DNA of 63,733 bases, taken from the IMG/VR virus record IMGVR_UViG_3300018083_000029, positions 1 to 63,733 of that record, one strand, 5' to 3'. Source of the DNA: a virus. The notes below the pieces were generated by a model. The model made no database searches. It worked only from the letters and a program-made list of their open reading frames with translations, and was not told the DNA's origin. Positions 1 through 63,733 of the stretch are shown one piece after another (within the stretch, counting starts at the first letter, position 1; each line of letters opens with the position of its first letter). Both the position numbers and the translations under genes were made by a program.

Positions 1-7
1 AACCGAC
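1..7. repeat. Terminal 7-bp direct overlap, left copy
   Basis: The first seven bases, AACCGAC, are identical to the last seven (63727-63733). Merging the two copies joins the open frame at the right end (ending RGTTD) to the open frame here (TDSRETLGG) without a shift. This supports a circular or circularly permuted molecule of 63,726 bp. The overlap is too short to be a biological terminal repeat by itself and may be a trace of how the sequence was closed or cut. Confidence 0.75.
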
Positions 8-1375
8 AGTAGAGAGACTTTAGGAGGGCTCCGTTTAAAAAATAACAACGCTGGAACAAGGCTCACAGACCGTCAGAACGAAGTAGCGCGCTTCGCTCGC
101 GATACAATAAGAATAGTCGCAGAGATTATCGCTAAGCACTTTAGCGATGAAACTCTAATTAAATCCAGTGGTGTGCTCTTAGAAGATGAGTTACAGCCTG
201 CTGCAATAATGGAAGAATTAGAAAACCCGATACCAAAACAACAACCGCAAAAACCAAATCCCGGTGGCGCGCTTGGGGGCGCTGCCGGTGCAGGGGGAGG
301 CATGCCACAGGCTCCTGGCGGGCCTCCCCCGCCCAATCCTGTTGGACCTCCAGGTATGCCGCCACAGCCTCCAATGCCACATCCTATGCCCCCGCCTGGA
401 CCGCCTATGGGACCTCCTATGCCTGCACCACAGGCACCACAACCGGGTCAGCCGCCCGGTGGTAATGTAATTCCGTTCCCTGGTGGAATGGGAATGATGC
501 CGCCCCCGCCGCCTGATCCTAAGATGATAATAGCCGAGCGCGTACAATCAGCTATTGACCTCTTACGTAACGACATAGAGCGTGGCTACAGGATAGACAT
601 AGAAACAGACTCCACTATCTTTGGCGATCAAATGCAAGAACGCCAGGACGTAATTGAGTTTATTACCACTATGACCTCGTTTATCGGTGAAGCCGGTACT
701 ATGGGCCAAGCCATACCCGAATTTGTACCCCTTGCAGGCAAAATGCTACAGTTTGGCTGTAGGCGCTTCAAGGCCGGTAGAGATTTAGAGTCTGCTATCA
801 ATGACTTTACCGAAAAGATGGCGAAAAAGGCTAAACATCTGTCTGAGAATCCGCAGCCAACACCTGAAGAACAAAAGGCTCAAGCAGAAATTCAACAGAC
901 TATGCTTGAGTCTCAGATGCAGCAAAAGAATGACGAGCGTGATGCTCAGAAACAAGCTGCAAACGATCAGCGCGAGTTCCAGATTAAACAGGCTGAAGAT
1001 CAGCGCGAAGCTCAAAAGATGCAGATGGAAATGGGCATAGCTCAACAGGAAGCAGCCCAAAAACAAGAAGAAATGCGCATGGAAATGGAGTTTAAACAGC
1101 AAGAACATGCCATTAGAATGAAGGAATTAGAGGCTGATTTATATAAATCCCATCAAGACCACCAGATGAAACAACAAGAAATGGGGATGAAGCAGCAAGA
1201 AATGTCCATGAACTTAGAGCATAAAGAAAAAGAACACACCATGGACATTAAACAACAAGAAAAGCAAGGTGAATTAGACGAAAAAGCTCTTGCGCACAAA
1301 GAAAAAGAGCAAAATATGAAGCACAAAGAAAGAATGAAACCTAAGCCCAAAGCAAAGCCGAAGGCCAAAAAATGA
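1..1375 (+). CDS. Portal protein, C-terminal half (partial, continues from 62342)
   Basis: The frame is open from base 2 with no start codon and continues the portal gene from the right end, giving about 919 residues in all. The first 55 residues here (ARFARDTIRIVAEIIAKHF region) resemble the end of podophage portal cores. A stretch of roughly 75 residues rich in Pro, Gly and Met follows, then a short helical domain, then about 180 residues dominated by Gln, Glu, Lys and Met with repeated KQQEM-type units that should form a long coiled coil. It ends in a basic PKPKAKPKAKK tail. Portals often carry a C-terminal helical barrel inside the capsid, but this extension is long and unusual in composition. 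The stop overlaps the next start as ATGA. Confidence 0.9.
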   Translation, partial: TDSRETLGGLRLKNNNAGTRLTDRQNEVARFARDTIRIVAEIIAKHFSDETLIKSSGVLLEDELQPAAIMEELENPIPKQQPQKPNPGGALGGAAGAGGGMPQAPGGPPPPNPVGPPGMPPQPPMPHPMPPPGPPMGPPMPAPQAPQPGQPPGGNVIPFPGGMGMMPPPPPDPKMIIAERVQSAIDLLRNDIERGYRIDIETDSTIFGDQMQERQDVIEFITTMTSFIGEAGTMGQAIPEFVPLAGKMLQFGCRRFKAGRDLESAINDFTEKMAKKAKHLSENPQPTPEEQKAQAEIQQTMLESQMQQKNDERDAQKQAANDQREFQIKQAEDQREAQKMQMEMGIAQQEAAQKQEEMRMEMEFKQQEHAIRMKELEADLYKSHQDHQMKQQEMGMKQQEMSMNLEHKEKEHTMDIKQQEKQGELDEKALAHKEKEQNMKHKERMKPKPKAKPKAKK

Positions 1376-1599
1376 ACACGCAAGAAATAGATAAAATAGT
1401 CACGGATCGGCTTCGATCTCACAATTTAATCCCTGTTGGGAAAATACACCAATCGGCGCCGTTTTACTATAGGTTTTTTACTACTAGCAACCGAGTGGGG
1501 AATTGGGGAACTATAGAGATATCTATCAAAAGAGAAGAAGATATCGAAGCCAAGATTATTGATTGTGTAACCCGTTATCAGAGGATGATTGCCCGGTGA
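1372..1599 (+). CDS. Small hypothetical protein downstream of portal
   Basis: This 75-residue protein is not recognised. Its ATG overlaps the portal stop (ATGA) and its own TGA overlaps the GTG of the next gene, so it is translationally coupled inside the head-gene operon. It is mixed alpha/beta in appearance with central aromatic residues (FYYRFF) and has no membrane segment. Position suggests a minor head or assembly role, but nothing in the sequence identifies one. Confidence 0.75.
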   Translation: MNTQEIDKIVTDRLRSHNLIPVGKIHQSAPFYYRFFTTSNRVGNWGTIEISIKREEDIEAKIIDCVTRYQRMIAR

Positions 1600-2000
1600 C
1601 TGTATATAGACACCAACCCGATAACCCCATGGCTAATGAGCGTGGGATGGTGACTCTAGAAAATTACTATCAGTATAAATATATGTATGAAGACGACAAA
1701 AGAGCTGTAATTGGTAACCAAGTCGTAGAATTACAGTTTATTACTGATGGTATGAATGAGACTTGGCACCCAGCCAATGGCAAATATTACACCTCTAAGA
1801 AGCGCTTTAGGGACGAAACTAAAGCTCGCGGCTGCATAGAAGTAGGTAATGAGATAAAAGAGAAGCTTAAGCCCCGTAAACACATTAGAGCTTCAAAACG
1901 ACAAAGGAGAGATGATATAAAGAGAGCCCTATGGGAAGTCCGCAACGGACAAAATACTTATCATGGAACCGAATACGAGAATGTTTTTAAGAAGAAATGA
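1596..2000 (+). CDS. Hypothetical protein between portal and scaffold
   Basis: This is a 134-residue protein. I choose GTG at 1596, which overlaps the previous stop (GTGA) and lies behind a GAGG sequence, rather than the upstream TTG at 1563 that would extend it into the preceding gene. It is basic towards the C terminus (KPRKHIRASKRQRRDD). The central part (WHPANGKYYTSKKRFRDET) has the look of small conserved proteins found next to phage portal and scaffold genes. No function can be assigned from the sequence. Confidence 0.75.
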   Translation: MTVYRHQPDNPMANERGMVTLENYYQYKYMYEDDKRAVIGNQVVELQFITDGMNETWHPANGKYYTSKKRFRDETKARGCIEVGNEIKEKLKPRKHIRASKRQRRDDIKRALWEVRNGQNTYHGTEYENVFKKK

Positions 2001-2056
2001 TCTTAAAAATGTTTATAGGTTGACTATCTTTATAGCCCCCAAGTAGGAATAGAGCC

Positions 2057-3235
2057 ATGGCAAAAGATACCCCAGAAGTCGAAGTTTTCGAGCAGCCGTC
2101 AGTGCGCGACTCGATTATTGCTGCGCGTGAGGAAGTAGATGCCCAAGACAAAAACAGAGAAGATGACGAAGTTAAAAGAGACGATGGCCCGGCGCGCGAA
2201 GACAAAGAAGACAGACAAGACAAAAAAGAAGTCAAAGCCAAGCCAGTCAGTAAATCCGAGTCCGAGCCCGACGACGAAACAACCGACGATAGCGGAGACG
2301 CTGAACCAGTTGTCGAAGAACCGAAAGTCAGCGATAAGACTGAGGTAAAGACTAAAGCTCCAGTTGGATGGACTAAAGAAGCTAAAGCAGAGTGGGCAAA
2401 GCTTCCAGAACACGTTAGAGCGTCTATTGCCAAGCGTGAAAAGGAAGTTTCCGATGGTTTTGCGGGCACAAAGCAAGCCACAGAACGATTAAGAGAATTT
2501 GATACCGTCATAGCGCCTCATATGCCAGCTATTCAACAGTTTGGCGTATCTCCAGCGCAAACGGTAGGCAAGTTGTTTGAATGGTTTACAGTGTTAAGCC
2601 ATCCGAACAAACAGGTGCGGCAAGATGGCTTCAAGATTCTTGCCAAAAACTTTGGAATAGACACACAGGAATTTGCCCCTCAACGGCAGGTTCAAGACGA
2701 TCCGCAGCAGTATCAAGAACCAGAACAGAACAACCAGAATGATAGTCCACCTGCATGGGCTCAATCATTAATTGAGCGTCAGCAGCAATTGGATGGCATG
2801 CTGTCTACTCAAAAGCAGCAAGCTACCCAGGATTATGTTAATTCTTGGGCTTATGCCAAAGACGCAAAAGGTGAATTAATACGTCCACACTATGAGAAAG
2901 TTAGAGTGGCAATCGCTGCTTTAATTGGTCAAGGTGTGGTCCCCTTAGAAGCTGGCCAAATAACTCAGGATGTAATGCAGAAAGCTTATGAAAAAGCTAT
3001 CCGCGTTGATGATGAGGTTTGGGCTCAGGTTCAAGAGGAACAGCAGGAAGCAGCGGAAGCTAAAAAACAAGCTGAAGCTGTTAAGAGAGCAGCGGCTGCA
3101 AGAGCGGCTAAAGCCAAAGCTGTAAGTATTAAACCCGGTGCGCCTACGCTTAACGGCGCTAAATCTGGCAAGCCCAATGGTAAGGTTTCTGTTCGAGATA
3201 GTATTGATGCTGCCATCAAAGAAGCAATGGGATAA
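2057..3235 (+). CDS. Capsid scaffolding protein (putative)
   Basis: This 392-residue protein lies immediately before the major capsid gene. It has an extremely charged, disordered N-terminal region (Asp/Glu/Lys-rich, about residues 20-100), a central helical part with many Gln, and a basic Ala/Lys-rich C-terminal region. This layout and position are typical of phage scaffolds, which bind coat protein through a basic C-terminal helix and are absent from mature capsids. The motif VRDSI(I/D)AA occurs twice, near residue 16 and again about 12 residues from the C terminus. The start is supported by an AGGA sequence upstream. Scaffolds diverge quickly, so the call rests mainly on position and composition. 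Confidence 0.8.
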   Translation: MAKDTPEVEVFEQPSVRDSIIAAREEVDAQDKNREDDEVKRDDGPAREDKEDRQDKKEVKAKPVSKSESEPDDETTDDSGDAEPVVEEPKVSDKTEVKTKAPVGWTKEAKAEWAKLPEHVRASIAKREKEVSDGFAGTKQATERLREFDTVIAPHMPAIQQFGVSPAQTVGKLFEWFTVLSHPNKQVRQDGFKILAKNFGIDTQEFAPQRQVQDDPQQYQEPEQNNQNDSPPAWAQSLIERQQQLDGMLSTQKQQATQDYVNSWAYAKDAKGELIRPHYEKVRVAIAALIGQGVVPLEAGQITQDVMQKAYEKAIRVDDEVWAQVQEEQQEAAEAKKQAEAVKRAAAARAAKAKAVSIKPGAPTLNGAKSGKPNGKVSVRDSIDAAIKEAMG

Positions 3236-3252
3236 CTTAGAGAGAAACAACG

Positions 3253-4284
3253 ATGGCGTTTCCCAATCTTTCAGAAATCACGACTACTACCCTGCGTAAT
3301 CGCACAGGCGTATTACAGGATAACGTAAGTCGTAACAACGCACTTCTGATGAGGCTCAACCGTAAGGGTCGCATCAAGACTTTCTCTGGCGGTCGTACTA
3401 TTGTTCAGGAACTGAACTACGCCAACAATAGCACGTTCCTCTGGTATTCTGGTTATCAGACCTTAAACATCAATCCTTCGCAGGTGTTCACTGCGGCGGA
3501 GTATCCGATCCGTCAGGCTGCTCTGGCGATCTCTATTAGCGGACTTGAGGAGTTACAGAACTCTGGCGAGGAAGCTATTATTGATCTGTTAGAGGGTCGC
3601 GTCGAGAACGGCGAACAGACCTTCATGAACGGTCTCTCGAATGGTGTTTATGGTGACGGGTCTGTCACTGGTTCTATTGGTGGTCTACAGCTCCTTATCG
3701 CTGCTAGCCCTGCCACTGGTACTGTTGGTGGTATCGACCGTGCATCATGGCCGTTCTGGCGCAATATTAGCTTCTCCGCTCTGACTACTGGCGGTGCAGC
3801 AACATCGGAAGCGAATATCCTTAACTATATGAACCGTACTTGGGTTCAGGTTGTTCGTGGCCGTGACTTCCCTGATCTGATTGTCGCCGACAATAACATG
3901 TTCACTTTCTACATGCAGGCGTTACAGTCGATTCAGCGTATCCAGACTGAGAATGGCGCTCCCGATATGGCTGAGGCTGGTTTCCAGACTCTTAAGTATC
4001 TTAGCGCAGACGTGGTGTTGGATGGTGGATTCCAGGGTTTCGCGGGCGATCCGCTTCCCCCGGAATTATCTTCTAGCTCTAGTGCAGTTGGTGGTGTTCC
4101 GGCTTCTACAATGTATTTCTGCAATACAAACTATTTACATTGGAGGCCGCATAGCCAGAGAAATATGGTTCCTTTAGACCCGGATCGTTTCTCTGTAAAC
4201 CAAGATGCGATGGTTCGTCTGTTAGGCTGGGCTGGTAACGCCACTCTGTCTAACGCGTTCCTCCAGAGCACAATCACCACGTAA
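3253..4284 (+). CDS. Major capsid protein
   Basis: This 343-residue protein follows the scaffold with a 17-bp gap. Codon choice shifts towards strongly translated codons (many CGT, GGT, CTG), as expected for the most abundant virion protein. The N-terminal part (MAFPNLSEITTTTLRNRTG, then an arm with INPSQVFTAAEYPIRQAALAISISGLE) matches the HK97-fold coat proteins of podoviruses and related phages. The C-terminal part (YLHWRPHSQRNMVPLDPDRFSVNQDA) resembles the end of such coats. It would assemble around the scaffold to form the icosahedral head. Confidence 0.9.
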   Translation: MAFPNLSEITTTTLRNRTGVLQDNVSRNNALLMRLNRKGRIKTFSGGRTIVQELNYANNSTFLWYSGYQTLNINPSQVFTAAEYPIRQAALAISISGLEELQNSGEEAIIDLLEGRVENGEQTFMNGLSNGVYGDGSVTGSIGGLQLLIAASPATGTVGGIDRASWPFWRNISFSALTTGGAATSEANILNYMNRTWVQVVRGRDFPDLIVADNNMFTFYMQALQSIQRIQTENGAPDMAEAGFQTLKYLSADVVLDGGFQGFAGDPLPPELSSSSSAVGGVPASTMYFCNTNYLHWRPHSQRNMVPLDPDRFSVNQDAMVRLLGWAGNATLSNAFLQSTITT

Positions 4285-4311
4285 TACGCTAAACTAAGCG
4301 AGGTACTAAAC

Positions 4312-4953
4312 ATGACTATTCTTTCTCGGTGGTACACCATGGATAACAAGTTGGGGGTAAACCTCAACGTTGTTTCATCCTTTGGTCCCGTTAGTGTTTC
4401 TGACAGTGGTGACGCTCTTGCGTATCCTGATCCTATTGGATACATGCCAAAGCTTGGCGACCGCGTACAGGGTAATAACGGCTCTGAATGGATGTACGTT
4501 AAAGCCGGTTTGACAGTTACTGCGTTTAATGCAGTAGCTATTAACCCGAACTTTAGCGTACAGAACTTAGCCGCGTCGCTTATTACTTCTAACGCTTATA
4601 GCTATGGCGTTGCACAGTTCCAGCCGGTAAACGTATCTGTTGGTGCTGCTGGCGGTGGCGTTGCTAATGCTGGTGAGTTCTTCTGGGCGCTCCTGAAGGC
4701 TAATTCTGGCATTCGCATTAACGCAACTGGTACTAACTCTCCCGGAGATGGTCTGTATATCTCTATGACCAACTCTGGTCGTGTTGCTGGTGCTAGCTCG
4801 ATTGGTCTTATCGCAAGTGGCGGTAGGCTCAATGGACTTATGTTCCTTGGTAGCGTTTCTATCGACGCTATTACGGCTAGCTCGTCGGCTTCTGAGTTTG
4901 GTATGTTTAGCTACATTGCTCCCGCCGGTCAGTGGGCTGCAATCACTGTCTAA
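4312..4953 (+). CDS. Head decoration or minor capsid protein (putative)
   Basis: This 213-residue protein sits directly after the major capsid gene with its own AGG ribosome binding site, and codon use resembles that of the coat. It is rich in Ser, Thr, Ala and Gly with alternating hydrophobic beta-like segments (for example ASSIGLIASGGRLNG and ITASSSASEFG) and has no membrane segment or signal peptide. Genes at this position usually encode a decoration or head-stabilising protein. It lies directly upstream of three Maf-like glycosyltransferase genes, and its many Ser/Thr residues make it a candidate acceptor for sugar, which is inference only. Confidence 0.65.
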   Translation: MTILSRWYTMDNKLGVNLNVVSSFGPVSVSDSGDALAYPDPIGYMPKLGDRVQGNNGSEWMYVKAGLTVTAFNAVAINPNFSVQNLAASLITSNAYSYGVAQFQPVNVSVGAAGGGVANAGEFFWALLKANSGIRINATGTNSPGDGLYISMTNSGRVAGASSIGLIASGGRLNGLMFLGSVSIDAITASSSASEFGMFSYIAPAGQWAAITV

Positions 4954-4954
4954 C

Positions 4955-5878
4955 ATGAAAACGTACCAAGAAGTACAGGTAGAAGACAAGATCGCCAGAG
5001 TTTATCCTGGCGATTTTGTTAAATTACAAGACGTACAAACTAATGCGGCTACTCCATCTACTGTAGCTATTGAAAACATAAAGAAAAATTTAAAGTTAAA
5101 TCTACATAAATTAGAATTCTTACCCGAATTTAATAAAGTTAAAGGGCATAATGTCCCTATAGCTGTAGTTGGTGGCGGCCCATCCCTAAAGAATCACTTA
5201 GAAGAACTAAAGCAATTTAGGACTATTATTGCTTGTGGCTCTGTCCACGATTATTTAATATCTAATGGTATTATACCTACTTACGCTACTATATGCGATC
5301 CTGACAAAATAAGTCTCAATTACTTTAAAAACCCGCACACAGAAACAAAATATTTACTCTCAACTGGTGTGGATGAAAGTATTATTGAGCATTTTAAAGC
5401 CAACCATAATCAAATTATACTTTGGCACTGTCACAGTGCAGATTATGACGTTAAAGAAATAGAGAAATTAGAGGGCAGAGAGTATCAGGCCATCAGTGGT
5501 GGTTGCACAGTAGGCTTGAGGTCTATTAATATAGCTATAATGATGGGGTATAGTAACTTACATATTTTTGGCTTTGATAGTTCTATGAGTGATGAAGAGT
5601 GCCACGCATATAAAGTAAGTGAAGAAGAAAAAGACAGTTTTGGTAAAATATGGCAACTCAAACTAAGAGATTTAAAAAGGGATGATGGACAAGGTCCAGG
5701 GGATAAAGTATATAATTGCTTAGGGTATCAATTAGCTCAGGCTGATAACTTTAAGAACTTCTATTTTAGCTTTGGCAGGCTATTTACACCTACTTTTCAC
5801 GGAGATGGATTACTCCCTGATTTATTCCAACTAATGTTAGAGTCTATAGGGGCAGAAGTAGTGCCGGGGGCGGCATGA
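4955..5878 (+). CDS. DUF115 / Maf-like (MptE-like) protein, paralogue 1
   Basis: This 307-residue protein starts at ATG 4955, one base after the previous stop. It carries the DUF115 signature: GGGPSL at residues 73-78, a CDPD motif at 114-117, GGCTVGLRS followed by a helix, and FGFDS around Asp208. This family includes the bacterial motility accessory factors (Maf), which add pseudaminic or legionaminic acid to flagellin, and archaeal MptE, a pterin diphosphokinase. Two further paralogues follow (5875 and 7591). With a nonulosonic acid pathway elsewhere in the genome, a glycosyltransferase role is more likely than pterin metabolism. Placement inside the capsid operon suggests late expression and a virion-linked substrate. 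Confidence 0.8.
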   Translation: MKTYQEVQVEDKIARVYPGDFVKLQDVQTNAATPSTVAIENIKKNLKLNLHKLEFLPEFNKVKGHNVPIAVVGGGPSLKNHLEELKQFRTIIACGSVHDYLISNGIIPTYATICDPDKISLNYFKNPHTETKYLLSTGVDESIIEHFKANHNQIILWHCHSADYDVKEIEKLEGREYQAISGGCTVGLRSINIAIMMGYSNLHIFGFDSSMSDEECHAYKVSEEEKDSFGKIWQLKLRDLKRDDGQGPGDKVYNCLGYQLAQADNFKNFYFSFGRLFTPTFHGDGLLPDLFQLMLESIGAEVVPGAA

Positions 5879-6843
5879 TATTAGATATTCCACATCAAAA
5901 GCTAGATTTTCGTAGTTCTATGTTGGTCCCCTCTGGCCCACAGATGGACGAAGATGAATTTCAAAAATTAGAAGTAGTAAATACCCAAGCAGCTACTCCC
6001 TCTAGCATAACTAAACTCAAAATATTAGATAATTTAAAGCGAAATTTACCTACTTTGCACGGTATGCCAGAGTTCAAGCAAATAAAAAGTGAACCTATAG
6101 CTCTTATAGGGGGAGGGCCGTCTGTATCGAACTATATAGAGGAAATTAAAGGGTTTAAATACACTATCGCCTGTGGGTCTGCACATGACTTTTGCGTTAA
6201 GAACAATATTATTCCTACTTACGCTACTGCTTGCGATCCTGATCCAATTACAGCTAATTATTTGACTAAGCCTCAGATATGGACCAAGTATTTAATAGCT
6301 TCAGGCTGTGATAAGAAGGTATTTGACTATTTAAAAGGGTTCTCCACTTACATTTGGCACTGTCACAGCGACGATTATATGGATATGCGCGCACAAATGG
6401 GTGGCGAATATCAAGCAGTAGGTGGTGGTTGCACAGTTGGACTAAGATCACTATCTATAGCGCTTATGCTGGGGTATTGGGATATCCATTTTTATGGGTT
6501 TGACAGCTGTATGGGCGATAATTTAGAGCACCACGCGTATGATTTTAGTGATGAAACCGAGGAAATAGGGCAAATATACACAGTCAGATTCGGTAATGAG
6601 AAAAACTCATTTAAAGAAAAAGACTATAAATGCGCAGGCTATCAGTTAGCCCAAGCATCGCACTTTAAAGAGTTTTACTCTCAGTATTGTAACGTGTTTA
6701 AACCTACTTTTCACGGGGATGGGCTGCTCCCGGCTATGGTAAGACACATACAAAACGAAGAAGCCCGCTTAGGGCTCTCTAAAACGAACCAAATGGAGAA
6801 TTTAAGAGGGTTATTGAGCCAACCAGAAGGTACAAAGATATGA
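5875..6843 (+). CDS. DUF115 / Maf-like protein, paralogue 2
   Basis: This 322-residue protein overlaps the preceding paralogue by four bases (ATGA). It has the same signature motifs: GGGPSV from residue 79, a CDPDP motif, GGGCTVGLRS and FYGFDSC. Identity to paralogue 1 is clear along the whole length, including the shared endings TFHGDGLLP and CAGYQLAQA, so the pair arose by duplication and then diverged. It carries an extra N-terminal segment of about 20 residues. Expected activity is sugar transfer from a CMP-nonulosonate, as for bacterial Maf proteins. Divergent copies could recognise different acceptor proteins. Confidence 0.8.
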   Translation: MILDIPHQKLDFRSSMLVPSGPQMDEDEFQKLEVVNTQAATPSSITKLKILDNLKRNLPTLHGMPEFKQIKSEPIALIGGGPSVSNYIEEIKGFKYTIACGSAHDFCVKNNIIPTYATACDPDPITANYLTKPQIWTKYLIASGCDKKVFDYLKGFSTYIWHCHSDDYMDMRAQMGGEYQAVGGGCTVGLRSLSIALMLGYWDIHFYGFDSCMGDNLEHHAYDFSDETEEIGQIYTVRFGNEKNSFKEKDYKCAGYQLAQASHFKEFYSQYCNVFKPTFHGDGLLPAMVRHIQNEEARLGLSKTNQMENLRGLLSQPEGTKI

Positions 6844-7598
6844 ATGACTTCGCAGGACTAAACAAACCCCAAAGCATCAATTGGAACTCGGCGGCACGCG
6901 ACTACGGAATGGTGAGTTTCGGCAATGATAGCATGTTAAACGTGCTATTTTATACCCGAAGCGTGGTTAACGAGCAGAAATCTCGTGATATGGGTAAGCC
7001 GCACCATGATGCGGTGGAATTTGTGCGTATGCAGCAGCCTGGGGAGGCTTCTACAGTCATTGAGCGCCCTGTCCAGGAAGCAGATAAACATAGGTTCCCT
7101 CGTCAATATACGCTCTATCTTAACAAGAAAGAGCAAATCCCCGAGGGAACCCCTATTGAGTTGTTATTTCCCAATAGCCCTAACGTAGCTGACAATCTTA
7201 AGGGTTGGGGAGTATACACAGTTGAACAGTGTGCAGCTATGAGCCAGCACGCTATTCAGAATATCAATATGGGTGGACAGGACTATCAGAATAGGGCTAA
7301 GAGTTATCTGGAGAATGCGTCTAAAGGCGTTAATTTCCACAAGCAGATCAAAGAGCTTGAGGAAATGAAGTCTAAATATAACGTCCTTCAGCAGAACCAT
7401 AACACGCTCCAGCAGCAGTTTAGTGCTCTTATGGCTAAGTTGGAAGACCCCAACAAGAACGGGTTATCTCCCTCTTGGCAGCCTAACTATGACGCACAGG
7501 CCGAGCGATTAAACTCTAATCATCCTTCGCACGAAGTAGCACAAAAGAAGAAAACCAGAGCGACGACAGCTAAAGCAGAAGAGTTTGGCAGTGAATAA
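6840..7598 (+). CDS. Hypothetical structural-region protein with coiled coil
   Basis: This 252-residue protein is inserted between Maf-like paralogues 2 and 3, with an ATGA overlap on its left and the next start inside its end. The N-terminal 150 residues look globular and beta-rich (FYTRSVVNEQKSRDMGKPH, then FPRQYTLYLNKKEQIPEGTP). Residues 165-205 form a predicted coiled coil (KQIKELEEMKSKYNVLQQN), and the tail is basic. It is not recognised. Being locked into the Maf-like gene cluster suggests a virion or assembly protein, possibly a partner or target of the transferases. Confidence 0.75.
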   Translation: MNDFAGLNKPQSINWNSAARDYGMVSFGNDSMLNVLFYTRSVVNEQKSRDMGKPHHDAVEFVRMQQPGEASTVIERPVQEADKHRFPRQYTLYLNKKEQIPEGTPIELLFPNSPNVADNLKGWGVYTVEQCAAMSQHAIQNINMGGQDYQNRAKSYLENASKGVNFHKQIKELEEMKSKYNVLQQNHNTLQQQFSALMAKLEDPNKNGLSPSWQPNYDAQAERLNSNHPSHEVAQKKKTRATTAKAEEFGSE

Positions 7599-8400
7599 GT
7601 TAGACGGTGTCGAAACTGTTCTTGCAGTTAACACCGAAACACTAATAGACCAAATAACAAAAAATACACAACTAGGTCTCACAAACCTAGTTGATGCCCC
7701 TTTCTTTAGAGAAAGCAAGCAAATTGCGTTAGTTGGGGGAGGGCCGTCCTTGTCTAAATACTTGGACGAATTACGTGAGTTTAAAGGTCCAATAGTAGCC
7801 TGCGGGTCAGTACATGATTTTCTGGTTGAAAATGATATTAATATGGATTATTGTATTGTTTGCGACCCTGACCCTATTGTCATTGACTATATGAAGAAAA
7901 AGAACTACACAACTAGATATTTGGTAGCTTCGCAGTGTCATCCAGATGTATTTGAACATCTAAAATTTAGTAATACACATATATGGCACGCAGGCGGAGA
8001 TAACTTAGATATACTAAAAGCTTTTACGGGAGGTTCCGATGTTATCGGTGGTGGATGTACAGTTGGCTCACGGGCTATTATTATTTCTATGTGTCTCGGG
8101 TATAACGATATTTCCCTATTTGGATTTGACTCTAGTTTAAGTAAAGATTTTAAACATCACAGCTACGAGTTCCAAACTAACCAAGAAACTATCGGGAATA
8201 TCACCGAGATAAGATTAAACTCACCTGATGACGCAGAGGTGTTCCATTGTGCTGGATATCACGTAGCACAGCTATTCGACATTAAAAAGATTTTGGAGCT
8301 ATACGCGAGCCGTGTAAGGTTTAGAATCCGATGCGATGGTGCCTTGAGCCACCTGTTTAAACTAGGTATCGAAATATCCGCTCAGAAAAAGGAAACATAA
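7591..8400 (+). CDS. DUF115 / Maf-like protein, paralogue 3
   Basis: This is a 269-residue protein. I prefer the GTG at 7591, which overlaps the stop of the previous gene and has an AGAAGAG sequence at good spacing; TTG 7585 is an alternative. It carries GGGPSLSKY at residues 49-57, CDPDP, GGGCTVGSRA and FGFDSS, so it keeps the complete DUF115 signature, but it is shorter than the other two copies. The N-terminal extension before the nucleotide-binding motif is reduced. It is directly followed by the Ser/Thr-rich protein at 8402. Role as for paralogues 1 and 2. Confidence 0.78.
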   Translation: MNKLDGVETVLAVNTETLIDQITKNTQLGLTNLVDAPFFRESKQIALVGGGPSLSKYLDELREFKGPIVACGSVHDFLVENDINMDYCIVCDPDPIVIDYMKKKNYTTRYLVASQCHPDVFEHLKFSNTHIWHAGGDNLDILKAFTGGSDVIGGGCTVGSRAIIISMCLGYNDISLFGFDSSLSKDFKHHSYEFQTNQETIGNITEIRLNSPDDAEVFHCAGYHVAQLFDIKKILELYASRVRFRIRCDGALSHLFKLGIEISAQKKET

Positions 8401-8401
8401 T

Positions 8402-8845
8402 ATGGCTACCGCACAAAACCTTATGGCCTACGGCATGGCGAGCCCGCTTGCCCGTCGCATGGGCCGCACTCCCGTTATTACCTCTGCTTGTGGCGCTACG
8501 TCCGGTCTGGCCTCGCTTATTGGTGGCGCTCAGTATCTCACCCTAGTAACTATCACGGTCGGTGGCAGCTCGTCTGCGGGCCTCGTTCTGCCGCAGATTG
8601 GTGGACAGGTATCAGCTACTTCTGGCGCGCTTCTCGGTGATGATTTCTTTATTCAAAATAACACCGTCGGTTCTATTCTGATTTTCGCCGCGAATAACGC
8701 TCTCGGCAGCGCTGTTACGCTTTACGGTAATGCTGCGTCGGCGGCTGGCACAACTGGAATTTCAGCGCCTACTGGCCAGTCTGTGTTACTACGCCCAATT
8801 ACGGTTAGCACTTGGGTCTACATGAAGTCTATCGTCTCAGCGTAA
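8402..8845 (+). CDS. Small Ser/Gly/Ala-rich virion protein (putative head fibre or decoration)
   Basis: This 147-residue protein has a strong AAGGA ribosome binding site and GC-richer, translation-optimised codons like the major capsid gene, suggesting high expression. It is rich in Gly, Ala, Ser, Thr and Val, with beta-like segments (LTLVTITVGGSSSAGLVLP) and no signal peptide. It most likely decorates the capsid or forms small head fibres. It stands immediately after Maf-like paralogue 3, and its Ser/Thr-rich loops (TSGALLG, TTGISAPTGQS) make it a second candidate acceptor for glycosylation. Confidence 0.7.
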   Translation: MATAQNLMAYGMASPLARRMGRTPVITSACGATSGLASLIGGAQYLTLVTITVGGSSSAGLVLPQIGGQVSATSGALLGDDFFIQNNTVGSILIFAANNALGSAVTLYGNAASAAGTTGISAPTGQSVLLRPITVSTWVYMKSIVSA

Positions 8846-8869
8846 GAATAAACCCCATAGGAGTAAACT

Positions 8870-9934
8870 ATGGGAAGAACAGTCCTTCAAATGGTAAACC
8901 AGGCTCAACGGGAGCTTGGTTTACCCGTTTCCACTACAGTAGTAAATAACCCTGACGCTACCACAACCCAAATGTTTGGGTTGCTCCAGTATGCTTTGGA
9001 GGAGCTTAGAAAAGTTCCCGATAAAGGCTGGACTAAATTACAAAAAGAACGCGATATAGCCATAAATGTGGCGTTTACAGCTACCGCAGTAATAACAGAA
9101 AACAGCGCAGATGTTATTATCTCTCCAGGGCTAGCAGCTCTCGGCATAAATGAAGATAACTTTGATTCGTTTGCTATATCAGGTAATGGTATCCCTCCCG
9201 CTGCCCGTATATTAGATATTATAGACGATACTCATATAACAATGAGTATGCAGGCTACCGCCGACAGCGACGGCACTGTTACCATCGCTGATTATATATA
9301 TGATATGTTTGGTGCTATCATATATGATATGTTCGGTGAGCCTATTTTAAATAGCACAGATGAAATCGCAGCGGAAACTATACAATTCGGGCAGGATACT
9401 TATTCAGTGCCCTCTGATTTTGACGCTTTTCAGAACTATACATGGTGGGACAGAACTAACCATTGGATGCTAATTGGCCCGACCTCGCCACAAATAGACC
9501 AATGGCATAAAAGTGGTATAGTAGCTACTGGCCCTCGCAGATATTGGCGCCAACATGGCCCATATCCTGAGAATTTCCAGATTTGGCCGCCTCCGTTTGA
9601 AATAGTGAATCCTATTCAAACAGTGTTTGAATATAAGAGCACTTTTGCGGTGCAAGTAGAAGGTGGTACACACGAGTTCGCTGCAACTTTTGAAAATGAC
9701 AGTGATACTTGTCTCTTGGACGACCGCGTTCTTATAATGGCTATTAAATGGCGATTCTGGGAACAAAAAGGCATGAATTGGGCCTCAAAACGCAAAGAAT
9801 ATGACGATAGAGTTAATCTCTTAATCGCTCAAGACGGCGGTGCAGACACGCTACCGCTATCACGTCGTCAAACAACTTGGCTTATTAGCGGCGCAAACGT
9901 ACAGGATGGTTACTTTCCGGGACGTAACACTTAA
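8870..9934 (+). CDS. Head-to-tail adaptor / tail tubular A-like protein (putative)
   Basis: This 354-residue protein has a clear AGGAG site. The N-terminal helical part (MGRTVLQMVNQAQRELGLP followed by LLQYALEELRKVPDKGW) resembles the adaptor proteins that dock below the portal in podoviruses (P22 gp4 or tail tubular A type). It lies directly before the nozzle gene, as expected. A Ser/Thr-rich beta insertion occupies about residues 70-145, and the segment YDMFG(A/E) occurs twice in tandem near residues 143-158, encoded by a short DNA repeat at about 9296-9340. The assignment rests on gene order and N-terminal pattern. Confidence 0.65.
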   Translation: MGRTVLQMVNQAQRELGLPVSTTVVNNPDATTTQMFGLLQYALEELRKVPDKGWTKLQKERDIAINVAFTATAVITENSADVIISPGLAALGINEDNFDSFAISGNGIPPAARILDIIDDTHITMSMQATADSDGTVTIADYIYDMFGAIIYDMFGEPILNSTDEIAAETIQFGQDTYSVPSDFDAFQNYTWWDRTNHWMLIGPTSPQIDQWHKSGIVATGPRRYWRQHGPYPENFQIWPPPFEIVNPIQTVFEYKSTFAVQVEGGTHEFAATFENDSDTCLLDDRVLIMAIKWRFWEQKGMNWASKRKEYDDRVNLLIAQDGGADTLPLSRRQTTWLISGANVQDGYFPGRNT

Positions 9935-11553
9935 TGCCTTGGATTAACCCATTACATGAGCAACTAGTCCAAGCGGGTAAAACTCCTTATTTAAACCCCG
10001 ATGTGGACGTTAAATTTATCCCCGCCCCGACAGGCGGTTGGGATGCCATTAGTCCATTGGCTATGATGGACCCGCAGTATGCGATTATACTAGATAACGT
10101 GGTAGCTCGCCCCGGTTGGATAGAGCCAAGAGGCGGATCGTCTTTATGGGCTCCAGAGATAAGTTCGCAGCCTGTAAATAGTCTAATGGCTTATAGGCCG
10201 GTTTCTGGCGTAGAGCAACTATTTGCAGCTACCGCAGATAACATTTTTGATGTCTCCAATGTTAGTGCGCCTACTTTAGTTGTTTCGGGCAAAGGCTCCG
10301 ATAAATGGCAATACATTAATTTTACCCCGGCTGGCGGGGATAACTACTTAGCTATGGTTAATGGTATAGACCCGTATTTGACATATGATGGCTCTACTTG
10401 GACCGAACAAGCTATTACAGGTGTCCCGAGTGGCGACTTAGTAAATATATTATCGTATAAGCGACGCATATGGTTTTTACAAAATAACTCTACAGACGCT
10501 TGGTATCTAAGCACAGATGCTATCGCTGGCGGTGCCTCTGTATTTAGACTTGGCTCATTTATGACCCAAGGTGGATATTTACTAGCTATGGGCACTTGGA
10601 CCTTAGATGGAGGCCAAGGCCCCGATGATTATTTAGTATTTATCACGAGTAAGGGCCAAGCTATAGTTTATACAGGTGTTAACCCTGCGTCAGATTTTGT
10701 GTTAAAAGGTGTATTTGACTTACCGTTGCCTATTGGGCGTAGGTGCTTAACTAAAGTCGGTAGTGATTTGTATTTAATCACTATACAGGGGCTTTTACCT
10801 ATCTCGCAAGCTCTACCCTATAACCCTAGCGGTGTTAGGAGCGTGGCGCTTACAAATAGAATACAAAACCAGATGCTTATGGCTGCTCAAAACGGATATC
10901 AGTATTTTGGCTGGCAGACGATAAGTTTTCCTGGCCAGAGTTTAATATTGATGAACGTTCCTATCGCTGAAGGTGTGGAACAACATCAATATGTAATGAA
11001 TCCCATGAATGGCTCTTGGTCAAGATTCACAGGTTGGAATGCAAGCAGCATGGAAATTTTTAATAATAGTCTTTATTATGGTACTAATGATGGAAATGTT
11101 GCGCTTGCTTATTGCGGTTCCCAGGATTTAGGCGCACAGATAGAGGTGGATATTAAGTGTGCTTTTAACTACTTAGATCAGCCGGGCCGCGTCAAGAATA
11201 TGAGTATGCTTAGGCCATATTTTAGTGTAGACGTGCCTATAACTATACAGCTTGGTGTAGACGTTGATTTTGCAGATAACGCACCTACTTTCCCCGTAAA
11301 TATCATTATCCCCACGGGTACTTCTTTATGGGATGTGGCGCTGTGGGACGAAGGCATTTGGTCAGACGCTAAACAGGTAATTATTAATTGGCTTAGTGTC
11401 CAAGCTCTCGGCACAGCTATGGCCGTCCGGTTAAAGATTACTCTTGGCAATGAGGAGCCAGATGAAATAGTATATTCTGCTAGCGGCTCTGGTGTCCCGA
11501 CTATCCAAATAAACGTATTTGAGGCACTTGAGCAAGCTGGTGGGCCTATTTAA
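9934..11553 (+). CDS. Tail nozzle / tail tubular B-like protein (putative)
   Basis: This 539-residue, beta-rich protein overlaps the adaptor stop (TAATG). The N-terminal part, with a DNVVARPGWIEPRGG-type segment and many regularly spaced Trp, Gly and Tyr residues, fits the beta-propeller plus platform architecture of podovirus nozzle proteins (P22 gp10 or T7 gp12 type). Those proteins form the distal tail tube through which DNA leaves. Size and position immediately after the adaptor agree with that. No enzymatic motif is visible. Confidence 0.75.
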   Translation: MPWINPLHEQLVQAGKTPYLNPDVDVKFIPAPTGGWDAISPLAMMDPQYAIILDNVVARPGWIEPRGGSSLWAPEISSQPVNSLMAYRPVSGVEQLFAATADNIFDVSNVSAPTLVVSGKGSDKWQYINFTPAGGDNYLAMVNGIDPYLTYDGSTWTEQAITGVPSGDLVNILSYKRRIWFLQNNSTDAWYLSTDAIAGGASVFRLGSFMTQGGYLLAMGTWTLDGGQGPDDYLVFITSKGQAIVYTGVNPASDFVLKGVFDLPLPIGRRCLTKVGSDLYLITIQGLLPISQALPYNPSGVRSVALTNRIQNQMLMAAQNGYQYFGWQTISFPGQSLILMNVPIAEGVEQHQYVMNPMNGSWSRFTGWNASSMEIFNNSLYYGTNDGNVALAYCGSQDLGAQIEVDIKCAFNYLDQPGRVKNMSMLRPYFSVDVPITIQLGVDVDFADNAPTFPVNIIIPTGTSLWDVALWDEGIWSDAKQVIINWLSVQALGTAMAVRLKITLGNEEPDEIVYSASGSGVPTIQINVFEALEQAGGPI

Positions 11554-11990
11554 TGGATTTCATAATAGGTAATGAGGGGTCATTACAGGCAAATATAGCC
11601 AAAAATTGGCTAGAGGATCAAACTGGCGATGAATTTGAGAACACATATAGCGCCATGGCGTTCCACACGAATGATCAAATAAAAGCAGCAGCGTTGTTCA
11701 CTAATTATAATGGCGCTAACGTAGATTTACACTTCTTTGGTCCTAGGCTAAGCCGTGGCACATATAGACAAATACTAGATTATGTGTTTAACCACCTTAA
11801 ATGTAACCGAATGACTGCTATACCTTTGAGGTCAGACACAGCAAGTATAATATCTCTCCCCAGACTAGGGTTTAGACAAGAAGCGATCCTTAAATATTAT
11901 TATGGCGTTGACGACAGCCAAGATGGCCTCGTATATGTCATAACAAAGAGCAAGGCCCTAGAATGGCTTAAGAATAAGGGTGCTAAATGA
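11553..11990 (+). CDS. GNAT-family N-acetyltransferase-like protein
   Basis: This 145-residue protein overlaps the nozzle gene by one base (TAATG). It shows the order of a GNAT fold: a beta strand with AAALFTNYNGANVDLHFFGP, then RGTYRQILDYVFNHLKCNRMTA in the acetyl-CoA-binding helix region, then RLGFRQEAILKYYYG, the usual RLGF turn near the C terminus. Similar small acetyltransferase-like genes occur next to tail genes in many podophages. The substrate is unknown. Confidence 0.7.
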   Translation: MDFIIGNEGSLQANIAKNWLEDQTGDEFENTYSAMAFHTNDQIKAAALFTNYNGANVDLHFFGPRLSRGTYRQILDYVFNHLKCNRMTAIPLRSDTASIISLPRLGFRQEAILKYYYGVDDSQDGLVYVITKSKALEWLKNKGAK

Positions 11991-12895
11991 GTTCGCTGAG
12001 CGCGCCTAAGCCGCCTAAAGTAGATGATTATCAAAAGGTTTCTGGTCTTCAGACAGAAGCCAATACTAAGGCTATGAATGATTTATACAATCTTTCAGCC
12101 GCTAATCAGATTAATCCTTATGGCCAATTAACTTATTACACAGACCCCGTTACGGGGAAAATGACTGCTAATCAGCAGTTAAGCGCAGATCAACAATTCC
12201 TACTAGATACTCTACAGCGCACACAGGGCGTAGGTGGCACAGACGCTGGTGAGTTATTAGCTAATGCTAATTATGGGGATGTTCCTGATTTTGGTAGTAT
12301 GTCTAGTCCGTTGGTAGAAGAACGGCTAAATGCGTATACTCAATTTAATAAACCTTACTACGAATATGCAACACAAGAATTAGACACTAAACTCAGAAAC
12401 CAAGGTATTGTCCCTGGCGATGAGCAATACGACTTCCAGATGAAGGCTCTTAGAGATCAGCAAGCTACACAACAATCTAAAGCGGCGTCTGATTATGCTC
12501 CGCAAGCTTGGCAGCAAGCCGTTGAAAACTATAAAATGCCTGCCGCTATGGCCGTTGAATTAGCCAAATTTGGCTCGCCAGCGTCGCTTATGCAAAACCT
12601 TTGGAGCACTCCGCAGGCACAAGGTTCGCAGGGCGCTAACGTGATTGGTGCTAATGCTAATATGAACAGCGCTAATATGGATCGTTATAAAGCCGAGATG
12701 CAGAACCGCGCGGATATGATGAAAGCTATTGGCCAAGTTGGAATGGGTGGGGTTATGCTCGCCACTGGTGGCGTTGGCGGATTAGGGCTAGGTGGATTAT
12801 CTAGTTTAATGGGTGGCGGGGCTATGTCTGCCGACGCTTTCCAACAACAGTTTATGGACCCGCGATTTAATGGCGGAAATAGCTACTCAAGGTAA
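11987..12895 (+). CDS. Internal virion / DNA ejection-type protein (putative)
   Basis: This 302-residue protein is coupled by ATGA to the acetyltransferase-like gene. The first two thirds are helical and rich in Gln, Asn and Ala (TQELDTKLRNQGIVPGDEQ region). The C-terminal 60 residues are Gly-rich and hydrophobic (GGVMLATGGVGGLGLGGLSS), resembling membrane-inserting parts of podovirus ejection proteins. It begins a block of three to four genes ahead of the tail fibre that probably supplies the proteins injected with the genome. The assignment is from position and composition only. Confidence 0.6.
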   Translation: MSSLSAPKPPKVDDYQKVSGLQTEANTKAMNDLYNLSAANQINPYGQLTYYTDPVTGKMTANQQLSADQQFLLDTLQRTQGVGGTDAGELLANANYGDVPDFGSMSSPLVEERLNAYTQFNKPYYEYATQELDTKLRNQGIVPGDEQYDFQMKALRDQQATQQSKAASDYAPQAWQQAVENYKMPAAMAVELAKFGSPASLMQNLWSTPQAQGSQGANVIGANANMNSANMDRYKAEMQNRADMMKAIGQVGMGGVMLATGGVGGLGLGGLSSLMGGGAMSADAFQQQFMDPRFNGGNSYSR

Positions 12896-12898
12896 ACA

Positions 12899-13402
12899 AT
12901 GGCATATATCCCACAGCCTAAAGACGTTACGAATTTTCTAGGGAGTAACTTAACTCCCCAGACATATTCGAGCGAGGCACAATTTAGATCGCCATCGCCT
13001 CCCGCTGCACAAAACTTTATGCAGCCTAGTCCGCAGATGGCTACTGGTATGGGGCCAAGCCAAACACAAATAGAACCGCAGGCTGCGTCTAATCCTGTTG
13101 CAGCCGGGCAAGCTACACCACCTAGTCCTTGGCAATCATCGTCTGGTCCGAGTATGGGTAATATGGGCGCAATGATGGGTGGCGGCGGTATAGATTTACA
13201 GGGTATATTAAAGATGCTCATGTCCGGTGGCGGTAATCCTCAAGGCACTATGACCGGGGCGGCTGGTGATAGTAGTATGTCACCTGGAAGCCCTGGCGGT
13301 GCATGGGGTATGGCCGGTGGTGGCATGGATAAATTAAAGTCTATGTGGGGCGGTAACGGACAGCCGATGCTTCGTGGATTATTCGGTAGTGCAGGTGCAT
13401 AA
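12899..13402 (+). CDS. Gly/Pro/Met/Ser-rich virion protein (putative)
   Basis: This 167-residue low-complexity protein has repeated GGG, GMGG and PSP-type runs and almost no charged residues in its centre (MGNMGAMMGGGGIDLQG). No fold is obvious and much of it is probably disordered. It lies three bases after the preceding ejection-type gene and two bases before the large transglycosylase-like gene. It is probably a minor internal virion protein. Confidence 0.65.
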   Translation: MAYIPQPKDVTNFLGSNLTPQTYSSEAQFRSPSPPAAQNFMQPSPQMATGMGPSQTQIEPQAASNPVAAGQATPPSPWQSSSGPSMGNMGAMMGGGGIDLQGILKMLMSGGGNPQGTMTGAAGDSSMSPGSPGGAWGMAGGGMDKLKSMWGGNGQPMLRGLFGSAGA

Positions 13403-13404
13403 CA

Positions 13405-15645
13405 ATGGCTGATTTCGGTTGGGAAAATCTATTATCCACGCCTTACGCTAAGCAGTCTCCAGAGCAAGTAAAGCGTGCTCAAGAGTTCGCTTATGCTTTA
13501 ATGAAATCAAAGGATGGGAGAGGCAGTACCAGTGGTTATCAACCTATTGCAGATGTTTTGCAGACTATAGCGGGCATACAACGCCTAAACAATAGTACAA
13601 TTGGTGATTATAATCAACGTCAAGAGGCTGGATTACGTCGGGCCGATACTGTAGAGGATGCACAGCAGTTATTAGGCCGTAGACCTGTTACATCTCCAAA
13701 TAAGGGTATTACTACAGGCGCTATTCCGCAGGTTAAACCTCCAACCGGCCCTAGAAATAGTGTTGGTACTGACCCGGCAGTCAATGCGGGGGAATTACCT
13801 GATGATAATATAACTTTCCCCACGGACCCCGCGCCTAGTGTTGGCGATGCGCCGCCTGGACCTCCGACTAGTTTACCCCCAGGTGATGAACCTACTCCGG
13901 GACAAATTGAAGGCGGCGGTATTGGTGAAATTAAATCAGGGTATCGTGGCGTTGCGCCGCAGATACCTCCATTTGATGCTAAAGTAGACAAAGCGGACCC
14001 CGCTAACTTTAGAATAAATGATTATTTAAAGAGGCTCACTGGCCCTGAATCATCTGGCGGTACTAATACTAAGGCTACGGGTTCTTATTTTGGTCCTTTC
14101 CAGATGCAGAAAGGCGCCTACGGCTTAAATGATAAAAGCACTCCTGAAGATCACATAAGAGCAGCTCGACAGAGAACTCAAGAAAACATTGAGTTCTTTA
14201 AAAAGAAGTCCGGCGGTAAGTTTCCTACTGAAACAGCTTTACATCTTATGCACAATCAAGGTGCAACAGGCGGCACAGCTCTTTTAACTGCCGATCCTGG
14301 CAAACCGGCTTGGCAGGTAATAAAAGAAGCTACTCCAGGAATAAGTGATGCATTGGCTAAACAAAAAATACGAGGTCAGATAGGTTCTGGCGCAGCTCTA
14401 TCCAAGAAAGCAACTGAAGATATTACCGCCAATGAGTTTCGTCAGTATATGGACGATAAATTCAATGGCGGTTGGAAAACCAGAACTAATGCCTTACCGG
14501 GCCAACAAGCGGGTATGATGCGGCTTGGTGGCGATACAGACCCTAATAATCCAATGTTGAAACAAGCAGAAGGAGCGGGGGATAAAGTAGCTCAGAATTT
14601 ACCGGGTGTTCCGCCGCCTACTCCTTTGCGCCATCCCTCGCCTAATTTAAGTAGAGAAGAATTAGGTAAATTCTTCGCTGATCCGCGCATACCCGATGAG
14701 GTAAAAGATAAAGTACACGAGCAAATTAACAAAGCTGCTACACCGGATGAGCGCGAAGTTACAAATGGCCATCAAGAATGGCGTCCCGGTAATCCTACCG
14801 ATCAGAATTTACGCGGCAAATCAGATACAGGCACAATGAATGTTGGTAATATTAGCGTGCCTTATACTACTTATAGGCACCCGGATGGTAAAACCGAAAC
14901 TTTATTTAATATTCCAGGACATGGTTTAGGCTCTATAGAGGATTTAAAAGCTTGGAGCCGTAGACAGGGTGCTTTAGATACTCGTGAAGGGCATCTAGCT
15001 ACTAAATTTTCGGATAAAGAAGTTGATATTCAACAGCGCGCAGAAGGCGCCGCTAGAAACAGACAGTTACTTGGTATAGCCCGTCGCATGGCCAGTGATG
15101 ATAGTTTCTATACGGGCACCGGCGCAAATAGAGTATTAGACTATACTAAAATAGCCTCTTATGTGACTGGCAACCCTAATTGGTCCGGTAACGTAGAGGC
15201 TTTCTCTAAAGTTATGGCTGGTGCTAATATTGCTGGTCTGGAGGCTTTTAAAGGTTACGGTCAAATTCGCAACCCTGAAATTGAACTTCTACAGCAGTCG
15301 CAAGGCACTATAGCTAATACTCCACAGGCGATTAAAGCCATCATTACAATGAATGAGAAAGCTAGCGAGCGCTTAGAGGAAATAGGCGAAAAGATGCGAG
15401 CCTATCGTAAAGCTAAAGGAAGGATAGACGAAGGTTTTGACGAAGAATTAGCTAAATTCTATAAGGATCGTCCGCTTTTCACAGACGATGAAATTAAAGA
15501 CTACAAGAAAACATTGTTTGGTGAGACTAAGAGCGTAAAAGGTAGGTTCTTTGGAGGTTCTGTGCCTAAAGAAGGCGATCCAGAAAAACCCGCCCCGGCT
15601 AAGAAAAGAACCTATATTCCAGGTCAAGGATTTGTGGAGCAGTAA
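13405..15645 (+). CDS. Large internal virion protein with lytic transglycosylase-like domain
   Basis: This is a 746-residue protein. Residues 1-200 are Pro/Gly-rich. From about residue 208 a lysozyme or SLT-like domain is visible: YLKRLTGPESSGG with candidate catalytic Glu215, then SYFGPFQMQKGAYG, the usual G.fQ segment, and later a TALHLMHNQGATGG segment. The C-terminal 200 residues are helical and charged. Such proteins are carried in podovirus heads and ejected to open peptidoglycan and form the periplasmic conduit. The stop overlaps the next start by one base. Confidence 0.75.
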   Translation: MADFGWENLLSTPYAKQSPEQVKRAQEFAYALMKSKDGRGSTSGYQPIADVLQTIAGIQRLNNSTIGDYNQRQEAGLRRADTVEDAQQLLGRRPVTSPNKGITTGAIPQVKPPTGPRNSVGTDPAVNAGELPDDNITFPTDPAPSVGDAPPGPPTSLPPGDEPTPGQIEGGGIGEIKSGYRGVAPQIPPFDAKVDKADPANFRINDYLKRLTGPESSGGTNTKATGSYFGPFQMQKGAYGLNDKSTPEDHIRAARQRTQENIEFFKKKSGGKFPTETALHLMHNQGATGGTALLTADPGKPAWQVIKEATPGISDALAKQKIRGQIGSGAALSKKATEDITANEFRQYMDDKFNGGWKTRTNALPGQQAGMMRLGGDTDPNNPMLKQAEGAGDKVAQNLPGVPPPTPLRHPSPNLSREELGKFFADPRIPDEVKDKVHEQINKAATPDEREVTNGHQEWRPGNPTDQNLRGKSDTGTMNVGNISVPYTTYRHPDGKTETLFNIPGHGLGSIEDLKAWSRRQGALDTREGHLATKFSDKEVDIQQRAEGAARNRQLLGIARRMASDDSFYTGTGANRVLDYTKIASYVTGNPNWSGNVEAFSKVMAGANIAGLEAFKGYGQIRNPEIELLQQSQGTIANTPQAIKAIITMNEKASERLEEIGEKMRAYRKAKGRIDEGFDEELAKFYKDRPLFTDDEIKDYKKTLFGETKSVKGRFFGGSVPKEGDPEKPAPAKKRTYIPGQGFVEQ

Positions 15646-16571
15646 TGGCTGACGAAGGACAAATTATCGACGTTCCTGGTCTTGGCGAGGTCACATTCCC
15701 TGCGGGAATGGATGATAAAGCTATAGCCGCAGCTATTGAAGATCACTTCAAATCCCCAGGTAAATTTGCTAGAAAAGATATTGGAACAGCAGTACCCACT
15801 AATGCCCCTCGCAGGGATAGATTACAAGATGCTATGCCTGATTGGATGGGCAGCATATACGGTCATTTAAAAGACCCCGGTTGGACTACTCATGTCGCCA
15901 AGGGTATCCCTATTGCTGGTAATTATGTAGAAGATACTCCAAATAGCAAAGCACTAGAAGAAAACCATCCTTGGGTAGCTAAAGGACTAGAGATTGGTGG
16001 CAATGCTGCTTCTATGGTTGCCCCAGCTGGGGCTGTATCTAAGGGAGCAGCTGCTATAGCGCCAGGACGGACCCTAGAGGCTATACTGCAAACAATTCTA
16101 GGCGGTGGTACAGCCGCAGCCAATACAGCAACTAAAGAGGGTTCTACGTCTGACGACGTTAAAACTAGTGCTTTACTAGGTGGCGCAGGGGGCGCTATGT
16201 CGCCTGTAATTGGTAAAATATTTAGTCCGACTATGGACAAAGCTAGGTATACACCAGAGCATTTATCTAAATATTCCTACGCAGAATTAGAAAAAATGTT
16301 TGGAAAAGGGGCTAGGGACGAAACTAAAAAAATGATTAAAGATAAAATATCAGATTCTTCTCTTATGTCTGTTGGCGGAGGTGTATTGTCGTATTTAATG
16401 GGAGGTGGCCCATTAGCGGGGGCGGCAGGAGGGTATGTTGGCTCTAAATTCTCAGAGCCTATTTCCAATATCTTGGCTCATCTGGTGTCAAATCGTACTT
16501 TCCACAACAAGGGTGGACAGGCGATTTTAAACGCGGCAGGTGAAACAACTGGCGCTCAATTGGCGCCCTAG
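15645..16571 (+). CDS. Internal virion protein with Gly/Ala-rich hydrophobic segments (putative)
   Basis: This 308-residue protein has a short N-terminal beta-like domain (IIDVPGLGEVTFPAGMDDKA, a motif common in phage and toxin-linked proteins) followed by several long Ala/Gly-rich hydrophobic stretches (around residues 118-180 and 240-270). These could insert into a membrane during ejection. It is coupled to the transglycosylase-like gene and precedes the tail fibre. The exact role cannot be read from the sequence. Confidence 0.65.
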   Translation: MADEGQIIDVPGLGEVTFPAGMDDKAIAAAIEDHFKSPGKFARKDIGTAVPTNAPRRDRLQDAMPDWMGSIYGHLKDPGWTTHVAKGIPIAGNYVEDTPNSKALEENHPWVAKGLEIGGNAASMVAPAGAVSKGAAAIAPGRTLEAILQTILGGGTAAANTATKEGSTSDDVKTSALLGGAGGAMSPVIGKIFSPTMDKARYTPEHLSKYSYAELEKMFGKGARDETKKMIKDKISDSSLMSVGGGVLSYLMGGGPLAGAAGGYVGSKFSEPISNILAHLVSNRTFHNKGGQAILNAAGETTGAQLAP

Positions 16572-16668
16572 TGTTAGTCATTAATATGCCGAGGGTCACA
16601 AAAATTAATACCAAAGGCCAGAACTCATAGGCACAATAGATCAAACCAACAAAGACGAGCTTGAACAT
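16459..16668 (-). CDS. Possible small membrane protein antisense to the ejection gene end
   Basis: Between the gene ending at 16571 and the tail fibre start, the minus strand has an ATG at 16668 behind a GGAGA sequence. It encodes a peptide of 69 residues beginning with a strongly hydrophobic segment (FVGLIYCAYEFWPLVLIFV). About half of the frame is antisense to the preceding gene and its C-terminal part looks unstructured. It could be a real small leftward gene or a chance frame. I keep it as a low-confidence call. Confidence 0.3.
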   Translation of the reverse strand: MFKLVFVGLIYCAYEFWPLVLIFVTLGILMTNTRAPIERQLFHLPRLKSPVHPCCGKYDLTPDEPRYWK

Positions 16669-16703
16669 AGTTGCATCTCCATCTAGAGTAAGGCAAGAAC
16701 AGT

Positions 16704-18119
16704 ATGCCACGTAATAGCTCAGGTGTCTACACTTTACCGCAGGCGCCTTTTGCGCCGCAGACGGTGATTTCTAGCACCGCAATGAACAGCAATTTGAGCG
16801 ATATCGCGACCGCGCTCACTCAAAGCTTAGCTACAACTGGTGTCTCCAGCATGTCTGGCCAGTTCAGGGCTGCTACGGGGTCCGCTATCGCTCCAGGAAT
16901 AGCCTTTGCTTCAGACCTCAATACAGGGTTCTATTTAGCGGGTACTGACCAAATCGGCTTAGCGGTTGGTGGTGTTCTATCTGTTACATTTAATAGTGAT
17001 CTTAGTGTAACATTTGCAGGCGATGCTAACTTTGCTGGTGGCGCTACATTTGGAGCTACTACTAGTGTAACAGGTGATTTGAGAGTAACAGGTAATATTA
17101 TTGTATCGGGCACAGCAACTAACACCATAGGTGGCGCACAGTCTATTGTAGATATAGCCAATGGCGGCGCGATAGTCTCTACTGCCAGTGTTAATATAGA
17201 CAGATATATAGATATCCAGGAAGTAGGTTCTATACCTGGTTCTGCTCCAGCTGATACTCTTAGATTATATATCACCGAGAGGGTTATAAACTCTGGCGCG
17301 GCTATCCCTGTAGCTAAAGATGAAAACGGCACAGCTTATCCATTGGCACCGCTAGCTAATCAATGTAGATTAGCTAAATCTGGCACTAAGTTGGTGTTGA
17401 GCCCATATGCGGGTAATTTATTATCTATTAATGGCGTGCCGCAGTCGATAGATGACGCTGGTATTAGCTTAGCAGCATCCAACAGCGCTGGCGTATTTGT
17501 GTATATCTATGCGTTTATGACTGGCGCTCAGATGACACTAGAAATGAGCACTACAGCGCCATCTATTCAAGCTGGAACAGGCATCCCACAGAAACTAGGC
17601 GATAGCTCTAGATCGCTTGTTGGAGCAGCTTTCACCGATACAGGTGGTGCATGGGCAGACACAGATGGTAAGCTCTGGACGTTGAGCTATTATAATAGAG
17701 TACCAAAAGCATCCAGAACTACAATAACTGCTAGTTTAAATGCTGTAGTTTCAGCAGGTACATATGTAGAAGTTGACGCCAGTATGAGAAACCAATTTAT
17801 TAGTTGGTCTGATGAGCCGATATTCCTAGATTCAAAGGTACAATGGCAGTTTAATAACGTAACTGCCGCGGCTATGCAAACACAAAATAATGTTGATGGC
17901 GGTGGCGGTGATTCAGCAATAGGCCCATACATCCCGAATCAGGCTCTGACAACAATGAATATTAATCACTCAAAAGTAGCCCCCGGCTCGCTAACAGAAG
18001 CAGCAGTTCACTACGCATCGCCCTTTATAAAAAGCTTTGGCGCCACAGTCAGCCTTATATGCTCACTTGGCGCTAGTAGTGGCGAAGCTACAGCTATCTA
18101 TGTACAGATAAGAGGCTAG
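16704..18119 (+). CDS. Tail fibre protein
   Basis: This 471-residue protein begins with a pattern widely seen at the N terminus of phage tail fibres (GVYTLPQAPFAPQTVISST, then MNSNLSDIATALT), likely the virion-attachment part. Ser/Thr/Gly-rich beta repeats follow (SVTFNSDLSVTFAGDANFAGG, then TGDLRVTGNIIVSG), typical of fibre shafts, and then a C-terminal region with possible receptor-binding function. It is the last gene of the rightward late operon. Its TAG shares the CTAG palindrome with the stop of the convergent gene at 18116. Confidence 0.8.
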   Translation: MPRNSSGVYTLPQAPFAPQTVISSTAMNSNLSDIATALTQSLATTGVSSMSGQFRAATGSAIAPGIAFASDLNTGFYLAGTDQIGLAVGGVLSVTFNSDLSVTFAGDANFAGGATFGATTSVTGDLRVTGNIIVSGTATNTIGGAQSIVDIANGGAIVSTASVNIDRYIDIQEVGSIPGSAPADTLRLYITERVINSGAAIPVAKDENGTAYPLAPLANQCRLAKSGTKLVLSPYAGNLLSINGVPQSIDDAGISLAASNSAGVFVYIYAFMTGAQMTLEMSTTAPSIQAGTGIPQKLGDSSRSLVGAAFTDTGGAWADTDGKLWTLSYYNRVPKASRTTITASLNAVVSAGTYVEVDASMRNQFISWSDEPIFLDSKVQWQFNNVTAAAMQTQNNVDGGGGDSAIGPYIPNQALTTMNINHSKVAPGSLTEAAVHYASPFIKSFGATVSLICSLGASSGEATAIYVQIRG

Positions 18120-18445
18120 GGCAACGGTGCTTTACCATTAGCCTTTGCATCTGCATACTCTTTCTTCCTATCTATATATCTCTGCACCGCGGGAGTAACT
18201 AATGGCTTGGATTCTTCTTTGGGCGGCGCAGATATCAGGTTCTTTATACTTGCCCCTCCTAATAATTGAGCTAGCAGATTTTCTACAAAGATATCTTTAT
18301 TGAGCAATCGCTCCCTGAGAAGCTTATTTTCAGCCTCCAAAGTAGCTACTAACTTACTCTCCCTGGCGTGCATTTCCTTGATTGTCTCAATGAACTCCTC
18401 CATTGAGTCCAGGATCATATTAAAGCGCTTCTTACGCATCCACAT
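18116..18445 (-). CDS. Hypothetical coiled-coil protein
   Basis: This 109-residue protein has a basic N terminus (MWMRKKRF) and a clear coiled coil from about residue 12 to 60 (SMEEFIETIKEMHARESKL). The tail is Pro/Lys-rich. It is the last gene of the leftward primase-helicase transcript, 9 bp after the helicase stop. It is not recognised. A replication-accessory role is possible from context. Confidence 0.7.
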   Translation of the reverse strand: MWMRKKRFNMILDSMEEFIETIKEMHARESKLVATLEAENKLLRERLLNKDIFVENLLAQLLGGASIKNLISAPPKEESKPLVTPAVQRYIDRKKEYADAKANGKAPLP

Positions 18446-18454
18446 GGTACGCTC

Positions 18455-19864
18455 CTAGTAGCTAGTCTTACTTACCTGCCATTGCTCACTGATATCCCAA
18501 TCACCGGGGGGATGATTCTCATTCCATTTCTCCCTTACTTCTTTTAAAGACGGAAATTCCAACATTCTAGTCTTAGCATTTCTTGTCCTGTGCACTCCTA
18601 AGCTTTGTAAAATTAATATTTTTGATTTTTCACTTATTTTTTTAGCGTCCTCATCTAATTCATTTATATAATCTAATAGTGTTCGTGATGGTACTGCCCA
18701 TCTGTCCATTCCCACATATTCTCCAGGGAAAAAACCATTCTCTAGTAAATTTAAAATACAACGATCTGCTCGTGTCATGCTCATATATTGTTGCTGCAAT
18801 AATTCTTTTGTTTCTGGTACGTTGTCTCGCGGATGCCAACCTTTAAGGTCATATTTTAATAAATCATATAGCATAGCTTCTCTTCCACCGTTGTTCATTT
18901 CAATCCAAATTGGAGTAAAATATCTTTTACGGGAAGCATCTGTAGCACTGCCTTTGGCGTATCTATCATCAATTTTATTTATAAAGAATCTCCTACTATC
19001 TTGCGATGCAGGTATGACCCATTCATTGTTTGTACTCATTACTATATGAAGCCTGTTTTTGTCAAGCACCGGGTCCATAAACTTAGACTCTCTTGTGACA
19101 ACGGACTCCGTTATAAGATTCTTTAAGTTACCTTCCACTTCTTTGTCGCCAGGATAATAAGCTTCGTCGGCATATAAGAAAACTATCTTCTTTAAATGCC
19201 CACTGAATTTACCTGTTAGGTGATCCCTTTGCGCTATTTGTGTGCCGTGCGCGCCAAACAATTCTACAAACTGTGTAAGAATCAAACCTTTGCCTGCGCC
19301 TTGTTTTCCTTTAAAAATTAGTGCAACTTCTGCTCTCTCGTGTGGGTTTTGCACACACCAAACAAACCATTTCATAACATACTTAAATATAACAGGGTCT
19401 TTGTTGCACAGTATATTCCATATATGTTTCTTGGCTCTTTTCCAAGTCCCTTTCTTTGGCTCTACTTTGAATCCTTCCCACATATTTAAACACCCCATAT
19501 GTTCTTTTGGTTGCGATGGATCAAACACTATAGTTTTGTAAGTTCTTCTGCCAGAGTTTTTTAACCACCACACGCCTTGCTCTACAAATTTAACTCCATC
19601 TTTCCCAACAAGCTCAATAGAACGGTTGCAATATTGTTGTTTTATAGTATCAACCGATACAAATTCTATCATTTCTTTGTTGTATACCGCGTTATACACT
19701 CTGCACATCACCATAGATTTACCGCCAACGAAATCAATAAAAGCGTGCTTATCGTTCATTTCTTTTAGCTGTAAATCTTCTTGCATGTTGAACAAAGAGA
19801 AATCAACATCCCCTTGTTCAGCGTCATTTATTAAGTCTTCTATTGTTTTTTTCTTTTTAGCCAT
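18455..19864 (-). CDS. SF3-like (DUF5906-type) replicative helicase
   Basis: This 469-residue protein has Walker A GKQGAGKG at residues 186-193, a Walker B-like strand ending in ADEAYYPG with Asp233-Glu234, and a sensor-type segment with STN near the end of the ATPase core. This matches the D5/P4-like helicase domain often annotated DUF5906 in phages and plasmids, where it is usually fused to a primase. Here the primase is a separate gene just upstream that overlaps by 8 bp, so the two probably work as one primase-helicase at the fork. C-terminal residues beyond 330 may contain a DNA-binding winged-helix part. Confidence 0.85.
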   Translation of the reverse strand: MAKKKKTIEDLINDAEQGDVDFSLFNMQEDLQLKEMNDKHAFIDFVGGKSMVMCRVYNAVYNKEMIEFVSVDTIKQQYCNRSIELVGKDGVKFVEQGVWWLKNSGRRTYKTIVFDPSQPKEHMGCLNMWEGFKVEPKKGTWKRAKKHIWNILCNKDPVIFKYVMKWFVWCVQNPHERAEVALIFKGKQGAGKGLILTQFVELFGAHGTQIAQRDHLTGKFSGHLKKIVFLYADEAYYPGDKEVEGNLKNLITESVVTRESKFMDPVLDKNRLHIVMSTNNEWVIPASQDSRRFFINKIDDRYAKGSATDASRKRYFTPIWIEMNNGGREAMLYDLLKYDLKGWHPRDNVPETKELLQQQYMSMTRADRCILNLLENGFFPGEYVGMDRWAVPSRTLLDYINELDEDAKKISEKSKILILQSLGVHRTRNAKTRMLEFPSLKEVREKWNENHPPGDWDISEQWQVSKTSY

Positions 19865-20918
19865 TGTTTCTCTCTATCAACAGATCGTTCCAGTCTTGGC
19901 CCTCTGGAGGCATAGTTATCTTAATCTTACGCCCTTTTTTAGCGTAATTCTTCATAGCTTTCTTGGAGTTTTGTATCCCTGCTTTGTCACTATCTGAGCA
20001 AAGTATTATATTAGTAACGGTATCAGGTATGCTAAGATTACCATAATTAGTGGCATTAATAGTACAAACAACAGGGGATCGGCCCATCTGAAGTATGGAT
20101 AGAGCATTTTCTGGGCCTTCAGCCACATAGAGTTTATCATTTGGTTGCCCTCCAAACCATATACCAGAGCCTTTGATTGACCCCAGCGCCATCTTTGGTT
20201 GTTTTAGATTTGCTTTGGCTCCATCATCGGATAAGTAGATTCTGTGAATAGCTGATAAGTTACCGCCCCATTGGGCAGAAACGTAAAATAATAAGGCTGG
20301 TATAAAAGCGCCCACCTCGGAGTTAAAGATTTTCCGGTGGTATCGGATAACTTCATCTTCCCCACTAACATAAAGTCCACGTCCCTGTAAATACTTTTCC
20401 CCAAGGGTATCTTTAATGTACTCACATTTTCTCCATGTACGCTGGGCGTTCTGTAGTTTTTGGAGTGAGAGTATTTCTCTCTGTTGTTCTTTTTCTTTGA
20501 TGATCTTGGCGCTGATCCTAAGTATATTTTTATCTTTACCTATCTCACTAAGGTTACTTTCAAGCCTTCTGGCACTTTCTTGATAGTTATTAATCTTAAA
20601 CAATCTTCCGCATAGCCCAATAATGTCAAATCCTCTATTTGTATCGGCTGCTTGGTCGCCAATAAAAAGGAAGTCTTCTTTAGTGAATCCGTTACCAAAA
20701 GAAGCATACTGTTCGTCAGTAATTTTGTTACCGGCAAAGTCAGCCCCAATTCCTTTTGTAATATTGAAACGGCACGCTCCAAAATTGGTGTCAGCGCGTA
20801 GCGGGTTGATAAAGTCATATTCGTCCTCCCGTATTTTAGTATATTGAATACCCCAATACTGTAACAACGCTTCAAAATTGAGTAGCGCTGTTTCTCTCAA
20901 GACAGTGTACTTGTTCAA
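19857..20918 (-). CDS. DNA primase, TOPRIM type
   Basis: This 353-residue protein starts at TTG 20918. The TOPRIM domain is visible from about residue 262: VAEGPENALSI with catalytic Glu267 and the second motif DSD at 309-311. The N-terminal half resembles the catalytic-partner regions of phage primases, with a conserved FGACRFNI-like strand, but the four-Cys zinc site of bacterial DnaG is not seen. It would lay primers for the family A polymerase at 26154. It is followed, with an 8-bp overlap, by its helicase partner. The TTG start and weak ribosome binding site suggest modest expression. Confidence 0.85.
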   Translation of the reverse strand: MNKYTVLRETALLNFEALLQYWGIQYTKIREDEYDFINPLRADTNFGACRFNITKGIGADFAGNKITDEQYASFGNGFTKEDFLFIGDQAADTNRGFDIIGLCGRLFKINNYQESARRLESNLSEIGKDKNILRISAKIIKEKEQQREILSLQKLQNAQRTWRKCEYIKDTLGEKYLQGRGLYVSGEDEVIRYHRKIFNSEVGAFIPALLFYVSAQWGGNLSAIHRIYLSDDGAKANLKQPKMALGSIKGSGIWFGGQPNDKLYVAEGPENALSILQMGRSPVVCTINATNYGNLSIPDTVTNIILCSDSDKAGIQNSKKAMKNYAKKGRKIKITMPPEGQDWNDLLIERNNG

Positions 20919-21066
20919 GGGGGCGCCCTACTGGTAGTGTACTCTGTAGCTTTGAGCTACTATTGGTTGTGTGTACTACTAGCCTAGACTAGACCATGGC
21001 CAAAGTCAAACGCTTTCTTTACTTCTGTATGCTACTATATACGCTGTAACAGAGTAGGAGTTGCGT
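20919..21066. promoter_or_regulatory. Divergent promoter region between primase and replication block
   Basis: This 148-bp gap separates the leftward primase operon from the rightward replication block. On the minus strand, TTGACT (plus 21004-21009) with a TAGGCT-like -10 about 17 bp away could drive the primase. On the plus strand, TTGGTT with TAGACT is a weak candidate. A short inverted repeat GTAGCT-TTG-AGCTAC lies at 20946-20960 and could be an operator or a leader hairpin. The promoters are weak matches and are inferred from position. Confidence 0.35.
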
Positions 21067-21237
21067 ATGACACTGGAAGAGATCGACGACAAGATATCTA
21101 GTCTGACACAAGAGCTTGACGCACTAGATGTGGTGTACCCATATGAACATGACAGCTTTGTTGCGGAGATCGCGAAGCTCCAAGAGGCTATCAAGCTCCA
21201 CGCCTTGACAATATCCCTAATCACCCCTATAAAGTAA
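21067..21237 (+). CDS. Small hypothetical protein (56 aa)
   Basis: ATG at 21067 follows a good TAGGAG site. The 56-residue product is acidic and helical (MTLEEIDDKISSLTQELDAL), probably a short coiled coil with a hydrophobic C-terminal end. It is the first rightward gene of the replication block, and a strong terminator-like hairpin begins 43 bp after its stop. Function unknown. The longer minus-strand frame over it has no ribosome binding site and is not supported. Confidence 0.7.
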   Translation: MTLEEIDDKISSLTQELDALDVVYPYEHDSFVAEIAKLQEAIKLHALTISLITPIK

Positions 21238-21248
21238 TTTGATGGTTG

Positions 21249-21478
21249 TTGTGGACGCCCTCCCCCAACCTGAGTGACTGGCCTCCTAGGCAGCCCCTAG
21301 GGGGCCTCTTTTTTTGGCCTTGACGCCTACCCACGGCCAGCGTTACCTTGGGCGCTTAGGTGCCTTCTGGGGGCGCCTAAAGGCACCTAGGAACTCGGCA
21401 CCCTAGCCCCCCGCTAGGTCTGAGAGACGCCCCCACCACAACCAAGCGGCAAAGCCGCACAACAACGGGCGTCCACAA
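21249..21478 (+). ncRNA. Highly structured leader upstream of ribonucleotide reductase
   Basis: A perfect 12-bp inverted repeat (TTGTGGACGCCC at 21249-21260, GGGCGTCCACAA at 21467-21478) closes a GC-rich region that holds four further hairpins: 21280-21306 (11-bp stem with one G-U), 21357-21389 (10 bp, 13-nt loop), 21402-21418 (6 bp, CCCCC loop) and 21446-21458 (GCGGC-AAA-GCCGC). The first is followed by TCTTTTTTT. The closing stem ends on the first base of the reductase ATG, so folding could expose or hide its start. I see no match to a known riboswitch. It could be a cis-regulatory RNA, a processed non-coding RNA or an origin element. Confidence 0.6.
21280..21315 (+). terminator. Rho-independent terminator-like hairpin
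   Basis: GGCCTCCTAGG pairs with CCTAGGGGGCC (11 bp with one G-U, 5-nt loop) and is followed by TCTTTTTTT. It stands after the 56-residue gene and inside the structured leader. It could therefore act as an ordinary terminator or as an attenuator that limits read-through into the reductase gene. Confidence 0.75.
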
Positions 21479-23199
21479 TGAACGATTTTCCCAACATTAA
21501 TGCGTCTTACACCGACAATGAAATATTATATTATGATCGTTTACACAGTGAAAAGTACAGAGACACAAATCAAGACTTTTACGGTCACTGCTTACAGACT
21601 GCTAACAAACTAGCTTCTAACGCCACCCACAACTTTAAACTCTTTGATGCGCTCCGAACACGTAGGTTCTTGCCTGCGGGGCGCGTCCAAGCAGCATTGG
21701 GAGCAACAGAACGTGAAGTCTCTCCTTTTAATTGCTCTGTGTCACAGCGTATCGAAGATAGTATGGATAGTATTATGGCTGCCGCGAGCAATGCAGCTAA
21801 AATTTTACGACTGGGCACGGGGATTGGTTACAATTTCTCTAATTTACGACCACGAGGAGCGCTCATTAAAAAACTCGGCACAGAAAGCTCAGGTCCACTA
21901 TCCTTTATGGAGATATTCAACTGCGTCGCTGGCACTATTGCTAGTAGTGGCCATCGTCGCGGCGCGCAAATGGGGATAATGAATGTTGACCACCCCGACA
22001 TCGAAGCGTTCATTGATGCAAAGATGCAAGCTGGTACATTCCGTCAATTCAATCTCTCGGTCGGAATTACAGATTCTTTCATGGAAGCGGTGGCGCAGGA
22101 CCAGACGTGGAAATTGGTATTTGGAGGAAAAGTTTATAAAGAAATCTCCGCCAAATACCTTTGGCACAAAATAACAAGGAACGCATACGAGAGTGCTGAA
22201 CCCGGCATTATCTTTATTGACCGTCTCAATGAATTTAATAATCTTCATTATTGCGAGCACATAGATGCTACCAACCCGTGCAGCGAACAGCCTCTTCCTC
22301 CTTATGGTCTTTGTTTGCTTGGGAGCTTTAATCTGGTTAGTTATTTGGAATATAGCTCAACTGGTGCATTAGGCTTCAACAGGAAACAGTACATTGAAGA
22401 TATTAAAATCTTTACCGAAGCTTATGATAATATCTTTGATAATTCTATATATGCTATACCTGAGCACAAAGAAGAAGCTATTAACAAGCGTAGGATGGGG
22501 CTCGGGCTCACGGGAATAGCCAACTGTATAGAACTACTCTGTGGAGAAGCTAACTATGGAGAAGCCAAGTTCTGTGAATGGTTGGATCAAATATGCGCCC
22601 TGCTCACGCACACTGCTTACTATACTAGTGCGGACTTGGCGAGAACAAGAGGACCGTTTAATTTATACACCCAGGATTATCTGGACAGTAAATTTATAAA
22701 GACCCTCCCGGAGTATATACAAAACAAGATCAGAGCCCATGGGATTAGAAATTCGCATCTTATTAGCTATGCTCCTTGTGGTACTATTAGTCAATGTGCT
22801 GGCAATGTATCTTCTGGGGTTGAACCTATCTTTTATCATAAAGTGTCTCGGGCCGTGCATATGAAAGATGGTAAAATTAATGTAGACTTACACGATTATG
22901 CGTATAAAAACTATAACTTCAAGGGTAAAACCTTGGAAGATTGCACTGTAGACAACCATTTAGCTGTCAGCGCTATTATCCAGAAATACACAGATAGTGC
23001 AGTCTCAAAGACCGTCAATGTAGCGGCTAGCTGCTCATACGAGGATTACGAGCAGATATATAAGCGTGCATATAGCATGGGGCTCAAGGGTATCACGGTG
23101 TTTCGCCCCACAGCTTTGCGAGGTGCGGTTATAGTATCTGCTAAACCTGAGAAAACGTTTGCGGATGCCCACTGTGTTAATGGCGCTTGTGCGCTCTAG
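21478..23199 (+). CDS. nrdJ: Ribonucleotide reductase, class II (adenosylcobalamin-dependent)
   Basis: This 573-residue protein makes deoxyribonucleotides from ribonucleotides. The sequence shows the alpha-subunit barrel motifs: Cys86 in FNCSVSQ, GTGIGYNFSNLRPRG, NPCSEQPLPPYG with Cys268, and a C-terminal CVNGAC pair (Cys566, Cys571) for re-reduction by thioredoxin-type partners. No beta subunit gene or glycyl-radical site is present, and the length and motif spacing fit class II enzymes, which use B12 coenzyme and work with or without oxygen. The ATG coincides with the closing stem of a structured leader, and the nearby ribosome binding site is weak, so RNA folding may control translation. 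It supplies dNTPs for the polymerase at 26154. Confidence 0.9.
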   Translation: MNDFPNINASYTDNEILYYDRLHSEKYRDTNQDFYGHCLQTANKLASNATHNFKLFDALRTRRFLPAGRVQAALGATEREVSPFNCSVSQRIEDSMDSIMAAASNAAKILRLGTGIGYNFSNLRPRGALIKKLGTESSGPLSFMEIFNCVAGTIASSGHRRGAQMGIMNVDHPDIEAFIDAKMQAGTFRQFNLSVGITDSFMEAVAQDQTWKLVFGGKVYKEISAKYLWHKITRNAYESAEPGIIFIDRLNEFNNLHYCEHIDATNPCSEQPLPPYGLCLLGSFNLVSYLEYSSTGALGFNRKQYIEDIKIFTEAYDNIFDNSIYAIPEHKEEAINKRRMGLGLTGIANCIELLCGEANYGEAKFCEWLDQICALLTHTAYYTSADLARTRGPFNLYTQDYLDSKFIKTLPEYIQNKIRAHGIRNSHLISYAPCGTISQCAGNVSSGVEPIFYHKVSRAVHMKDGKINVDLHDYAYKNYNFKGKTLEDCTVDNHLAVSAIIQKYTDSAVSKTVNVAASCSYEDYEQIYKRAYSMGLKGITVFRPTALRGAVIVSAKPEKTFADAHCVNGACAL

Positions 23200-23286
23200 G
23201 GTTGCACATAAAACCCTGTTCACGGTTTTGTGATCCCGCCAAGTCCCAGCTTGTGATAGGCTGGGGAGGACAGAAAGAGGGCGCAC
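23200..23286 (+). promoter_or_regulatory. Intergenic hairpins after the reductase gene
   Basis: Two hairpins occupy this gap: AAAACC/GGTTTT (23210-23215 with 23224-23229) and CCCAGC/GCTGGG (23245-23250 with 23260-23265). Neither has a long T tract, though the first ends in TTTTG. They probably act as RNA stabilisers or weak terminators. The second lies about 10 bp before the AAAGAGGG ribosome binding site of the next gene. Confidence 0.4.
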
Positions 23287-23769
23287 ATGACCGAACCCAC
23301 ACTCCCCGATGCACTTAAGCTCTTGGCCAAGGCGTCCAAGAGCATTCTTGCCGAGGCTGAAAAGCTCGACAAATCCAACATACCGGAGTTGCTAGCATTC
23401 TATAAGCGAGTATACGATGGTGAAAATATTCTCGATGATCTACACAAGATTATCTCCGGCGTAAAGGACAAACTCAGTTATGAAACGATCCCCGATACAT
23501 TTGAATCAATGGGGGTTGACTCCATCAAAGGCAAAGGCGGAAACTTTATTGTTGGAACTCGCTTCAATGCGTCGATACCATTCCCAAAACGAGAAGCAGG
23601 ATATGCATGGCTTCGAGAGAACGGATTCTCAGCGCTTATCACTCCAACAGTTAATTCTAAGTCTTTGTCAAGTGCGATTAAGGAACATATTGAAACTACT
23701 GCGGTAGAACCACCAGAGGATTGTATCACTATCCATCGTCAACGCTACACAACAATAAGGAAGAACTAG
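23287..23769 (+). CDS. Hypothetical replication-block protein
   Basis: This 160-residue protein has a good AGAGGG site. The N-terminal 75 residues are helical (LKLLAKASKSILAEAEKL). The C-terminal half is mixed, with KGGNFIVGTRFNASIPFP and WLRENGFSALI segments that suggest a small globular domain. It is conserved-looking in style but not recognised. Its place between the reductase and the probable SSB gene suggests a nucleic-acid role. Confidence 0.7.
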   Translation: MTEPTLPDALKLLAKASKSILAEAEKLDKSNIPELLAFYKRVYDGENILDDLHKIISGVKDKLSYETIPDTFESMGVDSIKGKGGNFIVGTRFNASIPFPKREAGYAWLRENGFSALITPTVNSKSLSSAIKEHIETTAVEPPEDCITIHRQRYTTIRKN

Positions 23770-23770
23770 C

Positions 23771-24109
23771 GTGTCACAAACAGAGCGTTTCATAGCTTGG
23801 TTCAAACAAGCCGAACGACACGAAAAATATGTCTATTATTCAGGAAACTCCCTGACAGATTCTCTACTCTCAGTAGAGATAAAGAAAATAGCTTGGACCC
23901 ACGCTTGTCGTGGGTATGTGTATTTAGTACAAAAGAAACTAGGAAATGGTTATTATCACTTTTATGCCATCAAAGCAACCGTACCTATTCTAGATAAAAA
24001 TAGATGGCTAGTACCTTTAGAGGCGGCACGAGACGACAAAGCAAGCAGACGTTACACACCTAGAAAACCAGTATCCCCCGAGCACATAGAGGTAAGTACA
24101 CATGGCTAA
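23771..24109 (+). CDS. Hypothetical protein
   Basis: This 112-residue protein starts at GTG 23771, one base after the previous stop. It is basic and aromatic (YVYYSGNSLTD, GNGYYHFYAIKAT), without membrane segments. It overlaps the next gene by 8 bp. No family is recognised. Confidence 0.7.
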   Translation: MSQTERFIAWFKQAERHEKYVYYSGNSLTDSLLSVEIKKIAWTHACRGYVYLVQKKLGNGYYHFYAIKATVPILDKNRWLVPLEAARDDKASRRYTPRKPVSPEHIEVSTHG

Positions 24110-24956
24110 GCAGCGAGCTAACGTTCCCGCAAAAATCAATCCGGTAGAAACTGGCATTATCCCGTTTGATAATGTCCCGGATTATCTCAAAGACAAAGCA
24201 CAAACAGGCATGGAGGGGCTTGGAAAAGACGATTTCAAGGTTCCAAGGATTAAGCTGCTCCAGGCTCTAAATCCCGAGGTTCGGAGCTTCCAAGGCGAGG
24301 CTATTCCTGGCGAGTTTTGGCACACGGGCGCAAATAAATCCCTTGGTTCCACATTTAACTTTGTCCCGTTGATTGTGGGCAAGCGGGTAATCGTTTGGGA
24401 CGCTAATGGCGGCGACCAAGGTGGTGATATTCTCGCTTTCTCCAAGAATGCGATGGATTGGACAACCGGAGGAAATAAGACCTTTAAGGTTAAACTCAAG
24501 GGACGGAAAGATGAGGTCACTTGGCAGACAGGACGTAATGTCGCTACCAGTGGATTGTTGGAATGGGGTTCAAGCGATCCTGAAGACAACAATTCCCCTC
24601 CAGCGGCTCAACTTACATACGAATATCTTTGTTATTTACCCGACCATCCTATGTTATCTCCTTGCCTCTTGGGGTTATTTAGGACTGGACTCGCGAACGC
24701 TCGACAGTTTAATACTAGCCTGTTTATGCTTCGTCGGCCTACAACCTCTATTATCGTTAAGTGTTTCGCTGACGAAAAGTCTGAGGGAAAACTGTCTTGG
24801 TTTGTACCACAGTTTAAGACAGCTGGATTTGCCCCACAAGAGCTTTTCAATACGTGCGAAGAAATCCAAAAGAACTATGCTGAATATCAAGCAGAATACA
24901 ACCATAACGACGCGGCGCAGAAAGAGAGTTTACCCGACGACGATGGTAAGTATTAA
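24102..24956 (+). CDS. Putative single-stranded DNA-binding protein
   Basis: This 284-residue protein begins with a disordered tail, then a beta-rich core (FNFVPLIVGKRVIVWDANGG, TFKVKLKGRKDEVTWQ) and ends in an acidic tail, SLPDDDGKY. An acidic C-terminal tip on a beta-rich domain is the usual plan of phage ssDNA-binding proteins, and its position between reductase and polymerase genes fits. The primary sequence has no specific SSB motif I can name, so the call rests on layout and context. It overlaps the preceding gene by 8 bp. Confidence 0.5.
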   Translation: MAKQRANVPAKINPVETGIIPFDNVPDYLKDKAQTGMEGLGKDDFKVPRIKLLQALNPEVRSFQGEAIPGEFWHTGANKSLGSTFNFVPLIVGKRVIVWDANGGDQGGDILAFSKNAMDWTTGGNKTFKVKLKGRKDEVTWQTGRNVATSGLLEWGSSDPEDNNSPPAAQLTYEYLCYLPDHPMLSPCLLGLFRTGLANARQFNTSLFMLRRPTTSIIVKCFADEKSEGKLSWFVPQFKTAGFAPQELFNTCEEIQKNYAEYQAEYNHNDAAQKESLPDDDGKY

Positions 24957-25153
24957 GTGAGTATGGGGTCGCCGGGTAGTAGCACGATTATCTTGGTTGG
25001 CTGTGAGGTAACGTTGATCTTCTACAGTTTATCTAGGATGACCGATGAAAGCCGGGATAGAACAAGTGAATAGAGGACAACGGACCTATTTACTTGCCTA
25101 ATGGTGCAACTCCATTGGCCCCACCCAACTAAAAACAAGTAGGGGAGTGCGTT
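24957..25153 (+). other. Intergenic region with no firm gene
   Basis: This gap of about 200 bp follows the SSB-like gene. An in-frame stretch from GTG 24957 to TAG 25073 could code for 38 residues and includes a hydrophobic patch (STIILVGCEVTLIFYSL), but it lacks a ribosome binding site. A small hairpin, AATGG/CCATT, lies near 25101-25118. The strong GGGGAG site before 25154 belongs to the next gene. Confidence 0.4.
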
Positions 25154-25396
25154 ATGCTAAGAGTATGGTTCAGGCTCAAGAAAGACGAGAATGACGAAAT
25201 GGCTAAGCGTAGAAAGACCAGAGGTAAAAGTGTAAGGCACGGCAACGCGCCGTCGCCTTACAACAAGTACAATAAGAAGGAGTTTATCTATGGTGAGGAT
25301 TATAAAAAGAACCACCTGAGAAACGGTGTTCTTTTTAGGGGCGATAAGCCCTATAATCCTAGTGTACCTAAGTTAGTCAGACAGGCAGCAGAGTAA
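25154..25396 (+). CDS. Small basic hypothetical protein
   Basis: This 80-residue, very basic protein (KRRKTRGKSVRHGNAPSPYN) starts at ATG behind GGGGAG. The charge suggests nucleic-acid binding. An internal ATG at 25199 (MAKRRKTRG) is a possible alternative start. It lies just upstream of the tRNA-Leu gene. Not recognised. Confidence 0.65.
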   Translation: MLRVWFRLKKDENDEMAKRRKTRGKSVRHGNAPSPYNKYNKKEFIYGEDYKKNHLRNGVLFRGDKPYNPSVPKLVRQAAE

Positions 25397-25448
25397 ATGT
25401 ATCTCCCTGACTACTTCATTGGCGCTGTCTATAATAGATGGCGTCAAT

Positions 25449-25533
25449 GCGCTCGTGGCGAAACTGGTAGACGCAAGAGACTTAAAATCTCTCGGGAAAA
25501 CCCATGCCGGTTCGATTCCGGCCGAGCGCACCA
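25449..25533 (+). tRNA. tRNA-Leu (anticodon TAA)
   Basis: A full cloverleaf is visible. The 7-bp acceptor stem is GCGCTCG with CGAGCGC, the anticodon stem is AGAGA/TCTCT around the loop CTTAAAA (anticodon TAA, reading UUA), a class II variable arm follows, and the T arm is GCCGGTTCGATTCCGGC. Discriminator A and an encoded CCA end at 25533. It reads the Leu codon TTA, which is common in the phage genes here. Confidence 0.95.
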
Positions 25534-25551
25534 CAACGAAAGGAACACACA

Positions 25552-25779
25552 ATGACAGTTCTAGCACCGTTAATGGCCTTGCTTGTAGGTATCCCATCAG
25601 TATCAACAATTATCACATTGTTGATTCACATTTGCGTAATCGCACTTGTTGTCTTCTTGATTATTTGGGTACTTGAGCAGCTTGGTTTCTCTCTGCCCGC
25701 GCAAGTAGCTAAAATCTTATATGTCATAGCTATGCTGCTTGTAGTGCTTATGATCTTGCAAGCATTCGGGATCGCGTAA
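25552..25779 (+). CDS. Small two-helix membrane protein (Thivi_2564-like, holin-like size)
   Basis: ATG at 25552 follows an AAGGA site. The 75-residue product is almost entirely hydrophobic, with two predicted membrane helices separated by LEQLGFSLPAQ. The pattern of the second half, with LVVLMILQAFGI at the end, resembles the small Thivi_2564 family of bacterial membrane proteins. A holin role is possible from size and topology, but it lies between two tRNA genes, far from the endolysin. Function uncertain. Confidence 0.7.
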   Translation: MTVLAPLMALLVGIPSVSTIITLLIHICVIALVVFLIIWVLEQLGFSLPAQVAKILYVIAMLLVVLMILQAFGIA

Positions 25780-25784
25780 AAACA

Positions 25785-25862
25785 TGGCACGTAGCTTAGC
25801 CCGGTCAAAGCCGCCAGCTCATAACTGGCTGATCGCTGGTTCAAATCCAGCCGTGCCAACCA
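25785..25862 (+). tRNA. tRNA-Met (anticodon CAT)
   Basis: The acceptor stem is TGGCACG with CGTGCCA, the anticodon stem is GCCAG/CTGGC around CTCATAA (anticodon CAT), and the T arm is GCTGGTTCAAATCCAGC. Discriminator A and an encoded CCA end at 25862. An elongator Met tRNA is most likely. A tRNA-Ile2 whose CAT is modified to lysidine cannot be excluded from sequence alone. Confidence 0.93.
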
Positions 25863-25900
25863 AAAAGAAACAAACACAAAAAAACAGAATAGCGCGCCTC

Positions 25901-26161
25901 ATGCGCATGGGTTTAACTGTTGCTCAAATGATCGAATGCACTGGAATGCATAAGAGCACAGTTAAATCCTATGTGTGGCGTGTGAATAACCCTGAGCGAA
26001 CAAAGAAATTCTACAAAGATTACTACATAAATAATCGAGAAGCTAGACTAAAATATAACCGTAAATACTACAAAGACAATAAAGAAGAAATAAAAATCAA
26101 GAATGCTGAATATTGGCTTACATACGAGCGTAAGCCTAAACATAGGAGCGTAAATGTCTGA
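25901..26161 (+). CDS. Small HTH protein
   Basis: I choose ATG 25901 (86 residues) because the longer open frame back to 25784 runs through the whole tRNA-Met and its translation looks like tRNA sequence. The N-terminal part (MGLTVAQMIECTGMHKSTVK) is a clear helix-turn-helix. The rest is rich in Tyr, Asn, Lys and Glu with repeated YY.DN/NNRE units, as seen in the linker of phage HNH-type proteins, but no nuclease motif is present. No ribosome binding site precedes this ATG, so the start remains uncertain. It overlaps the polymerase start by 8 bp. Confidence 0.55.
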   Translation: MRMGLTVAQMIECTGMHKSTVKSYVWRVNNPERTKKFYKDYYINNREARLKYNRKYYKDNKEEIKIKNAEYWLTYERKPKHRSVNV

Positions 26162-27950
26162 AGTAGATAAATTTATAAACATGCTCAGTGCCGATAAACC
26201 TCTAGCCCTGGACACGGAAACCAATGGACTTAAATGGTCTAAATGTGGTGTCTGTGGCTATGGAGTGTCAGACGGTATCGACGTGGCCTATGTTCCTGTA
26301 CGGCATGGGGGCGGGGATAACATTAATGATCCTGTGGCTTTCGAGCGATCTGTGGGGCAGATAATAAGCAAGAGGAAAACACCCCTTACGCTCCAGAATG
26401 CTAAGTTTGACAAACATATGTGTTATAACCATGGTATAGAGATAAATAATACTAAAGACACCATGGTAGCTGGCGCGCTATTAAACGAAAACCAATTTTC
26501 TTTTAGTCTGGCCAACCTGTGTAAAAACTACCCAGATATCCCCCAGAAAAAAGGGAAAGACCTCTATGAGTATTTGGCTGGACTATTTAGCGGAAAACCC
26601 GACGCCAAACAAATGGGTAACTATTTTAAGCTCTCTGGTACTGATAACCTTGGCGTTGAGTATGCTTGCGGCGATAATATTAGTACATTTCTCTTAAGCG
26701 AAAAACAAAAGGACCAGTTGTCTATACAAGGGCTCGATAAACTATTTGAATTAGAAAATAAGCTGACCCATGTATTATTTAAAATGGAGCGCAAGGGTAT
26801 TAAAGTAGACTTAGAGCGCTTTGAGGCAGTCAAAAAACAAATAACCGAGCTTCATCTAGAAGCTTACAGAAACATCCCTATAGGTGAAGACTTTGAGGTA
26901 ATAAATGTTAAATCCTCGAAAGACCTCAAGAAATACTTTGAATGGTGTGGGATTAATGAATGGCCGCTCAATGCGCCTACCGATAGATTTCCTGAAGGCT
27001 CCCCAAGTTTCAATAAAAGATTTCTCAAAACAATCAATGAAGGCTTGGTTATTCTTGAAGCACGTAAGTACGACCATCTTATATCTTCTTTTATCGAGCC
27101 TCTTCCTAATCATATACATAACGGCCGTATACACTGTAACTTCAACCAAACAGCCGGTGAATACGGTGGCGCCAAAAGCGGGAGGTTAAGCTCATATGAA
27201 CCTAATATGCAGCAAATCCCTAAGCGTGATAAATTTACAGGGAAAATATTTCGCTCTATGTTTGTTCCTGATAACGACTTCATTTTTGTTGAGTTTGATT
27301 ACTCTCAGTGTGAGCCAAGACTATTTACACATTACTCCCATGAGCCAACGCTCATTGCTGGCTATAATAGCATTCCCTATATTGATATGCACATGGTTGC
27401 TGCTCAGTATATGAATATCAGCCGCGACATAGCCAAGAATTTAAACCTTGGTATGATGTATGTGATGGGGTATCCCTCGCTAGCTGGTCATTTGAACATT
27501 GATGTAAGCGAAGCCAAGTATATGTCTCAGCGCTGGCATAGGACGTTTCCAGAGGTTTCCAAATTCACTAAGGCAGCCGCCAAAAGAGCCGAGGCGAGGG
27601 GGTTCGTTCGGACCATCCTAGGGCGCCGTGCAAGGTTTCCCGACCCGCGTTGGAGCTATAGAGCCGCGAACAGGATCGTACAGGGTGGATCGGCTGATAT
27701 CCTCAAATATAAGATGGTAGAGCTAGATCAATGGCTCACAGATAATAACTATCACGACGTTTGCCAGATGTTATTAAATATCCATGACGCTATCTTGTTC
27801 CAGGTTCACAAAGACCATATGCACCTGCTTAACGATATCGAAAGGATTATGTGCGATGTTAGGGGCGAGCCGTTTAATCTGGAAGTTCCCTTTGCCGTGG
27901 AATACAAACAAGGTGTGACTTGGACAGAGGCTAGCTATGGCACGCACTGA
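26154..27950 (+). CDS. polA: DNA polymerase, family A, with 3'-5' exonuclease
   Basis: This 598-residue replicative polymerase has exonuclease motifs DTETNGL (Asp20, Glu22), NAKFD (Asp86) and YACGD (Tyr170, Asp174), and there is no 5' nuclease domain. Polymerase motif A is DYSQCEPR (Asp382). Motif B is RDIAKNLNLGMMY from Arg424, in which Leu432 aligns with Phe762 of E. coli Pol I. Motif C is NIHDAILFQ with His544, Asp545 and Ala546, where most relatives have HDE. It works with the primase, helicase and SSB-like proteins of this genome. The ATG overlaps the preceding stop region. The enzyme looks intact. The Leu and Ala substitutions would be expected to affect speed or fidelity rather than abolish activity. 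Confidence 0.95.
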   Translation: MSEVDKFINMLSADKPLALDTETNGLKWSKCGVCGYGVSDGIDVAYVPVRHGGGDNINDPVAFERSVGQIISKRKTPLTLQNAKFDKHMCYNHGIEINNTKDTMVAGALLNENQFSFSLANLCKNYPDIPQKKGKDLYEYLAGLFSGKPDAKQMGNYFKLSGTDNLGVEYACGDNISTFLLSEKQKDQLSIQGLDKLFELENKLTHVLFKMERKGIKVDLERFEAVKKQITELHLEAYRNIPIGEDFEVINVKSSKDLKKYFEWCGINEWPLNAPTDRFPEGSPSFNKRFLKTINEGLVILEARKYDHLISSFIEPLPNHIHNGRIHCNFNQTAGEYGGAKSGRLSSYEPNMQQIPKRDKFTGKIFRSMFVPDNDFIFVEFDYSQCEPRLFTHYSHEPTLIAGYNSIPYIDMHMVAAQYMNISRDIAKNLNLGMMYVMGYPSLAGHLNIDVSEAKYMSQRWHRTFPEVSKFTKAAAKRAEARGFVRTILGRRARFPDPRWSYRAANRIVQGGSADILKYKMVELDQWLTDNNYHDVCQMLLNIHDAILFQVHKDHMHLLNDIERIMCDVRGEPFNLEVPFAVEYKQGVTWTEASYGTH

Positions 27951-28140
27951 GGAGAATAATTGGCTATTGGATAGATTTCCTAGAAGAATATACTGGCGCA
28001 AAGCTAGAGGCTGTTATTTTTGGAAAGATGAAAAGGCGTGTAATTTTCCAGTTTGTTTTTGCTATCCAGAGTGGCAATGGGAGAAAAAACAAAACTGCAA
28101 AGTGGTCAACATAAAGGAGAAACCAAGTGGATCATTTTAG
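27937..28140 (+). CDS. Small Cys/Trp-rich hypothetical protein
   Basis: This 67-residue protein overlaps the polymerase end by 14 bp. It is rich in Trp, Cys, Lys and Arg, with several Cys (CYFWKDEKACNFPVCFCYPE) that could bind metal. It overlaps the next gene by 14 bp as well. Tight packing and a biased amino acid composition support a real gene. Function unknown. Confidence 0.6.
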   Translation: MARTEENNWLLDRFPRRIYWRKARGCYFWKDEKACNFPVCFCYPEWQWEKKQNCKVVNIKEKPSGSF

Positions 28141-28324
28141 ATACATAGACACAATCAGGCGTCCAGACGGAACTCTCAGACCATGGCGCGAACATGATGT
28201 GCTAGCCCGCAGTGAAGACTATTATAACGGGGTGCGCAGAGACGAATATTCGTATAGAGCCGAAGCAACTAGAATTAAAAAAATGGAATACGCTGATATG
28301 TATTGGGTAAGGAAATCAAAATGA
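28127..28324 (+). CDS. Small hypothetical protein
   Basis: This 65-residue charged protein begins at GTG 28127 behind a strong AAAGGAG site. It starts with MDHFRYIDTIRRPDGTLRPW and has many Arg, Asp and Tyr residues. Its TGA overlaps the ATG of the next gene (ATGA). Not recognised. Confidence 0.65.
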   Translation: MDHFRYIDTIRRPDGTLRPWREHDVLARSEDYYNGVRRDEYSYRAEATRIKKMEYADMYWVRKSK

Positions 28325-28875
28325 AAGATGAAGCAGCATTTAAACGCCATTTCAAAAAAAGCGTAACTGCCCAAGGCGGTTTCAGTATAAGTCTGAGTGC
28401 CCCAATGTTAGCGGGCATACCTGACTTATATTGTGTACTGCCAGGGTTCGCTCCTGTGCTCTTAGAAGCTAAATGGATGAAGGAGATAAATAATAAAACA
28501 GATAGACAAATACCCATAACTAAAATACAGAAACACTACCTAGAAAACTGTAATAAAATATACCCTGGCATAGCTTGGTGCTTGGTTGGATATCAGTGTA
28601 ACACCTCTTACTATGCTGGATTATTTGACACTGAAGATAGAATTACAACCGGCACAAAAACAACTGTTAGAATATCCAAGCACTCAGAGTTATGGGACGT
28701 TAAAAGGCTTTTCGAGTTGTATGTGCCCAAAATGAACTATGTTTACCAGAAAGAAAGCTGGACAGACCCGTATAATTGTGCTAGCGTCTCATTTCCTGCT
28801 ACAACTAAAGTAGCGATAAATAGGATTGAGGGCATAGAAAATGTCAAGCTGGCCGTTCCCCCACATAGAACCTAG
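28321..28875 (+). CDS. Putative PD-(D/E)XK (VRR-NUC / Holliday-junction type) nuclease
   Basis: I take ATG 28321 (184 residues) with an AAGGA site and ATGA overlap, not the upstream TTG at 28303. The segment GIPDLYCVLPGFAPVLLEAK has the G.PD plus strand plus E.K order of PD-(D/E)XK nucleases, especially VRR-NUC proteins that cut branched DNA. A preceding Gln/Gly-rich strand, VTAQGGFSISL, fits the first beta strand. Such enzymes resolve replication or packaging intermediates. It is placed directly before an SNF2-type ATPase, a frequent neighbour of VRR-NUC in phages. Confidence 0.7.
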   Translation: MKDEAAFKRHFKKSVTAQGGFSISLSAPMLAGIPDLYCVLPGFAPVLLEAKWMKEINNKTDRQIPITKIQKHYLENCNKIYPGIAWCLVGYQCNTSYYAGLFDTEDRITTGTKTTVRISKHSELWDVKRLFELYVPKMNYVYQKESWTDPYNCASVSFPATTKVAINRIEGIENVKLAVPPHRT

Positions 28876-30280
28876 GCAAGTTCAAATTGAAGCTCTGGCC
28901 AAAGGATATGGCAAACAAGGCTTTGCCTATTTCCTACGCCAACGTTTGGGCAAGACCTTTATCGCTTGTGCTGAGTTCGCCAAGCTACAACAGGATGGCT
29001 TAGCTGATTGGTTCTTGGTTATTTGCCCGAACTCTCTCAAAGAACAATGGCGCGAGCAGATAGAAATAGCTGATCCGTTTATGCCTATCTGTATCTATCG
29101 CAGCCAAAGCAAAAAGACGGTAGACTATTTCTTCTCCAAGAACAAAAAAGGTGGTGCGCTTATCATTAACTATGAGAGCGTTGACGCCTTTATGAAGGAA
29201 CTCTATTGGCAGAAGTTCGACACAATCAAAACGTATGTGGTGGCAGATGAGAGTACAAAACTCAAAGAACCAGGAAATAAGCTTACAAAAGCTTGTGTTG
29301 AGTTGGCTCAGTTATGCTCTTTTCGTCGTGTCCTTACTGGCAAGCCTATCGCTAATTCTAATGCTGATATGTGGGGACAGCTTAAATTTATTAATGCTAC
29401 CAGTCGTAATTTCTATCAACATAAGTATTATTTTACTATTATGGGGGGTTTTCAAGGCCGAACGATTGTAGACAACGTGAACACTCACATTCTACAGCGT
29501 GAAATAGAGCCCCATAGTTACATAGCTCCTGATAAGTACATCAAGGGCTTCGAGAAAGTCTATGAACCTCTTAGGCGAGTGGAGCTAACCAATGACCTAC
29601 GAACTCTCTATAGAGAAATGGAAACAGCTTTGTTATTTGAGCTCAGTGAAGGGCTTGAAATTACAGCGCCTATTGCCCTTACTAAGTATCTGCGGCTTCA
29701 ACAAATCAGTTCCGGTATTGCTGGGGACCCCGACGGGGTGCAGCACAATCTTATTGAGCCTGCAAGAAATCCAAAAATCAAAGCAGTTCTTGGTATCCTC
29801 GAAGATGAAATCTCCAATAAATGTATCATCGTTTGTCGTTTCAAACGATCAATAGATAATCTATTAGAGGTGCTGACAGACAATGGCTATAAGTGCGCTA
29901 TTATGCGCGGGGGCATGGGCAAAGAACTAGAAGAAGAAAAGAAGCGCTTCACAGACGGTGACTGTAATATTCTCATAGCACAAGAGCAAGTGCTAAACTT
30001 TGGACACACTCTACATGGGCCAGATGATAACCCATGTGATAGTATGATCTTCTATGAGAACAGTTTCTCTCTAATCAACAGGGCTCAATGTGAAAGTAGA
30101 CCTGAGAAGTATCAAAGAGAAATGCCTATTTCGTATTATGATCTGTATAGCTCCAAAATGGATCGCTATATCCTGGAAGCGCTCATTAAAAAAGAGGACG
30201 CGTCGCTCGCGTTAATGAACTATCAGCGCTCTAGCGGAATATTAAACAATACTAACTTCAACCAGGATGACGCAGCTTAA
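28841..30280 (+). CDS. SNF2-family DNA helicase/ATPase
   Basis: This 479-residue protein has ATPase motif I as RQRLGKT (residues 33-39, Lys38), in which the usual first glycines are replaced. Motif II is ADES (Asp136, Glu137), motif III is VLTGKPIAN, and the C-terminal half carries IIVCRFKRSIDNL, then QEQVLNFGHTLHG and a QCESRPEK segment with the arginine-rich motif VI. This is the SNF2/superfamily 2 layout seen in many phages next to VRR-NUC nucleases. It probably remodels DNA during replication or recombination. It overlaps the nuclease gene by 35 bp. Confidence 0.88.
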   Translation: MSSWPFPHIEPRQVQIEALAKGYGKQGFAYFLRQRLGKTFIACAEFAKLQQDGLADWFLVICPNSLKEQWREQIEIADPFMPICIYRSQSKKTVDYFFSKNKKGGALIINYESVDAFMKELYWQKFDTIKTYVVADESTKLKEPGNKLTKACVELAQLCSFRRVLTGKPIANSNADMWGQLKFINATSRNFYQHKYYFTIMGGFQGRTIVDNVNTHILQREIEPHSYIAPDKYIKGFEKVYEPLRRVELTNDLRTLYREMETALLFELSEGLEITAPIALTKYLRLQQISSGIAGDPDGVQHNLIEPARNPKIKAVLGILEDEISNKCIIVCRFKRSIDNLLEVLTDNGYKCAIMRGGMGKELEEEKKRFTDGDCNILIAQEQVLNFGHTLHGPDDNPCDSMIFYENSFSLINRAQCESRPEKYQREMPISYYDLYSSKMDRYILEALIKKEDASLALMNYQRSSGILNNTNFNQDDAA

Positions 30281-30297
30281 AAATTATTAGACTATAG

Positions 30298-30355
30298 ACC
30301 TGTTGTACCCCAGACCTTAAAAGTCTGGGGCATTCTTTTGTCCCAAGCAACAGGT
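30298..30355 (+). promoter_or_regulatory. Nested stem sequestering the endolysin ribosome binding site
   Basis: ACCTGTTG (30298-30305) pairs with CAACAGGT (30348-30355), and the second arm contains the AGGTG ribosome binding site of the endolysin gene, whose ATG is at 30361. Inside sits a perfect 8-bp hairpin, CCCCAGAC/GTCTGGGG (30308-30330). The outer stem would block translation when the RNA folds as a whole, offering a timing control for lysis. Inferred from sequence complementarity only. Confidence 0.55.
30308..30339 (+). terminator. Rho-independent terminator-like hairpin
   Basis: CCCCAGAC and GTCTGGGG form a perfect 8-bp stem with the 7-nt loop CTTAAAA, followed by CATTCTTTTG. The T tract is interrupted, so termination may be partial. 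It follows the SNF2 gene and separates replication from lysis genes. Confidence 0.65.
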
Positions 30356-30360
30356 GAACA

Positions 30361-31587
30361 ATGTCTGATTTAATTCCTGCGCCGTTAGTCACCATGCGCG
30401 AAATTACTGGTACTCTAGAGGAGCCCGGCGCCAGCGACAATCCAATTATAATGAAATGGGCTGACGCAATAGCTTTGCGTTTCCCGGAAATGAAGCTCTA
30501 CTGCGCGCAGTACACTCACGATAGCATTCCGTGGTGCGGCTTATGTGTTGCTTATGTCATGGCTCGCAATGGTATCAGACCCATATTTGGGCCTACTGAC
30601 ACAGATAAATTTTTATGGGCGAGAGCTTGGGAGAAATTCGGAACTCGCACAGAGGAACCCCAATTAGGAGACGTATTAGTATTTCAGGGACACGTATCAC
30701 TATTTGATGGCCAAGAGGGAGATTATTATTTATGTCGTGGTGGCAATCAATCTGACGCTGTAAAAGTATCTAAGTACCATAAAAGCTCTGTTATAGCTAT
30801 TAGACGTCCACCTGAGTCCACAGCCACTACACCACAAGCTGCTGTGATCCCAATTGACAAAACAAAGAGATTTACGTCTATCACTGCCACTGTGTTTGGT
30901 GGCAAAGAGGACATAAACGAAAGTGCCTATGATGGTCACGAGATTACTGACGAAGAATTTGGTGTAGCTTTACCCGCACGCTTCAGCGGGGTAAAACCTA
31001 GAGTGAGGGTATTCCGTGGCGACCGTTCGGTGGATTGCAATATTGTTGACGTTGGCCCATGGAACACTAATGATAAATATTGGGAAACCAACAGTAGACC
31101 ACAAGCTGAATCCGGCAAAGACCTTACGGGGCGACCTACCAATAAATCGGGTATTGATTTAACTCCAGCCGCCGCCTTAGCTCTTGAGCTTAATGGTAAG
31201 GGTTTGGTTGATTGGATGTTTATTCCTACAACTGTAGCCAATAACGCGAGAGTTGAGAAGATTGTCAGAGATTCATCCAAGAAAATGAGGTTATTCGCAT
31301 CTATTAGAAATTGGATGAAAGGTGGCATTGCTACAGGTGCAGGGCTGGCTACAGCTGACAATTTTGGATTATTTAATTCTTGGTTAGATATAGGAAACGG
31401 CAAAATACCCATAATAACACTTGCATTACTTGGAGCTGGTGGTGTTGGAGTATGGTGGTTAATTAATTCTCTCGATAAAATGTCAATGGATGATTACAAA
31501 GCTGGGCGTTGGATGCCTAGTGAATTATCCGAGGACAATAAAATAACCCAACCGGAAACGACTGGCGATGATACAGAGCCTCGTTGA
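30361..31587 (+). CDS. Endolysin-like protein with CHAP/NlpC-type and RlpA-like domains and a membrane anchor
   Basis: This is a 408-residue protein. Residues 25-165 contain SIPWCGLCVAYVMARNG (candidate catalytic Cys59) and VLVFQGHVSLF (His111), the Cys/His layout of the TIGR02594/NlpC-P60-type peptidases. Residues 172-290 form a second domain, with CNIVDVGPWN and GIDLTPAAALAL, resembling RlpA-type double-psi beta barrels. A hydrophobic segment follows near residues 350-370 (IPIITLALLGAGGVGVWW), then a charged tail. It probably cuts peptidoglycan at lysis. The C-terminal membrane anchor is unusual for an endolysin and could tie it to the membrane or to the holin encoded next. Translation may be controlled by the upstream stem. 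Confidence 0.75.
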   Translation: MSDLIPAPLVTMREITGTLEEPGASDNPIIMKWADAIALRFPEMKLYCAQYTHDSIPWCGLCVAYVMARNGIRPIFGPTDTDKFLWARAWEKFGTRTEEPQLGDVLVFQGHVSLFDGQEGDYYLCRGGNQSDAVKVSKYHKSSVIAIRRPPESTATTPQAAVIPIDKTKRFTSITATVFGGKEDINESAYDGHEITDEEFGVALPARFSGVKPRVRVFRGDRSVDCNIVDVGPWNTNDKYWETNSRPQAESGKDLTGRPTNKSGIDLTPAAALALELNGKGLVDWMFIPTTVANNARVEKIVRDSSKKMRLFASIRNWMKGGIATGAGLATADNFGLFNSWLDIGNGKIPIITLALLGAGGVGVWWLINSLDKMSMDDYKAGRWMPSELSEDNKITQPETTGDDTEPR

Positions 31588-32005
31588 TAATTGGCTTGGT
31601 TGGCTAGGATTGGGGGCAACAACTGCACTTGGAGTTGCAGCTGTGCTTCCTTTCCTGTCTTGGATTCCAGGCGTCAGTATAGTTCTTAGAATTGGCACCG
31701 CGATATTTGAAATAATGTCGCCTATCCTACAAGGGATAATGGCTGGTCTTGTATGGCTCTGGAGTAATGTAATCTGGCCAGGGTTGCTAGATATAGCGGA
31801 CAGTGTCTCTACTATATGTACAGTGTTAATTCTCATGGGTGGAATATTTTTATATACGAAATTCAACCACGACATTGAGATCAGAAACCTGCGTCGGGAG
31901 TTAATCTCCACACAAGTTGCAGTTAGAACCCGGAGGGATGAGATCGAGCCAACCGAGCAAGAGCCCCAAATAGGGCTCTGGAAATTGCTTCCCTGGAACT
32001 GGTAG
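31568..32005 (+). CDS. Multi-span membrane protein, probable holin
   Basis: This 145-residue protein overlaps the endolysin end by 20 bp. Three hydrophobic segments are visible (about residues 8-35, 38-65 and 78-100), followed by a charged helical tail (IEIRNLRRELISTQVAVRTR). Topology and position next to the endolysin fit a class I-like holin, which would collapse the membrane or release the endolysin. No family signature is recognised. Confidence 0.6.
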   Translation: MIQSLVDNWLGWLGLGATTALGVAAVLPFLSWIPGVSIVLRIGTAIFEIMSPILQGIMAGLVWLWSNVIWPGLLDIADSVSTICTVLILMGGIFLYTKFNHDIEIRNLRRELISTQVAVRTRRDEIEPTEQEPQIGLWKLLPWNW

Positions 32006-32068
32006 GCCGTGGTACTCTCAGGGCTCAAAACCGCGCCAGCGAGCCCGCTAGGCGCCTCTGGGGGCACC

Positions 32069-32287
32069 ATGGAAACGATAGACGAGCTAAAGGCAGCGAT
32101 TGCCAAGAGCAAGGAAGACGCTGATAATATACGCAAGCACCTACACAGAATAGAGAAAGAATATTCGGATTGGGAAGATAGAGTGTGGCAGATAGAAATG
32201 GCTGTAGCAGAAGCCGAGAAAATAACGGGGCTCACCAAAGAAGAAATAATGGCGCCTAAAGATCCATTTGAAGGATTGTTCGAGTGA
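32069..32287 (+). CDS. Small coiled-coil protein of the lysis block
   Basis: I choose ATG 32069 behind GGGGG (72 residues), because the upstream GTG 32009 would add a Pro/Ser/Gly stretch without a ribosome binding site. The product is a charged coiled coil (IDELKAAIAKSKEDADNIRK) with a C-terminal LTKEEIMAPKDP. Its stop overlaps the next start. Role unknown; possibly lysis timing or spanin-linked. Confidence 0.6.
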   Translation: METIDELKAAIAKSKEDADNIRKHLHRIEKEYSDWEDRVWQIEMAVAEAEKITGLTKEEIMAPKDPFEGLFE

Positions 32288-32589
32288 TGACCATTGACTT
32301 ACATATTCTAGTGAGCATCGTTCAATTATTCTTGATAGCCATTGGTGGTATTGGTACAGTTTGGACATTAAAGTCTAAGCTAGATTTGTTAATCCAAGAG
32401 ACTTCTATTAAACATATAGCTAACGTAGAGAGATTTAAAGATATAGAGGATAAATTAGATACTCTGTCACACACAGCTGTTGAGATTGTAAAGCAAGAAG
32501 CTAGAATGAATAGTATAGATATTAGATTGCAAGAATTATCCAATAGGTTAGTAAGTGGTTTTAAGCGGCGCCCGACCTCTAGAGCTTAA
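32284..32589 (+). CDS. Membrane-anchored coiled-coil protein, spanin- or holin-like
   Basis: This 101-residue protein starts at GTG 32284 or ATG 32287. One N-terminal membrane helix (HILVSIVQLFLIAIGGIGTV) is followed by a long charged helix and a basic end. This resembles inner-membrane spanins or small DUF-type phage membrane proteins near lysis genes. Its end overlaps the convergent GNAT gene by 11 bp, with no terminator between them. Confidence 0.6.
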   Translation: MMTIDLHILVSIVQLFLIAIGGIGTVWTLKSKLDLLIQETSIKHIANVERFKDIEDKLDTLSHTAVEIVKQEARMNSIDIRLQELSNRLVSGFKRRPTSRA

Positions 32590-33019
32590 TATAAGTAATT
32601 TGTCCCTCCATTATATCAATAGTCTGCCACAAAAAACCATGTTTCTTAAAGAAGTTAATTGACTTATAGTTGTTAGGGTTGATATTAGCTTTAAAAATAC
32701 AGTCTGGGTACTCTTTTATTATAGTCTTTAAAGATTCTCCCCCATATCCTTTATTGTGATGTTCGTTTAATATAAATAATCCAATCTCATCAGTCTTAGA
32801 TATGTATATACTCCCCACCCGCATCATTCCATCATAAATAATAAACCATTCTTTATATGGTTTTAGCAGTACAAACTTCTCGTGATTAGCATAAGTGGGC
32901 ATCTTTTTATGCGATATAGACTGATGCGGCAGACGCTCGCCCAAGAGCCTATATAAAAACCTACAGTGTGAGTGTAGCACATTTGAGTCATCTGAGTACA
33001 CTGACGCTAATATAACCAT
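32579..33019 (-). CDS. GNAT N-acetyltransferase, PseH-like
   Basis: This 146-residue protein shows the GNAT order: RVGSIYISKTDEIGLFILNE, then NKGYGGESLKTIIKEY in the acetyl-CoA loop and helix, and YKSINFFKKHGFLWQ near the end. As the last gene of a nonulosonic acid operon it most likely N-acetylates the 4-amino sugar intermediate, as PseH does in pseudaminic acid synthesis. The long N-terminal segment (RFLYRLLGERLPHQSISHKK) is unusual for PseH and may bind the nucleotide-sugar. The assignment combines family features with context. Confidence 0.7.
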   Translation of the reverse strand: MVILASVYSDDSNVLHSHCRFLYRLLGERLPHQSISHKKMPTYANHEKFVLLKPYKEWFIIYDGMMRVGSIYISKTDEIGLFILNEHHNKGYGGESLKTIIKEYPDCIFKANINPNNYKSINFFKKHGFLWQTIDIMEGQITYIKL

Positions 33020-33020
33020 T

Positions 33021-33638
33021 TTAATGAGCCTTCTTAAAGAGCCAATAAGTTAGATTATCCAACCCTGTGACGCGCTTCCAAAAGAAACCATAATTTAGGC
33101 ATTGAAGCGGGAAATTATCTAAATACCAGCTACCAAAGTCCCGCATATAGAGCGCTTCATTCTGGCCTCTATATGGCTTAGTCTCGGGTTCTGGCCGAAA
33201 ATACTCTACACAGAAGACATATTTATTAGATAGCCTATAAATCTCCTTAGTGGTCTTTAATAAATCATCAGGGTGTACATGAATTAACACACCAGAAGTG
33301 AATACCATATCATATTTTTGTATTACGCTCTCTGTGCTGGGGTATATATCTGTAGCTATGTTTTGATCTAATAATCTTAACCTAGCTCTCTCATTAATTT
33401 CTACTGCGCCTATTAATACCTTCTCCTTTGCTATTTTATAGAGCGTATCTATGGCTTGGAGATTAATACCGTTGCCCGCGCCAACTTCCAAGATAGAGTG
33501 CGGTATGTCAGGGCCAAAAGTGTTTAATACAGTAGACCAAAACATAGTCCTGTGTTTTAAGTCTTGGTCAGTGATAGCGTTCCTCGCTGTGTAATCATCC
33601 CCAAACTGCCCTTCCCATAGTTCTTTTTGTTTGGTCAT
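33021..33638 (-). CDS. Pseudaminic acid biosynthesis-associated methyltransferase
   Basis: This 205-residue SAM-dependent methyltransferase has a glycine-rich motif I, ILEVGAGNGINLQAI, an acidic strand end AVEINE, and the N-terminal pattern KELWEGQFGDDYTARN typical of the TIGR03587 family that accompanies pseudaminic acid genes. It probably methylates the sugar or a derivative, altering the surface it decorates. It overlaps the cytidylyltransferase gene by 4 bp, in the same transcript. Confidence 0.82.
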   Translation of the reverse strand: MTKQKELWEGQFGDDYTARNAITDQDLKHRTMFWSTVLNTFGPDIPHSILEVGAGNGINLQAIDTLYKIAKEKVLIGAVEINERARLRLLDQNIATDIYPSTESVIQKYDMVFTSGVLIHVHPDDLLKTTKEIYRLSNKYVFCVEYFRPEPETKPYRGQNEALYMRDFGSWYLDNFPLQCLNYGFFWKRVTGLDNLTYWLFKKAH

Positions 33639-34363
33639 ACTGACACCTTTATGGGCTGCATTTTTATCGGCTCATGGCCCCACTTCCAGTCTGCGCTTAG
33701 TTTCTCTATTCGCTCTATATCCTCTGGATTGTCAACACAGAGATCAAGGTGTGATTTATTTTTATGCTGGGCGACACAAGCAGTATTTAATTTACTTAGG
33801 TTTTCAACCATCCAAGTTGTAACGTGCTCTTTTTGCTCGTCAGTGGTAGCTAACTGAAACGCTGCATCTAAACAATCATAAGTAAACGCTTCTGTATCAT
33901 AGCCTTTGGGGTATGTTCGCTTTGGATAACAGTTAGAGCAGTAATCTAATTTACGCCAAAGAAGCAGCTGTAGCACTTCACTGCTAACATAGGGGTTAAA
34001 ATATGGACAATCAGCAGTAATACGAAGAATAATATCCAAGTTAAAGCACCGAGCAGCAGAATGATATCGGGCCAACACATCGTTCTCATCGCCACAAAAA
34101 TTCTTAACACCTAGTTTCTCCGCTAGCTGGATCATAGGCTCACTGTCTTCTGTGTCGGGGACAGCGACTATGACATAATCTATGGGTATACCCTTCTCGC
34201 CTCTTATTTGCAGGGCGCGCTCTATGACGTGCTGAAGCACTGGTTTACCATTGAGCAAAGCCATGGATTTGCCAGGGAATCTTACACTAGTCATTCTCGC
34301 CTGGATAACCACACCTATTATTTGTTTCTTTTTGCGGGGGAGATATTTGATAACGTTATTCAT
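33635..34363 (-). CDS. SpsF/PseF-like cytidylyltransferase
   Basis: This 242-residue protein starts with the nucleotide-binding pattern VVIQARMTSVRFPGKSM (residues 18-34) of the SpsF/CMP-sugar synthetase family, followed by GKPVLQHVIERA and ITADCPYFNP. It should activate a nonulosonic acid with CTP to give the CMP-sugar that glycosyltransferases use. SpsF-type enzymes stand in for PseF or NeuA in several gene clusters. It overlaps both neighbours by 4 bp. The exact sugar is not readable from sequence. Confidence 0.85.
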   Translation of the reverse strand: MNNVIKYLPRKKKQIIGVVIQARMTSVRFPGKSMALLNGKPVLQHVIERALQIRGEKGIPIDYVIVAVPDTEDSEPMIQLAEKLGVKNFCGDENDVLARYHSAARCFNLDIILRITADCPYFNPYVSSEVLQLLLWRKLDYCSNCYPKRTYPKGYDTEAFTYDCLDAAFQLATTDEQKEHVTTWMVENLSKLNTACVAQHKNKSHLDLCVDNPEDIERIEKLSADWKWGHEPIKMQPIKVSV

Positions 34364-35073
34364 TCTATCCTCATATCAAAACCCTTGGATTTAAGATACT
34401 TCGCACAAGCTCTTGGGGTGATATCTTTATATAGGAACATTGAGCCCGCAGCGACAGCGTGCGCACCGTGTTTGAGTGCTTTCTCCATGTCTTCAGGGCC
34501 AGAGCACCCACCATTGACTATAACAGGGATATCCAGCGTATCACAAAGATAATAGAGTATATCTGTGTTGTACCCCTCCATAGTGCCGTCTTTACTCATG
34601 TCTGTTAATAGTATTTCTCCGGCCCCACTTCGTTCCAAACCTTTTGCATGTGTAATATAATCAATATATACATAGCCGGGATGTATATCTATAACAGAGA
34701 CAATAGCTTGACTGCCAAATTTTATGGCTGCTTTTTCCACTAACCAGTAGTTTGTCTTAATAGCTACTTTGTCAGCACCAGCAGAAAGGAGAGTATTAAT
34801 ATCACCCAAAGACCTAATACCGCCCCCGAGAGTAACAGGACAATAAAGCTCTTTAGTGTAATCTCTAATGCGTTCTGCATCTATTAATCTCCCTTCGTTA
34901 GTAGCTTCTATATCAAGGATAATAAGCTCATCTATGTTGCGCCGCTCCATTACCCTTATGTGCTGCATAAGCGAGCCTACGGTCCTATATGGCCGCTCAA
35001 ACTTTACAGGTTTGACCACGTTGCCTTTGCCGTCAGTTAATAATATAGGGATTATTCTGGTTTTGAGGGTCAC
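34360..35073 (-). CDS. HisF-like ammonia-channel partner of sugar amidotransferase
   Basis: This 237-residue TIM barrel resembles imidazole glycerol phosphate synthase subunit HisF: RIIPILLTDGKGNVVKPVKF at the start, GGIRSLGDI, GADKVAIKT, and IPVIVNGGCSGPED near the end. The Asp of HisF (IIPCLDV) that acts in histidine synthesis appears replaced by Leu/Thr here, as in surface-polysaccharide homologues (WbpG/HisF2/HisH2 systems). It sits directly after the amidotransferase with a 4-bp overlap. It likely channels ammonia to that enzyme. No HisH glutaminase gene was found. Confidence 0.85.
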   Translation of the reverse strand: MTLKTRIIPILLTDGKGNVVKPVKFERPYRTVGSLMQHIRVMERRNIDELIILDIEATNEGRLIDAERIRDYTKELYCPVTLGGGIRSLGDINTLLSAGADKVAIKTNYWLVEKAAIKFGSQAIVSVIDIHPGYVYIDYITHAKGLERSGAGEILLTDMSKDGTMEGYNTDILYYLCDTLDIPVIVNGGCSGPEDMEKALKHGAHAVAAGSMFLYKDITPRACAKYLKSKGFDMRIE

Positions 35074-36197
35074 AATAATCCTTTCCCTATTTCAAACTTG
35101 GGCATAGGTAAGTCCGTGTGGTTCCCAAAGGTAAACAGCTCTTTGTTTGTGAATCTCTTTATTACTTCTATATATTCTTCTATCGTACAATTAACTTGTC
35201 CGAGTATTTCTTCAAGACTGACTCCGAGATATGTACGTGGATACTGGCCGTCCCATGTGGCACAATGAGAGATACCCTCTGCTCTAGTAATTCTTTTCCG
35301 ACGAATGTGATTGTTAACGAGGTCAGTTGCTCTACCAAATCCGTATTTAACATATTTAAGATAATCTCTGAGCCCGGTCTGAAGGTTGTCAAGATTTTCA
35401 TAACCGTATCCGATCCCTTCGACGGGCTTTTCACTCCATCTGAATCCATGTTTCTGTGCCTCTACAGCGTTTTGATATCCATCCCAAGGAAAATAATATC
35501 CTAGAAATACTCCAGTAGGGTTCTTAAGCGCTCCACCATTGGGATATTTGTAAAAGTGTGCGCTGTCTTCCGGCAACAACCCTTGCTCTATGAGGTCACT
35601 TACCCGTAGGCCATTTAAACCGCCAAATTCGCTTAACCAGCGCTCGTTTAGGTTCCTGCTGGTCTGAGCAGCGGCGGGGCCACCGTACTCTGCTTGCGGG
35701 TTTTCGCCCCAGAGAACCATGGGCACGCTTAGCTTATGCGCAACATGAATTGGAACAGTAAATATAGTAACGTGTTCGGCATAAGAAATGTCGCCAATTT
35801 CCAACAATGCATGTTTAGCGATTCCATTTCTGACTCTGGAGTCCACAGATATAGAAATAACATCACAGCCAAGACGACTAATATTAGTAAGATTACGCTG
35901 CCCGAGGCTAGACAGAGAATCTGTAGTTGCGTTAACAGCCAGAACTTTAAGTCCATATTCTTTCGCCTTTATAATTTGGTAGTGGCTGTCTTTACCGCCA
36001 CTGACCGGGACAATGCAATCGTAGTCAAACTTCATTTGTTTGATTGCAAAGACCAGTTTCTCAAACTCGTTGGCTCGTTCTTTCCAGTCTATCTTATCTC
36101 GCTCTTTGAAAGCGATACAGGCTGCACAGAGTCCCTTCTTATCGAACCATATATCGGGTTTAGTGCTAGGATATAAGCACTCTTTGCAGTATTTCAT
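35070..36197 (-). CDS. N-acetyl sugar amidotransferase (PseA/WbpG-like)
   Basis: This 375-residue protein has four Cys (4, 7, 24 and 27) forming a zinc site, then a PP-loop ATPase motif, SGGKDS, at residues 66-71, and a C-terminal part with GISHCATWDGQYPRTYLG. This matches the N-acetyl sugar amidotransferases that convert an acetamido group to an acetamidino group using ammonia and ATP, as in pseudaminic acid amidination (PseA) or the WbpG system. Its partner HisF-like gene follows. The product would be an amidinated nonulosonic acid. Confidence 0.88.
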   Translation of the reverse strand: MKYCKECLYPSTKPDIWFDKKGLCAACIAFKERDKIDWKERANEFEKLVFAIKQMKFDYDCIVPVSGGKDSHYQIIKAKEYGLKVLAVNATTDSLSSLGQRNLTNISRLGCDVISISVDSRVRNGIAKHALLEIGDISYAEHVTIFTVPIHVAHKLSVPMVLWGENPQAEYGGPAAAQTSRNLNERWLSEFGGLNGLRVSDLIEQGLLPEDSAHFYKYPNGGALKNPTGVFLGYYFPWDGYQNAVEAQKHGFRWSEKPVEGIGYGYENLDNLQTGLRDYLKYVKYGFGRATDLVNNHIRRKRITRAEGISHCATWDGQYPRTYLGVSLEEILGQVNCTIEEYIEVIKRFTNKELFTFGNHTDLPMPKFEIGKGLL

Positions 36198-36478
36198 TTA
36201 TCCGTATTTGCCTTTGGAGTTTGCTCAGATTGTAACTGTTGTACAAGCCTAAACATTTCTTGTGAGAGTTTCAGAAACTCTTCATTCGGAAGAATGATCG
36301 TAGTTCTAGCTTTCTCTTGATAGAGCGGATCATCTTCTTTGAATAACTGCTCACAAAAAGCTATGCGCACAGCTCCCGGCATAGAAGTGAAGTAAAATTT
36401 ATTACTATAGATCGCGGGCTGATCTATAGCTATTTTAATCATTTCCTTGGTGATTTGGTATGGCTTAGGCTCAGTCAT
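36194..36478 (-). CDS. Small protein, possibly DUF3467-like
   Basis: I take ATG 36478 (94 residues) behind AAGGAGCC rather than the upstream frame extension. It contains PAIYSNKFYFTSMPGAVRIA and an RTTIILPNEEFLKLSQEM segment, a beta-strand plus helix pattern similar to DUF3467 small proteins. This comparison is tentative. It sits between the amidotransferase and the Acb2-like gene in the operon, overlapping both. Confidence 0.55.
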   Translation of the reverse strand: MTEPKPYQITKEMIKIAIDQPAIYSNKFYFTSMPGAVRIAFCEQLFKEDDPLYQEKARTTIILPNEEFLKLSQEMFRLVQQLQSEQTPKANTDK

Positions 36479-36806
36479 TGTTCGGCTCCTTATATTTATA
36501 GGCTCCATGAACTTCTGAAGGCGGTTGAGGCTTCACTGCTACATCTTCCGGCAGAGAGATTCTCTGGGGTTTAAATATAGCTCTATTCATGGCCATAAAG
36601 CCCTGTTGAAAGTGTGTCCTGGCAATGGCTAGCCAACGATGATCTAAGTATGCCTCGTTGATTTTATTCCATTCGTCTACTGCGCGCAGTAATCTTTCCT
36701 CGCGTTCTTTATTGGCGTCAACAAGCTCTTGAGTTACAGGCTTAACGTCTTTATACCCAAAGATAGGTGGCGCTTTGAATCCACCTTGTTCCTTTGCGTC
36801 AGTCAT
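36471..36806 (-). CDS. Acb2/Tad1-like hairpin protein (putative anti-CBASS/Thoeris sponge)
   Basis: I choose ATG 36806 with an AAGGAG site (111 residues). The C-terminal two thirds show the pattern of the Acb2/Tad1 hairpin family: a long helix (LVDANKEREERLLRAVDEWN), then HRWLAIARTHFQQGFMAMNR and AIFKP. Acb2 proteins form hexamers that bind cyclic nucleotides made by CBASS, and related Tad1 proteins bind the Thoeris signal molecule. If correct, the phage can blunt signalling-based host immunity. The family call is from pattern recognition only. Its position inside a sugar operon is unexpected. Confidence 0.65.
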   Translation of the reverse strand: MTDAKEQGGFKAPPIFGYKDVKPVTQELVDANKEREERLLRAVDEWNKINEAYLDHRWLAIARTHFQQGFMAMNRAIFKPQRISLPEDVAVKPQPPSEVHGAYKYKEPNND

Positions 36807-37815
36807 AGTACATATCTCCTTTGAGTGGTGTTCCTGCTTTGATGTTAGTCTTCGCAACCCTTCCAAGCACGTTCTTGTATTTGTAGGGCTCCATACCATA
36901 GCTAGGTCTTATGCTCCTTATGTTCTCTGGGGTTAACATTTCTCCTTCTTTGATATCTTTCACCACATAGAGTGACCTTCTAAACTGGCGAGAATCTTTC
37001 TCGGTGTCGTAGGGTGTTTTCTGGCCAGCGCTCCAAGCAGCTAGGCCCATCTTTTTGTAGTGCTCAAATTCCTCTGGGTATAAAGAGAACTCTTGATCTT
37101 CACTAGTCACTCCTAATGTGTCATTTTGAAAGTGCTTCTCGATTATCTTGGCGCCTTTGGCTACTGCGCCCAACATAGCTCCCATATCGTCGCAATGGTC
37201 TGAGAAGCCCACAACTATAGGATAGAAACCCTTTAAGAAATCTATTTTCCATAAATTAGCTTCATCTAAAGGATGTGGATATTTACTGACACAGTGCATT
37301 AAGCAAGAATTAGCTGGGTTAATAATAGATATAGCTCTATTTATCTCTTCTGGGGTGGCCGTGCCCGTAGAGAGTAATAACGGTTTACCCGTTTTAACTA
37401 CTTTGGTTATTAGCTCTGTATCGTTAAACTCAAAGCTAGCTATTTTGTAAGCTGGACAATGATTATATTCTAATCTTTGTAGACCATCCTCGCCAAATAC
37501 AGAAGCGAATAGGTTTATTTGATTAGTCTCGGCAAAGTCAAATAAGCTTTCCATCCAATCAAGAGGCGTTTGTGTCTTATAGTAGAGAGCATATAAATCT
37601 CTACCATCCCATGGGCCTCCTTTGGCTAGAAATCCATTGTTAGTTGTCATTTCATCGGGTGTGTAGCACTGTATTTTCACAGCGTCGGCGCCAGCCAGCT
37701 TAGCGGCTAACATAGTATCTTTGGCTCGCTCCAGTGAACCGCCATGGTTGCAGCTTATCTCGGCTACAAACAACGGGGGAGATTTTGGGGTTATTTCCTT
37801 GCCAAAGAGGTTCAC
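36799..37815 (-). CDS. NeuB-family nonulosonic acid synthase (PseI-like)
   Basis: I choose GTG 37815 with a GGGAGAG site (338 residues). The N-terminal TIM barrel carries FVAEISCNHGGSLERAK, AVKIQCYTPDEMT, LLLSTGTATPEEI and CVSKYP segments typical of NeuB/PseI/LegI synthases, and the C terminus holds a SAF (antifreeze-like) domain (IKEGEMLTPENIR, then GRVAKTNIKAGTPL). It condenses phosphoenolpyruvate with a six-carbon amino sugar to make the nine-carbon acid. The choice between pseudaminic and legionaminic product cannot be made from these motifs. It is the core enzyme of the operon. Confidence 0.9.
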   Translation of the reverse strand: MNLFGKEITPKSPPLFVAEISCNHGGSLERAKDTMLAAKLAGADAVKIQCYTPDEMTTNNGFLAKGGPWDGRDLYALYYKTQTPLDWMESLFDFAETNQINLFASVFGEDGLQRLEYNHCPAYKIASFEFNDTELITKVVKTGKPLLLSTGTATPEEINRAISIINPANSCLMHCVSKYPHPLDEANLWKIDFLKGFYPIVVGFSDHCDDMGAMLGAVAKGAKIIEKHFQNDTLGVTSEDQEFSLYPEEFEHYKKMGLAAWSAGQKTPYDTEKDSRQFRRSLYVVKDIKEGEMLTPENIRSIRPSYGMEPYKYKNVLGRVAKTNIKAGTPLKGDMYYD

Positions 37816-38051
37816 GGTAGTCTCTCCCACTGACAGCCAAATAGTAAATATTGCATCTTGCGCCAGAACCAATTGGGTACTTTTTGATCTTCTGTAAATT
37901 GTATGTAATAATTATCCCCCATGCCGAATAGCTTACACTTCCAAACGTATTTGGGCTGTGCAATAGAAACAAAGTCACCAGTCACAGGCGCATCTATTAA
38001 TTTAAATGTATTTTCTACTTCTGGAAATGTTACATCTTTATCTTCAGTCAT
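37812..38051 (-). CDS. Small hypothetical protein between PseC-like and PseI-like genes
   Basis: This 79-residue protein is aromatic (KYVWKCKLFGMGDNYYIQFT, NWFWRKMQYLLFGCQWERLP) and overlaps both neighbours by 4 bp. It is not recognised. It is clearly part of the operon by coupling. The high Trp/Tyr content suggests a compact domain that may support one of the flanking enzymes. Confidence 0.65.
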   Translation of the reverse strand: MTEDKDVTFPEVENTFKLIDAPVTGDFVSIAQPKYVWKCKLFGMGDNYYIQFTEDQKVPNWFWRKMQYLLFGCQWERLP

Positions 38052-38731
38052 TTGAATATCTCCAGCTTGCTCAAATCAGGATAATCATCGTTGGGAAGGT
38101 CTGGGTTATGTTTCTTCAGATAATATAACCTAGTTAAGCCCTCGGCGGCAATCTCCGGGCTCATATACATATGCCAGCCAAGCTCTTGTATGGGGTCATT
38201 CTTTGGCGCTATGCCTTCTGTGCGGCCATCGAAGCGTGCGCGCCTCGCCCAAATGTCAAAATGTGGATCGTTATGCAGAATTGCTCCGCCTTGCTGTATA
38301 CCTAGAATTTTAGACCAATGGAAAGAGACACATTCATATGTGAATGAATTACCAAATCTAGCTTTATTTCTCGCGAGCTTATATTGATCCCATGTAAATC
38401 TTCTGGCACTATCAAATACCTCAAAAGGTTTTAATTGATATGAGCCGATCCAATCTTCGTCCCTGAATAGTACATCAAAACCAGCGTGCTTTATTTGCAT
38501 GGGCACACTTAAATATGTGTATTTAGGTATTTCTACAGCGGTAGTTATTTGGTTGTAGTTCTTATTAAACTTAGATGGTTGCTCTATACCTATTCTACGC
38601 TCGTTATATTGGTATTTTAAGGCAAGAAAGAGAGCGTTGGTGCAACTGTTGACTGCCACACAATACGGTGCGCCTGTATACTCACTGACGGCAGACTCAA
38701 ATTTTCTGACAATCTCGAACGGATTTTCCAT
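38048..38731 (-). CDS. Short DegT/PseC-like aminotransferase
   Basis: This 227-residue protein has PLP aminotransferase features of the DegT family: VAVNSCTNALFLALKY (the substrate-entry turn), FDSAR with Asp107, and CVSFHWSKILGIQQGG with candidate Schiff-base Lys141. In PseC the enzyme adds an amino group to the 4-keto sugar made by PseB. Usual length is 370-400, so most of the C-terminal small domain is missing. Either this is a compact phage version or it needs a partner. It is intact by reading frame and coupled to the neighbouring genes. Confidence 0.78.
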   Translation of the reverse strand: MENPFEIVRKFESAVSEYTGAPYCVAVNSCTNALFLALKYQYNERRIGIEQPSKFNKNYNQITTAVEIPKYTYLSVPMQIKHAGFDVLFRDEDWIGSYQLKPFEVFDSARRFTWDQYKLARNKARFGNSFTYECVSFHWSKILGIQQGGAILHNDPHFDIWARRARFDGRTEGIAPKNDPIQELGWHMYMSPEIAAEGLTRLYYLKKHNPDLPNDDYPDLSKLEIFK

Positions 38732-38791
38732 TGCTGTTTCCAGTACCTTTGAATCTCTCTTGTCTTGTTGTGTGTTGTGTGCTTTCGGAGA

Positions 38792-38956
38792 TTAACTCCC
38801 GGATTCTTCATCCTGTGTACGTCTGGATGATTTGGCCATTTGTACGTTATATAGTTGGCTGATTGGTTTCTTCTTAGGACGGCCATCGGTTGCCCTCGGT
38901 TTATAGGTGTTATTGACTAGTTTGGCTCGGGGTCTGAGTTTTACTTTACGAGACAT
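38792..38956 (-). CDS. Small AT-hook-like basic protein
   Basis: ATG 38956 with a GGTGAG site gives 54 residues. The motif DGRPKKKPIS is an AT-hook-like DNA-minor-groove binding sequence in a very basic context (MSRKVKLRPRAKL). It lies in the sugar operon between the TM protein and the aminotransferase. It may bind DNA and regulate, or condense DNA. The overlap of 16 bp with the upstream gene supports a real gene. Confidence 0.6.
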   Translation of the reverse strand: MSRKVKLRPRAKLVNNTYKPRATDGRPKKKPISQLYNVQMAKSSRRTQDEESGS

Positions 38957-39135
38957 AGTGTTTTATACTCACCAATTATAACAACGCCACCACCTTTGGC
39001 TAAGCATTCAGCTCTATATTTGTATTCGTTCTGCCACCATATATCATTATAGTAGTGAGTTAGACCTATTAGTGTAATTAACACTAATAATACACTCACT
39101 ATTCCTATTATACATTCCCAACATTGGTGTGCCAT
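38941..39135 (-). CDS. Small single-span membrane protein
   Basis: I choose ATG 39135 with an AAGGA site (64 residues). One membrane helix, CIIGIVSVLLVLITLIGLTH, is followed by a short tail with several Tyr, Trp, Gly and Cys. It is part of the nonulosonic acid operon, directly after PseB. It may anchor or export something, but this cannot be seen from the sequence. Confidence 0.65.
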   Translation of the reverse strand: MAHQCWECIIGIVSVLLVLITLIGLTHYYNDIWWQNEYKYRAECLAKGGGVVIIGEYKTLCLVK

Positions 39136-39149
39136 AAGTGGTATATCCT

Positions 39150-40076
39150 TCACAGGTAGCCCATTTCCTTTAGTTCTGTCTTTATGTCCTTTACACTCAT
39201 CCACACGTTGTTCTCCCCACTGGACTTCGGCAGGGTCGAGATGTTGTATTTCTCGCATTCGTCCTCCGTAAAGAGGTTTTCGTGTATTTTCTCGCCTGGA
39301 CGTATGCCTGAGAATTGATACATATGCCCAAAGGCTTTAGCTAGCTCTAACACTCTAAAGCTTGGCATATTGGGGATAAATAACTCATTTCCTTGCATCT
39401 TATTAAGACTATTGAATGTGAACTCCACAGCTTCTTCTAGGCGCAACCAAAACCTAGTCATAGCTATATCGGTTATTTGCAATGGCTCGCCTTCTTTCTT
39501 TAATCGCGCAAATAAAGGAATAACAGAACCATTAGAACCGCACACATTACCATACCGGACAACGCTAAATTTAGGGCCATATTCGCCTCGGATATTGTTA
39601 GCGGCAAAGAACATTTTTTCCATACAGAGCTTAGTTGCACCATACAAATTAATAGGCATAACAGCTTTGTCGGTTGATAGCGCTATAACTTTGGGCCAGC
39701 CCGATGGCGCTATTGGACTATTCAAGCAACAGTCTATTAAATTCTGTGAGCCTAACACATTGGTTTTAATATACTCAAACGGTGAATATTCAGCGCTGGG
39801 GACTATCTTTAGCGCGGCAGCATGAATAATATGTGTTGCGTCATTGACTGCCATCTGTAACCTGTCTTTGTCCCGCACATCACCAAGCCAGAACCTTAGT
39901 CTAGAATCGTTAAATTTGTGTTGCATAAGCTCCTGTTTGTGCTCATCACGGGAGTATATACATATCTTGTCGTAAAAATATTTATGGCCATATTTTTCTA
40001 CAGTCTTATTTTTTAATAGGTATTCTACAGCCCCGTGACCAAATGATCCTGTGCCGCCTAATATTAATATATTCAT
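39150..40076 (-). CDS. pseB: UDP-GlcNAc 4,6-dehydratase (PseB-like)
   Basis: This 308-residue SDR-fold protein has a cofactor loop GGTGSFG (residues 7-13), HAAALKIVPSAEYSPFEYIK, STDKAVMPINLYGATK with the YxxxK pair Tyr145 and Lys149, and MTRFWLRLEEAV. These match the PseB/FlaA1 family that starts pseudaminic acid synthesis by oxidising and inverting UDP-GlcNAc. It is the first enzyme gene of the operon. PseB and FlaA1-type enzymes are hard to distinguish from C5-noninverting relatives by eye, but the context fits PseB. Confidence 0.88.
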   Translation of the reverse strand: MNILILGGTGSFGHGAVEYLLKNKTVEKYGHKYFYDKICIYSRDEHKQELMQHKFNDSRLRFWLGDVRDKDRLQMAVNDATHIIHAAALKIVPSAEYSPFEYIKTNVLGSQNLIDCCLNSPIAPSGWPKVIALSTDKAVMPINLYGATKLCMEKMFFAANNIRGEYGPKFSVVRYGNVCGSNGSVIPLFARLKKEGEPLQITDIAMTRFWLRLEEAVEFTFNSLNKMQGNELFIPNMPSFRVLELAKAFGHMYQFSGIRPGEKIHENLFTEDECEKYNISTLPKSSGENNVWMSVKDIKTELKEMGYL

Positions 40077-40246
40077 CTTTCTAATTTCCCAAAATTATTA
40101 ATTGCTTCTTGCATAGTCATCCACATTATTTTCATTCTTTCTATAAACATTTCTTTAGTTTCTAGTTTTGTATCCATAGATACAGACAGAGAGAATACTT
40201 CTTTAAATTCTTTGTCTCTGTGTATCCATCTAATTTCTTCTATCAT
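40073..40246 (-). CDS. Small hypothetical protein between regulator and PseB
   Basis: This 57-residue charged protein begins at 40246, overlapping the regulator stop, and its stop overlaps the PseB start (ATGA at 40073-40076). It starts MIEEIRWIHRDKEFKEVFSL and has many Met and Lys residues, likely helical. It was found because the chain of overlaps needs it. Function unknown. Confidence 0.65.
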   Translation of the reverse strand: MIEEIRWIHRDKEFKEVFSLSVSMDTKLETKEMFIERMKIMWMTMQEAINNFGKLER

Positions 40247-40503
40247 TTTTTAACTTTCTTCATTAACTCACTTATTGTTTCTTCTACGTTGTCGCTTAAC
40301 TCTATTTCCCCGCTTTCCTCTTTGAACCAATTGGATGCGGGCACTGCACCGCCTGTTATGCGCTCTATTCTTTTAGCCATGCGCCAACCCGGTGTCGCTT
40401 TGCCATTGGCAAGCATCCAGGGATAGCTATCGGAACAGGGCACAAGCTTCGCAAAAGCCTCGCTGGTGAGGCCATGGCTCTGTAGGTACTCCCGCAGCGT
40501 CAT
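40243..40503 (-). CDS. Small HTH regulator (Cro/YdaS-like)
   Basis: This 86-residue protein has an N-terminal helix-turn-helix (LREYLQSHGLTSEAFAKLVP) followed by TPGWRMAKRIERITGGAVPA, the recognition and anchor pattern of Cro/YdaS-like repressors. It is the promoter-proximal gene of the leftward sugar operon. Two palindromes lie just upstream (40530-40545 and 40547-40563) and could be its operators, so it probably controls its own operon. Confidence 0.8.
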   Translation of the reverse strand: MTLREYLQSHGLTSEAFAKLVPCSDSYPWMLANGKATPGWRMAKRIERITGGAVPASNWFKEESGEIELSDNVEETISELMKKVKK

Positions 40504-40625
40504 GGCTCTAGACCTCGCTGGGCGAGCTTCCTAGACGCGTCTAGGGCATGTCTGGCAGGCATGTGGCGGGGCTCCCCAATCCGAGCGCGCTTGCGGAGCT
40601 TAAGCTAAAAGGTTTTATATGAAAG
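40504..40625 (-). promoter_or_regulatory. Control region of the nonulosonic acid operon
   Basis: The region upstream of the HTH gene contains a perfect 16-bp palindrome, CCTAGACGCGTCTAGG (40530-40545), and a near-perfect one, CATGTCTGGCAGGCATG (40547-40563), two bases apart. Their position about 27 bp before the start fits repressor operators near the promoter. No strong -35/-10 pair could be fixed with confidence. Confidence 0.5.
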
Positions 40626-40868
40626 TCAAGCGGGTAGTTGTTCAAGCAGAGCAGTCAAATAGTGTCCGCTTTGATAGTGCTTAATAAAATCTAATTGAGT
40701 GTAGTAGCCAAACAGGTCTAGTTTCTTTAGCTCTTTTAGTTCACAACTGAATTTAGCCGAGCGATAATAAGATTTATAGTGCCCCAGCATATGGTTAGCG
40801 CTGTTAGAGCTGATAGCGCTCCCCACATAGTATTTATTGTTTTTGTAGGACGCAAATATGTGGTACAT
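40626..40868 (-). CDS. Hypothetical protein (GIY-YIG-like pattern uncertain)
   Basis: This 80-residue protein starts MYHIFASYKNNKYYVGSAIS. The YYVG start and spaced His/Tyr resemble GIY-YIG domains, but the conserved Arg and Glu of that nuclease family are not convincing. It is the last gene of the leftward accessory block, after a region of strong hairpins. No function is assigned. Confidence 0.55.
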   Translation of the reverse strand: MYHIFASYKNNKYYVGSAISSNSANHMLGHYKSYYRSAKFSCELKELKKLDLFGYYTQLDFIKHYQSGHYLTALLEQLPA

Positions 40869-41097
40869 GCAACCCTCCTGTTAAAAAGATGCCCGCCACA
40901 CCTGGGGAGACTTTGCCGAAGGTCCACAGTGTAGCGGGCAAAAGTGCCCGCAGGTATCGGGGGGGACACCTGCGGGCCAGCTAACAGAGCAACGCGGGGG
41001 CTGATACTCTGCTAGCCTTTCAATCGGCGGCGACTTGCGGAGAACACCGCCGATCTAGTGACCTTAACCCAAGAGGGTTAAGGAATTGTGTCTAGAA
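40869..41097 (-). promoter_or_regulatory. GC-rich array of four hairpins
   Basis: This 229-bp gap carries four perfect stems: TGCCCGC/GCGGGCA (40890-40896 with 40934-40940), GCCCGCAGGT/ACCTGCGGGC (40946-40955 with 40968-40977), ATCGGCGG/CCGCCGAT (41023-41030 with 41047-41054) and CCTTAACCC/GGGTTAAGG (41062-41070 with 41075-41083). None has a T tract on the minus strand. It could be the structured 3' end of the upstream mRNA, a leader for the 80-residue gene, or a non-coding RNA. Confidence 0.5.
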
Positions 41098-41769
41098 CTA
41101 GAACAGGTCGGCAAAGCTGTCTGTCACGGGCGCGTCTTTGGCATCCTTTGCCACTGCCTTGGCCGCTTGCTTCTGGACCATCAACTTGTACTCTGCCTCG
41201 GCTACGCTGAATACCGGATCGGCTGCAAGCTGTTCCTTGATCCACTGCCTACGCGGTGCAGGCTCCATTGCCTCAAGCTTGGTCTGGAAACGCTGTGACG
41301 CAACGTCGGTCCAAGGCGCGATCTTGGGGTTGCCCTTACGCTTGGAATTGTATGCAGACTGCCAAACCCAAACCCATTTCTCGAAATCGAAGGAGCGACC
41401 GGGGCCACCTTTGCCCTCGCCACGCGAACTAAACTTGCCAGCAAGGATATTGACGAACAACTCATCGCTGGAAAGCGTAATGCTAGCTGCTGGGTCTGCC
41501 TTGTAGGAATTACGCGCGCCAATGTCGAAACGCTTGCCGATACCCTGAGCCGCATGCATCAACAGCATGAGCGGAGGAACTTTGTCCATCGGATAATCTT
41601 TGGCCTTGTTGCCAATCCGATCAAGCACGCGAACAAACTTTACGTCATCCGGTACGCGGTCGTGTGCCTCGCCGTTGGCGCCTACATAACTGATCTTCAC
41701 CGGCCCCTCGGCGCGCTTCTTATCGTCGTCGGCGGCGCCGTTAGTCTTGGGTGCTGCTTGAACTGCCAT
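41098..41769 (-). CDS. Hypothetical acidic-tailed protein
   Basis: This 223-residue protein has an AAAGGA site. The N-terminal 25 residues are disordered and charged. The middle has FVRVLDRIGNKAKDYPMDKV and SLQTK-like helices with conserved Trp residues (FDFEKWVWVWQSAYN). The C terminus is Ala/Lys-rich and ends DSFADLF, an acidic-hydrophobic tip like that of SSB-type proteins. A DNA-linked role is possible but not shown. Confidence 0.7.
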   Translation of the reverse strand: MAVQAAPKTNGAADDDKKRAEGPVKISYVGANGEAHDRVPDDVKFVRVLDRIGNKAKDYPMDKVPPLMLLMHAAQGIGKRFDIGARNSYKADPAASITLSSDELFVNILAGKFSSRGEGKGGPGRSFDFEKWVWVWQSAYNSKRKGNPKIAPWTDVASQRFQTKLEAMEPAPRRQWIKEQLAADPVFSVAEAEYKLMVQKQAAKAVAKDAKDAPVTDSFADLF

Positions 41770-41849
41770 TGTGTGATGTCCTTTGCTTTAGAGCATGATT
41801 GCCCTACAGAGATAGAACCATAATCCTGTAGGGCAGTCAAGCGCTCCAC

Positions 41850-42341
41850 TCAATATTTCTTGGTGCGAAGCTCTTTTATGTCGTCGTGCTCTGCAAGCAT
41901 GTCCACAACCCTGGATAGAGAGCACACGGGTCTGTGCGGGTTGCGCTCGTCAACCAAGAAAAAAGGCAAGTAGTGCATGCACAAATAATACTCAATAGAG
42001 TGTTTAATATATTCTTCGCGGGTGATGTCTCTCTGTACTTTGGTTAGCAAAGGCTTAGCAGACACTGCGCCCGGTATTTGTTTGGTTTCTGCTACACCGT
42101 CCACAGTGTAAGCTATACCCTTTTCTTGGCGCATGAATTGAAACTTGGGCAACTCATGCGAGTTCAGGTAATAGCGCAAATTCCCGAGCTTATTAACCGT
42201 GCCTGCGGTCATTCTGTTCATAAAGTCCTGTTCTGGACTCTGTTCTTTCTTGGGCGCAAGCCTAACAGGACCAAACGCCTGCGCCAAGAATGCGTCAATG
42301 TCATCGTCGGGAGCTTGTGTCTCTGTAGGGTCGCCGGTCAT
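41850..42341 (-). CDS. Hypothetical protein
   Basis: This 163-residue protein has an acidic N terminus (MTGDPTETQAPDDDIDAFLA) and a central helical part with KHSIEYYLCMHYLPFFLVDE. It is preceded by a GGAG site and sits in the leftward accessory block. It is not recognised and has no membrane segment or signal peptide. Confidence 0.7.
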   Translation of the reverse strand: MTGDPTETQAPDDDIDAFLAQAFGPVRLAPKKEQSPEQDFMNRMTAGTVNKLGNLRYYLNSHELPKFQFMRQEKGIAYTVDGVAETKQIPGAVSAKPLLTKVQRDITREEYIKHSIEYYLCMHYLPFFLVDERNPHRPVCSLSRVVDMLAEHDDIKELRTKKY

Positions 42342-42346
42342 TGTTT

Positions 42347-42709
42347 TTACTCCAGCCCTATGATCTTGCCATCTTTGAGCTTGAGCGCAGATGGTCCTTT
42401 GCGCATCATATCAATCATGAGCGCAAGCTGCTTATCGTCGGGTTTAGTTTCAACCCAACTGTTTAACTTGTCTTGCAGAAAGCTATCCAATGTAGCTTCA
42501 AGCACGTTGCAAGCGGCTTGTGAGCGTCCCATGAATTGATTGACGGTGTTAGCGTTGTTCCAGGTGACTTGATGGATCATCTCTAGCAGCGCTGCTATTG
42601 CGATTATGCCCGGTATGCGCTGAGACTCCATCACCTCATGCAAGAGTTCCACTGTACTCTCTACATGTGCTTTCTCTGTGTCTGTGGGTTTTCTGGCCCT
42701 GATGGTCAT
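42347..42709 (-). CDS. Hypothetical helical protein
   Basis: I choose ATG 42709 behind GGAGGG (120 residues). It is helical and charged (KAHVESTVELLHEVMESQRI) and ends DGKIIGLE. The start lies about 32 bp downstream of a strong promoter candidate (TTGACA N17 TCCAAT) next to a TGTATATACA inverted repeat, so it is the first gene of its own transcript. Function unknown. Confidence 0.7.
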   Translation of the reverse strand: MTIRARKPTDTEKAHVESTVELLHEVMESQRIPGIIAIAALLEMIHQVTWNNANTVNQFMGRSQAACNVLEATLDSFLQDKLNSWVETKPDDKQLALMIDMMRKGPSALKLKDGKIIGLE

Positions 42710-42724
42710 AGCTTTGCCCTCCAA

Positions 42725-42912
42725 ACAGCCTTGGTGCTGCCGTCACTATTGGAGCACACTATTGGCCCAATGTCAAGGTATTATATACAACTCGGGGGAT
42801 CGGTCTAGGCACGAGTTGTATATACGATTAGGGAGCTGGATAGATGTATATACACTCTATGTGATTAAAAAAATAATTAATAAAGTATTAATTACAGAAT
42901 ATAATTTATTAT
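42725..42912 (-). promoter_or_regulatory. Promoter with TATATACAACTCG inverted repeat
   Basis: On the minus strand TTGACA (plus 42771-42776) and TCCAAT (plus 42748-42753) lie 17 bp apart, a good sigma-70-type pair. Upstream of the -35 a perfect 13-bp inverted repeat, TATATACAACTCG (42782-42794) with CGAGTTGTATATA (42812-42824), could bind a dimeric regulator. A third copy, TGTATATACA, is at 42845-42854. Related motifs appear near 45700 and 47180-47411. Confidence 0.6.
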
Positions 42913-43098
42913 TTACTGTTTATTAACCCATTTAATCTGCTTAGCGATCCAATCTGCAACATATTTTGGCTCTAAATGAATTTCCATTATATGCAACGTT
43001 TCGCCTGTATAATGATGTGTAAACTCCAAACGCACAAACATGTGACCGGGCAAGTCACTAGAATTGATAACCCGCGCCCTAAGCTCGAATTGCGTCAT
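42913..43098 (-). CDS. Small hypothetical protein
   Basis: This 61-residue protein starts at ATG 43098, which overlaps the stop of the upstream gene. It has FELRARVINSSDLPGHMFVR and LHIMEIHLEPKYVADWIAK segments, a plausible small alpha/beta domain. The start junction is a repeated 18-bp sequence shared with the next gene. Confidence 0.65.
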   Translation of the reverse strand: MTQFELRARVINSSDLPGHMFVRLEFTHHYTGETLHIMEIHLEPKYVADWIAKQIKWVNKQ

Positions 43099-43111
43099 CA
43101 CACGTTCTCCT
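43094..43111 (-). repeat. 18-bp stop/start junction repeat, copy 1
   Basis: On the minus strand AGGAGAACGTGTGATGAC combines a ribosome binding site, the GTG/TGA overlap and the ATG of the 61-residue gene. An identical 18-bp copy is at 43285-43302. This suggests duplication of a translational coupling unit between small genes. Confidence 0.75.
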
Positions 43112-43289
43112 CGGGCCTCAAGTCAAGCTGCACAGCTAATATTTTGGCCTCGATGATCTGGGCAGGCAACCAATCAACGCAATCCAAATCAGGGATTGTA
43201 CCCTCGCGCGTGTCACGATAGTTGCGCAACGCGTCATTGATAATCTCAAGCTCACTGTCGGTGAACTGGAGTGTGAGTGTATCAGTCAT
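43098..43289 (-). CDS. Small hypothetical protein
   Basis: This 63-residue protein begins TDTLTLQFTDSELEIINDAL after ATG 43289 and ends EENV, directly overlapping the next ATG. Acidic and helical. Its start junction is identical to that of the gene before it, so the two were probably copied as a unit of ribosome binding site plus start. Confidence 0.65.
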   Translation of the reverse strand: MTDTLTLQFTDSELEIINDALRNYRDTREGTIPDLDCVDWLPAQIIEAKILAVQLDLRPEENV

Positions 43290-43302
43290 CACACGTTCTC
43301 CT
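43285..43302 (-). repeat. 18-bp stop/start junction repeat, copy 2
   Basis: Second copy of the ribosome-binding and start junction, at the boundary between the 277-residue gene and the 63-residue gene. Both flanking upstream genes end in the residues ENV because of this shared sequence. Confidence 0.75.
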
Positions 43303-44122
43303 GATGGTTTGAGTGCTTCACAATCATCTGGTTAACCCACGCAACAGGATCACTGAGCATAAGCTTGTCACTACGATGCGCGCCACGAATGAAAACATCG
43401 TTAGGCGATATGTCAAGCAACTCGCGAAACTTAGCCTCGCTTTCATCGGATTGAGGCTGACAATCGAATGCGAAGGGGCCGCCATCGCGCGCCGTTCGTT
43501 GTGCCTTGTGATACACGTCGCAGGTGCGCAACGCTCTGGTGAACCCTAGATCAGTCAACATATATGTGGCGCGCCCTAGGTCCATTGGGCGCGAGGCTAC
43601 TTTGACAACAGAGCCATACACTCCCGGATTGTACTCGTTGCCGCGAATATTGAGAACGTACAGGTCAACCGGGCGCACACGCTCCATTGCCAGCACAAAG
43701 GCAAGAACAGCAACACCGCGATTGATAATCTCTGGCGCCTTAAGGTCCGCATGAACAGAAGTATTCACATACACAGTTAGCGGCGAGGTGAGAGAAGGCG
43801 ACTCGACATAGCCGCGATTGAACATACTTTCGGGGTGCCCAGCGAGAACAGCAGGAACGTTCGGCACAAAACCTACAACCGACGGAACAAGAACAGGAAC
43901 GTCGATTGAGAACACGTTAGACGTTTCCATGTTGTCAATGATGCGCTCGACACGGGCCAGATTGCTCGTATCGCCTTCAACAAGCTTGGTGATATTGGCC
44001 TCAACAGAACCGCCAAAGAAAGAGGGTTCTTGGCGCTGTTCACGTTTATACTGCGAAGGAATAGCGGCCAAATGGGCCGCGTAGTCCTCGGGCGCTTCAA
44101 AGTGAGAGATTACCGTAGGCAT
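43289..44122 (-). CDS. DUF7192-like protein next to AAA+ ATPase (tentative)
   Basis: This 277-residue protein has a GGAG site. Features are PSFFGGSVEANITKLVEGD near the start, then a beta-rich core (SPSLTSPLTVYVNTSVHADL) and VDLYVLNIRG. This looks like DUF7192 proteins that accompany CobS-like ATPases in phages, perhaps as a VWA- or CobT-like partner. The family comparison is tentative. It lies 24 bp after the ATPase gene. Confidence 0.6.
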   Translation of the reverse strand: MPTVISHFEAPEDYAAHLAAIPSQYKREQRQEPSFFGGSVEANITKLVEGDTSNLARVERIIDNMETSNVFSIDVPVLVPSVVGFVPNVPAVLAGHPESMFNRGYVESPSLTSPLTVYVNTSVHADLKAPEIINRGVAVLAFVLAMERVRPVDLYVLNIRGNEYNPGVYGSVVKVASRPMDLGRATYMLTDLGFTRALRTCDVYHKAQRTARDGGPFAFDCQPQSDESEAKFRELLDISPNDVFIRGAHRSDKLMLSDPVAWVNQMIVKHSNHQENV

Positions 44123-44146
44123 GGCGCGTGCTCCAGCTTGATTGAG

Positions 44147-45565
44147 TTAGGCCGCGAACAATTCTCTAACAAGTTCGCAATCATTAATCAAGTTACGCGG
44201 CGGTTTAACTTGGTCCCATTGGGCATCAGTCATACTTTTGCGGATCGTGCTGCGCATTACTCTGTCAAGCGAAAGCTTGCCTCGTAGCAACGCGGTCCCG
44301 TACAGAGTAGCGCGCGGCGTAACCATACAGCCCTTGATTTGGCGCGCGATCACTTGGGCGCGGCAATGACGGACTATTTCAAGCCATGCCGGGTTGTCAC
44401 ACAACGAGGCTTCAAGTGCATCATCAATGGGCCAATCCAACATACACCAGCGATCCATAAACGCTGCATCGAGTTTCATGCGGCCACTGTAATCGTGAGT
44501 TCCACCGAGCCCGGTTGTGTTGGCGCCCGCGATGATGATGCAATCAGGGTGCCTCGCGATCATTTTGTCCGGGAATGCGGCAACGCCATTAGCTAGCGCT
44601 CCATTAGCCGCGAGCGCTGCGCTGGGGCTGTAACTGTCGCTTTCGTCCATAATGATTGTCCCACCATTTTCCCAGCACTCACGAAACAGGGTTGTTTGGT
44701 AGACCCCGTGGCCATCACGATAGCCAAGTATCTGAAACCCTGTCTCCATCGCAGGCAAGCTAAAGAACCGACCCGGTGTGAGTGCTTCGCTTACCATCTT
44801 AGCCGCAGTGGTCTTGCCAGTACCTGCGGGGCCGTGCAGCCATACATTCAATCGGCTGCCATCATGATTGCGCGAGTTACACATTGAAATCAGTTCAGGC
44901 AAATTGTGATGCTGAACACCCAAGTCACGAAGCACAGCAGGCACGTCCGCATGTTGAGGCTGTTCAATGACAACGCGAACGGGCTGATTGAGTTTGATCG
45001 CTTCGACCATGTTCTCTATGCGGCGAAAATTGGTGCCGCAGTAATCTTTCATTGCTACTTCAAGGTTAGCGGCGACCACGACAACGTCAGTCTTCAGCGC
45101 GTATAGAGACAAGTCCAGTTCGGGGGATGGGGTTTGCTGGGGCAAGGCTGGCGCTGGGGATGCGTTGTCGGGGAGGGGCGATAGTCCCATATCCGCGAAC
45201 GGATCGGCTGCCTGCGGGGGAATATGGGGCACCGGGCCATAGTCCTGCGGCTCGGGGGCCGGAGCTGGCGTGGGCTCGTTGTACCAATGCTTTTTATTCT
45301 TTGAACCGGGGTTGCGCCCTTTCACAAACGCGCGGCCACCTGTCAATTGATACTGTTGAATTAAGGCGTGGTGCGCACCAGCGATTTGATCGCGACTGTA
45401 ATTGCGAATAGTCCAATCAGCTAGCTCATAACGATTGTAGTCCTCGGGAACTATGAAATTGTTTGCTGAGGCGAGCCGTTGTGCGATAGCGCGCACATGG
45501 CCGTCCTTGAGCCCATCGCTCAAGTAGTGAAGACGATCCGCAGGGTGCTTGTTCTTGGGGTGCAT
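44147..45565 (-). CDS. CobS/MoxR-like AAA+ ATPase
   Basis: This is a 472-residue protein. The C-terminal half is an AAA+ module with Walker A GPAGTGKT (residues 245-252), Walker B IIMDESD (Asp307, Glu308), a sensor segment GANTTGLGG and an AAFMDRW arginine-finger candidate. The N-terminal 230 residues contain a Pro/Ala-rich linker. CobS and MoxR ATPases usually work with a CobT- or VWA-type partner to remodel metal-bound or other protein complexes. The neighbour at 43289 is a candidate partner. It is preceded by AAGGACACAC, also seen before the gene at 45855. Confidence 0.85.
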   Translation of the reverse strand: MHPKNKHPADRLHYLSDGLKDGHVRAIAQRLASANNFIVPEDYNRYELADWTIRNYSRDQIAGAHHALIQQYQLTGGRAFVKGRNPGSKNKKHWYNEPTPAPAPEPQDYGPVPHIPPQAADPFADMGLSPLPDNASPAPALPQQTPSPELDLSLYALKTDVVVVAANLEVAMKDYCGTNFRRIENMVEAIKLNQPVRVVIEQPQHADVPAVLRDLGVQHHNLPELISMCNSRNHDGSRLNVWLHGPAGTGKTTAAKMVSEALTPGRFFSLPAMETGFQILGYRDGHGVYQTTLFRECWENGGTIIMDESDSYSPSAALAANGALANGVAAFPDKMIARHPDCIIIAGANTTGLGGTHDYSGRMKLDAAFMDRWCMLDWPIDDALEASLCDNPAWLEIVRHCRAQVIARQIKGCMVTPRATLYGTALLRGKLSLDRVMRSTIRKSMTDAQWDQVKPPRNLINDCELVRELFAA

Positions 45566-45801
45566 TGTAGTGTGTCCTTCCGCAAGGTTTTAGTGGTTTT
45601 AGTCCAAGCTAAGTAATATCATTTAGTGCGGGCAACGGTCAATAAATAATAGTGGGTTTGTGCTCGGCAAATATTGTGCCAAGTTGTGATGAGTATTATA
45701 TACAACTCGTGGGAATTTTCCCGGTGCCCGTGGCTTGTATATACATTGTTCGCCGCGCGAGCTTGAGCTGAGTTGCACACACAACCAATGGGATAAAAGA
45801 A
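45566..45801 (-). promoter_or_regulatory. Promoter region of the AAA+ gene with TATATACA motifs
   Basis: On the minus strand TTGACC (plus 45637-45642) with a GATATT or TATTAC -10 at 16-18 bp could start the AAA+ transcript about 40 bp before its ATG. Upstream lie TATATACAACTCG (45697-45709) and TTGTATATACA (45735-45745), facing each other, the same motif as at 42782 and in the non-coding region at 47180-47411. Shared sites suggest a common regulator. Confidence 0.5.
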
Positions 45802-45821
45802 AGGGGAGCTTGCGCTCCCCT
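45802..45821 (-). terminator. Rho-independent terminator of the 73-residue gene
   Basis: AGGGGAGC and GCTCCCCT form an 8-bp stem with the loop TTGC. Read on the minus strand it is followed by TTTCTTTTAT, so it should end transcripts from 46076 leftwards. It lies directly beside the 30-bp palindrome. Confidence 0.8.
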
Positions 45822-45822
45822 A

Positions 45823-45852
45823 GATCATTTTACGGACGTCCGTAAAATGATC
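45823..45852. repeat. 30-bp perfect palindrome
   Basis: Bases 45823-45837 (GATCATTTTACGGAC) and 45838-45852 are exact reverse complements with no spacer, so the whole 30 bp reads the same on both strands. It begins two bases before the stop of the 73-residue gene and precedes its terminator. A dimeric protein-binding site, resolution site or cruciform is possible. A 30-bp perfect palindrome is not expected by chance. Confidence 0.85.
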
Positions 45853-45854
45853 GG

Positions 45855-46076
45855 TCAGTCTATTTCGTCTAGTATATAGACACCGGGTTGCTGGAGCTTG
45901 GCAGCCTTAGCGTCCAGCATGGCCTTGCGGAAGCGAGCACGGTTGAACTTGGGGTTTTCAAGGATCATGAACTGCATGAGAGCGGCGGCGAATTTAGCGT
46001 GGGTTTCACTCTCACCCATCAGGCGAGCAATGACAACGTAGTGGCGATGCGCGAAGATTGGAGCTTTAGTGGGCAT
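45855..46076 (-). CDS. Small hypothetical protein (73 aa)
   Basis: ATG 46076 with AAGGACACAC upstream. The basic, Ala-rich helical protein (FRKAMLDAKAAKLQQPGVYI) has the segment FAHRHYVVIARLMGES near the start. Not recognised. Its stop abuts the 30-bp palindrome. Confidence 0.7.
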   Translation of the reverse strand: MPTKAPIFAHRHYVVIARLMGESETHAKFAAALMQFMILENPKFNRARFRKAMLDAKAAKLQQPGVYILDEID

Positions 46077-46099
46077 GGCTGTGTGTCCTTGTGATTGAG

Positions 46100-46207
46100 T
46101 TAGCGGAGGATGCGACGCAAGATCAACAGAATAATCTCGGTGACGAGGCTGTGGCGATGATAGCGGCGGCGATGTGCTGGGGCATAGTGGGCATTGCGGC
46201 GGTTCAT
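46100..46207 (-). CDS. Very small basic protein (35 aa)
   Basis: ATG 46207 follows a good AAGGAGC site. The 35-residue product is very rich in Arg and His (NRRNAHYAPAHRRRYHRHSL) with a hydrophobic C-terminal part (EIILLILRRILR). It could be a real micropeptide. Length makes it uncertain. Confidence 0.45.
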   Translation of the reverse strand: MNRRNAHYAPAHRRRYHRHSLVTEIILLILRRILR

Positions 46208-46219
46208 TAGGTTAGCTCC

Positions 46220-46483
46220 TTAGCGTGTGATTACAGGCGTCTGCACAAAGGCGTTGCGATGCTGGGCGCGGCGCATCTCTTCAATGGCGTGAACGAGACG
46301 GATTACAGCGTCAGCACCAAAGGCTTCGATCATGGCCTCGCAGTCACTCTTGGGGTCAAATATCCCGGTTCTATATGCAATGGCTTTGGGGATGCCGGGT
46401 TTCGCGGCTGCTTTGTTCTTGCGAATTTTGAGTTGCAGGATTGCTGGGGTAATAGAGTGCGGCTCTGGTTTGTAGTGAGACAT
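46220..46483 (-). CDS. Hypothetical protein (87 aa)
   Basis: This 87-residue protein has a GAGGAG site. It is basic at the N terminus (LQLKIRKNKAAAKPG) with a helical C-terminal region (IRLVHAIEEMRRAQHRN). It is the first gene leftward of the large non-coding region, so its promoter probably lies there. Not recognised. Confidence 0.65.
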   Translation of the reverse strand: MSHYKPEPHSITPAILQLKIRKNKAAAKPGIPKAIAYRTGIFDPKSDCEAMIEAFGADAVIRLVHAIEEMRRAQHRNAFVQTPVITR

Positions 46484-47681
46484 GGTTGCGGCTCCTCAAG
46501 ATGTTTAGACAAGCAAGAGAGTAGCATGATTCGATTGGGAATGCATTAATTGAGTTAGCGGGCAATGGGGAAAGCTAGCCGGGAGGGTGCGGCAGGGTGA
46601 CGCATGGGGGCAGTGACACGTCATGACAGATGGGGTGACACGAGGGACAGCCTAGAAAGCGTGTAAAATCAAGGGTTGTGCCACGTATGACACGTTTGCC
46701 AGGACTTTTCACATTGCTTACCCTTTCTCCCCCTCATATCCTTACTATACATCGTTTAATTATATTTTTCTCTATTGATATAGAAAACACCTGTCACATC
46801 TGTCTTACTTGTCATTTTCCCAATTGGATGCTCGTCTTTTCGCTTGGTTCGTCCCGTCATCTTCGTGTCACTCACCTGTCATTCATCTTACGTTTGGTGA
46901 GACGCGGAACAAACCTAGAACGCTGGCGCGGACAACCAACATGCAAATCAAATGTTATGTATAAGCAATTGAACAGTGTAAAAACAAAACGTGAACTCGC
47001 GCTACAGAGCGTTTTACAAACTTTATGGGCCATCGTAGCTCAATTAATTCTGTGAAGCCTAGGGCCATCCAGGGCGCGGCAATCGCGTAACTCAGTTACA
47101 ACACACTATGCAACACGAGCGATTATTATCTATTGACAATGATATTATTATCACACTCACGAAATTGTGATTAGGCGCCTGTTGTATATACATTTGATTC
47201 GTTGCGGTGCAGCATCGTATATACAACCTATGTTGCATTGCCGCATAGTTGTATATACATCTCGGCTCTGGGTTGTATATACCCATTCGCATAATGGGTA
47301 TTATGGAAAATAACGTGTCAACTCATTTATTGTGAGATGTATATACAATTGCTGCGCTGCACACAATGTGTATACAACACAGCGATCGCTGCATTCATAT
47401 GTATATACAACTATGACTGAATGAGTGGCAGATATGCAACAAGATATATATTTCGCATTCTGGTAAACTTATTGTGTACGTGATAATTATGTTACGTGAC
47501 ATAGTTGCAACTGAATAAAATAAAAATGGTACGTGATATTTTTGCAACGGGCCATCCGATGTTATATATTATTCCCAATTTCCCGCATCTTAAAAACCCT
47601 TTAATACAGAACACAAACAACACCGCCTCCCCACTCTACACCAACTCGTCCAACACAATAACTTATGCATCTTAAAATCCC
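46484..47681. promoter_or_regulatory. 1.2-kb non-coding region, candidate origin and control region
   Basis: No convincing gene is seen. The AT-rich half (46950-47680) contains seven TGTATATACA-type sites in both orientations: 47181-47192, 47216-47227, 47248-47259, 47272-47282, 47338-47348, 47367-47378 and 47400-47411. Further repeats are TGACACG/CGTGTCA at 46614, 46636, 46688, 46864 and 47314, and ACGTGAYA three times around 47475-47540. Clustered short repeats in an AT-rich non-coding stretch are typical of phage origins or of operator arrays. Leftward genes start at 46483 beside it. Confidence 0.6.
47181..47411. repeat. Cluster of TGTATATACA palindromic sites
   Basis: Seven copies with the core GTATATAC (one with GTGTATAC) lie within 231 bp, several flanked as GTTGTATATACAAC-like dyads. 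The same motif appears at 42782-42854 and 45697-45745, next to promoters of other leftward genes. Spacing is irregular, at 24-66 bp centre to centre. A regulator or initiator binding site is likely. Confidence 0.7.
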
Positions 47682-47867
47682 CTATAAATAATACTTCAAA
47701 GTCTCTGGATCACTGTGCCCACTCCAATCCACCTCCCACAACCCACTCTCCTTGCTCATAAACTCAATCCCTGCAATGTACCCCAGCCTCACCTCACATA
47801 TAATATACCCCAGCTCCGCATCCCAGTAATACTCAAACCATGTACTATTACTTAAAGGAAATCTCAC
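47682..47867 (-). CDS. Small hypothetical protein
   Basis: GTG 47867 overlaps the KTSC gene end and has a GGGAGGG site. The 61-residue product contains WFEYYWDAELGYIICEVRLG and WEVDWSGHSDPETLKYYL, a small beta-rich domain rich in Tyr, Trp and Glu. It is the last gene of its leftward group. Not recognised. Confidence 0.6.
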   Translation of the reverse strand: MRFPLSNSTWFEYYWDAELGYIICEVRLGYIAGIEFMSKESGLWEVDWSGHSDPETLKYYL

Positions 47868-48058
47868 CCCACCCTCCCATAGCTATATTGTCCTCTTATT
47901 TGCATATTAAAGAAAGTCCCTTGTGAACCAGCACTTTCAAAGGCTTCAGCCGTTTGCGAATCCACTCCATGGAAAACCCATACACCTCCTTTTACAAACG
48001 AGACCGTTAGTTCTTTCTTGTCTTCATCGTAGAATATACTAGCTATGGCACTACTCAT
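47864..48058 (-). CDS. KTSC-domain protein
   Basis: I choose ATG 48058 with an AGGAGCGG site (64 residues). The sequence SSAIASIFYDEDKKELTVSF, the GGVWVFHGVDSQTAEAFES segment and SQGTFFNMQIRGQY match the KTSC domain, a small alpha/beta fold found in many phages, linked to RNA or nucleic-acid proteins, function unknown. It overlaps the genes on both sides. Confidence 0.82.
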   Translation of the reverse strand: MSSAIASIFYDEDKKELTVSFVKGGVWVFHGVDSQTAEAFESAGSQGTFFNMQIRGQYSYGRVG

Positions 48059-48207
48059 GACACCGCTCCTATTATTAGCACCGCCGCTCCAAAACCAATC
48101 AAAGCCCCAGCCCATCCAAACATTGCCCCTAATCCAGCCCCTATAGCTACAAGGCCAACTATCATCAAGCAGCCCGCGGCTTCCTCTTGATTACTTCTTT
48201 GGCTCAT
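48055..48207 (-). CDS. Small Gly/Ala-rich membrane protein (50 aa)
   Basis: ATG 48207 follows GAGAAGGG. The 50-residue product has a short charged start (MSQRSNQEEAAGC) and two Gly-rich hydrophobic helices (LVALGAG type and LIGFGAAVLIIGAV). Its TGA overlaps the KTSC start (ATGA). It may be a holin-like or membrane-stress protein. Too small for family recognition. Confidence 0.65.
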   Translation of the reverse strand: MSQRSNQEEAAGCLMIVGLVAIGAGLGAMFGWAGALIGFGAAVLIIGAVS

Positions 48208-48310
48208 CGCCCTTCTCCAGTTTCTTGATACGATCCTCCAGCTGCCCTATCTTGAACGCACAAGATATAATCCCCGCCGCTAAAAACCCTGTTATAATTA
48301 TATCCATCAT
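48191..48310 (-). CDS. Small membrane-anchored coiled-coil peptide (39 aa)
   Basis: ATG 48310 overlaps the stop of the upstream gene (ATGA). The 39-residue product has one membrane helix (IIITGFLAAGIISCAF) and a charged coiled-coil tail (KIGQLEDRIKKLEKGD). Coupling on both sides supports a real gene. Function unknown. Confidence 0.6.
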   Translation of the reverse strand: MMDIIITGFLAAGIISCAFKIGQLEDRIKKLEKGDEPKK

Positions 48311-48594
48311 CTGACAAACCTCTCCACATATTCCTTGCAGAGCTTGTCAAACTTATCAGCTAAATGCTTTTGGAACGATGTGCCCCCCATACCTATACTA
48401 TCAGCTGTCTTGATTAAATCATAGAACCCATTGATACGCTCCCTGAGTGCTTCTTTGGTTAAACCTCCTAGTCTGTTCTTAAATTCTAGCTCATCCATTT
48501 GATTATTCACCTTCTCTTTTTGCTCAGCTAGTTGCTTTGCTGCTTCTACACACTTTACACACGGATGACTTGGATCACAGTAAGGACATAACAT
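48307..48594 (-). CDS. Zinc-ribbon-like hypothetical protein
   Basis: This 95-residue protein starts MLCPYCDPSHPCVKC, a CxxC plus CxxC zinc-binding knuckle, followed by a coiled coil (KQLAEQKEKVNNQMDELEFK) and a helical C-terminal domain. It could bind nucleic acid or act as a small regulator. It is coupled to the upstream gene (TAATG) and the downstream gene. Confidence 0.7.
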   Translation of the reverse strand: MLCPYCDPSHPCVKCVEAAKQLAEQKEKVNNQMDELEFKNRLGGLTKEALRERINGFYDLIKTADSIGMGGTSFQKHLADKFDKLCKEYVERFVR

Positions 48595-48863
48595 TACTTA
48601 GCCCTCCCACTTCCTACATTCCTAACTTCTACTTCTATCTTGTATTTCTTCCTCTCCATCCTACTCTTTAACTCGACATAGTCTGTAGCGTGCTTGCCAT
48701 CAGCAAACGTAGCTACCACTACATCCTTCTCATCATTTGGATACTCCCCTCTAGTCATTACTTTGTATACAGTCATGCTGCGGTAGCTCATCGCGCGACT
48801 CTTTCTATCTCTTGGCTTGGTTAAATAAGCATCCCAGCCGTTGGCTCTGTAGAAGTATCTCAT
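48594..48863 (-). CDS. Small basic hypothetical protein
   Basis: This 89-residue, Lys/Arg-rich protein starts MRYFYRANGWDAYLTKPRDR. A short inverted repeat, TACACC-GGC-GGTGTA (48866-48880), lies just upstream and its inner arm overlaps the likely ribosome binding region, so translation might be controlled by it. Not recognised. Confidence 0.65.
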   Translation of the reverse strand: MRYFYRANGWDAYLTKPRDRKSRAMSYRSMTVYKVMTRGEYPNDEKDVVVATFADGKHATDYVELKSRMERKKYKIEVEVRNVGSGRAK

Positions 48864-48865
48864 TT

Positions 48866-48880
48866 TACACCGGCGGTGTA
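48866..48880 (-). promoter_or_regulatory. Short inverted repeat before the 89-residue gene
   Basis: TACACC, GGC, GGTGTA forms a 6-bp stem with a 3-nt loop in the 22-bp gap after the gene at 48886. It ends three bases before the ATG. It may act as a translational block or as a small operator. Confidence 0.4.
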
Positions 48881-48885
48881 CGTTT

Positions 48886-49092
48886 TCACTTTTTATTCCT
48901 TGTAGGCATCCTGAACTGCTCTAGTTCATCTAATAATTCATCAGGGTCTTGTGTAACAATATAGACCTTATTGTTGGTCATTGTGATATGCAAAGCATTT
49001 TGTTTGTTCGCTCTTGTGAACTCACTACAGAATTCTACACTAACTATCTGTAGAACATTGATCCAGACCTTGGCGCCTATCTGTATTATCAT
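48886..49092 (-). CDS. Small hypothetical protein
   Basis: I choose ATG 49092 because GAGG sits at good spacing; ATG 49098 is too close to it (68 residues with my start). It has MIIQIGAKVWINVLQIVSVE, then beta strands and an acidic helix (DPDELLDELEQFRMP). It is the first gene of the leftward block driven by the promoter at 49149-49177. Function unknown. Confidence 0.65.
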   Translation of the reverse strand: MIIQIGAKVWINVLQIVSVEFCSEFTRANKQNALHITMTNNKVYIVTQDPDELLDELEQFRMPTRNKK

Positions 49093-49148
49093 TTTCATTC
49101 CTCTTTTGAGCATAGTCGAAAAAGGGAATGGACACCCCCTTCTCCCCG

Positions 49149-49177
49149 ATCTTAAAAAATTTTCACTCCAATGTCAA
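49149..49177 (-). promoter_or_regulatory. Leftward sigma-70-type promoter
   Basis: On the minus strand TTGACA (plus 49172-49177), 17 bp, TAAGAT (plus 49149-49154) is a good promoter pair. It should drive genes from 49092 leftwards. A weaker rightward pair, TTGACT at 49189-49194 with GCTAAC at 49212-49217, may start the rightward late transcript. Confidence 0.65.
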
Positions 49178-49223
49178 GCGAAATCTTCTTGACTTTCACT
49201 TACAACTCTAAGCTAACTACTAT

Positions 49224-49295
49224 GGGGCGCCGGATAGTTCGTTAACTGTAGTGCCCCCGTTAACTTGAGCAGTCTGGCGCCCCAACCCCATGGGG
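49224..49295 (+). promoter_or_regulatory. Structured leader ahead of the rightward tail-gene operon
   Basis: GGGGCGCC (49224-49231) and GGCGCCCC (49276-49283) form a perfect 8-bp stem. Inside are two GTTAAC copies, at 49240-49245 and 49258-49263, which could pair to each other. The palindrome CCCCATGGGG follows at 49286-49295. This lies between the divergent promoters and the first tail-region gene, so it is probably a leader or operator of the late operon. Confidence 0.5.
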
Positions 49296-49364
49296 CACAC
49301 AATTCACGAGCGGTTGCTAAGGCAGAGCGAGTGAATAAAATGAATGAACCAGGAGCACAGAACT

Positions 49365-49655
49365 ATGGCGAATATCATCTTGACTATCATTGATTCTAAA
49401 CATGGTGTTGTGAATACTTCTTATGCGTTCTCAGATGAAGACGTACAGAAGATTTACAGCGCCTATATGCACAACATGACCCCGGATAATATTAGTAAAT
49501 ATGAGGATGCAGTAACTATCTCGGCACAAAATGTAGTAGATAAAGTTTATGACGATCTACTCGGGAGAGTTGTTAGTTTTGTACATGATGAAACAATTCG
49601 CATGGCTGTAAAGGAAATGAACATCGCTCCAATACAGGCCCTACAGAAGTTATGA
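49365..49655 (+). CDS. Hypothetical protein, first gene of the tail operon
   Basis: I choose ATG 49365 behind CCAGGAGCA (96 residues) rather than the frame start at 49344. It is a mixed alpha/beta protein (ANIILTIIDSKHGVVNTSYA, then VVSFVHDETIRMAVKEMN). Its stop overlaps the next start (ATGA). Not recognised. Confidence 0.65.
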   Translation: MANIILTIIDSKHGVVNTSYAFSDEDVQKIYSAYMHNMTPDNISKYEDAVTISAQNVVDKVYDDLLGRVVSFVHDETIRMAVKEMNIAPIQALQKL

Positions 49656-50044
49656 AACTTGAGCGAGCCCGCTTCAAATCCAAACCCAATAATTACTTCA
49701 AGCGGGCAGCCGTGGACGTGCTCCATGACAAAATGGTATTCTATGAGTCCCGCGGAACGGACTTATTTGTTGCTCTCAAAAAAGAACTTAAAGATAACGG
49801 AGCGGCCAGGGGCGATCTCTTAGTAGCTCTCTCTAAGCAAATTATACACTGTAACGACATGGCGGTAGAGTGCGCACATAAGTTAGCTCCTTATCAGAAT
49901 GCTAAACTACAGTCCATTGAAGTTAAGAAGAAAGTCACTCATAAATTTGTTATACAGGCCCCCAAGCCTTCCCAAGACCCGGAGCATTGGCTACAGTTGG
50001 CTGAGCAAACAAAACTGCTCCCGGCGCCGGAGAAAATATCGTGA
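49652..50044 (+). CDS. Possible small terminase subunit-like protein
   Basis: This 130-residue protein starts KLERARFKSKPNNYFKRAAV and has a conserved-looking segment, CAHKLAPYQNAKLQSIEVKK, of the kind seen in small terminase and packaging-linked proteins, which otherwise have not been found in this genome. The C-terminal tail is Pro/Gln-rich. The large terminase lies 8.5 kb further on, so the assignment is uncertain. Confidence 0.4.
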   Translation: MKLERARFKSKPNNYFKRAAVDVLHDKMVFYESRGTDLFVALKKELKDNGAARGDLLVALSKQIIHCNDMAVECAHKLAPYQNAKLQSIEVKKKVTHKFVIQAPKPSQDPEHWLQLAEQTKLLPAPEKIS

Positions 50045-50622
50045 GTTTCATATATGACCTGTTCGCTACTTGGGATGATGCGGGCACTACTTATTACGGA
50101 TTTGCTCTAACCATATCTGACGGCGACGGTGGTGAACCTGTAGCTGGTTCAGAATCTAGAGCAATTAATATTGTCAATGTAGATGAATCAGTATTCAGCG
50201 TAGATCAGTATGGGGCTATACGGTTTGGGGCAGACCAATACACCATAGGCGCTGAAGATGGGTTTGTATTCTTTACAGAGGCCGGAGGCTATATATTTGA
50301 TGCTGCTATAGTTATTGCTGAAAACGGTCTAAACTTTGGCGACGGCACAGGCGCAGTAATTAACAAAGATGACGATAATAATATAATCATAGAAGATGCA
50401 TCGGGGACTATAGTTGGTTGTGATTTATTTGTTGGTTACAAGGATACAACCAATCCAACAAACATGACAGAAGGATTTCTATTCACTCCACGAACAGCTG
50501 GATCGCCCGTTGATACACCAGCAGTAGACTCAGATAGCGCATGCGCTACAGTAGTAGACACAGTAAACGATAAATTATGGTTCTACTACGGAGCGGCTTG
50601 GCACTTTATAGACATAACCTAA
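50041..50622 (+). CDS. Tail fibre-related protein with shared N-terminal module
   Basis: GTG 50041 overlaps the previous stop (193 residues). The N-terminal 60 residues (MSFIYDLFATWDDAGTTYYG start) are clearly related to the starts of the spike at 50951 and the giant fibre at 54185, so the module probably attaches these proteins to the same site on the virion. The rest is beta-rich with a C-terminal strand (AWHFIDIT) typical of short fibres. It may be a fibre part or an adaptor. Confidence 0.7.
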   Translation: MSFIYDLFATWDDAGTTYYGFALTISDGDGGEPVAGSESRAINIVNVDESVFSVDQYGAIRFGADQYTIGAEDGFVFFTEAGGYIFDAAIVIAENGLNFGDGTGAVINKDDDNNIIIEDASGTIVGCDLFVGYKDTTNPTNMTEGFLFTPRTAGSPVDTPAVDSDSACATVVDTVNDKLWFYYGAAWHFIDIT

Positions 50623-50633
50623 AGGAGTAGACC

Positions 50634-50951
50634 GTGGGCACTGTTGAGCCATTCAAGATTAACATTGAAATCACACATGAAGAGTTTAGATTACTGGCAG
50701 CAGCGCTGAATACTCATATTAGATATGGCTCACAAAAAGTATCTAATAGTAAGAACGCTGCCCTGGAGCTTAAATCTTCTCTCAACGAGTTCGTTAAAAT
50801 AAATTCACTGCTTGAGAAGTTAGACAAAACCTATGACACTCAGACTCGCGCGTCCAGACCAAACATGAAGTCGTTGTTAGAACAGATGCCTAAAGTAGTA
50901 GAGCCCCCGCCTATCGCAGAGCCGGAGCCCGCGCCCGAGGAAGTTAAGTAA
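50634..50951 (+). CDS. Hypothetical helical protein
   Basis: GTG 50634 with AAAGGAG gives a 105-residue protein. The first 70 residues are alpha-helical (ITHEEFRLLAAALNTHIRYG, ALELKSSLNEFVKINSLLEK) and the end is Pro/Glu-rich. It is inserted between two tail proteins and could be a chaperone or assembly factor for them. Not recognised. Confidence 0.6.
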   Translation: MGTVEPFKINIEITHEEFRLLAAALNTHIRYGSQKVSNSKNAALELKSSLNEFVKINSLLEKLDKTYDTQTRASRPNMKSLLEQMPKVVEPPPIAEPEPAPEEVK

Positions 50952-52690
50952 TGAGCTATATCTATGCTCTAGAAGCTGTTTGGAACGACGCTGACACGGA
51001 TTATGTCGGCATTGGTATGAACTTTACCAATGGCGCCGGTGGATCGCCTGTAGCTAGTGAAGACTCTCTATTATTTGCTCTATACGATGATGGCGACGTT
51101 GTATTCTCTGTAGATATCGACGGTAACATACCTTATGCTCCTCCGTTTGGTTCTAACTCAGCAACCCGAACTCAAGCAAGTAAAAATGCCGAAGTTGTCA
51201 GCGTTAAAGATTTTGGCGCTGTGGGCGACGGGCCTAACACTGATGACACAATAGCCGTACAAAACGCTCTAGATTATATAAAGTCCGTGAGTGGTAGGTT
51301 ACTTTTCCCCCGTGGTGTATATATGTGCGCTGGTGGGCTTGAACTACTAACAACAGAAGATGTAGACATTGAAGGCGAGGGCTGGTCAAATACTTGGATA
51401 TGCACGGGGCCGACGGCAGACGTTAGATTATTCCATATTAGTGGCGGCAGGTGCTGCTTACGTAATATCGGGCTCATGGGCTCGGGAGCACAGCTTAATT
51501 ATTCACCCACGATAGCTCCGAATGATATCTCCGACACAAGTTATGCTCTGCACATTGGCGATCAGGGTACATTCCAGTTAGATAAGTGTCTTGTCTTTGG
51601 CGGTTCTAATTGTGTACTCGTCGAAGGTTTTGATTTGCTCTCTAACGATTCTTGGGTTGCCTTTGGTTATGGCACGTCTAACTGGTTACAACGCGGCAAC
51701 GGTCTGTGGGTTCATAGGCTTAATCTAGATCATCAATATCCCGTTGGATCAACTAGTACCGATTCTGATCCTTGGCAGGCTGGACATGTTTATAGCGCTA
51801 ATGACCTCGCTGTAGTCGATGGGTTTAATCTTCAGTGCTTAACAGGTGGCACCTCTGCTGGTACAGCCCCAACAATTCTACCGTATTTACAGGAGATAGA
51901 CGACGGCAGTGTAACTTGGTTACTTGCCTCTAGGGTAGACAGCTCATCATACGAGCAGAACTCAGGCGGCTCCGAGTGCTATCTTAATCTGGTAGATATT
52001 ACATCTTGTACAGAGAATGCGATTCGTTTTGTTGATGACTTTTCGAGTGTGCCGTCTTATATTAATATGTCTCAATCTATTATAGGTGGGACTATTGGGC
52101 CGGCTATGAGTATAAGAGCTGGGCATAGTGTTTTTATGTCTAACTGCTTATGCGGGCCTATAGAGTTTATAGATGATTGGGCAGGCAACGCGTATATATC
52201 TCATAATAACATAGGCGGGGGTAACACGGCTATCTATCTAGGAAGCACTGCTGTTAATCATGATTTTAGCCATAATAGGTTCTCCTCGCCTGTTGGCGCA
52301 GGTTCAACCGCCATCGAGATTGATGCTGCCACCACAGCGTTAGTCATAGAGAGTAACATCCTTGGTAACTATGCAACAGGTATATCGTTAGTTACAGGCT
52401 GTAATCAATATGTCATTGCAAACAATGACGCCTCAAGCATAACCAGTGATCCACTGGTAGACAACGCTAATGGTAACATCAAAACCATCCAGGGTAATCT
52501 GGGCATAGATGATATCTTGGGGAACAAGGTTACATATTCAGCGTCTACCACAGACAGAGCTTCATTACAGATTCCCACAGGCGCAGCGCCAACGTCTCCA
52601 ATAGACGGGGAAATTTGGCGCGAGGACAACACAGACACCGGACTAAAGATCAGAATCAACGGTATGACAAAAACCATAGTTGTAGCTTAA
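50951..52690 (+). CDS. Tailspike with pectate-lyase-type beta helix
   Basis: This 579-residue protein has, after the shared N-terminal module (MSYIYALEAVWNDADTDYVG), the linker VVSVKDFGAVGDG followed by TDDTIAVQNALDYI, the standard entry to a right-handed beta helix (pectate_lyase_3). The central 300 residues carry repeated Asn/Ser/Gly-rich turns. Such spikes usually bind and often cut surface polysaccharide. The C-terminal part (GEIWREDNTDTGLKIRING) may form a trimer cap. The catalytic residues cannot be assigned by eye. Confidence 0.85.
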   Translation: MSYIYALEAVWNDADTDYVGIGMNFTNGAGGSPVASEDSLLFALYDDGDVVFSVDIDGNIPYAPPFGSNSATRTQASKNAEVVSVKDFGAVGDGPNTDDTIAVQNALDYIKSVSGRLLFPRGVYMCAGGLELLTTEDVDIEGEGWSNTWICTGPTADVRLFHISGGRCCLRNIGLMGSGAQLNYSPTIAPNDISDTSYALHIGDQGTFQLDKCLVFGGSNCVLVEGFDLLSNDSWVAFGYGTSNWLQRGNGLWVHRLNLDHQYPVGSTSTDSDPWQAGHVYSANDLAVVDGFNLQCLTGGTSAGTAPTILPYLQEIDDGSVTWLLASRVDSSSYEQNSGGSECYLNLVDITSCTENAIRFVDDFSSVPSYINMSQSIIGGTIGPAMSIRAGHSVFMSNCLCGPIEFIDDWAGNAYISHNNIGGGNTAIYLGSTAVNHDFSHNRFSSPVGAGSTAIEIDAATTALVIESNILGNYATGISLVTGCNQYVIANNDASSITSDPLVDNANGNIKTIQGNLGIDDILGNKVTYSASTTDRASLQIPTGAAPTSPIDGEIWREDNTDTGLKIRINGMTKTIVVA

Positions 52691-52702
52691 GAGGAGAGTA
52701 CC

Positions 52703-52960
52703 ATGCCTAAAGGTGCATTCAAGTACAGTGAAATCAGTGGCTCCAAGTGTATGTCTAAATCCCAGGGTATTCTAAAGAGTGCTCAGGGTAAAATGAGTTC
52801 AGCGCACGGCGTTGTGCCCTGTAACACCAAAAACAACATGACCATTAATGCTGGTAATGCTGTTGGCCATGGCTGTCGTCCGTTTCGCAGTGGACTATTA
52901 CCCACAGCAGCTCCCGGTCATGGTGCTGGACATAAATCACAGCCCAAGGGACATAAGTAA
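52703..52960 (+). CDS. Small basic Gly/Lys-rich protein
   Basis: This 85-residue protein has a GAGGAGAG site. It is rich in Lys, Gly, His and Ser (MPKGAFKYSEISGSKCMSKS, and GHGAGHKSQPKGHK at the end). Similar in style to the protein at 53498. It may be a minor virion protein of the spike base. Not recognised. Confidence 0.6.
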   Translation: MPKGAFKYSEISGSKCMSKSQGILKSAQGKMSSAHGVVPCNTKNNMTINAGNAVGHGCRPFRSGLLPTAAPGHGAGHKSQPKGHK

Positions 52961-52962
52961 TT

Positions 52963-53229
52963 ATGGCTACTAGACCTGCCGATTACGCGCCAACAGTTCA
53001 AGACTTCTTTGCTATATCAATCGCTGTTAACACTGTTGCAAGCGCTAGAGCGGCAGGTGTAGGCCCGTTTGCTGGACTATTCTTTAGAAGCACATCGTCT
53101 GTAACTGTTATCTCTCCAACGGGCGTGTCTATGGTGATGGACGCTGTCAATAAGAATACAGTTCTTTGGATTAGCGGGAATTTTGTCAGTGTTCTCGCTA
53201 CGACAACCAATGTATTTGGAGTGATTTAA
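52963..53229 (+). CDS. Spike-base family protein, copy 1
   Basis: This 88-residue protein is a tandem duplicate of the next gene: both start MATRP, share TVASARAAGVGPFAGL and TGVS(M/L)V, and end GVI. The pattern also relates distantly to the protein at 53748, which resembles the RCAP_Rcc01079-type spike base family. All are small beta-rich proteins with two hydrophobic strands and probably form multimers at the tail or head surface. Confidence 0.7.
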   Translation: MATRPADYAPTVQDFFAISIAVNTVASARAAGVGPFAGLFFRSTSSVTVISPTGVSMVMDAVNKNTVLWISGNFVSVLATTTNVFGVI

Positions 53230-53231
53230 CT

Positions 53232-53498
53232 ATGGCAACCCGTCCTCCCGTTTATGCGCCAATTGCGTTTGATTTTTTTAACATTACAGTCAGTTGTAGC
53301 ACTGTAGCGAGTGCCCGAGCAGCCGGTGTAGGTCCATTTGCTGGACTATATTTTAAAGTTAGCTCATCGGTGACTATTATTTCGCCAACTGGCGTCTCGT
53401 TAGTAGTAGATAACGTCGTCAAAAACACTATGCTCTGGATCAGTGGTAACTATTTAGGTGCTATCGCTACGGCAACCTCGCCCTATGGAGTAATCTGA
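53232..53498 (+). CDS. Spike-base family protein, copy 2
   Basis: 88 residues, about 60 percent identical by eye to copy 1, with the block TVASARAAGVGPFAGLYFKV and WISGNY. The ATG overlaps the region after the previous stop with only a 2-bp gap. Copies may form a heteromer. Function inferred from family resemblance and position. Confidence 0.7.
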   Translation: MATRPPVYAPIAFDFFNITVSCSTVASARAAGVGPFAGLYFKVSSSVTIISPTGVSLVVDNVVKNTMLWISGNYLGAIATATSPYGVI

Positions 53499-53755
53499 TG
53501 TCCCCTCGCAAGTCTGTACCCAAGGGAATCGACCCCGCCTATCCAAATGAGAACTTTGTAAAGAGTTCTTTCATCAACAAAGGCCAAACCGACGATTATT
53601 ACGAGTATTTATGGAACTCTCCCGGTAATTATGGTCGTATTCCCGTCTCAGAAAAGGCTAAATCCTCCGGTTATGGTCATTCTATTGGCCAAAGAGCCGG
53701 AAAACTAAGATTATCGGGGACTAAGGGGGCGCATAGGATAGGGAAACGTGGTTAA
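53498..53755 (+). CDS. Small basic protein with Ser/Gly-rich start
   Basis: This 85-residue protein overlaps the previous stop. It has AYPNENFVKSSFINKGQTDD, a Tyr-rich middle and a very basic end (KLRLSGTKGAHRIGKRG). Resembles the protein at 52703 in composition. It may cap or link the spike-base proteins. Not recognised. Confidence 0.6.
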   Translation: MSPRKSVPKGIDPAYPNENFVKSSFINKGQTDDYYEYLWNSPGNYGRIPVSEKAKSSGYGHSIGQRAGKLRLSGTKGAHRIGKRG

Positions 53756-54008
53756 TACTCCCTACAGCGCACCTACTTTTGGCGCTCCAGCAGTTGACGG
53801 AATTATGATTAGTCCGTCAAATAGCACTACTTTAAACCCAATTATCCGAGGATTCTATGTAGGGTCAACCGGGGACGTCAAAATTCGCACTCCAGGTGGC
53901 ACAGATATAACATTTGTGAATATCCCTAGTGGGTATTTCATGCCCTGGTGCGCGGATAAAGTTTATTCGACCTCTACCACTGCATCAGGGATAGTAGGAG
54001 CACTATAA
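53748..54008 (+). CDS. Spike-base protein (RCAP_Rcc01079-like)
   Basis: GTG 53748 with an AGGGA site (86 residues). The order SPSNSTTLNPIIRGFYVGST, then GDVKIRTPGGTDITFVNIPS, then TTASGIVGAL matches the RCAP_Rcc01079 family of spike-base or head-surface proteins. A Gly/Leu-rich small protein follows, as in other members of that neighbourhood. Confidence 0.75.
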   Translation: MVNTPYSAPTFGAPAVDGIMISPSNSTTLNPIIRGFYVGSTGDVKIRTPGGTDITFVNIPSGYFMPWCADKVYSTSTTASGIVGAL

Positions 54009-54009
54009 A

Positions 54010-54180
54010 GTGGGTGGCCTAGCCATAGGCACTGGCCTAACTCTTGTAGAAGTAGCCGTTAGACAACGCCCAGGCGCAGGCGGGCCGCCTGTAGACCCCA
54101 CAGACCTCTTGGATAGGTTCGGAGTACAGATTTACGATAGGTTTGTAGAGAAGATAAAGACCAGAGTACCAGGACCATAA
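54010..54180 (+). CDS. Small protein (56 aa) following spike-base genes
   Basis: GTG 54010 with a GGAG site. The product starts GGLAIGTGLTLVEVAVRQRP, then a Pro/Gly stretch and a helical part (DRFGVQIYDRFVEKIKTRVP). A short glycine-rich hydrophobic start is usual for proteins in this neighbourhood. Stop at 54180, four bases before the giant fibre gene. Confidence 0.65.
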   Translation: MGGLAIGTGLTLVEVAVRQRPGAGGPPVDPTDLLDRFGVQIYDRFVEKIKTRVPGP

Positions 54181-54184
54181 AAGC

Positions 54185-57100
54185 ATGACATTTATCTATA
54201 ATATGGCTGATACGTGGAACGCCATCGGCACCACGTTTAACGCCATTTATATGAACGTGAGTGACGGCGCCGCTGGTCCAGCGGTGGGTGCGGCTGCGTC
54301 TAGAGCTTTTAGACTAGATAATGATGGCACACCTATATTTGAAGTAGACATTAGTGGAGCGTTTGTAGGTCAGAACTTTGCCGCCATAGGGAATTATGCT
54401 AGTTTTACTGAGATTACGTTTTCTCCAGGCGATCCAACGTTTGAAAGTACAACGCCTTTAGCTGATTTTCCAGTTGTATTATTGCTAAATAATCATTTTA
54501 GCGGGGATTTAAGTGGTAAGACTATTGCTGGACTTATGACATCTAATAATGTAAAGCACACAGGGGTAGTTAGTGGTAATAATATTATAGCATCTGATAA
54601 TTTATTTGCTATAGCTAGTGATTCAACAGGGGACTTCAATGAGCTTACAGGGGGAGTGTATGAAGTATATAATTTAGGGTCAGGGAATATAAATACACAA
54701 TTTGGTTTTGTGGGCATAACTGGTAATTATGGAGATAACGGCACAGTAACAAATCAAAAAGGTCTATATTTAATAAATTTAATGATCCCGGAGGCTGGAG
54801 ATACGGCAACAACTACAAATATGTATGGCGTACACATTGATTCTCCTTTTGTAATTCCTGTAGACGGTGTTTTACATAACAACTATGGTCTATATGTATC
54901 AGACCAATCCGGCATAGCCGATACTCTCAACTACAATATCTATAGCGAGGGCGATGGGATAAATTGGTTATCTGGTTGGGTGCAGGCTGGTGGGTTTCTG
55001 CCATCGGATATTTCAGTAGATAATATAGACACAAAGTTTTCAGTATCCAGAGTATTTAATAATAACGTCCCTGCTGTTGATTTGGTAGAAGGAATAACTT
55101 GTTATATCTCAGTCAGTGATACTGCAAATCCTGTAGGTACTCCAATATCTGCGGCAGACATTAGAGTATTTATTCTAGATACAAATACTCAAGATGTATT
55201 TTATGCCAGTGGAACAAGCAACACATTGGTTAATAATTCTGCTAGCGGCACAGTGGAAAATCTTATAGGTTTTAATAATTCCATAGGCAGCGAGTCTGGT
55301 GGTACTACTAATACTATGGTCGGAGTTCAGACCGAATCTGTAGCTGGTGGGGATGGTGTAGTAGATTTAATGAAAGGTTTTAATACCGCAACAGGGTTTG
55401 TGGGTACTGTTGCTGTTACAGACTCTATAGGGTTTAATATAGAATCTCCCGATATAGAAGATACCCCAACAATAACTAACAACTATGGCCTCTATATAGA
55501 AGACCAAGCAGGAGTAGCCGATACTCTCAACTACAATATCTATAGCGAGGGGGATGGGATAAATTGGTTATCTGGTTGGGTGCAGGTGGGAGGGGCTCTG
55601 CCATTTGATGTTACAGGTATTGATGTTCTTCCTAATCTATCTGTGGCAAAAATTTATGTAAATGATACCCCTATAGTTGAGTTAAATGCCGGAGTATCTG
55701 TTAATATTTCGTATAGTGATACTGCCAATGCACTAGAAAATATAGGGGCAATGTTCAACACAGTTAACATTCCAGCTACTCACACACAAAATATTGGATT
55801 TCTGTATGGTACTTCTAATTTTATGAGTGCTGCGCCTACCAGTGGAGATATAGATGAGTATGTAGGATTTAATAATGAAACTGAGTACGTAGGCTCGGGC
55901 ACAGTAGGTGCTATATCCGCAGTTAGAAGTTTTGTAGCTATAGATTCTGGCAGTGTAGGTTTTGCGGCAGGTACAAATAGTGAAATATTTTTTAGCGGCA
56001 CTGCGGCTGTAGTTGACGCGTTTGGAATGGTAATATCTACCCCAGGCGTAGAAGATACCCCAACAATAACTAACAACTATGGCCTCTTTATTGGCGATCA
56101 ATCCGGCATAGCCGATACTCTCAACTATAATATCTATAGCGAGGGGGATGGGATAAATTGGTTATCTGGTTGGGTGCAGGCTGGCGGGCACCTACCGTCG
56201 GAGGTCACAGGAGATAGTATAGATTCAGCTCTGTCTTCTGTAAGGAAGTTTGTTGATAATGCTCCAACAGTAGATACAATTTCAGCAGGATCATTCTACG
56301 TTTCATTAAGTGAAACCACTCACGCCATAGGTAGTATAACCTCGTTGGATACCCGTGTCTATGTACCAACTACAAATACACAAGATATAGAATTTATAAC
56401 AGGAACTGGAAACTTTTTAGATATTCAGCCGGTAAGTGGACTTATTGAGCTTTTGTTTGGTGTCTATCAGGAAGTAAATTATGGTGGTGGTGGTACGCTC
56501 GGTGAGCAAACCGGAATTTTAAGTCTTATAGGGGCGGATGGTGGAACAATAGGAGAAGTTTTTGGTATTCACAGTGCAACAGGAGTCAGTGGTACTACAG
56601 TTGTTGAACGTGTAACAGGTATAAATATAAGTCTTGAGATAGACGATACTCCAACCATTGCTAATACTTGTGGTCTATTTATTGGTGGATATGGTAGCGC
56701 AGGTACTGTTTCTAACTATAACATATTCTCTGAAGGCGATGGAAGCGAGGGGTTTAATCTATTCCAAGCCCAAACGGGGTTTGGTAATTATGGGACTGAT
56801 AAAATAATTACTTACTATCCTGGCGATCCTATTTATGCTGATCCGCAGCCTAATCCCCGAGGATGTATCATAATTAATAACTATTACGAAGTAGACGGTG
56901 CGTTTGAGGACAATATACTTGATTTTGCTGTGTTTACAGGAATAAAACATACAGGTTCAGGCGAACCAGGTTTCTCAAGTATTAGACAAGAACCCACAAT
57001 TAATTCTGACTCCACAGGGACTTTTGACTACATAAGAGGTGGGTATTATAATGTAACTAATTTTGGCCAAGGTAATATAGGCGACGCAGCGGGCTTGTTT

Positions 57101-58114
57101 ATTAGCGTTGGTCAAGTTGGCGCCGGAAGCATGACAAATATGTTTTCAATTGCAGCAGGAAATGCAATTGACGCTACCACAGAAGCAGCTGCGGTTGAGA
57201 ATTTATATGGAATTCGTATAAGTGGCCCTGAATTAATTGGTGTAACAGATATAACCAATAATGTTGGCTTGGAAGTACAAAGCCAAGGTGGCATAGCTAG
57301 TGATAGCAATTATAATATATTATCCTACGGACCGGGGTTTAATCTATTTCAAGACACAGTTGGAGTAGGGAACACTGTAACTGACACTACTAGAACTTTT
57401 GCTCCTGGCGATCCACTGTATGAAGAAGTTTTAGATATTGACCCAGGAACTAGAGGAATAATAATTAATAATTTTTATAATGGTGATTTTAGTGGTGAAT
57501 CTATTAGTGATATTGAAATATTTGCTGGCATTAAACACACAGGGGCCGGGGAATCAGACTATACAGCGCTAGGCATGGAACCAACTATTAATTCTGATTC
57601 TACTGGAGATTTTGATTTTATGAGAGGTGCGCAATACCAGATTACAAATAGTGGTGCAGGGCATATAAACGTTGGCATGGGTATGTTTTGTCGCGCGGCG
57701 AATAGAGGCGCGGGGATTATTGGCGATCTTAGAGGGGTTGTAGCATCGAATGTAATTGATGCCTCTGTAGAAACAGCGGAAGTAGTTACTCAAACAACTC
57801 TACTTGTAGTTGCACCAGAGTTAACTGGAGTTACGACTATAACTGATAACTATGGCCTCTACATAGGAGATCATTCTGGGCAGGCTAGTGGAGATAATTT
57901 TAACATTTGGAGCCAAGGCGCCAGTAGCGAGAATTTATTCGATGGTTTAATACAAACTGGTTCACTTCGTATAGACCAAGCGCCTACAGCCAACATAAGC
58001 GCTGCAACAACCATTACCAGTGGCGCCGATAGCGCTACTAATCTAGGGCACAGAGTAATGATAAATCTCAATGGCGTAGACTATTGGATACCCTGCGGGA
58101 CTACACCTTTCTAG
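54185..58114 (+). CDS. Giant tail fibre with repeated NNYGLY modules
   Basis: This 1309-residue protein is the largest in the window. The N-terminal module (MTFIYNMADTWNAIGTTFNA) is shared with 50041 and 50951. Three copies of a block of about 36 residues (NNYGLY or NNYGLF, then DQ.G.ADTLNYNIYSEG and NWLSGWVQ) occur about 590 nt apart at roughly 54884, 55480 and 56072, nearly identical at DNA level. More diverged copies follow near 56680 and 57840, mixed with NIFSEGD-type units. It is a beta-rich fibre with no enzyme domain in view. Repeat recombination may change its length. Confidence 0.8.
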   Translation: MTFIYNMADTWNAIGTTFNAIYMNVSDGAAGPAVGAAASRAFRLDNDGTPIFEVDISGAFVGQNFAAIGNYASFTEITFSPGDPTFESTTPLADFPVVLLLNNHFSGDLSGKTIAGLMTSNNVKHTGVVSGNNIIASDNLFAIASDSTGDFNELTGGVYEVYNLGSGNINTQFGFVGITGNYGDNGTVTNQKGLYLINLMIPEAGDTATTTNMYGVHIDSPFVIPVDGVLHNNYGLYVSDQSGIADTLNYNIYSEGDGINWLSGWVQAGGFLPSDISVDNIDTKFSVSRVFNNNVPAVDLVEGITCYISVSDTANPVGTPISAADIRVFILDTNTQDVFYASGTSNTLVNNSASGTVENLIGFNNSIGSESGGTTNTMVGVQTESVAGGDGVVDLMKGFNTATGFVGTVAVTDSIGFNIESPDIEDTPTITNNYGLYIEDQAGVADTLNYNIYSEGDGINWLSGWVQVGGALPFDVTGIDVLPNLSVAKIYVNDTPIVELNAGVSVNISYSDTANALENIGAMFNTVNIPATHTQNIGFLYGTSNFMSAAPTSGDIDEYVGFNNETEYVGSGTVGAISAVRSFVAIDSGSVGFAAGTNSEIFFSGTAAVVDAFGMVISTPGVEDTPTITNNYGLFIGDQSGIADTLNYNIYSEGDGINWLSGWVQAGGHLPSEVTGDSIDSALSSVRKFVDNAPTVDTISAGSFYVSLSETTHAIGSITSLDTRVYVPTTNTQDIEFITGTGNFLDIQPVSGLIELLFGVYQEVNYGGGGTLGEQTGILSLIGADGGTIGEVFGIHSATGVSGTTVVERVTGINISLEIDDTPTIANTCGLFIGGYGSAGTVSNYNIFSEGDGSEGFNLFQAQTGFGNYGTDKIITYYPGDPIYADPQPNPRGCIIINNYYEVDGAFEDNILDFAVFTGIKHTGSGEPGFSSIRQEPTINSDSTGTFDYIRGGYYNVTNFGQGNIGDAAGLFISVGQVGAGSMTNMFSIAAGNAIDATTEAAAVENLYGIRISGPELIGVTDITNNVGLEVQSQGGIASDSNYNILSYGPGFNLFQDTVGVGNTVTDTTRTFAPGDPLYEEVLDIDPGTRGIIINNFYNGDFSGESISDIEIFAGIKHTGAGESDYTALGMEPTINSDSTGDFDFMRGAQYQITNSGAGHINVGMGMFCRAANRGAGIIGDLRGVVASNVIDASVETAEVVTQTTLLVVAPELTGVTTITDNYGLYIGDHSGQASGDNFNIWSQGASSENLFDGLIQTGSLRIDQAPTANISAATTITSGADSATNLGHRVMINLNGVDYWIPCGTTPF

Positions 58115-58123
58115 GAGGACAAA

Positions 58124-58426
58124 ATGACAGACCACACAGTAACTATCACCGACAAACTTAAACTAGCAGCACTCACAGCCGCCAAAGACGCCTATAATGA
58201 TCGTTTGGTAGCTAATAGGCGTCGCCCTGGTTCGCCAAATGTAAATACCCCCGTAGAAGACTTACCGGGGTATTTAGCCTCAAACGAGGCTTATATACAG
58301 CTGCTCATAGACCGTGAGGTACAAAAGTACCTTGTTCAGTTTGGCTATGACCAGCGAACCATCGACAAGAAACAAGCAGAGTTAGACTCCCTCAAGGCCA
58401 GGATGAGTAAAGCCAATGAAGATTAA
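58124..58426 (+). CDS. Small helical protein before terminase
   Basis: 100 residues with a strong AGGAGG site. Starts TDHTVTITDKLKLAALTAAK and is helical and charged, with a central YLASNEAYIQLLIDREVQKY segment. It could be the small terminase subunit by position, but no HTH is visible. It overlaps the next gene by 11 bp. Confidence 0.6.
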   Translation: MTDHTVTITDKLKLAALTAAKDAYNDRLVANRRRPGSPNVNTPVEDLPGYLASNEAYIQLLIDREVQKYLVQFGYDQRTIDKKQAELDSLKARMSKANED

Positions 58427-58610
58427 ACTAGAACTCGACCAAGCAGTGTTCGGTAATCTTAGAACTTTGGTGATTGCTGGAGTTAAATCTACACAGACAC
58501 CAGAGAGTGCTATCTTTGCCGGAGCCCAAATTCTCCAGCTATTAGATCAAGCCATGGAGAACTCTAAGAAAACTCCCCCCAAACCCACAATAGTAAAGAA
58601 TGAAGACTAA
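58416..58610 (+). CDS. Small hypothetical protein overlapping terminase start
   Basis: 64 residues, starting KIKLELDQAVFGNLRTLVIA. Helical, with a basic Pro-rich tail (KKTPPKPTIVKNED). It overlaps the terminase start by 11 bp, so it is coupled to it. A packaging accessory role is possible. Confidence 0.6.
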   Translation: MKIKLELDQAVFGNLRTLVIAGVKSTQTPESAIFAGAQILQLLDQAMENSKKTPPKPTIVKNED

Positions 58611-60210
58611 AGACCTAGAAGAGATCAAATATAACGTTGTTTGGGAGCCCCAGCCTAAACAATCTTTATTAATCTCTTGCCCTATATTTGAATGTCTGTT
58701 TGGTGGCGCGCGTGGCGGCGGCAAGAGTGATGCTGTGCTCGGTGAATGGGCGTGTCATGCTAATGAATACGCCCAAAATGCTATAGGGCTCTGTGTAAGG
58801 CGCTCTAGAACACAGTTAGTAGAGCTTATAGAGCGCTCTAAAGTGCTCTATTTACCTCTTGGGGCGACTTTTCACGTTATAGAGAATATGTGGAGGTTCC
58901 CCAATGGCGCAAGACTTAGGTTCGCGTATCTTGAAAGCGATAGTGATGCGATGGCCTATCAAGGTCATAGCTATACCCGGGTGTATGTTGAGGAGATGGG
59001 TACGTTTCCGAACGAAGCCCCAATTATGAAGTTATTAGCTACACTTCGCTCTGGCGCAGGTGTACCCTGTAGGTTTATAGCCACAGCTAATCCTGGCGGC
59101 CCAGGACATAGTTGGATCAAACAAAGGTATATAGACCCCGCTCCTATGGGGTTTAAGATACTCCCTACAGAGTTTGAGAATCCGTTCACTAAAGAGAAAA
59201 TCTTCAAACAGAGGATCTTTATACCATCTGGAGTGCAAGATAATAAGTTTACAAACAACGCAGATTACATAGGTAACCTGTACATGGCTGGAAACGAAGA
59301 ATTAGTCCGAGCATGGTTAATGGGTGATTGGAATGTTATGCTCGGCGCATTCTTCCAAGAATGGGATGTTCGAAAACATGTCATTAAATCCTTCGTTCCT
59401 CCGAGGAACTGGACTCGCTTTATGTCTATGGATTGGGGTTCTGCTAGCCCCTTTAGTATTGGATGGTGGTGTGTGGTGCCCGATGAGTTTGACGTCGGAC
59501 TCGAAATCAATTCTAATATGTGGCGTTTGTTCCAAGACCCCACAATGTTCAAAGATGGAAAGCTATTATTACCAAAGAACGCTATTATTAGGTATAGAGA
59601 ATGGTACGGTTCCAGAAGAAATCCTAATAATCCTAAAGAAGGAACAAATCAGGGATTAAAGCTCACTGCTGAAGAAATAGCTGACGGCATAGCTACTAGA
59701 GAACTACAGGAGCCAAGGAATGAGTACGGGAAAGCTAGAATTGCCTACCGCGTTATTGACCCTTCTGCCTTTAAGGAAGACGGTGGACCCAGCTTTGTGG
59801 AAAGAATGGGGAATCACAGAGGGGTATACTTTAACCGAGCGGATAATTCACGCGTATCAAAAAACGGTGCCATGGGCGGCTGGGACCAACTTAGAGCCCG
59901 ACTCAAAGGCGACTCAGAAGAAAGACCTCTAATATACTTCATGGACAACTGCGTTGATGCAATTAGAACTCTACCGGCGTTACAACACAATGAAAACAAG
60001 ATGGAAGATGTTGATAGCACTGGCGAGGATCACGCCCCCGATGAAATTAGATATGCTTGTATGTCTAGGCCCTATCATCGTCCTACACAAGTGGATATAG
60101 TTCGAAAAATCTTTAAGCAGAAAGAAAACACCAGTATGGTGATACATGATGTCCTAGGCGACCTGGGGTCCGAGGAAGACTATGTGAATATCAACAGGGC
60201 GAGGGTATAG
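58600..60210 (+). CDS. terL: Large terminase subunit
   Basis: This 536-residue protein has Walker A GGARGGGKS (residues 35-43), a Walker B strand YTRVYVEEM with Glu131/132, then ATANPGGPGH, and a nuclease domain starting MSMDWGSASPFSIGWW with Asp278 plus later FIDN-like strands (YFMDNCVDAIRTLP). This is the packaging motor that translocates DNA into the procapsid and cuts it. The protein is of normal length. It is followed by the portal-linked genes. Confidence 0.95.
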   Translation: MKTKDLEEIKYNVVWEPQPKQSLLISCPIFECLFGGARGGGKSDAVLGEWACHANEYAQNAIGLCVRRSRTQLVELIERSKVLYLPLGATFHVIENMWRFPNGARLRFAYLESDSDAMAYQGHSYTRVYVEEMGTFPNEAPIMKLLATLRSGAGVPCRFIATANPGGPGHSWIKQRYIDPAPMGFKILPTEFENPFTKEKIFKQRIFIPSGVQDNKFTNNADYIGNLYMAGNEELVRAWLMGDWNVMLGAFFQEWDVRKHVIKSFVPPRNWTRFMSMDWGSASPFSIGWWCVVPDEFDVGLEINSNMWRLFQDPTMFKDGKLLLPKNAIIRYREWYGSRRNPNNPKEGTNQGLKLTAEEIADGIATRELQEPRNEYGKARIAYRVIDPSAFKEDGGPSFVERMGNHRGVYFNRADNSRVSKNGAMGGWDQLRARLKGDSEERPLIYFMDNCVDAIRTLPALQHNENKMEDVDSTGEDHAPDEIRYACMSRPYHRPTQVDIVRKIFKQKENTSMVIHDVLGDLGSEEDYVNINRARV

Positions 60211-60702
60211 GTGCCGAGTAATATGGATGTTTTAGGTATGTTAGCAGGTTATGTACCACTACCTAAAGAAAAGTGGGATCAGAGATTAGTTGTGCCTCAA
60301 AAAAGACAATATATGCAAATGCCAGAGGGTAAAATTCTTCCTGATTTACACGATGATACACGCGGTAAAGAATATATGCCGGAATATTTTATGCGGGATC
60401 AACATTTTAGGAACCTAGGCGAACACGGGGATGTTAATATAGCCCAAAGATTGCCAACTTTAGGCTTACCGCCGCCTCCAGAGCCCGATCCAGAGTGGCA
60501 CCGTAGAGTAGTGGACCCTAAAGGGCAACAGATGATGAATATGCCCGAAGGCCCTGTTTTACCAGATTTACACGAGAATATGCCGTCCACAAAGCCTGAA
60601 ACACCATGGGAATTGAATAAAAACTTAATGTTAAATAAACGGGGGCTGACTGACATAGACAGTAATATTAACATCTTGAGGATGTTATATGGACCCCGAT
60701 AG
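60211..60702 (+). CDS. Hypothetical protein with internal duplication
   Basis: GTG 60211 (or ATG 60223) gives about 160 residues. Two similar blocks are visible: MQMPEGKILPDLHDDTRG and MNMPEGPVLPDLHENMPS, each preceded by a PxWxxR(L/R)V-type stretch, so the protein arose by internal duplication. It is Pro/Met-rich, with no known family. It overlaps the next gene by 14 bp. It may be a virion or assembly protein. Confidence 0.65.
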   Translation: MPSNMDVLGMLAGYVPLPKEKWDQRLVVPQKRQYMQMPEGKILPDLHDDTRGKEYMPEYFMRDQHFRNLGEHGDVNIAQRLPTLGLPPPPEPDPEWHRRVVDPKGQQMMNMPEGPVLPDLHENMPSTKPETPWELNKNLMLNKRGLTDIDSNINILRMLYGPR

Positions 60703-62338
60703 CATCTTAGACTACTTAAAAAATAAACAAATAATGGATCAGGCTAATGCTATTGGCCAGAATCGTATGGGGCTGCCTAAGCCCCAACAGACAGATAGCC
60801 CGTGGAAAGACTTCTTAATAAATTCTATGGGGGCTATAGGTAATTTACCTTTCGCTAAAACAGGTGGCGCATCTAAACCGTATACACCACAGGCTGCACC
60901 GCCTCCACAATTAGGCCCTCCCGCGCCTATACCGGGGCCATCGGGAGTTGCAGGAGGTAAAGACTTTGGTATAATGGACGGTGTTTATTCCAATATTCAT
61001 AATCCTCGTTCGGCTCTAGATATTAAAGTACGTGCGCCGGAAGGCGCTATTAAAGACACTCTAGGCGGCCCAACAGTAAATGCTCGTGGCATAGCCGAGA
61101 ATTTTAATAGACCCACTCCTAAAGTTAATGATGTAATAGACGTTTTAACTAAAGAAGGCTTAGATATAACTAAAGTTCATGATTCTAAAGCTGGTACTTC
61201 ATATGTATCTGCTAAAAGCCCCCGCAATCCAGATGTTGATAAAGTTAGAGTAAGGGTGCCTCTTGATGAGCACGCGGCTGGACGCGTAGGAACGGATCAC
61301 GAAGTCCCCGGTAATTTCTTTGATTTAGGCACCAAGAGAACAAAAGCAGGTAATAAAAATAGCTTATTCAATAGGAATAGGCTAGGTGAGCATTTTGGCG
61401 GTGGCGATCCTGATGTCTTTAGAGATGCTATTAGACATAGATTTACTACGGGGCTAGTATCAGAAGGTAAAGAGCCTAGATACTATAAGTCAAGACAAGA
61501 ATCAGATGGTATTCCACCCAAGCCAGAACATATAGACGATATGATTGATAGGGTTTTGGCTGAAGGCAATCAACCAACAGTCACTAAACCAAAACCAGAA
61601 ACACATCCAGGGTTTGATTGGTCGCCGGGACAAAAACAACCAATTAGTGTTGAGCCTCGTAGGGCAATAGCTGAATCGTCTAAACCAATGATTTATACAA
61701 GTAGAGACCCGTTGCCAATAACAAAACCAAGACCTCCAGCTAATGAAAATCCCGCCCCTAAATCCAATGTAATTGACGCTGAAGGTGATTTCTTTGTCAA
61801 ATCAGCTATGGATAAATTAAAAGCAGCGCTGCCGCCTGACCCGATTGGAGGTCATAAACCCGCACAGAACGCACAGGAAGTAGAGAATTTTCTTAAATTC
61901 TTAAGGGGCGAAGGGCCGCACCTACCAGCAAATAGTCCTACGGTAGAATCTTTTAAGGGGCCTCCCGTAAAAACACCTCTCTCTAAAGTAGAAGCCCACG
62001 ATTTATCATACCACAAAGGCGATGTAGGGCCTCTAACTGAGCATGTACAAAGAGATATGAACGTTTTGCATAAAGATGAATTTCCCAACATGAGAACACC
62101 TGGGGAGGCTATGAGGCCATACACTAAGAGTGATAATGGTCAAGATATTGCTTCATTTGGATGGGGTAAAAAAGCCGCTAATACTGGTGAATATCCAAAA
62201 GATCCATTGATAACTAAGTTAGAACAAACACAGCAGGGCAGATATAGTTTAGCCTTGACTGATCAAAAATTAAAAGCTAAGGGCATAAATCCAGAAGGTA
62301 TGAGTTACATACAAAAGATCTTAAAGTTAAGAGAGTAA
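60689..62338 (+). CDS. Large Pro-rich hypothetical protein upstream of portal
   Basis: 549 residues. The first 100 are disordered and Pro/Gly-rich. A globular part lies at about residues 125-270 with a KVNDVIDVLTKEGLDITKVH start and KVRVRVPLDEHAAGRVGTDH, followed by a Pro-rich linker and a short helical end. It is placed where several podoviruses have an injected or accessory protein. No catalytic motif is certain. It could carry an unrecognised enzyme domain. Confidence 0.65.
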   Translation: MDPDSILDYLKNKQIMDQANAIGQNRMGLPKPQQTDSPWKDFLINSMGAIGNLPFAKTGGASKPYTPQAAPPPQLGPPAPIPGPSGVAGGKDFGIMDGVYSNIHNPRSALDIKVRAPEGAIKDTLGGPTVNARGIAENFNRPTPKVNDVIDVLTKEGLDITKVHDSKAGTSYVSAKSPRNPDVDKVRVRVPLDEHAAGRVGTDHEVPGNFFDLGTKRTKAGNKNSLFNRNRLGEHFGGGDPDVFRDAIRHRFTTGLVSEGKEPRYYKSRQESDGIPPKPEHIDDMIDRVLAEGNQPTVTKPKPETHPGFDWSPGQKQPISVEPRRAIAESSKPMIYTSRDPLPITKPRPPANENPAPKSNVIDAEGDFFVKSAMDKLKAALPPDPIGGHKPAQNAQEVENFLKFLRGEGPHLPANSPTVESFKGPPVKTPLSKVEAHDLSYHKGDVGPLTEHVQRDMNVLHKDEFPNMRTPGEAMRPYTKSDNGQDIASFGWGKKAANTGEYPKDPLITKLEQTQQGRYSLALTDQKLKAKGINPEGMSYIQKILKLRE

Positions 62339-62341
62339 TAA

Positions 62342-63733
62342 ATGCCACAAGTTTCAATTAACCCTTCTGATGACGCTGGTTTCTCTGATAATCAGAAGAA
62401 GATCAAAGATATAACTAAAAACAAACAAAAAACGGTTAAACCTGGAGATAATGTAATCTCCCGGAAGCTAGCTTCATTTTGGAAAGAGCAAGTTAACTCT
62501 TTCGATGAAGCTAATTCTAATTGGCTGAAGAAGGGGAATAACGTCGTAAGGCGCTATCGCGACGAGCGCAACAAGACCGAGACTGACGGCCAGCGTAAAA
62601 TGAACATACTCTGGACAAACGTTCAGATTATGAAGCCCGCTATTTATTCTAATCGCCCCACACCCAATATTGACCGTACTTTCCTCGATAAAGACCCCAC
62701 GGGCAAGCTCAGCGCCAGGATGTTAGAGCGCTCTGTCAGAAACGAGTTGGAAGATGATACTTTACACGAGTCCATTGGACAGGCTGTGTTGGATTATCTT
62801 TTGCCAGGACGTGGCCAAGTATGGGTACGATATGAGCCGGAAATAGGCCAGGGACCGTCTATTAGTTCTGCCATGGAAACAACCATGGAGGATGAACTAA
62901 ATAAGATAATGAATGACGGTAAAGTCAAAGTAGATGATACTCCTGAAGAAGATAAGCTAGAAAGTGACAATTCTCAGATATTAACCGAGCGTGCGCCTGT
63001 AGACTATATTGACTGGCGTGACTTTAGGATGTTCCCCGCTAAAGCTCGCACCTGGAAAGAGGTTCAAGCTGTTGGTAAAAAGCTCTATATTTCTAAAGAG
63101 GAAGCACTTGAGCGTTTTGGCGAGGAAATTGGCGAGAAAATGCGCCCGGATACTTCCCCAGAGGGCAGTGACCGTCAGCGCGCTATGTTTAGCGACACAG
63201 CAATATTTCAAGATCTTAATGAGCGATCTATCGTTGTCTATGAAATATGGAATAAAACCGATAAACGGGTATACTGGATTAGCACTGGTTACGATTATCT
63301 TTGCGACGTTGTTAATGATCCGCTTAAATTAAAGGGTTTCTTCCCTTGCCCGAAGCCTCTAAGCGCTACTTACACTAATGACACGGTTATCCCTGTACCG
63401 GATTACTGTGAGTGGCAGGATCAGGCTATACAGATAGATGAGTTAACCCAGCGTATAGCCCTCCTAGCCCGCGCCTGTAAAGTAGCAGGCACCTACGACG
63501 CTGCAAATGGCGGTTTAAGAAGGATTCTTAGTGAATCTGTAGAAAACCAGCTTATTCCCGTTGATAATTGGGCTCTACACGGTGAAAAAGGCGGTGTACC
63601 GGGCTCTATTAGCTTCTTACCTTTGGATCAAATCAGAGAAGCTATTAAGGTACTCCAGGAAGTCCGCCAACAGGTTAAACAAGACTTAGATGAAGTAACT
63701 GGTCTAAGCGATATCTTAAGAGGGACAACCGAC
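62342..63733 (+). CDS. Portal protein, N-terminal half (partial, continues at 1)
   Basis: 464 residues read from ATG 62342 to the end of the window, then continue in frame at base 8 on the left. It contains NILWTNVQIMKPAIYSNRPT, the YEPEIGQGPS region, DWRDFRMFPAKARTW and the end segment ITGLSDILRGTTD, patterns shared by large podovirus portal proteins. Portals form the dodecameric ring at the capsid vertex and interact with the terminase. The join at the window ends is strong evidence that the molecule is circular or permuted. Confidence 0.92.
   Translation, partial: MPQVSINPSDDAGFSDNQKKIKDITKNKQKTVKPGDNVISRKLASFWKEQVNSFDEANSNWLKKGNNVVRRYRDERNKTETDGQRKMNILWTNVQIMKPAIYSNRPTPNIDRTFLDKDPTGKLSARMLERSVRNELEDDTLHESIGQAVLDYLLPGRGQVWVRYEPEIGQGPSISSAMETTMEDELNKIMNDGKVKVDDTPEEDKLESDNSQILTERAPVDYIDWRDFRMFPAKARTWKEVQAVGKKLYISKEEALERFGEEIGEKMRPDTSPEGSDRQRAMFSDTAIFQDLNERSIVVYEIWNKTDKRVYWISTGYDYLCDVVNDPLKLKGFFPCPKPLSATYTNDTVIPVPDYCEWQDQAIQIDELTQRIALLARACKVAGTYDAANGGLRRILSESVENQLIPVDNWALHGEKGGVPGSISFLPLDQIREAIKVLQEVRQQVKQDLDEVTGLSDILRGTTD
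63727..63733. repeat. Terminal 7-bp direct overlap, right copy
   Basis: AACCGAC at the right end equals the first seven bases of the window. See the left copy for the frame argument. Confidence 0.75.

Follow-up and report, generated by a model that had tools for sequence, protein, structure and literature searches.

The CMP-pseudaminic acid pathway of the Campylobacter and Clostridium type consists of PseB-C-H-G-I-F plus PseA (PMC13317340). Maf proteins transfer CMP-Pse or CMP-Leg (PMC13317340), and bacterial Maf works in the cytoplasm, on flagellin (PMC4065374). The nearest phage precedent in the literature searched is a two-gene tailoring pair, the prophage epaA/epaB, which turns pseudaminic acid into 8-epipseudaminic acid (PMC12053666). 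A phage cassette of the kind reported here was not described in that literature, which covers few subscription papers or preprints. In this study, we analysed a viral contig of 63,733 nucleotides (IMG/VR record IMGVR_UViG_3300018083_000029; hereafter, the window), in which an earlier note had proposed a nonulosonic acid operon. Computation was used to establish the enzyme families, the conservation of catalytic residues, the recurrence and linkage of the genes, and their association with transferases.

The locus has PseB, PseI, PseA/WbuX, and the associated methylase in common with the bacterial pathway by curated models, and the aminotransferase, acetyltransferase, and CMP-transferase families are also present (PMC13317340). 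Distinct from that pathway, it is phage-borne and lacks PseG, a 200-aa viral enzyme stands in for PseC and SpsF for PseF, and a HisF partner is added. Like the Maf/PseD flagellin glycosyltransferases (PMC4065374; PDB 5mu5), three proteins of the window contain the PF01973 domain, a PseD match is seen, and the genome also carries nonulosonic acid genes; however, the proteins are cores of about 270-320 aa that lack the other Maf regions, and their genes lie beside the capsid gene and not beside flagellin genes. A second transferase family, which neighbours the cassette and the terminase in uncultured phages, has a predicted fold whose closest solved match is the GT42 sialyltransferases (CstII). 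epaA/epaB are likewise phage genes acting on pseudaminic acid, but they are two tailoring genes for the host capsule, without a synthesis pathway (PMC12053666).

Results

Organization of the operon

The cassette is a coupled leftward gene run (40076-32579, minus strand) in the order PseB, mini-PseC-like, PseI, PseA/WbuX, HisF/WbuZ, SpsF-type, TIGR03587, and GNAT, with start/stop overlaps along its genes as is typical of coupled translation (Table 1). The single operon described in the earlier note was therefore confirmed in position and strand, and its gene content was extended by an Acb2/Tad1-hairpin protein and several small ORFs. The hairpin protein probably has no connection to sugar synthesis. 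No Pfam match was obtained for the 79-aa ORF, and no match in Pfam, NCBIfam, or PHROG for the 104-aa ORF. A family that looks like the possible regulator upstream of the operon occurs 5' of the cassette in five relatives (gene clustering, cluster 10). Promoter and terminator scans gave no usable signal.

Table 1. Features of the window considered in this study.
Feature	Position	Strand	Basis
Major capsid protein (MCP), candidate acceptor or landmark	3253..4284	+	phrog_9953 4e-104
Structural-module protein between MCP and Maf1	4312..4953	+	synteny in L162, L163, L168, L170
Maf1, Maf/PseD-like glycosyltransferase	4955..5878	+	PF01973 7.6e-26
Maf2, Maf/PseD-like glycosyltransferase	5875..6843	+	PF01973 4e-18
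Maf3, Maf/PseD-like glycosyltransferase	7585..8400	+	PF01973 2e-21
Small Ser/Thr-rich (22%) structural-module protein after Maf3, candidate acceptor	8402..8845	+	composition, synteny
GNAT N-acetyltransferase, candidate PseH	32579..33019	-	PF00583 6.3e-7
Pseudaminic-acid-associated methylase	33021..33638	-	TIGR03587
SpsF-type cytidylyltransferase (predicted CMP activation)	33635..34363	-	PF02348 1.4e-18
HisF/WbuZ-like amidination partner	34360..35073	-	WbuZ top model
PseA/WbuX/WbpG-like N-acetyl sugar amidotransferase	35070..36197	-	TIGR03573
ORF, 104 aa	36194..36508	-	position in operon
Acb2/Tad1-hairpin-domain protein inside operon	36471..36806	-	PF24729 5.9e-15
PseI-like nonulosonic acid synthase, NeuB + SAF domains, GTG start	36799..37815	-	PF03102 2.6e-59, TIGR03586
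Small ORF, 79 aa	37812..38051	-	4-bp overlap with each neighbour
Miniature DegT/PseC-like PLP sugar aminotransferase, 227 aa, large domain only	38048..38731	-	PF01041 6.5e-15
PseB-like UDP-GlcNAc 4,6-dehydratase (inverting)	39150..40076	-	TIGR03589, PDB 2gn4
Small protein, possible Cro/YdaS-like regulator	40243..40503	-	by eye; upstream of operon

Enzyme assignments

Profile searches were carried out for each enzyme and PDB searches for several of them, and they placed the synthase, the cytidylyltransferase, and the amidotransferase in the expected families and not in unrelated ones. The PseB-like protein scored 349 bits with TIGR03589, below the equivalog cut-off of 408, with FnlA as the runner-up (187); its best solved structure was FlaA1/PseB 2gn4 (271 bits, E=1.8e-79). 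The synthase scored 332 bits with the PseI model TIGR03586 (cut-off 340) versus 208 with the NeuB model, and its best PDB match was PseI 8h2c (240 bits, E=3e-70), compared with about 143 for NeuB structures. In a second cassette lineage (relative L115), the synthase reached 372 bits, above the PseI equivalog cut-off of 340. The proposal of a pseudaminic/legionaminic-type cassette is thus upheld by the preference for PseI over NeuB and for PseB over FnlA and LegB. These genes are best read as a cassette for a nonulosonic acid of pseudaminic type, from which the sugar itself would be produced.

The aminotransferase is shorter than a standard PseC (227 aa versus ~380), with 32 bits to the PseC model (cut-off 424) and no C-terminal domain; the DegT fold is kept. 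Catalytic Asp107 and Lys141 are invariant in an alignment of 121 viral homologues. A Foldseek search with the AF2 model (pLDDT 93) returned sugar aminotransferases, among them PseC 2fnu (E=3.9e-9). This family of about 200 aa looks virus-specific. The GNAT gene had been called PseH-like; its family membership holds, and its genomic context makes it a candidate for the PseH role.

The cytidylyltransferase is SpsF/KdsB-like (PDB 6oew, E=3.8e-27). Of the former PseF/SpsF-like designation, only the SpsF part stands, the PseF model giving just 18 bits. In L115 and L145, the same slot holds an enzyme of PseF type (185 bits, cut-off 206) instead of SpsF. Judged from the sequences, the exchange of the two types across lineages fits a required CMP-activation step.

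Both the amidotransferase (TIGR03573, 292 bits, cut-off 203; PDB 8wex, E=7.7e-26) and the methylase (TIGR03587, 133 bits, cut-off 112) exceeded curated cut-offs, in agreement with the initial assignments. The PP-loop motif SGGKDS of the amidotransferase is kept in 46/46 complete cassettes. Its HisF partner matched WbuZ (177 bits, cut-off 300) and AglZ/HisF2 (174 bits), in both cases under the equivalog cut-offs. No HisH-like glutaminase partner was recognised within the operon.

PseG UDP-sugar hydrolase was found in 0/35 records, including the window, in a search that detected the positive controls. A replacement was sought among genes conserved within cassettes; only small families of about 105 and 171 aa, with no significant Pfam or PHROG match, were obtained. 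Because PseG is absent, the pathway has a gap at UDP hydrolysis. The earlier note, which called the pathway near-complete, makes no mention of this gap.

Recurrence of the cassette among phages

Viral contigs were scanned with alignments of the aminotransferase and the amidotransferase; a single-sequence PseI scan of viral contigs had returned no matches, and alignment-based scans succeeded. All eight families occur together in 46 distinct IMG/VR contigs, more than chance would account for, and at least five occur in 65, of which 64 carry a one-stranded cassette. One exact gene order is common to 26 contigs, and the order differs between lineages. Since the set recurs and stays on one strand while its order varies, we consider it to be selected as a unit. 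The eight-gene set was in no cultured phage searched, and none of 50,697 cultured-phage records contained the amidotransferase. The pathway is therefore rare in cultured phages, as had been claimed for phages in general, but not in uncultured ones.

Transferase genes linked to the cassette

The interval originally delimited leaves out the linked Maf/sialyltransferase-like genes, which in the window lie at 4955-8400. Maf1 matched Maf 5mu5 (7e-6) and NCBIfam FlagModPseD (3e-9). The profile of the Maf-like family matched Maf 5mu5 at 7e-12 versus archaeal pterin kinase 8sd5 at 2e-5, and the NCBIfam PseD model matched 5/13 members. Only the core domain is represented; the full-length PseD model NF050051 gave 36 bits (cut-off 670). 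Maf is syntenic in relatives and directly adjoins PseB in two contigs (G028 and G013). Homologues of the small Ser/Thr-rich protein after Maf3, which may be an acceptor, occupy the same place in L161, L164, L166, and L172. Maf is not exclusive to the cassette, because PF01973 proteins, many of them short fragments, also occur in 16/34 NeuB-negative contigs of the same capsid lineage.

The second transferase family, a new one, belongs to other cassette phages. Its predicted fold is nearest to CstII/GT42 (1.2e-5, TM about 0.4); the likeness is one of predicted fold alone, with no sequence match to GT42. Its genes are placed downstream of the cassette, in many cases with a Ser/Thr-rich protein and TerL as neighbours. 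Profile comparison with the Maf-like family gave a weak local match only; therefore, common ancestry is not claimed. The full alignment of the second family was too diverse for scanning, and a narrower alignment worked. One or both of the transferase families were present in 41/44 cassette records and in 0/35 controls taken from other phage lineages (Fisher p=3e-19). In the reciprocal search with the second transferase, PseI or WbuX was found in 28/30 loci with enough flank. These linked genes suggest how the sugar is used.

Discussion

We propose that the phage encodes the synthesis of a nonulosonic acid of pseudaminic type, amidinated and probably methylated, and that its transferases attach the sugar to its own virion proteins, which we regard as fairly probable. 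In the proposed route, PseB would dehydrate UDP-GlcNAc, the miniature PLP enzyme would aminate C4, and the GNAT would acetylate the product. UDP would be removed by a host hydrolase or another hydrolase, PseG being missing. PseI would carry out the condensation with PEP, and the SpsF enzyme would yield the CMP-sugar; WbuX with HisF would convert an N-acetyl into an acetamidino group, and the TIGR03587 enzyme would methylate. The Maf/PseD-like proteins may then act in the host cytoplasm and attach the sugar by O-glycosylation to a head or decoration protein, like bacterial Maf on flagellin. In other lineages, the protein with the GT42-like fold, without clear sequence similarity to Maf, would take the transferase slot. 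For the exact sugar, its acceptor, and its presence on virions, we infer the scheme given above; the benefit may be shielding or altered adsorption.

The sugar could instead alter the host capsule, LPS, or flagella, blocking superinfection or changing serotype, since flagellins are the targets of bacterial Maf (PMC4065374). We consider this unlikely: the transferases lie among head genes beside the MCP gene, or between the Ser/Thr-rich protein and TerL, rather than in the company of envelope genes; the phage encodes almost the whole pathway, not a tailoring pair; and none of the window genes examined was recognised as an integrase. Pterin pyrophosphokinases fall within PF01973 as well, and this, together with the profile match to 8sd5 and the Maf genes in 16 same-lineage contigs without NeuB, would suit a reading in which the Maf-like and GT42-like proteins have nothing to do with the cassette, being pterin kinase-like or Rossmann enzymes of another kind, and the cassette's product has some other fate. 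That is improbable given the association with cassette records, the reciprocal result, the Maf genes adjoining PseB, and the stronger match to Maf and PseD.

Sugar modification of DNA is known in phages, and the Acb2/Tad1-hairpin protein within the operon could point to a sugar placed on phage DNA or to a free small molecule acting against host defence. The chance of either is slim, as we noticed neither a hydroxymethyl-pyrimidine nor a DNA glycosyltransferase, transferases with this kind of fold act on glycans or proteins, and the DNA replication genes are elsewhere in the window. Although flagellar and LPS loci of bacteria commonly contain these enzyme families, a bacterial surface-sugar locus misassembled into a viral contig is hardly conceivable. 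Contamination was rejected on the grounds of recurrence (46 contigs, of which many include genes for terminase and portal), phage genes on both flanks, and an operon G+C similar to the surroundings; the apparently virus-specific aminotransferase also argues against it.

Extended beyond the window, our proposal is that several uncultured tailed-phage lineages have a largely self-contained pathway, with a virus-specific mini-aminotransferase and dedicated sialyltransferase-like enzymes, and cover their own particles with a pseudaminic-type acid that is both amidinated and methylated; we give this slightly better than an even chance. If true, phages would produce sialic-acid-like sugars and carry them on their particles, much as certain bacteria bear them on flagella, and a widespread gene set of uncultured phages would be explained. 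Glycan enzymology would gain a useful PLP aminotransferase family of roughly 200 residues, and two testable transferase families would be named. It would also add a new layer to the biology of virions, one relevant to adsorption, to the stability of particles, and to recognition.

Cassette enzymes of the window

In addition to phage genes for portal, major capsid protein, primase, DNA polymerase, ribonucleotide reductase, tail and terminase, the window (63,733 bases, a virus record) carries the cassette as a leftward gene run, in which many neighbours overlap by a few bases. All enzymes claimed for this operon in the earlier note are encoded within the run. In profile searches, curated models classed the dehydratase as PseB-like and the synthase as PseI-like; both scored somewhat below their own equivalog cut-offs, yet far above alternative models. 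The WbuX/PseA-like amidotransferase and the TIGR03587 methylase exceeded their curated cut-offs. Solved-structure searches concurred (PseB, 2gn4; PseI, 8h2c; amidotransferase, 8wex; cytidylyltransferase, 6oew). The protein proposed as PseH-like belongs to the GNAT family by a generic assignment, and is a candidate PseH. PseG was found in none of 35 cassette records, window included, in a search where positive-control genomes gave the expected signal; this step is supplied either by the host or by some unrecognised enzyme. Within the operon, no gene was recognised as encoding a HisH-like glutaminase to pair with the HisF-like protein.

The coordinates of individual features are listed below. 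The Acb2/Tad1 hairpin family takes in phage anti-CBASS/anti-Thoeris cyclic-nucleotide sponges, and proteins similar to the window's member occur at three related loci. The window's capsid protein shares 45-54% identity with those of Bradyrhizobium phage ppBjS10J-1, Myxococcus phage Mx8, and Stenotrophomonas phage BUCT555, a similarity that may hint at lineage, not at host.

Features of the window and of related viral contigs (L numbers)
Contig	Position	Strand	Feature
Window	3253-4284	+	Major capsid protein
Window	25449-25862	+	Two tRNA genes, Leu(taa) and Met(cat)
Window	~32.6-40.1 kb	-	Cassette operon
Window	36471-36806	-	Acb2/Tad1 hairpin domain protein (PF24729, 5.9e-15), between PseI and WbuX
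Window	43289-45565	-	AAA-type ATPase, match to PHROG named porphyrin biosynthesis; adjoins DUF7192 protein
L003 (92-kb relative)	5589-6060		CRISPR-like array (eight repeats, 61-base period, ~29-base repeat) adjoining a putative TnpB-like gene (by eye), just 5' of cassette
L126	9031-9342		~105-aa family, between miniature aminotransferase and cytidylyltransferase
L149	2777-3097		~105-aa family, same position

Recurrence of the cassette in viruses

Among 50,697 cultured-phage records, no amidotransferase relative and only three, distant, synthase relatives were found. A pattern scan of IMG/VR recovered 110 stretches encoding an amidotransferase relative and 334 encoding an aminotransferase relative. 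After removal of repeats, 65 fetched contigs had at least five of the eight cassette families and 46 had all eight. The order PseB, aminotransferase, cytidylyltransferase, methylase, WbuX, HisF, GNAT, PseI is common to 26 contigs, and the window's own order to five. The same content in differing orders indicates that the cassette is kept by selection on the gene set rather than inherited as one block. At least two second-lineage members have a PseF-type enzyme in place of SpsF at the CMP-activation step. The conserved ~105-aa family, also present in other contigs, has profile matches in 42 loci and lies within many cassette loci; no Pfam or PHROG match was found for it.

The DegT-family aminotransferase is usually 197-230 aa long in viral homologues. 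All 121 homologues compared have Asp107, Ser136, and Lys141, the residues that should bind pyridoxal phosphate, and the confidently predicted structure (pLDDT 93) resembles the large domain of sugar aminotransferases, PseC among them. When 84,980 genomes of bacteria and archaea were scanned for its pattern, a single match emerged, partial and ordinary; cultured phages gave seven weak matches. The enzyme is also present in many phages that do not have the cassette as such (viral contigs L023-L084), and thus probably serves further sugar pathways. A PseB-like or GNAT gene is sometimes close to it in these phages.

Putative transferases associated with the cassette

Shortly 3' of its major capsid gene, the window has three members of PF01973, a family named in Pfam from pterin kinases that also includes Maf proteins, which transfer nonulosonic acids to flagellin. 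With a profile built from the phage proteins, the match to Maf 5mu5 was 7e-12 vs 2e-5 for pterin kinase 8sd5, and 5 of 13 phage members matched the NCBIfam PseD model. Gene order in this region (capsid, structural protein, Maf, coiled-coil-like protein, Maf, Ser/Thr-rich protein, tail protein) is conserved in relatives, and two further cassette contigs have a Maf gene immediately beside PseB. Most cassette phages other than those with Maf-like genes carry a second, putative transferase family, found just 5' of terminase and often 3' of a small Ser/Thr-rich protein. No Pfam or PHROG matches were found for this family; its closest predicted fold is that of CstII, a CMP-sialic-acid-using transferase.

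Of 44 cassette records, 11 have PF01973, 33 have the second family, and 41 have at least one of them; the three records with neither are 21-34 kb long. Both were absent from all 35 records having the miniature aminotransferase without the cassette. With the second family as bait, 30 loci had 6 kb or more of upstream sequence, and PseI or WbuX was present in 28 of these; among the contigs new to the set, 6 of 8 had either gene. In the window's capsid lineage (38 contigs), PF01973 was present in 4/4 NeuB-positive and also in 16/34 NeuB-negative contigs, these 16 being 23-41 kb pieces. Above 50 kb, PF01973 was present in 0/4 of the lineage's NeuB-negative contigs vs 8/8 cassette-positive genomes with the window's head module (p=0.002), a comparison partly after the fact because the capsid scan had supplied only three of the eight. 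The association of putative transferases and cassette is therefore strong, not exclusive.

Discussion

The main rival to virion modification is that the sugar modifies the host surface. It has support from the closest phage precedent that we found, a prophage gene pair that epimerises pseudaminic acid of the host capsule (PMC12053666). Modification of the virion has its own parallels: Maf modifies flagellin in the cytoplasm, ahead of export (PMC4065374), and Mafs move CMP-Pse and CMP-Leg and share loci with PseA and methyltransferases (PMC13317340). Maf-like enzymes would likewise be able to reach a phage head protein synthesised in the cytoplasm. Our observations comprise family membership, conserved catalytic residues, linkage, and co-occurrence; from these we infer that the phage would make the sugar, amidinate and methylate it, and transfer it to a virion protein, from which it may benefit.
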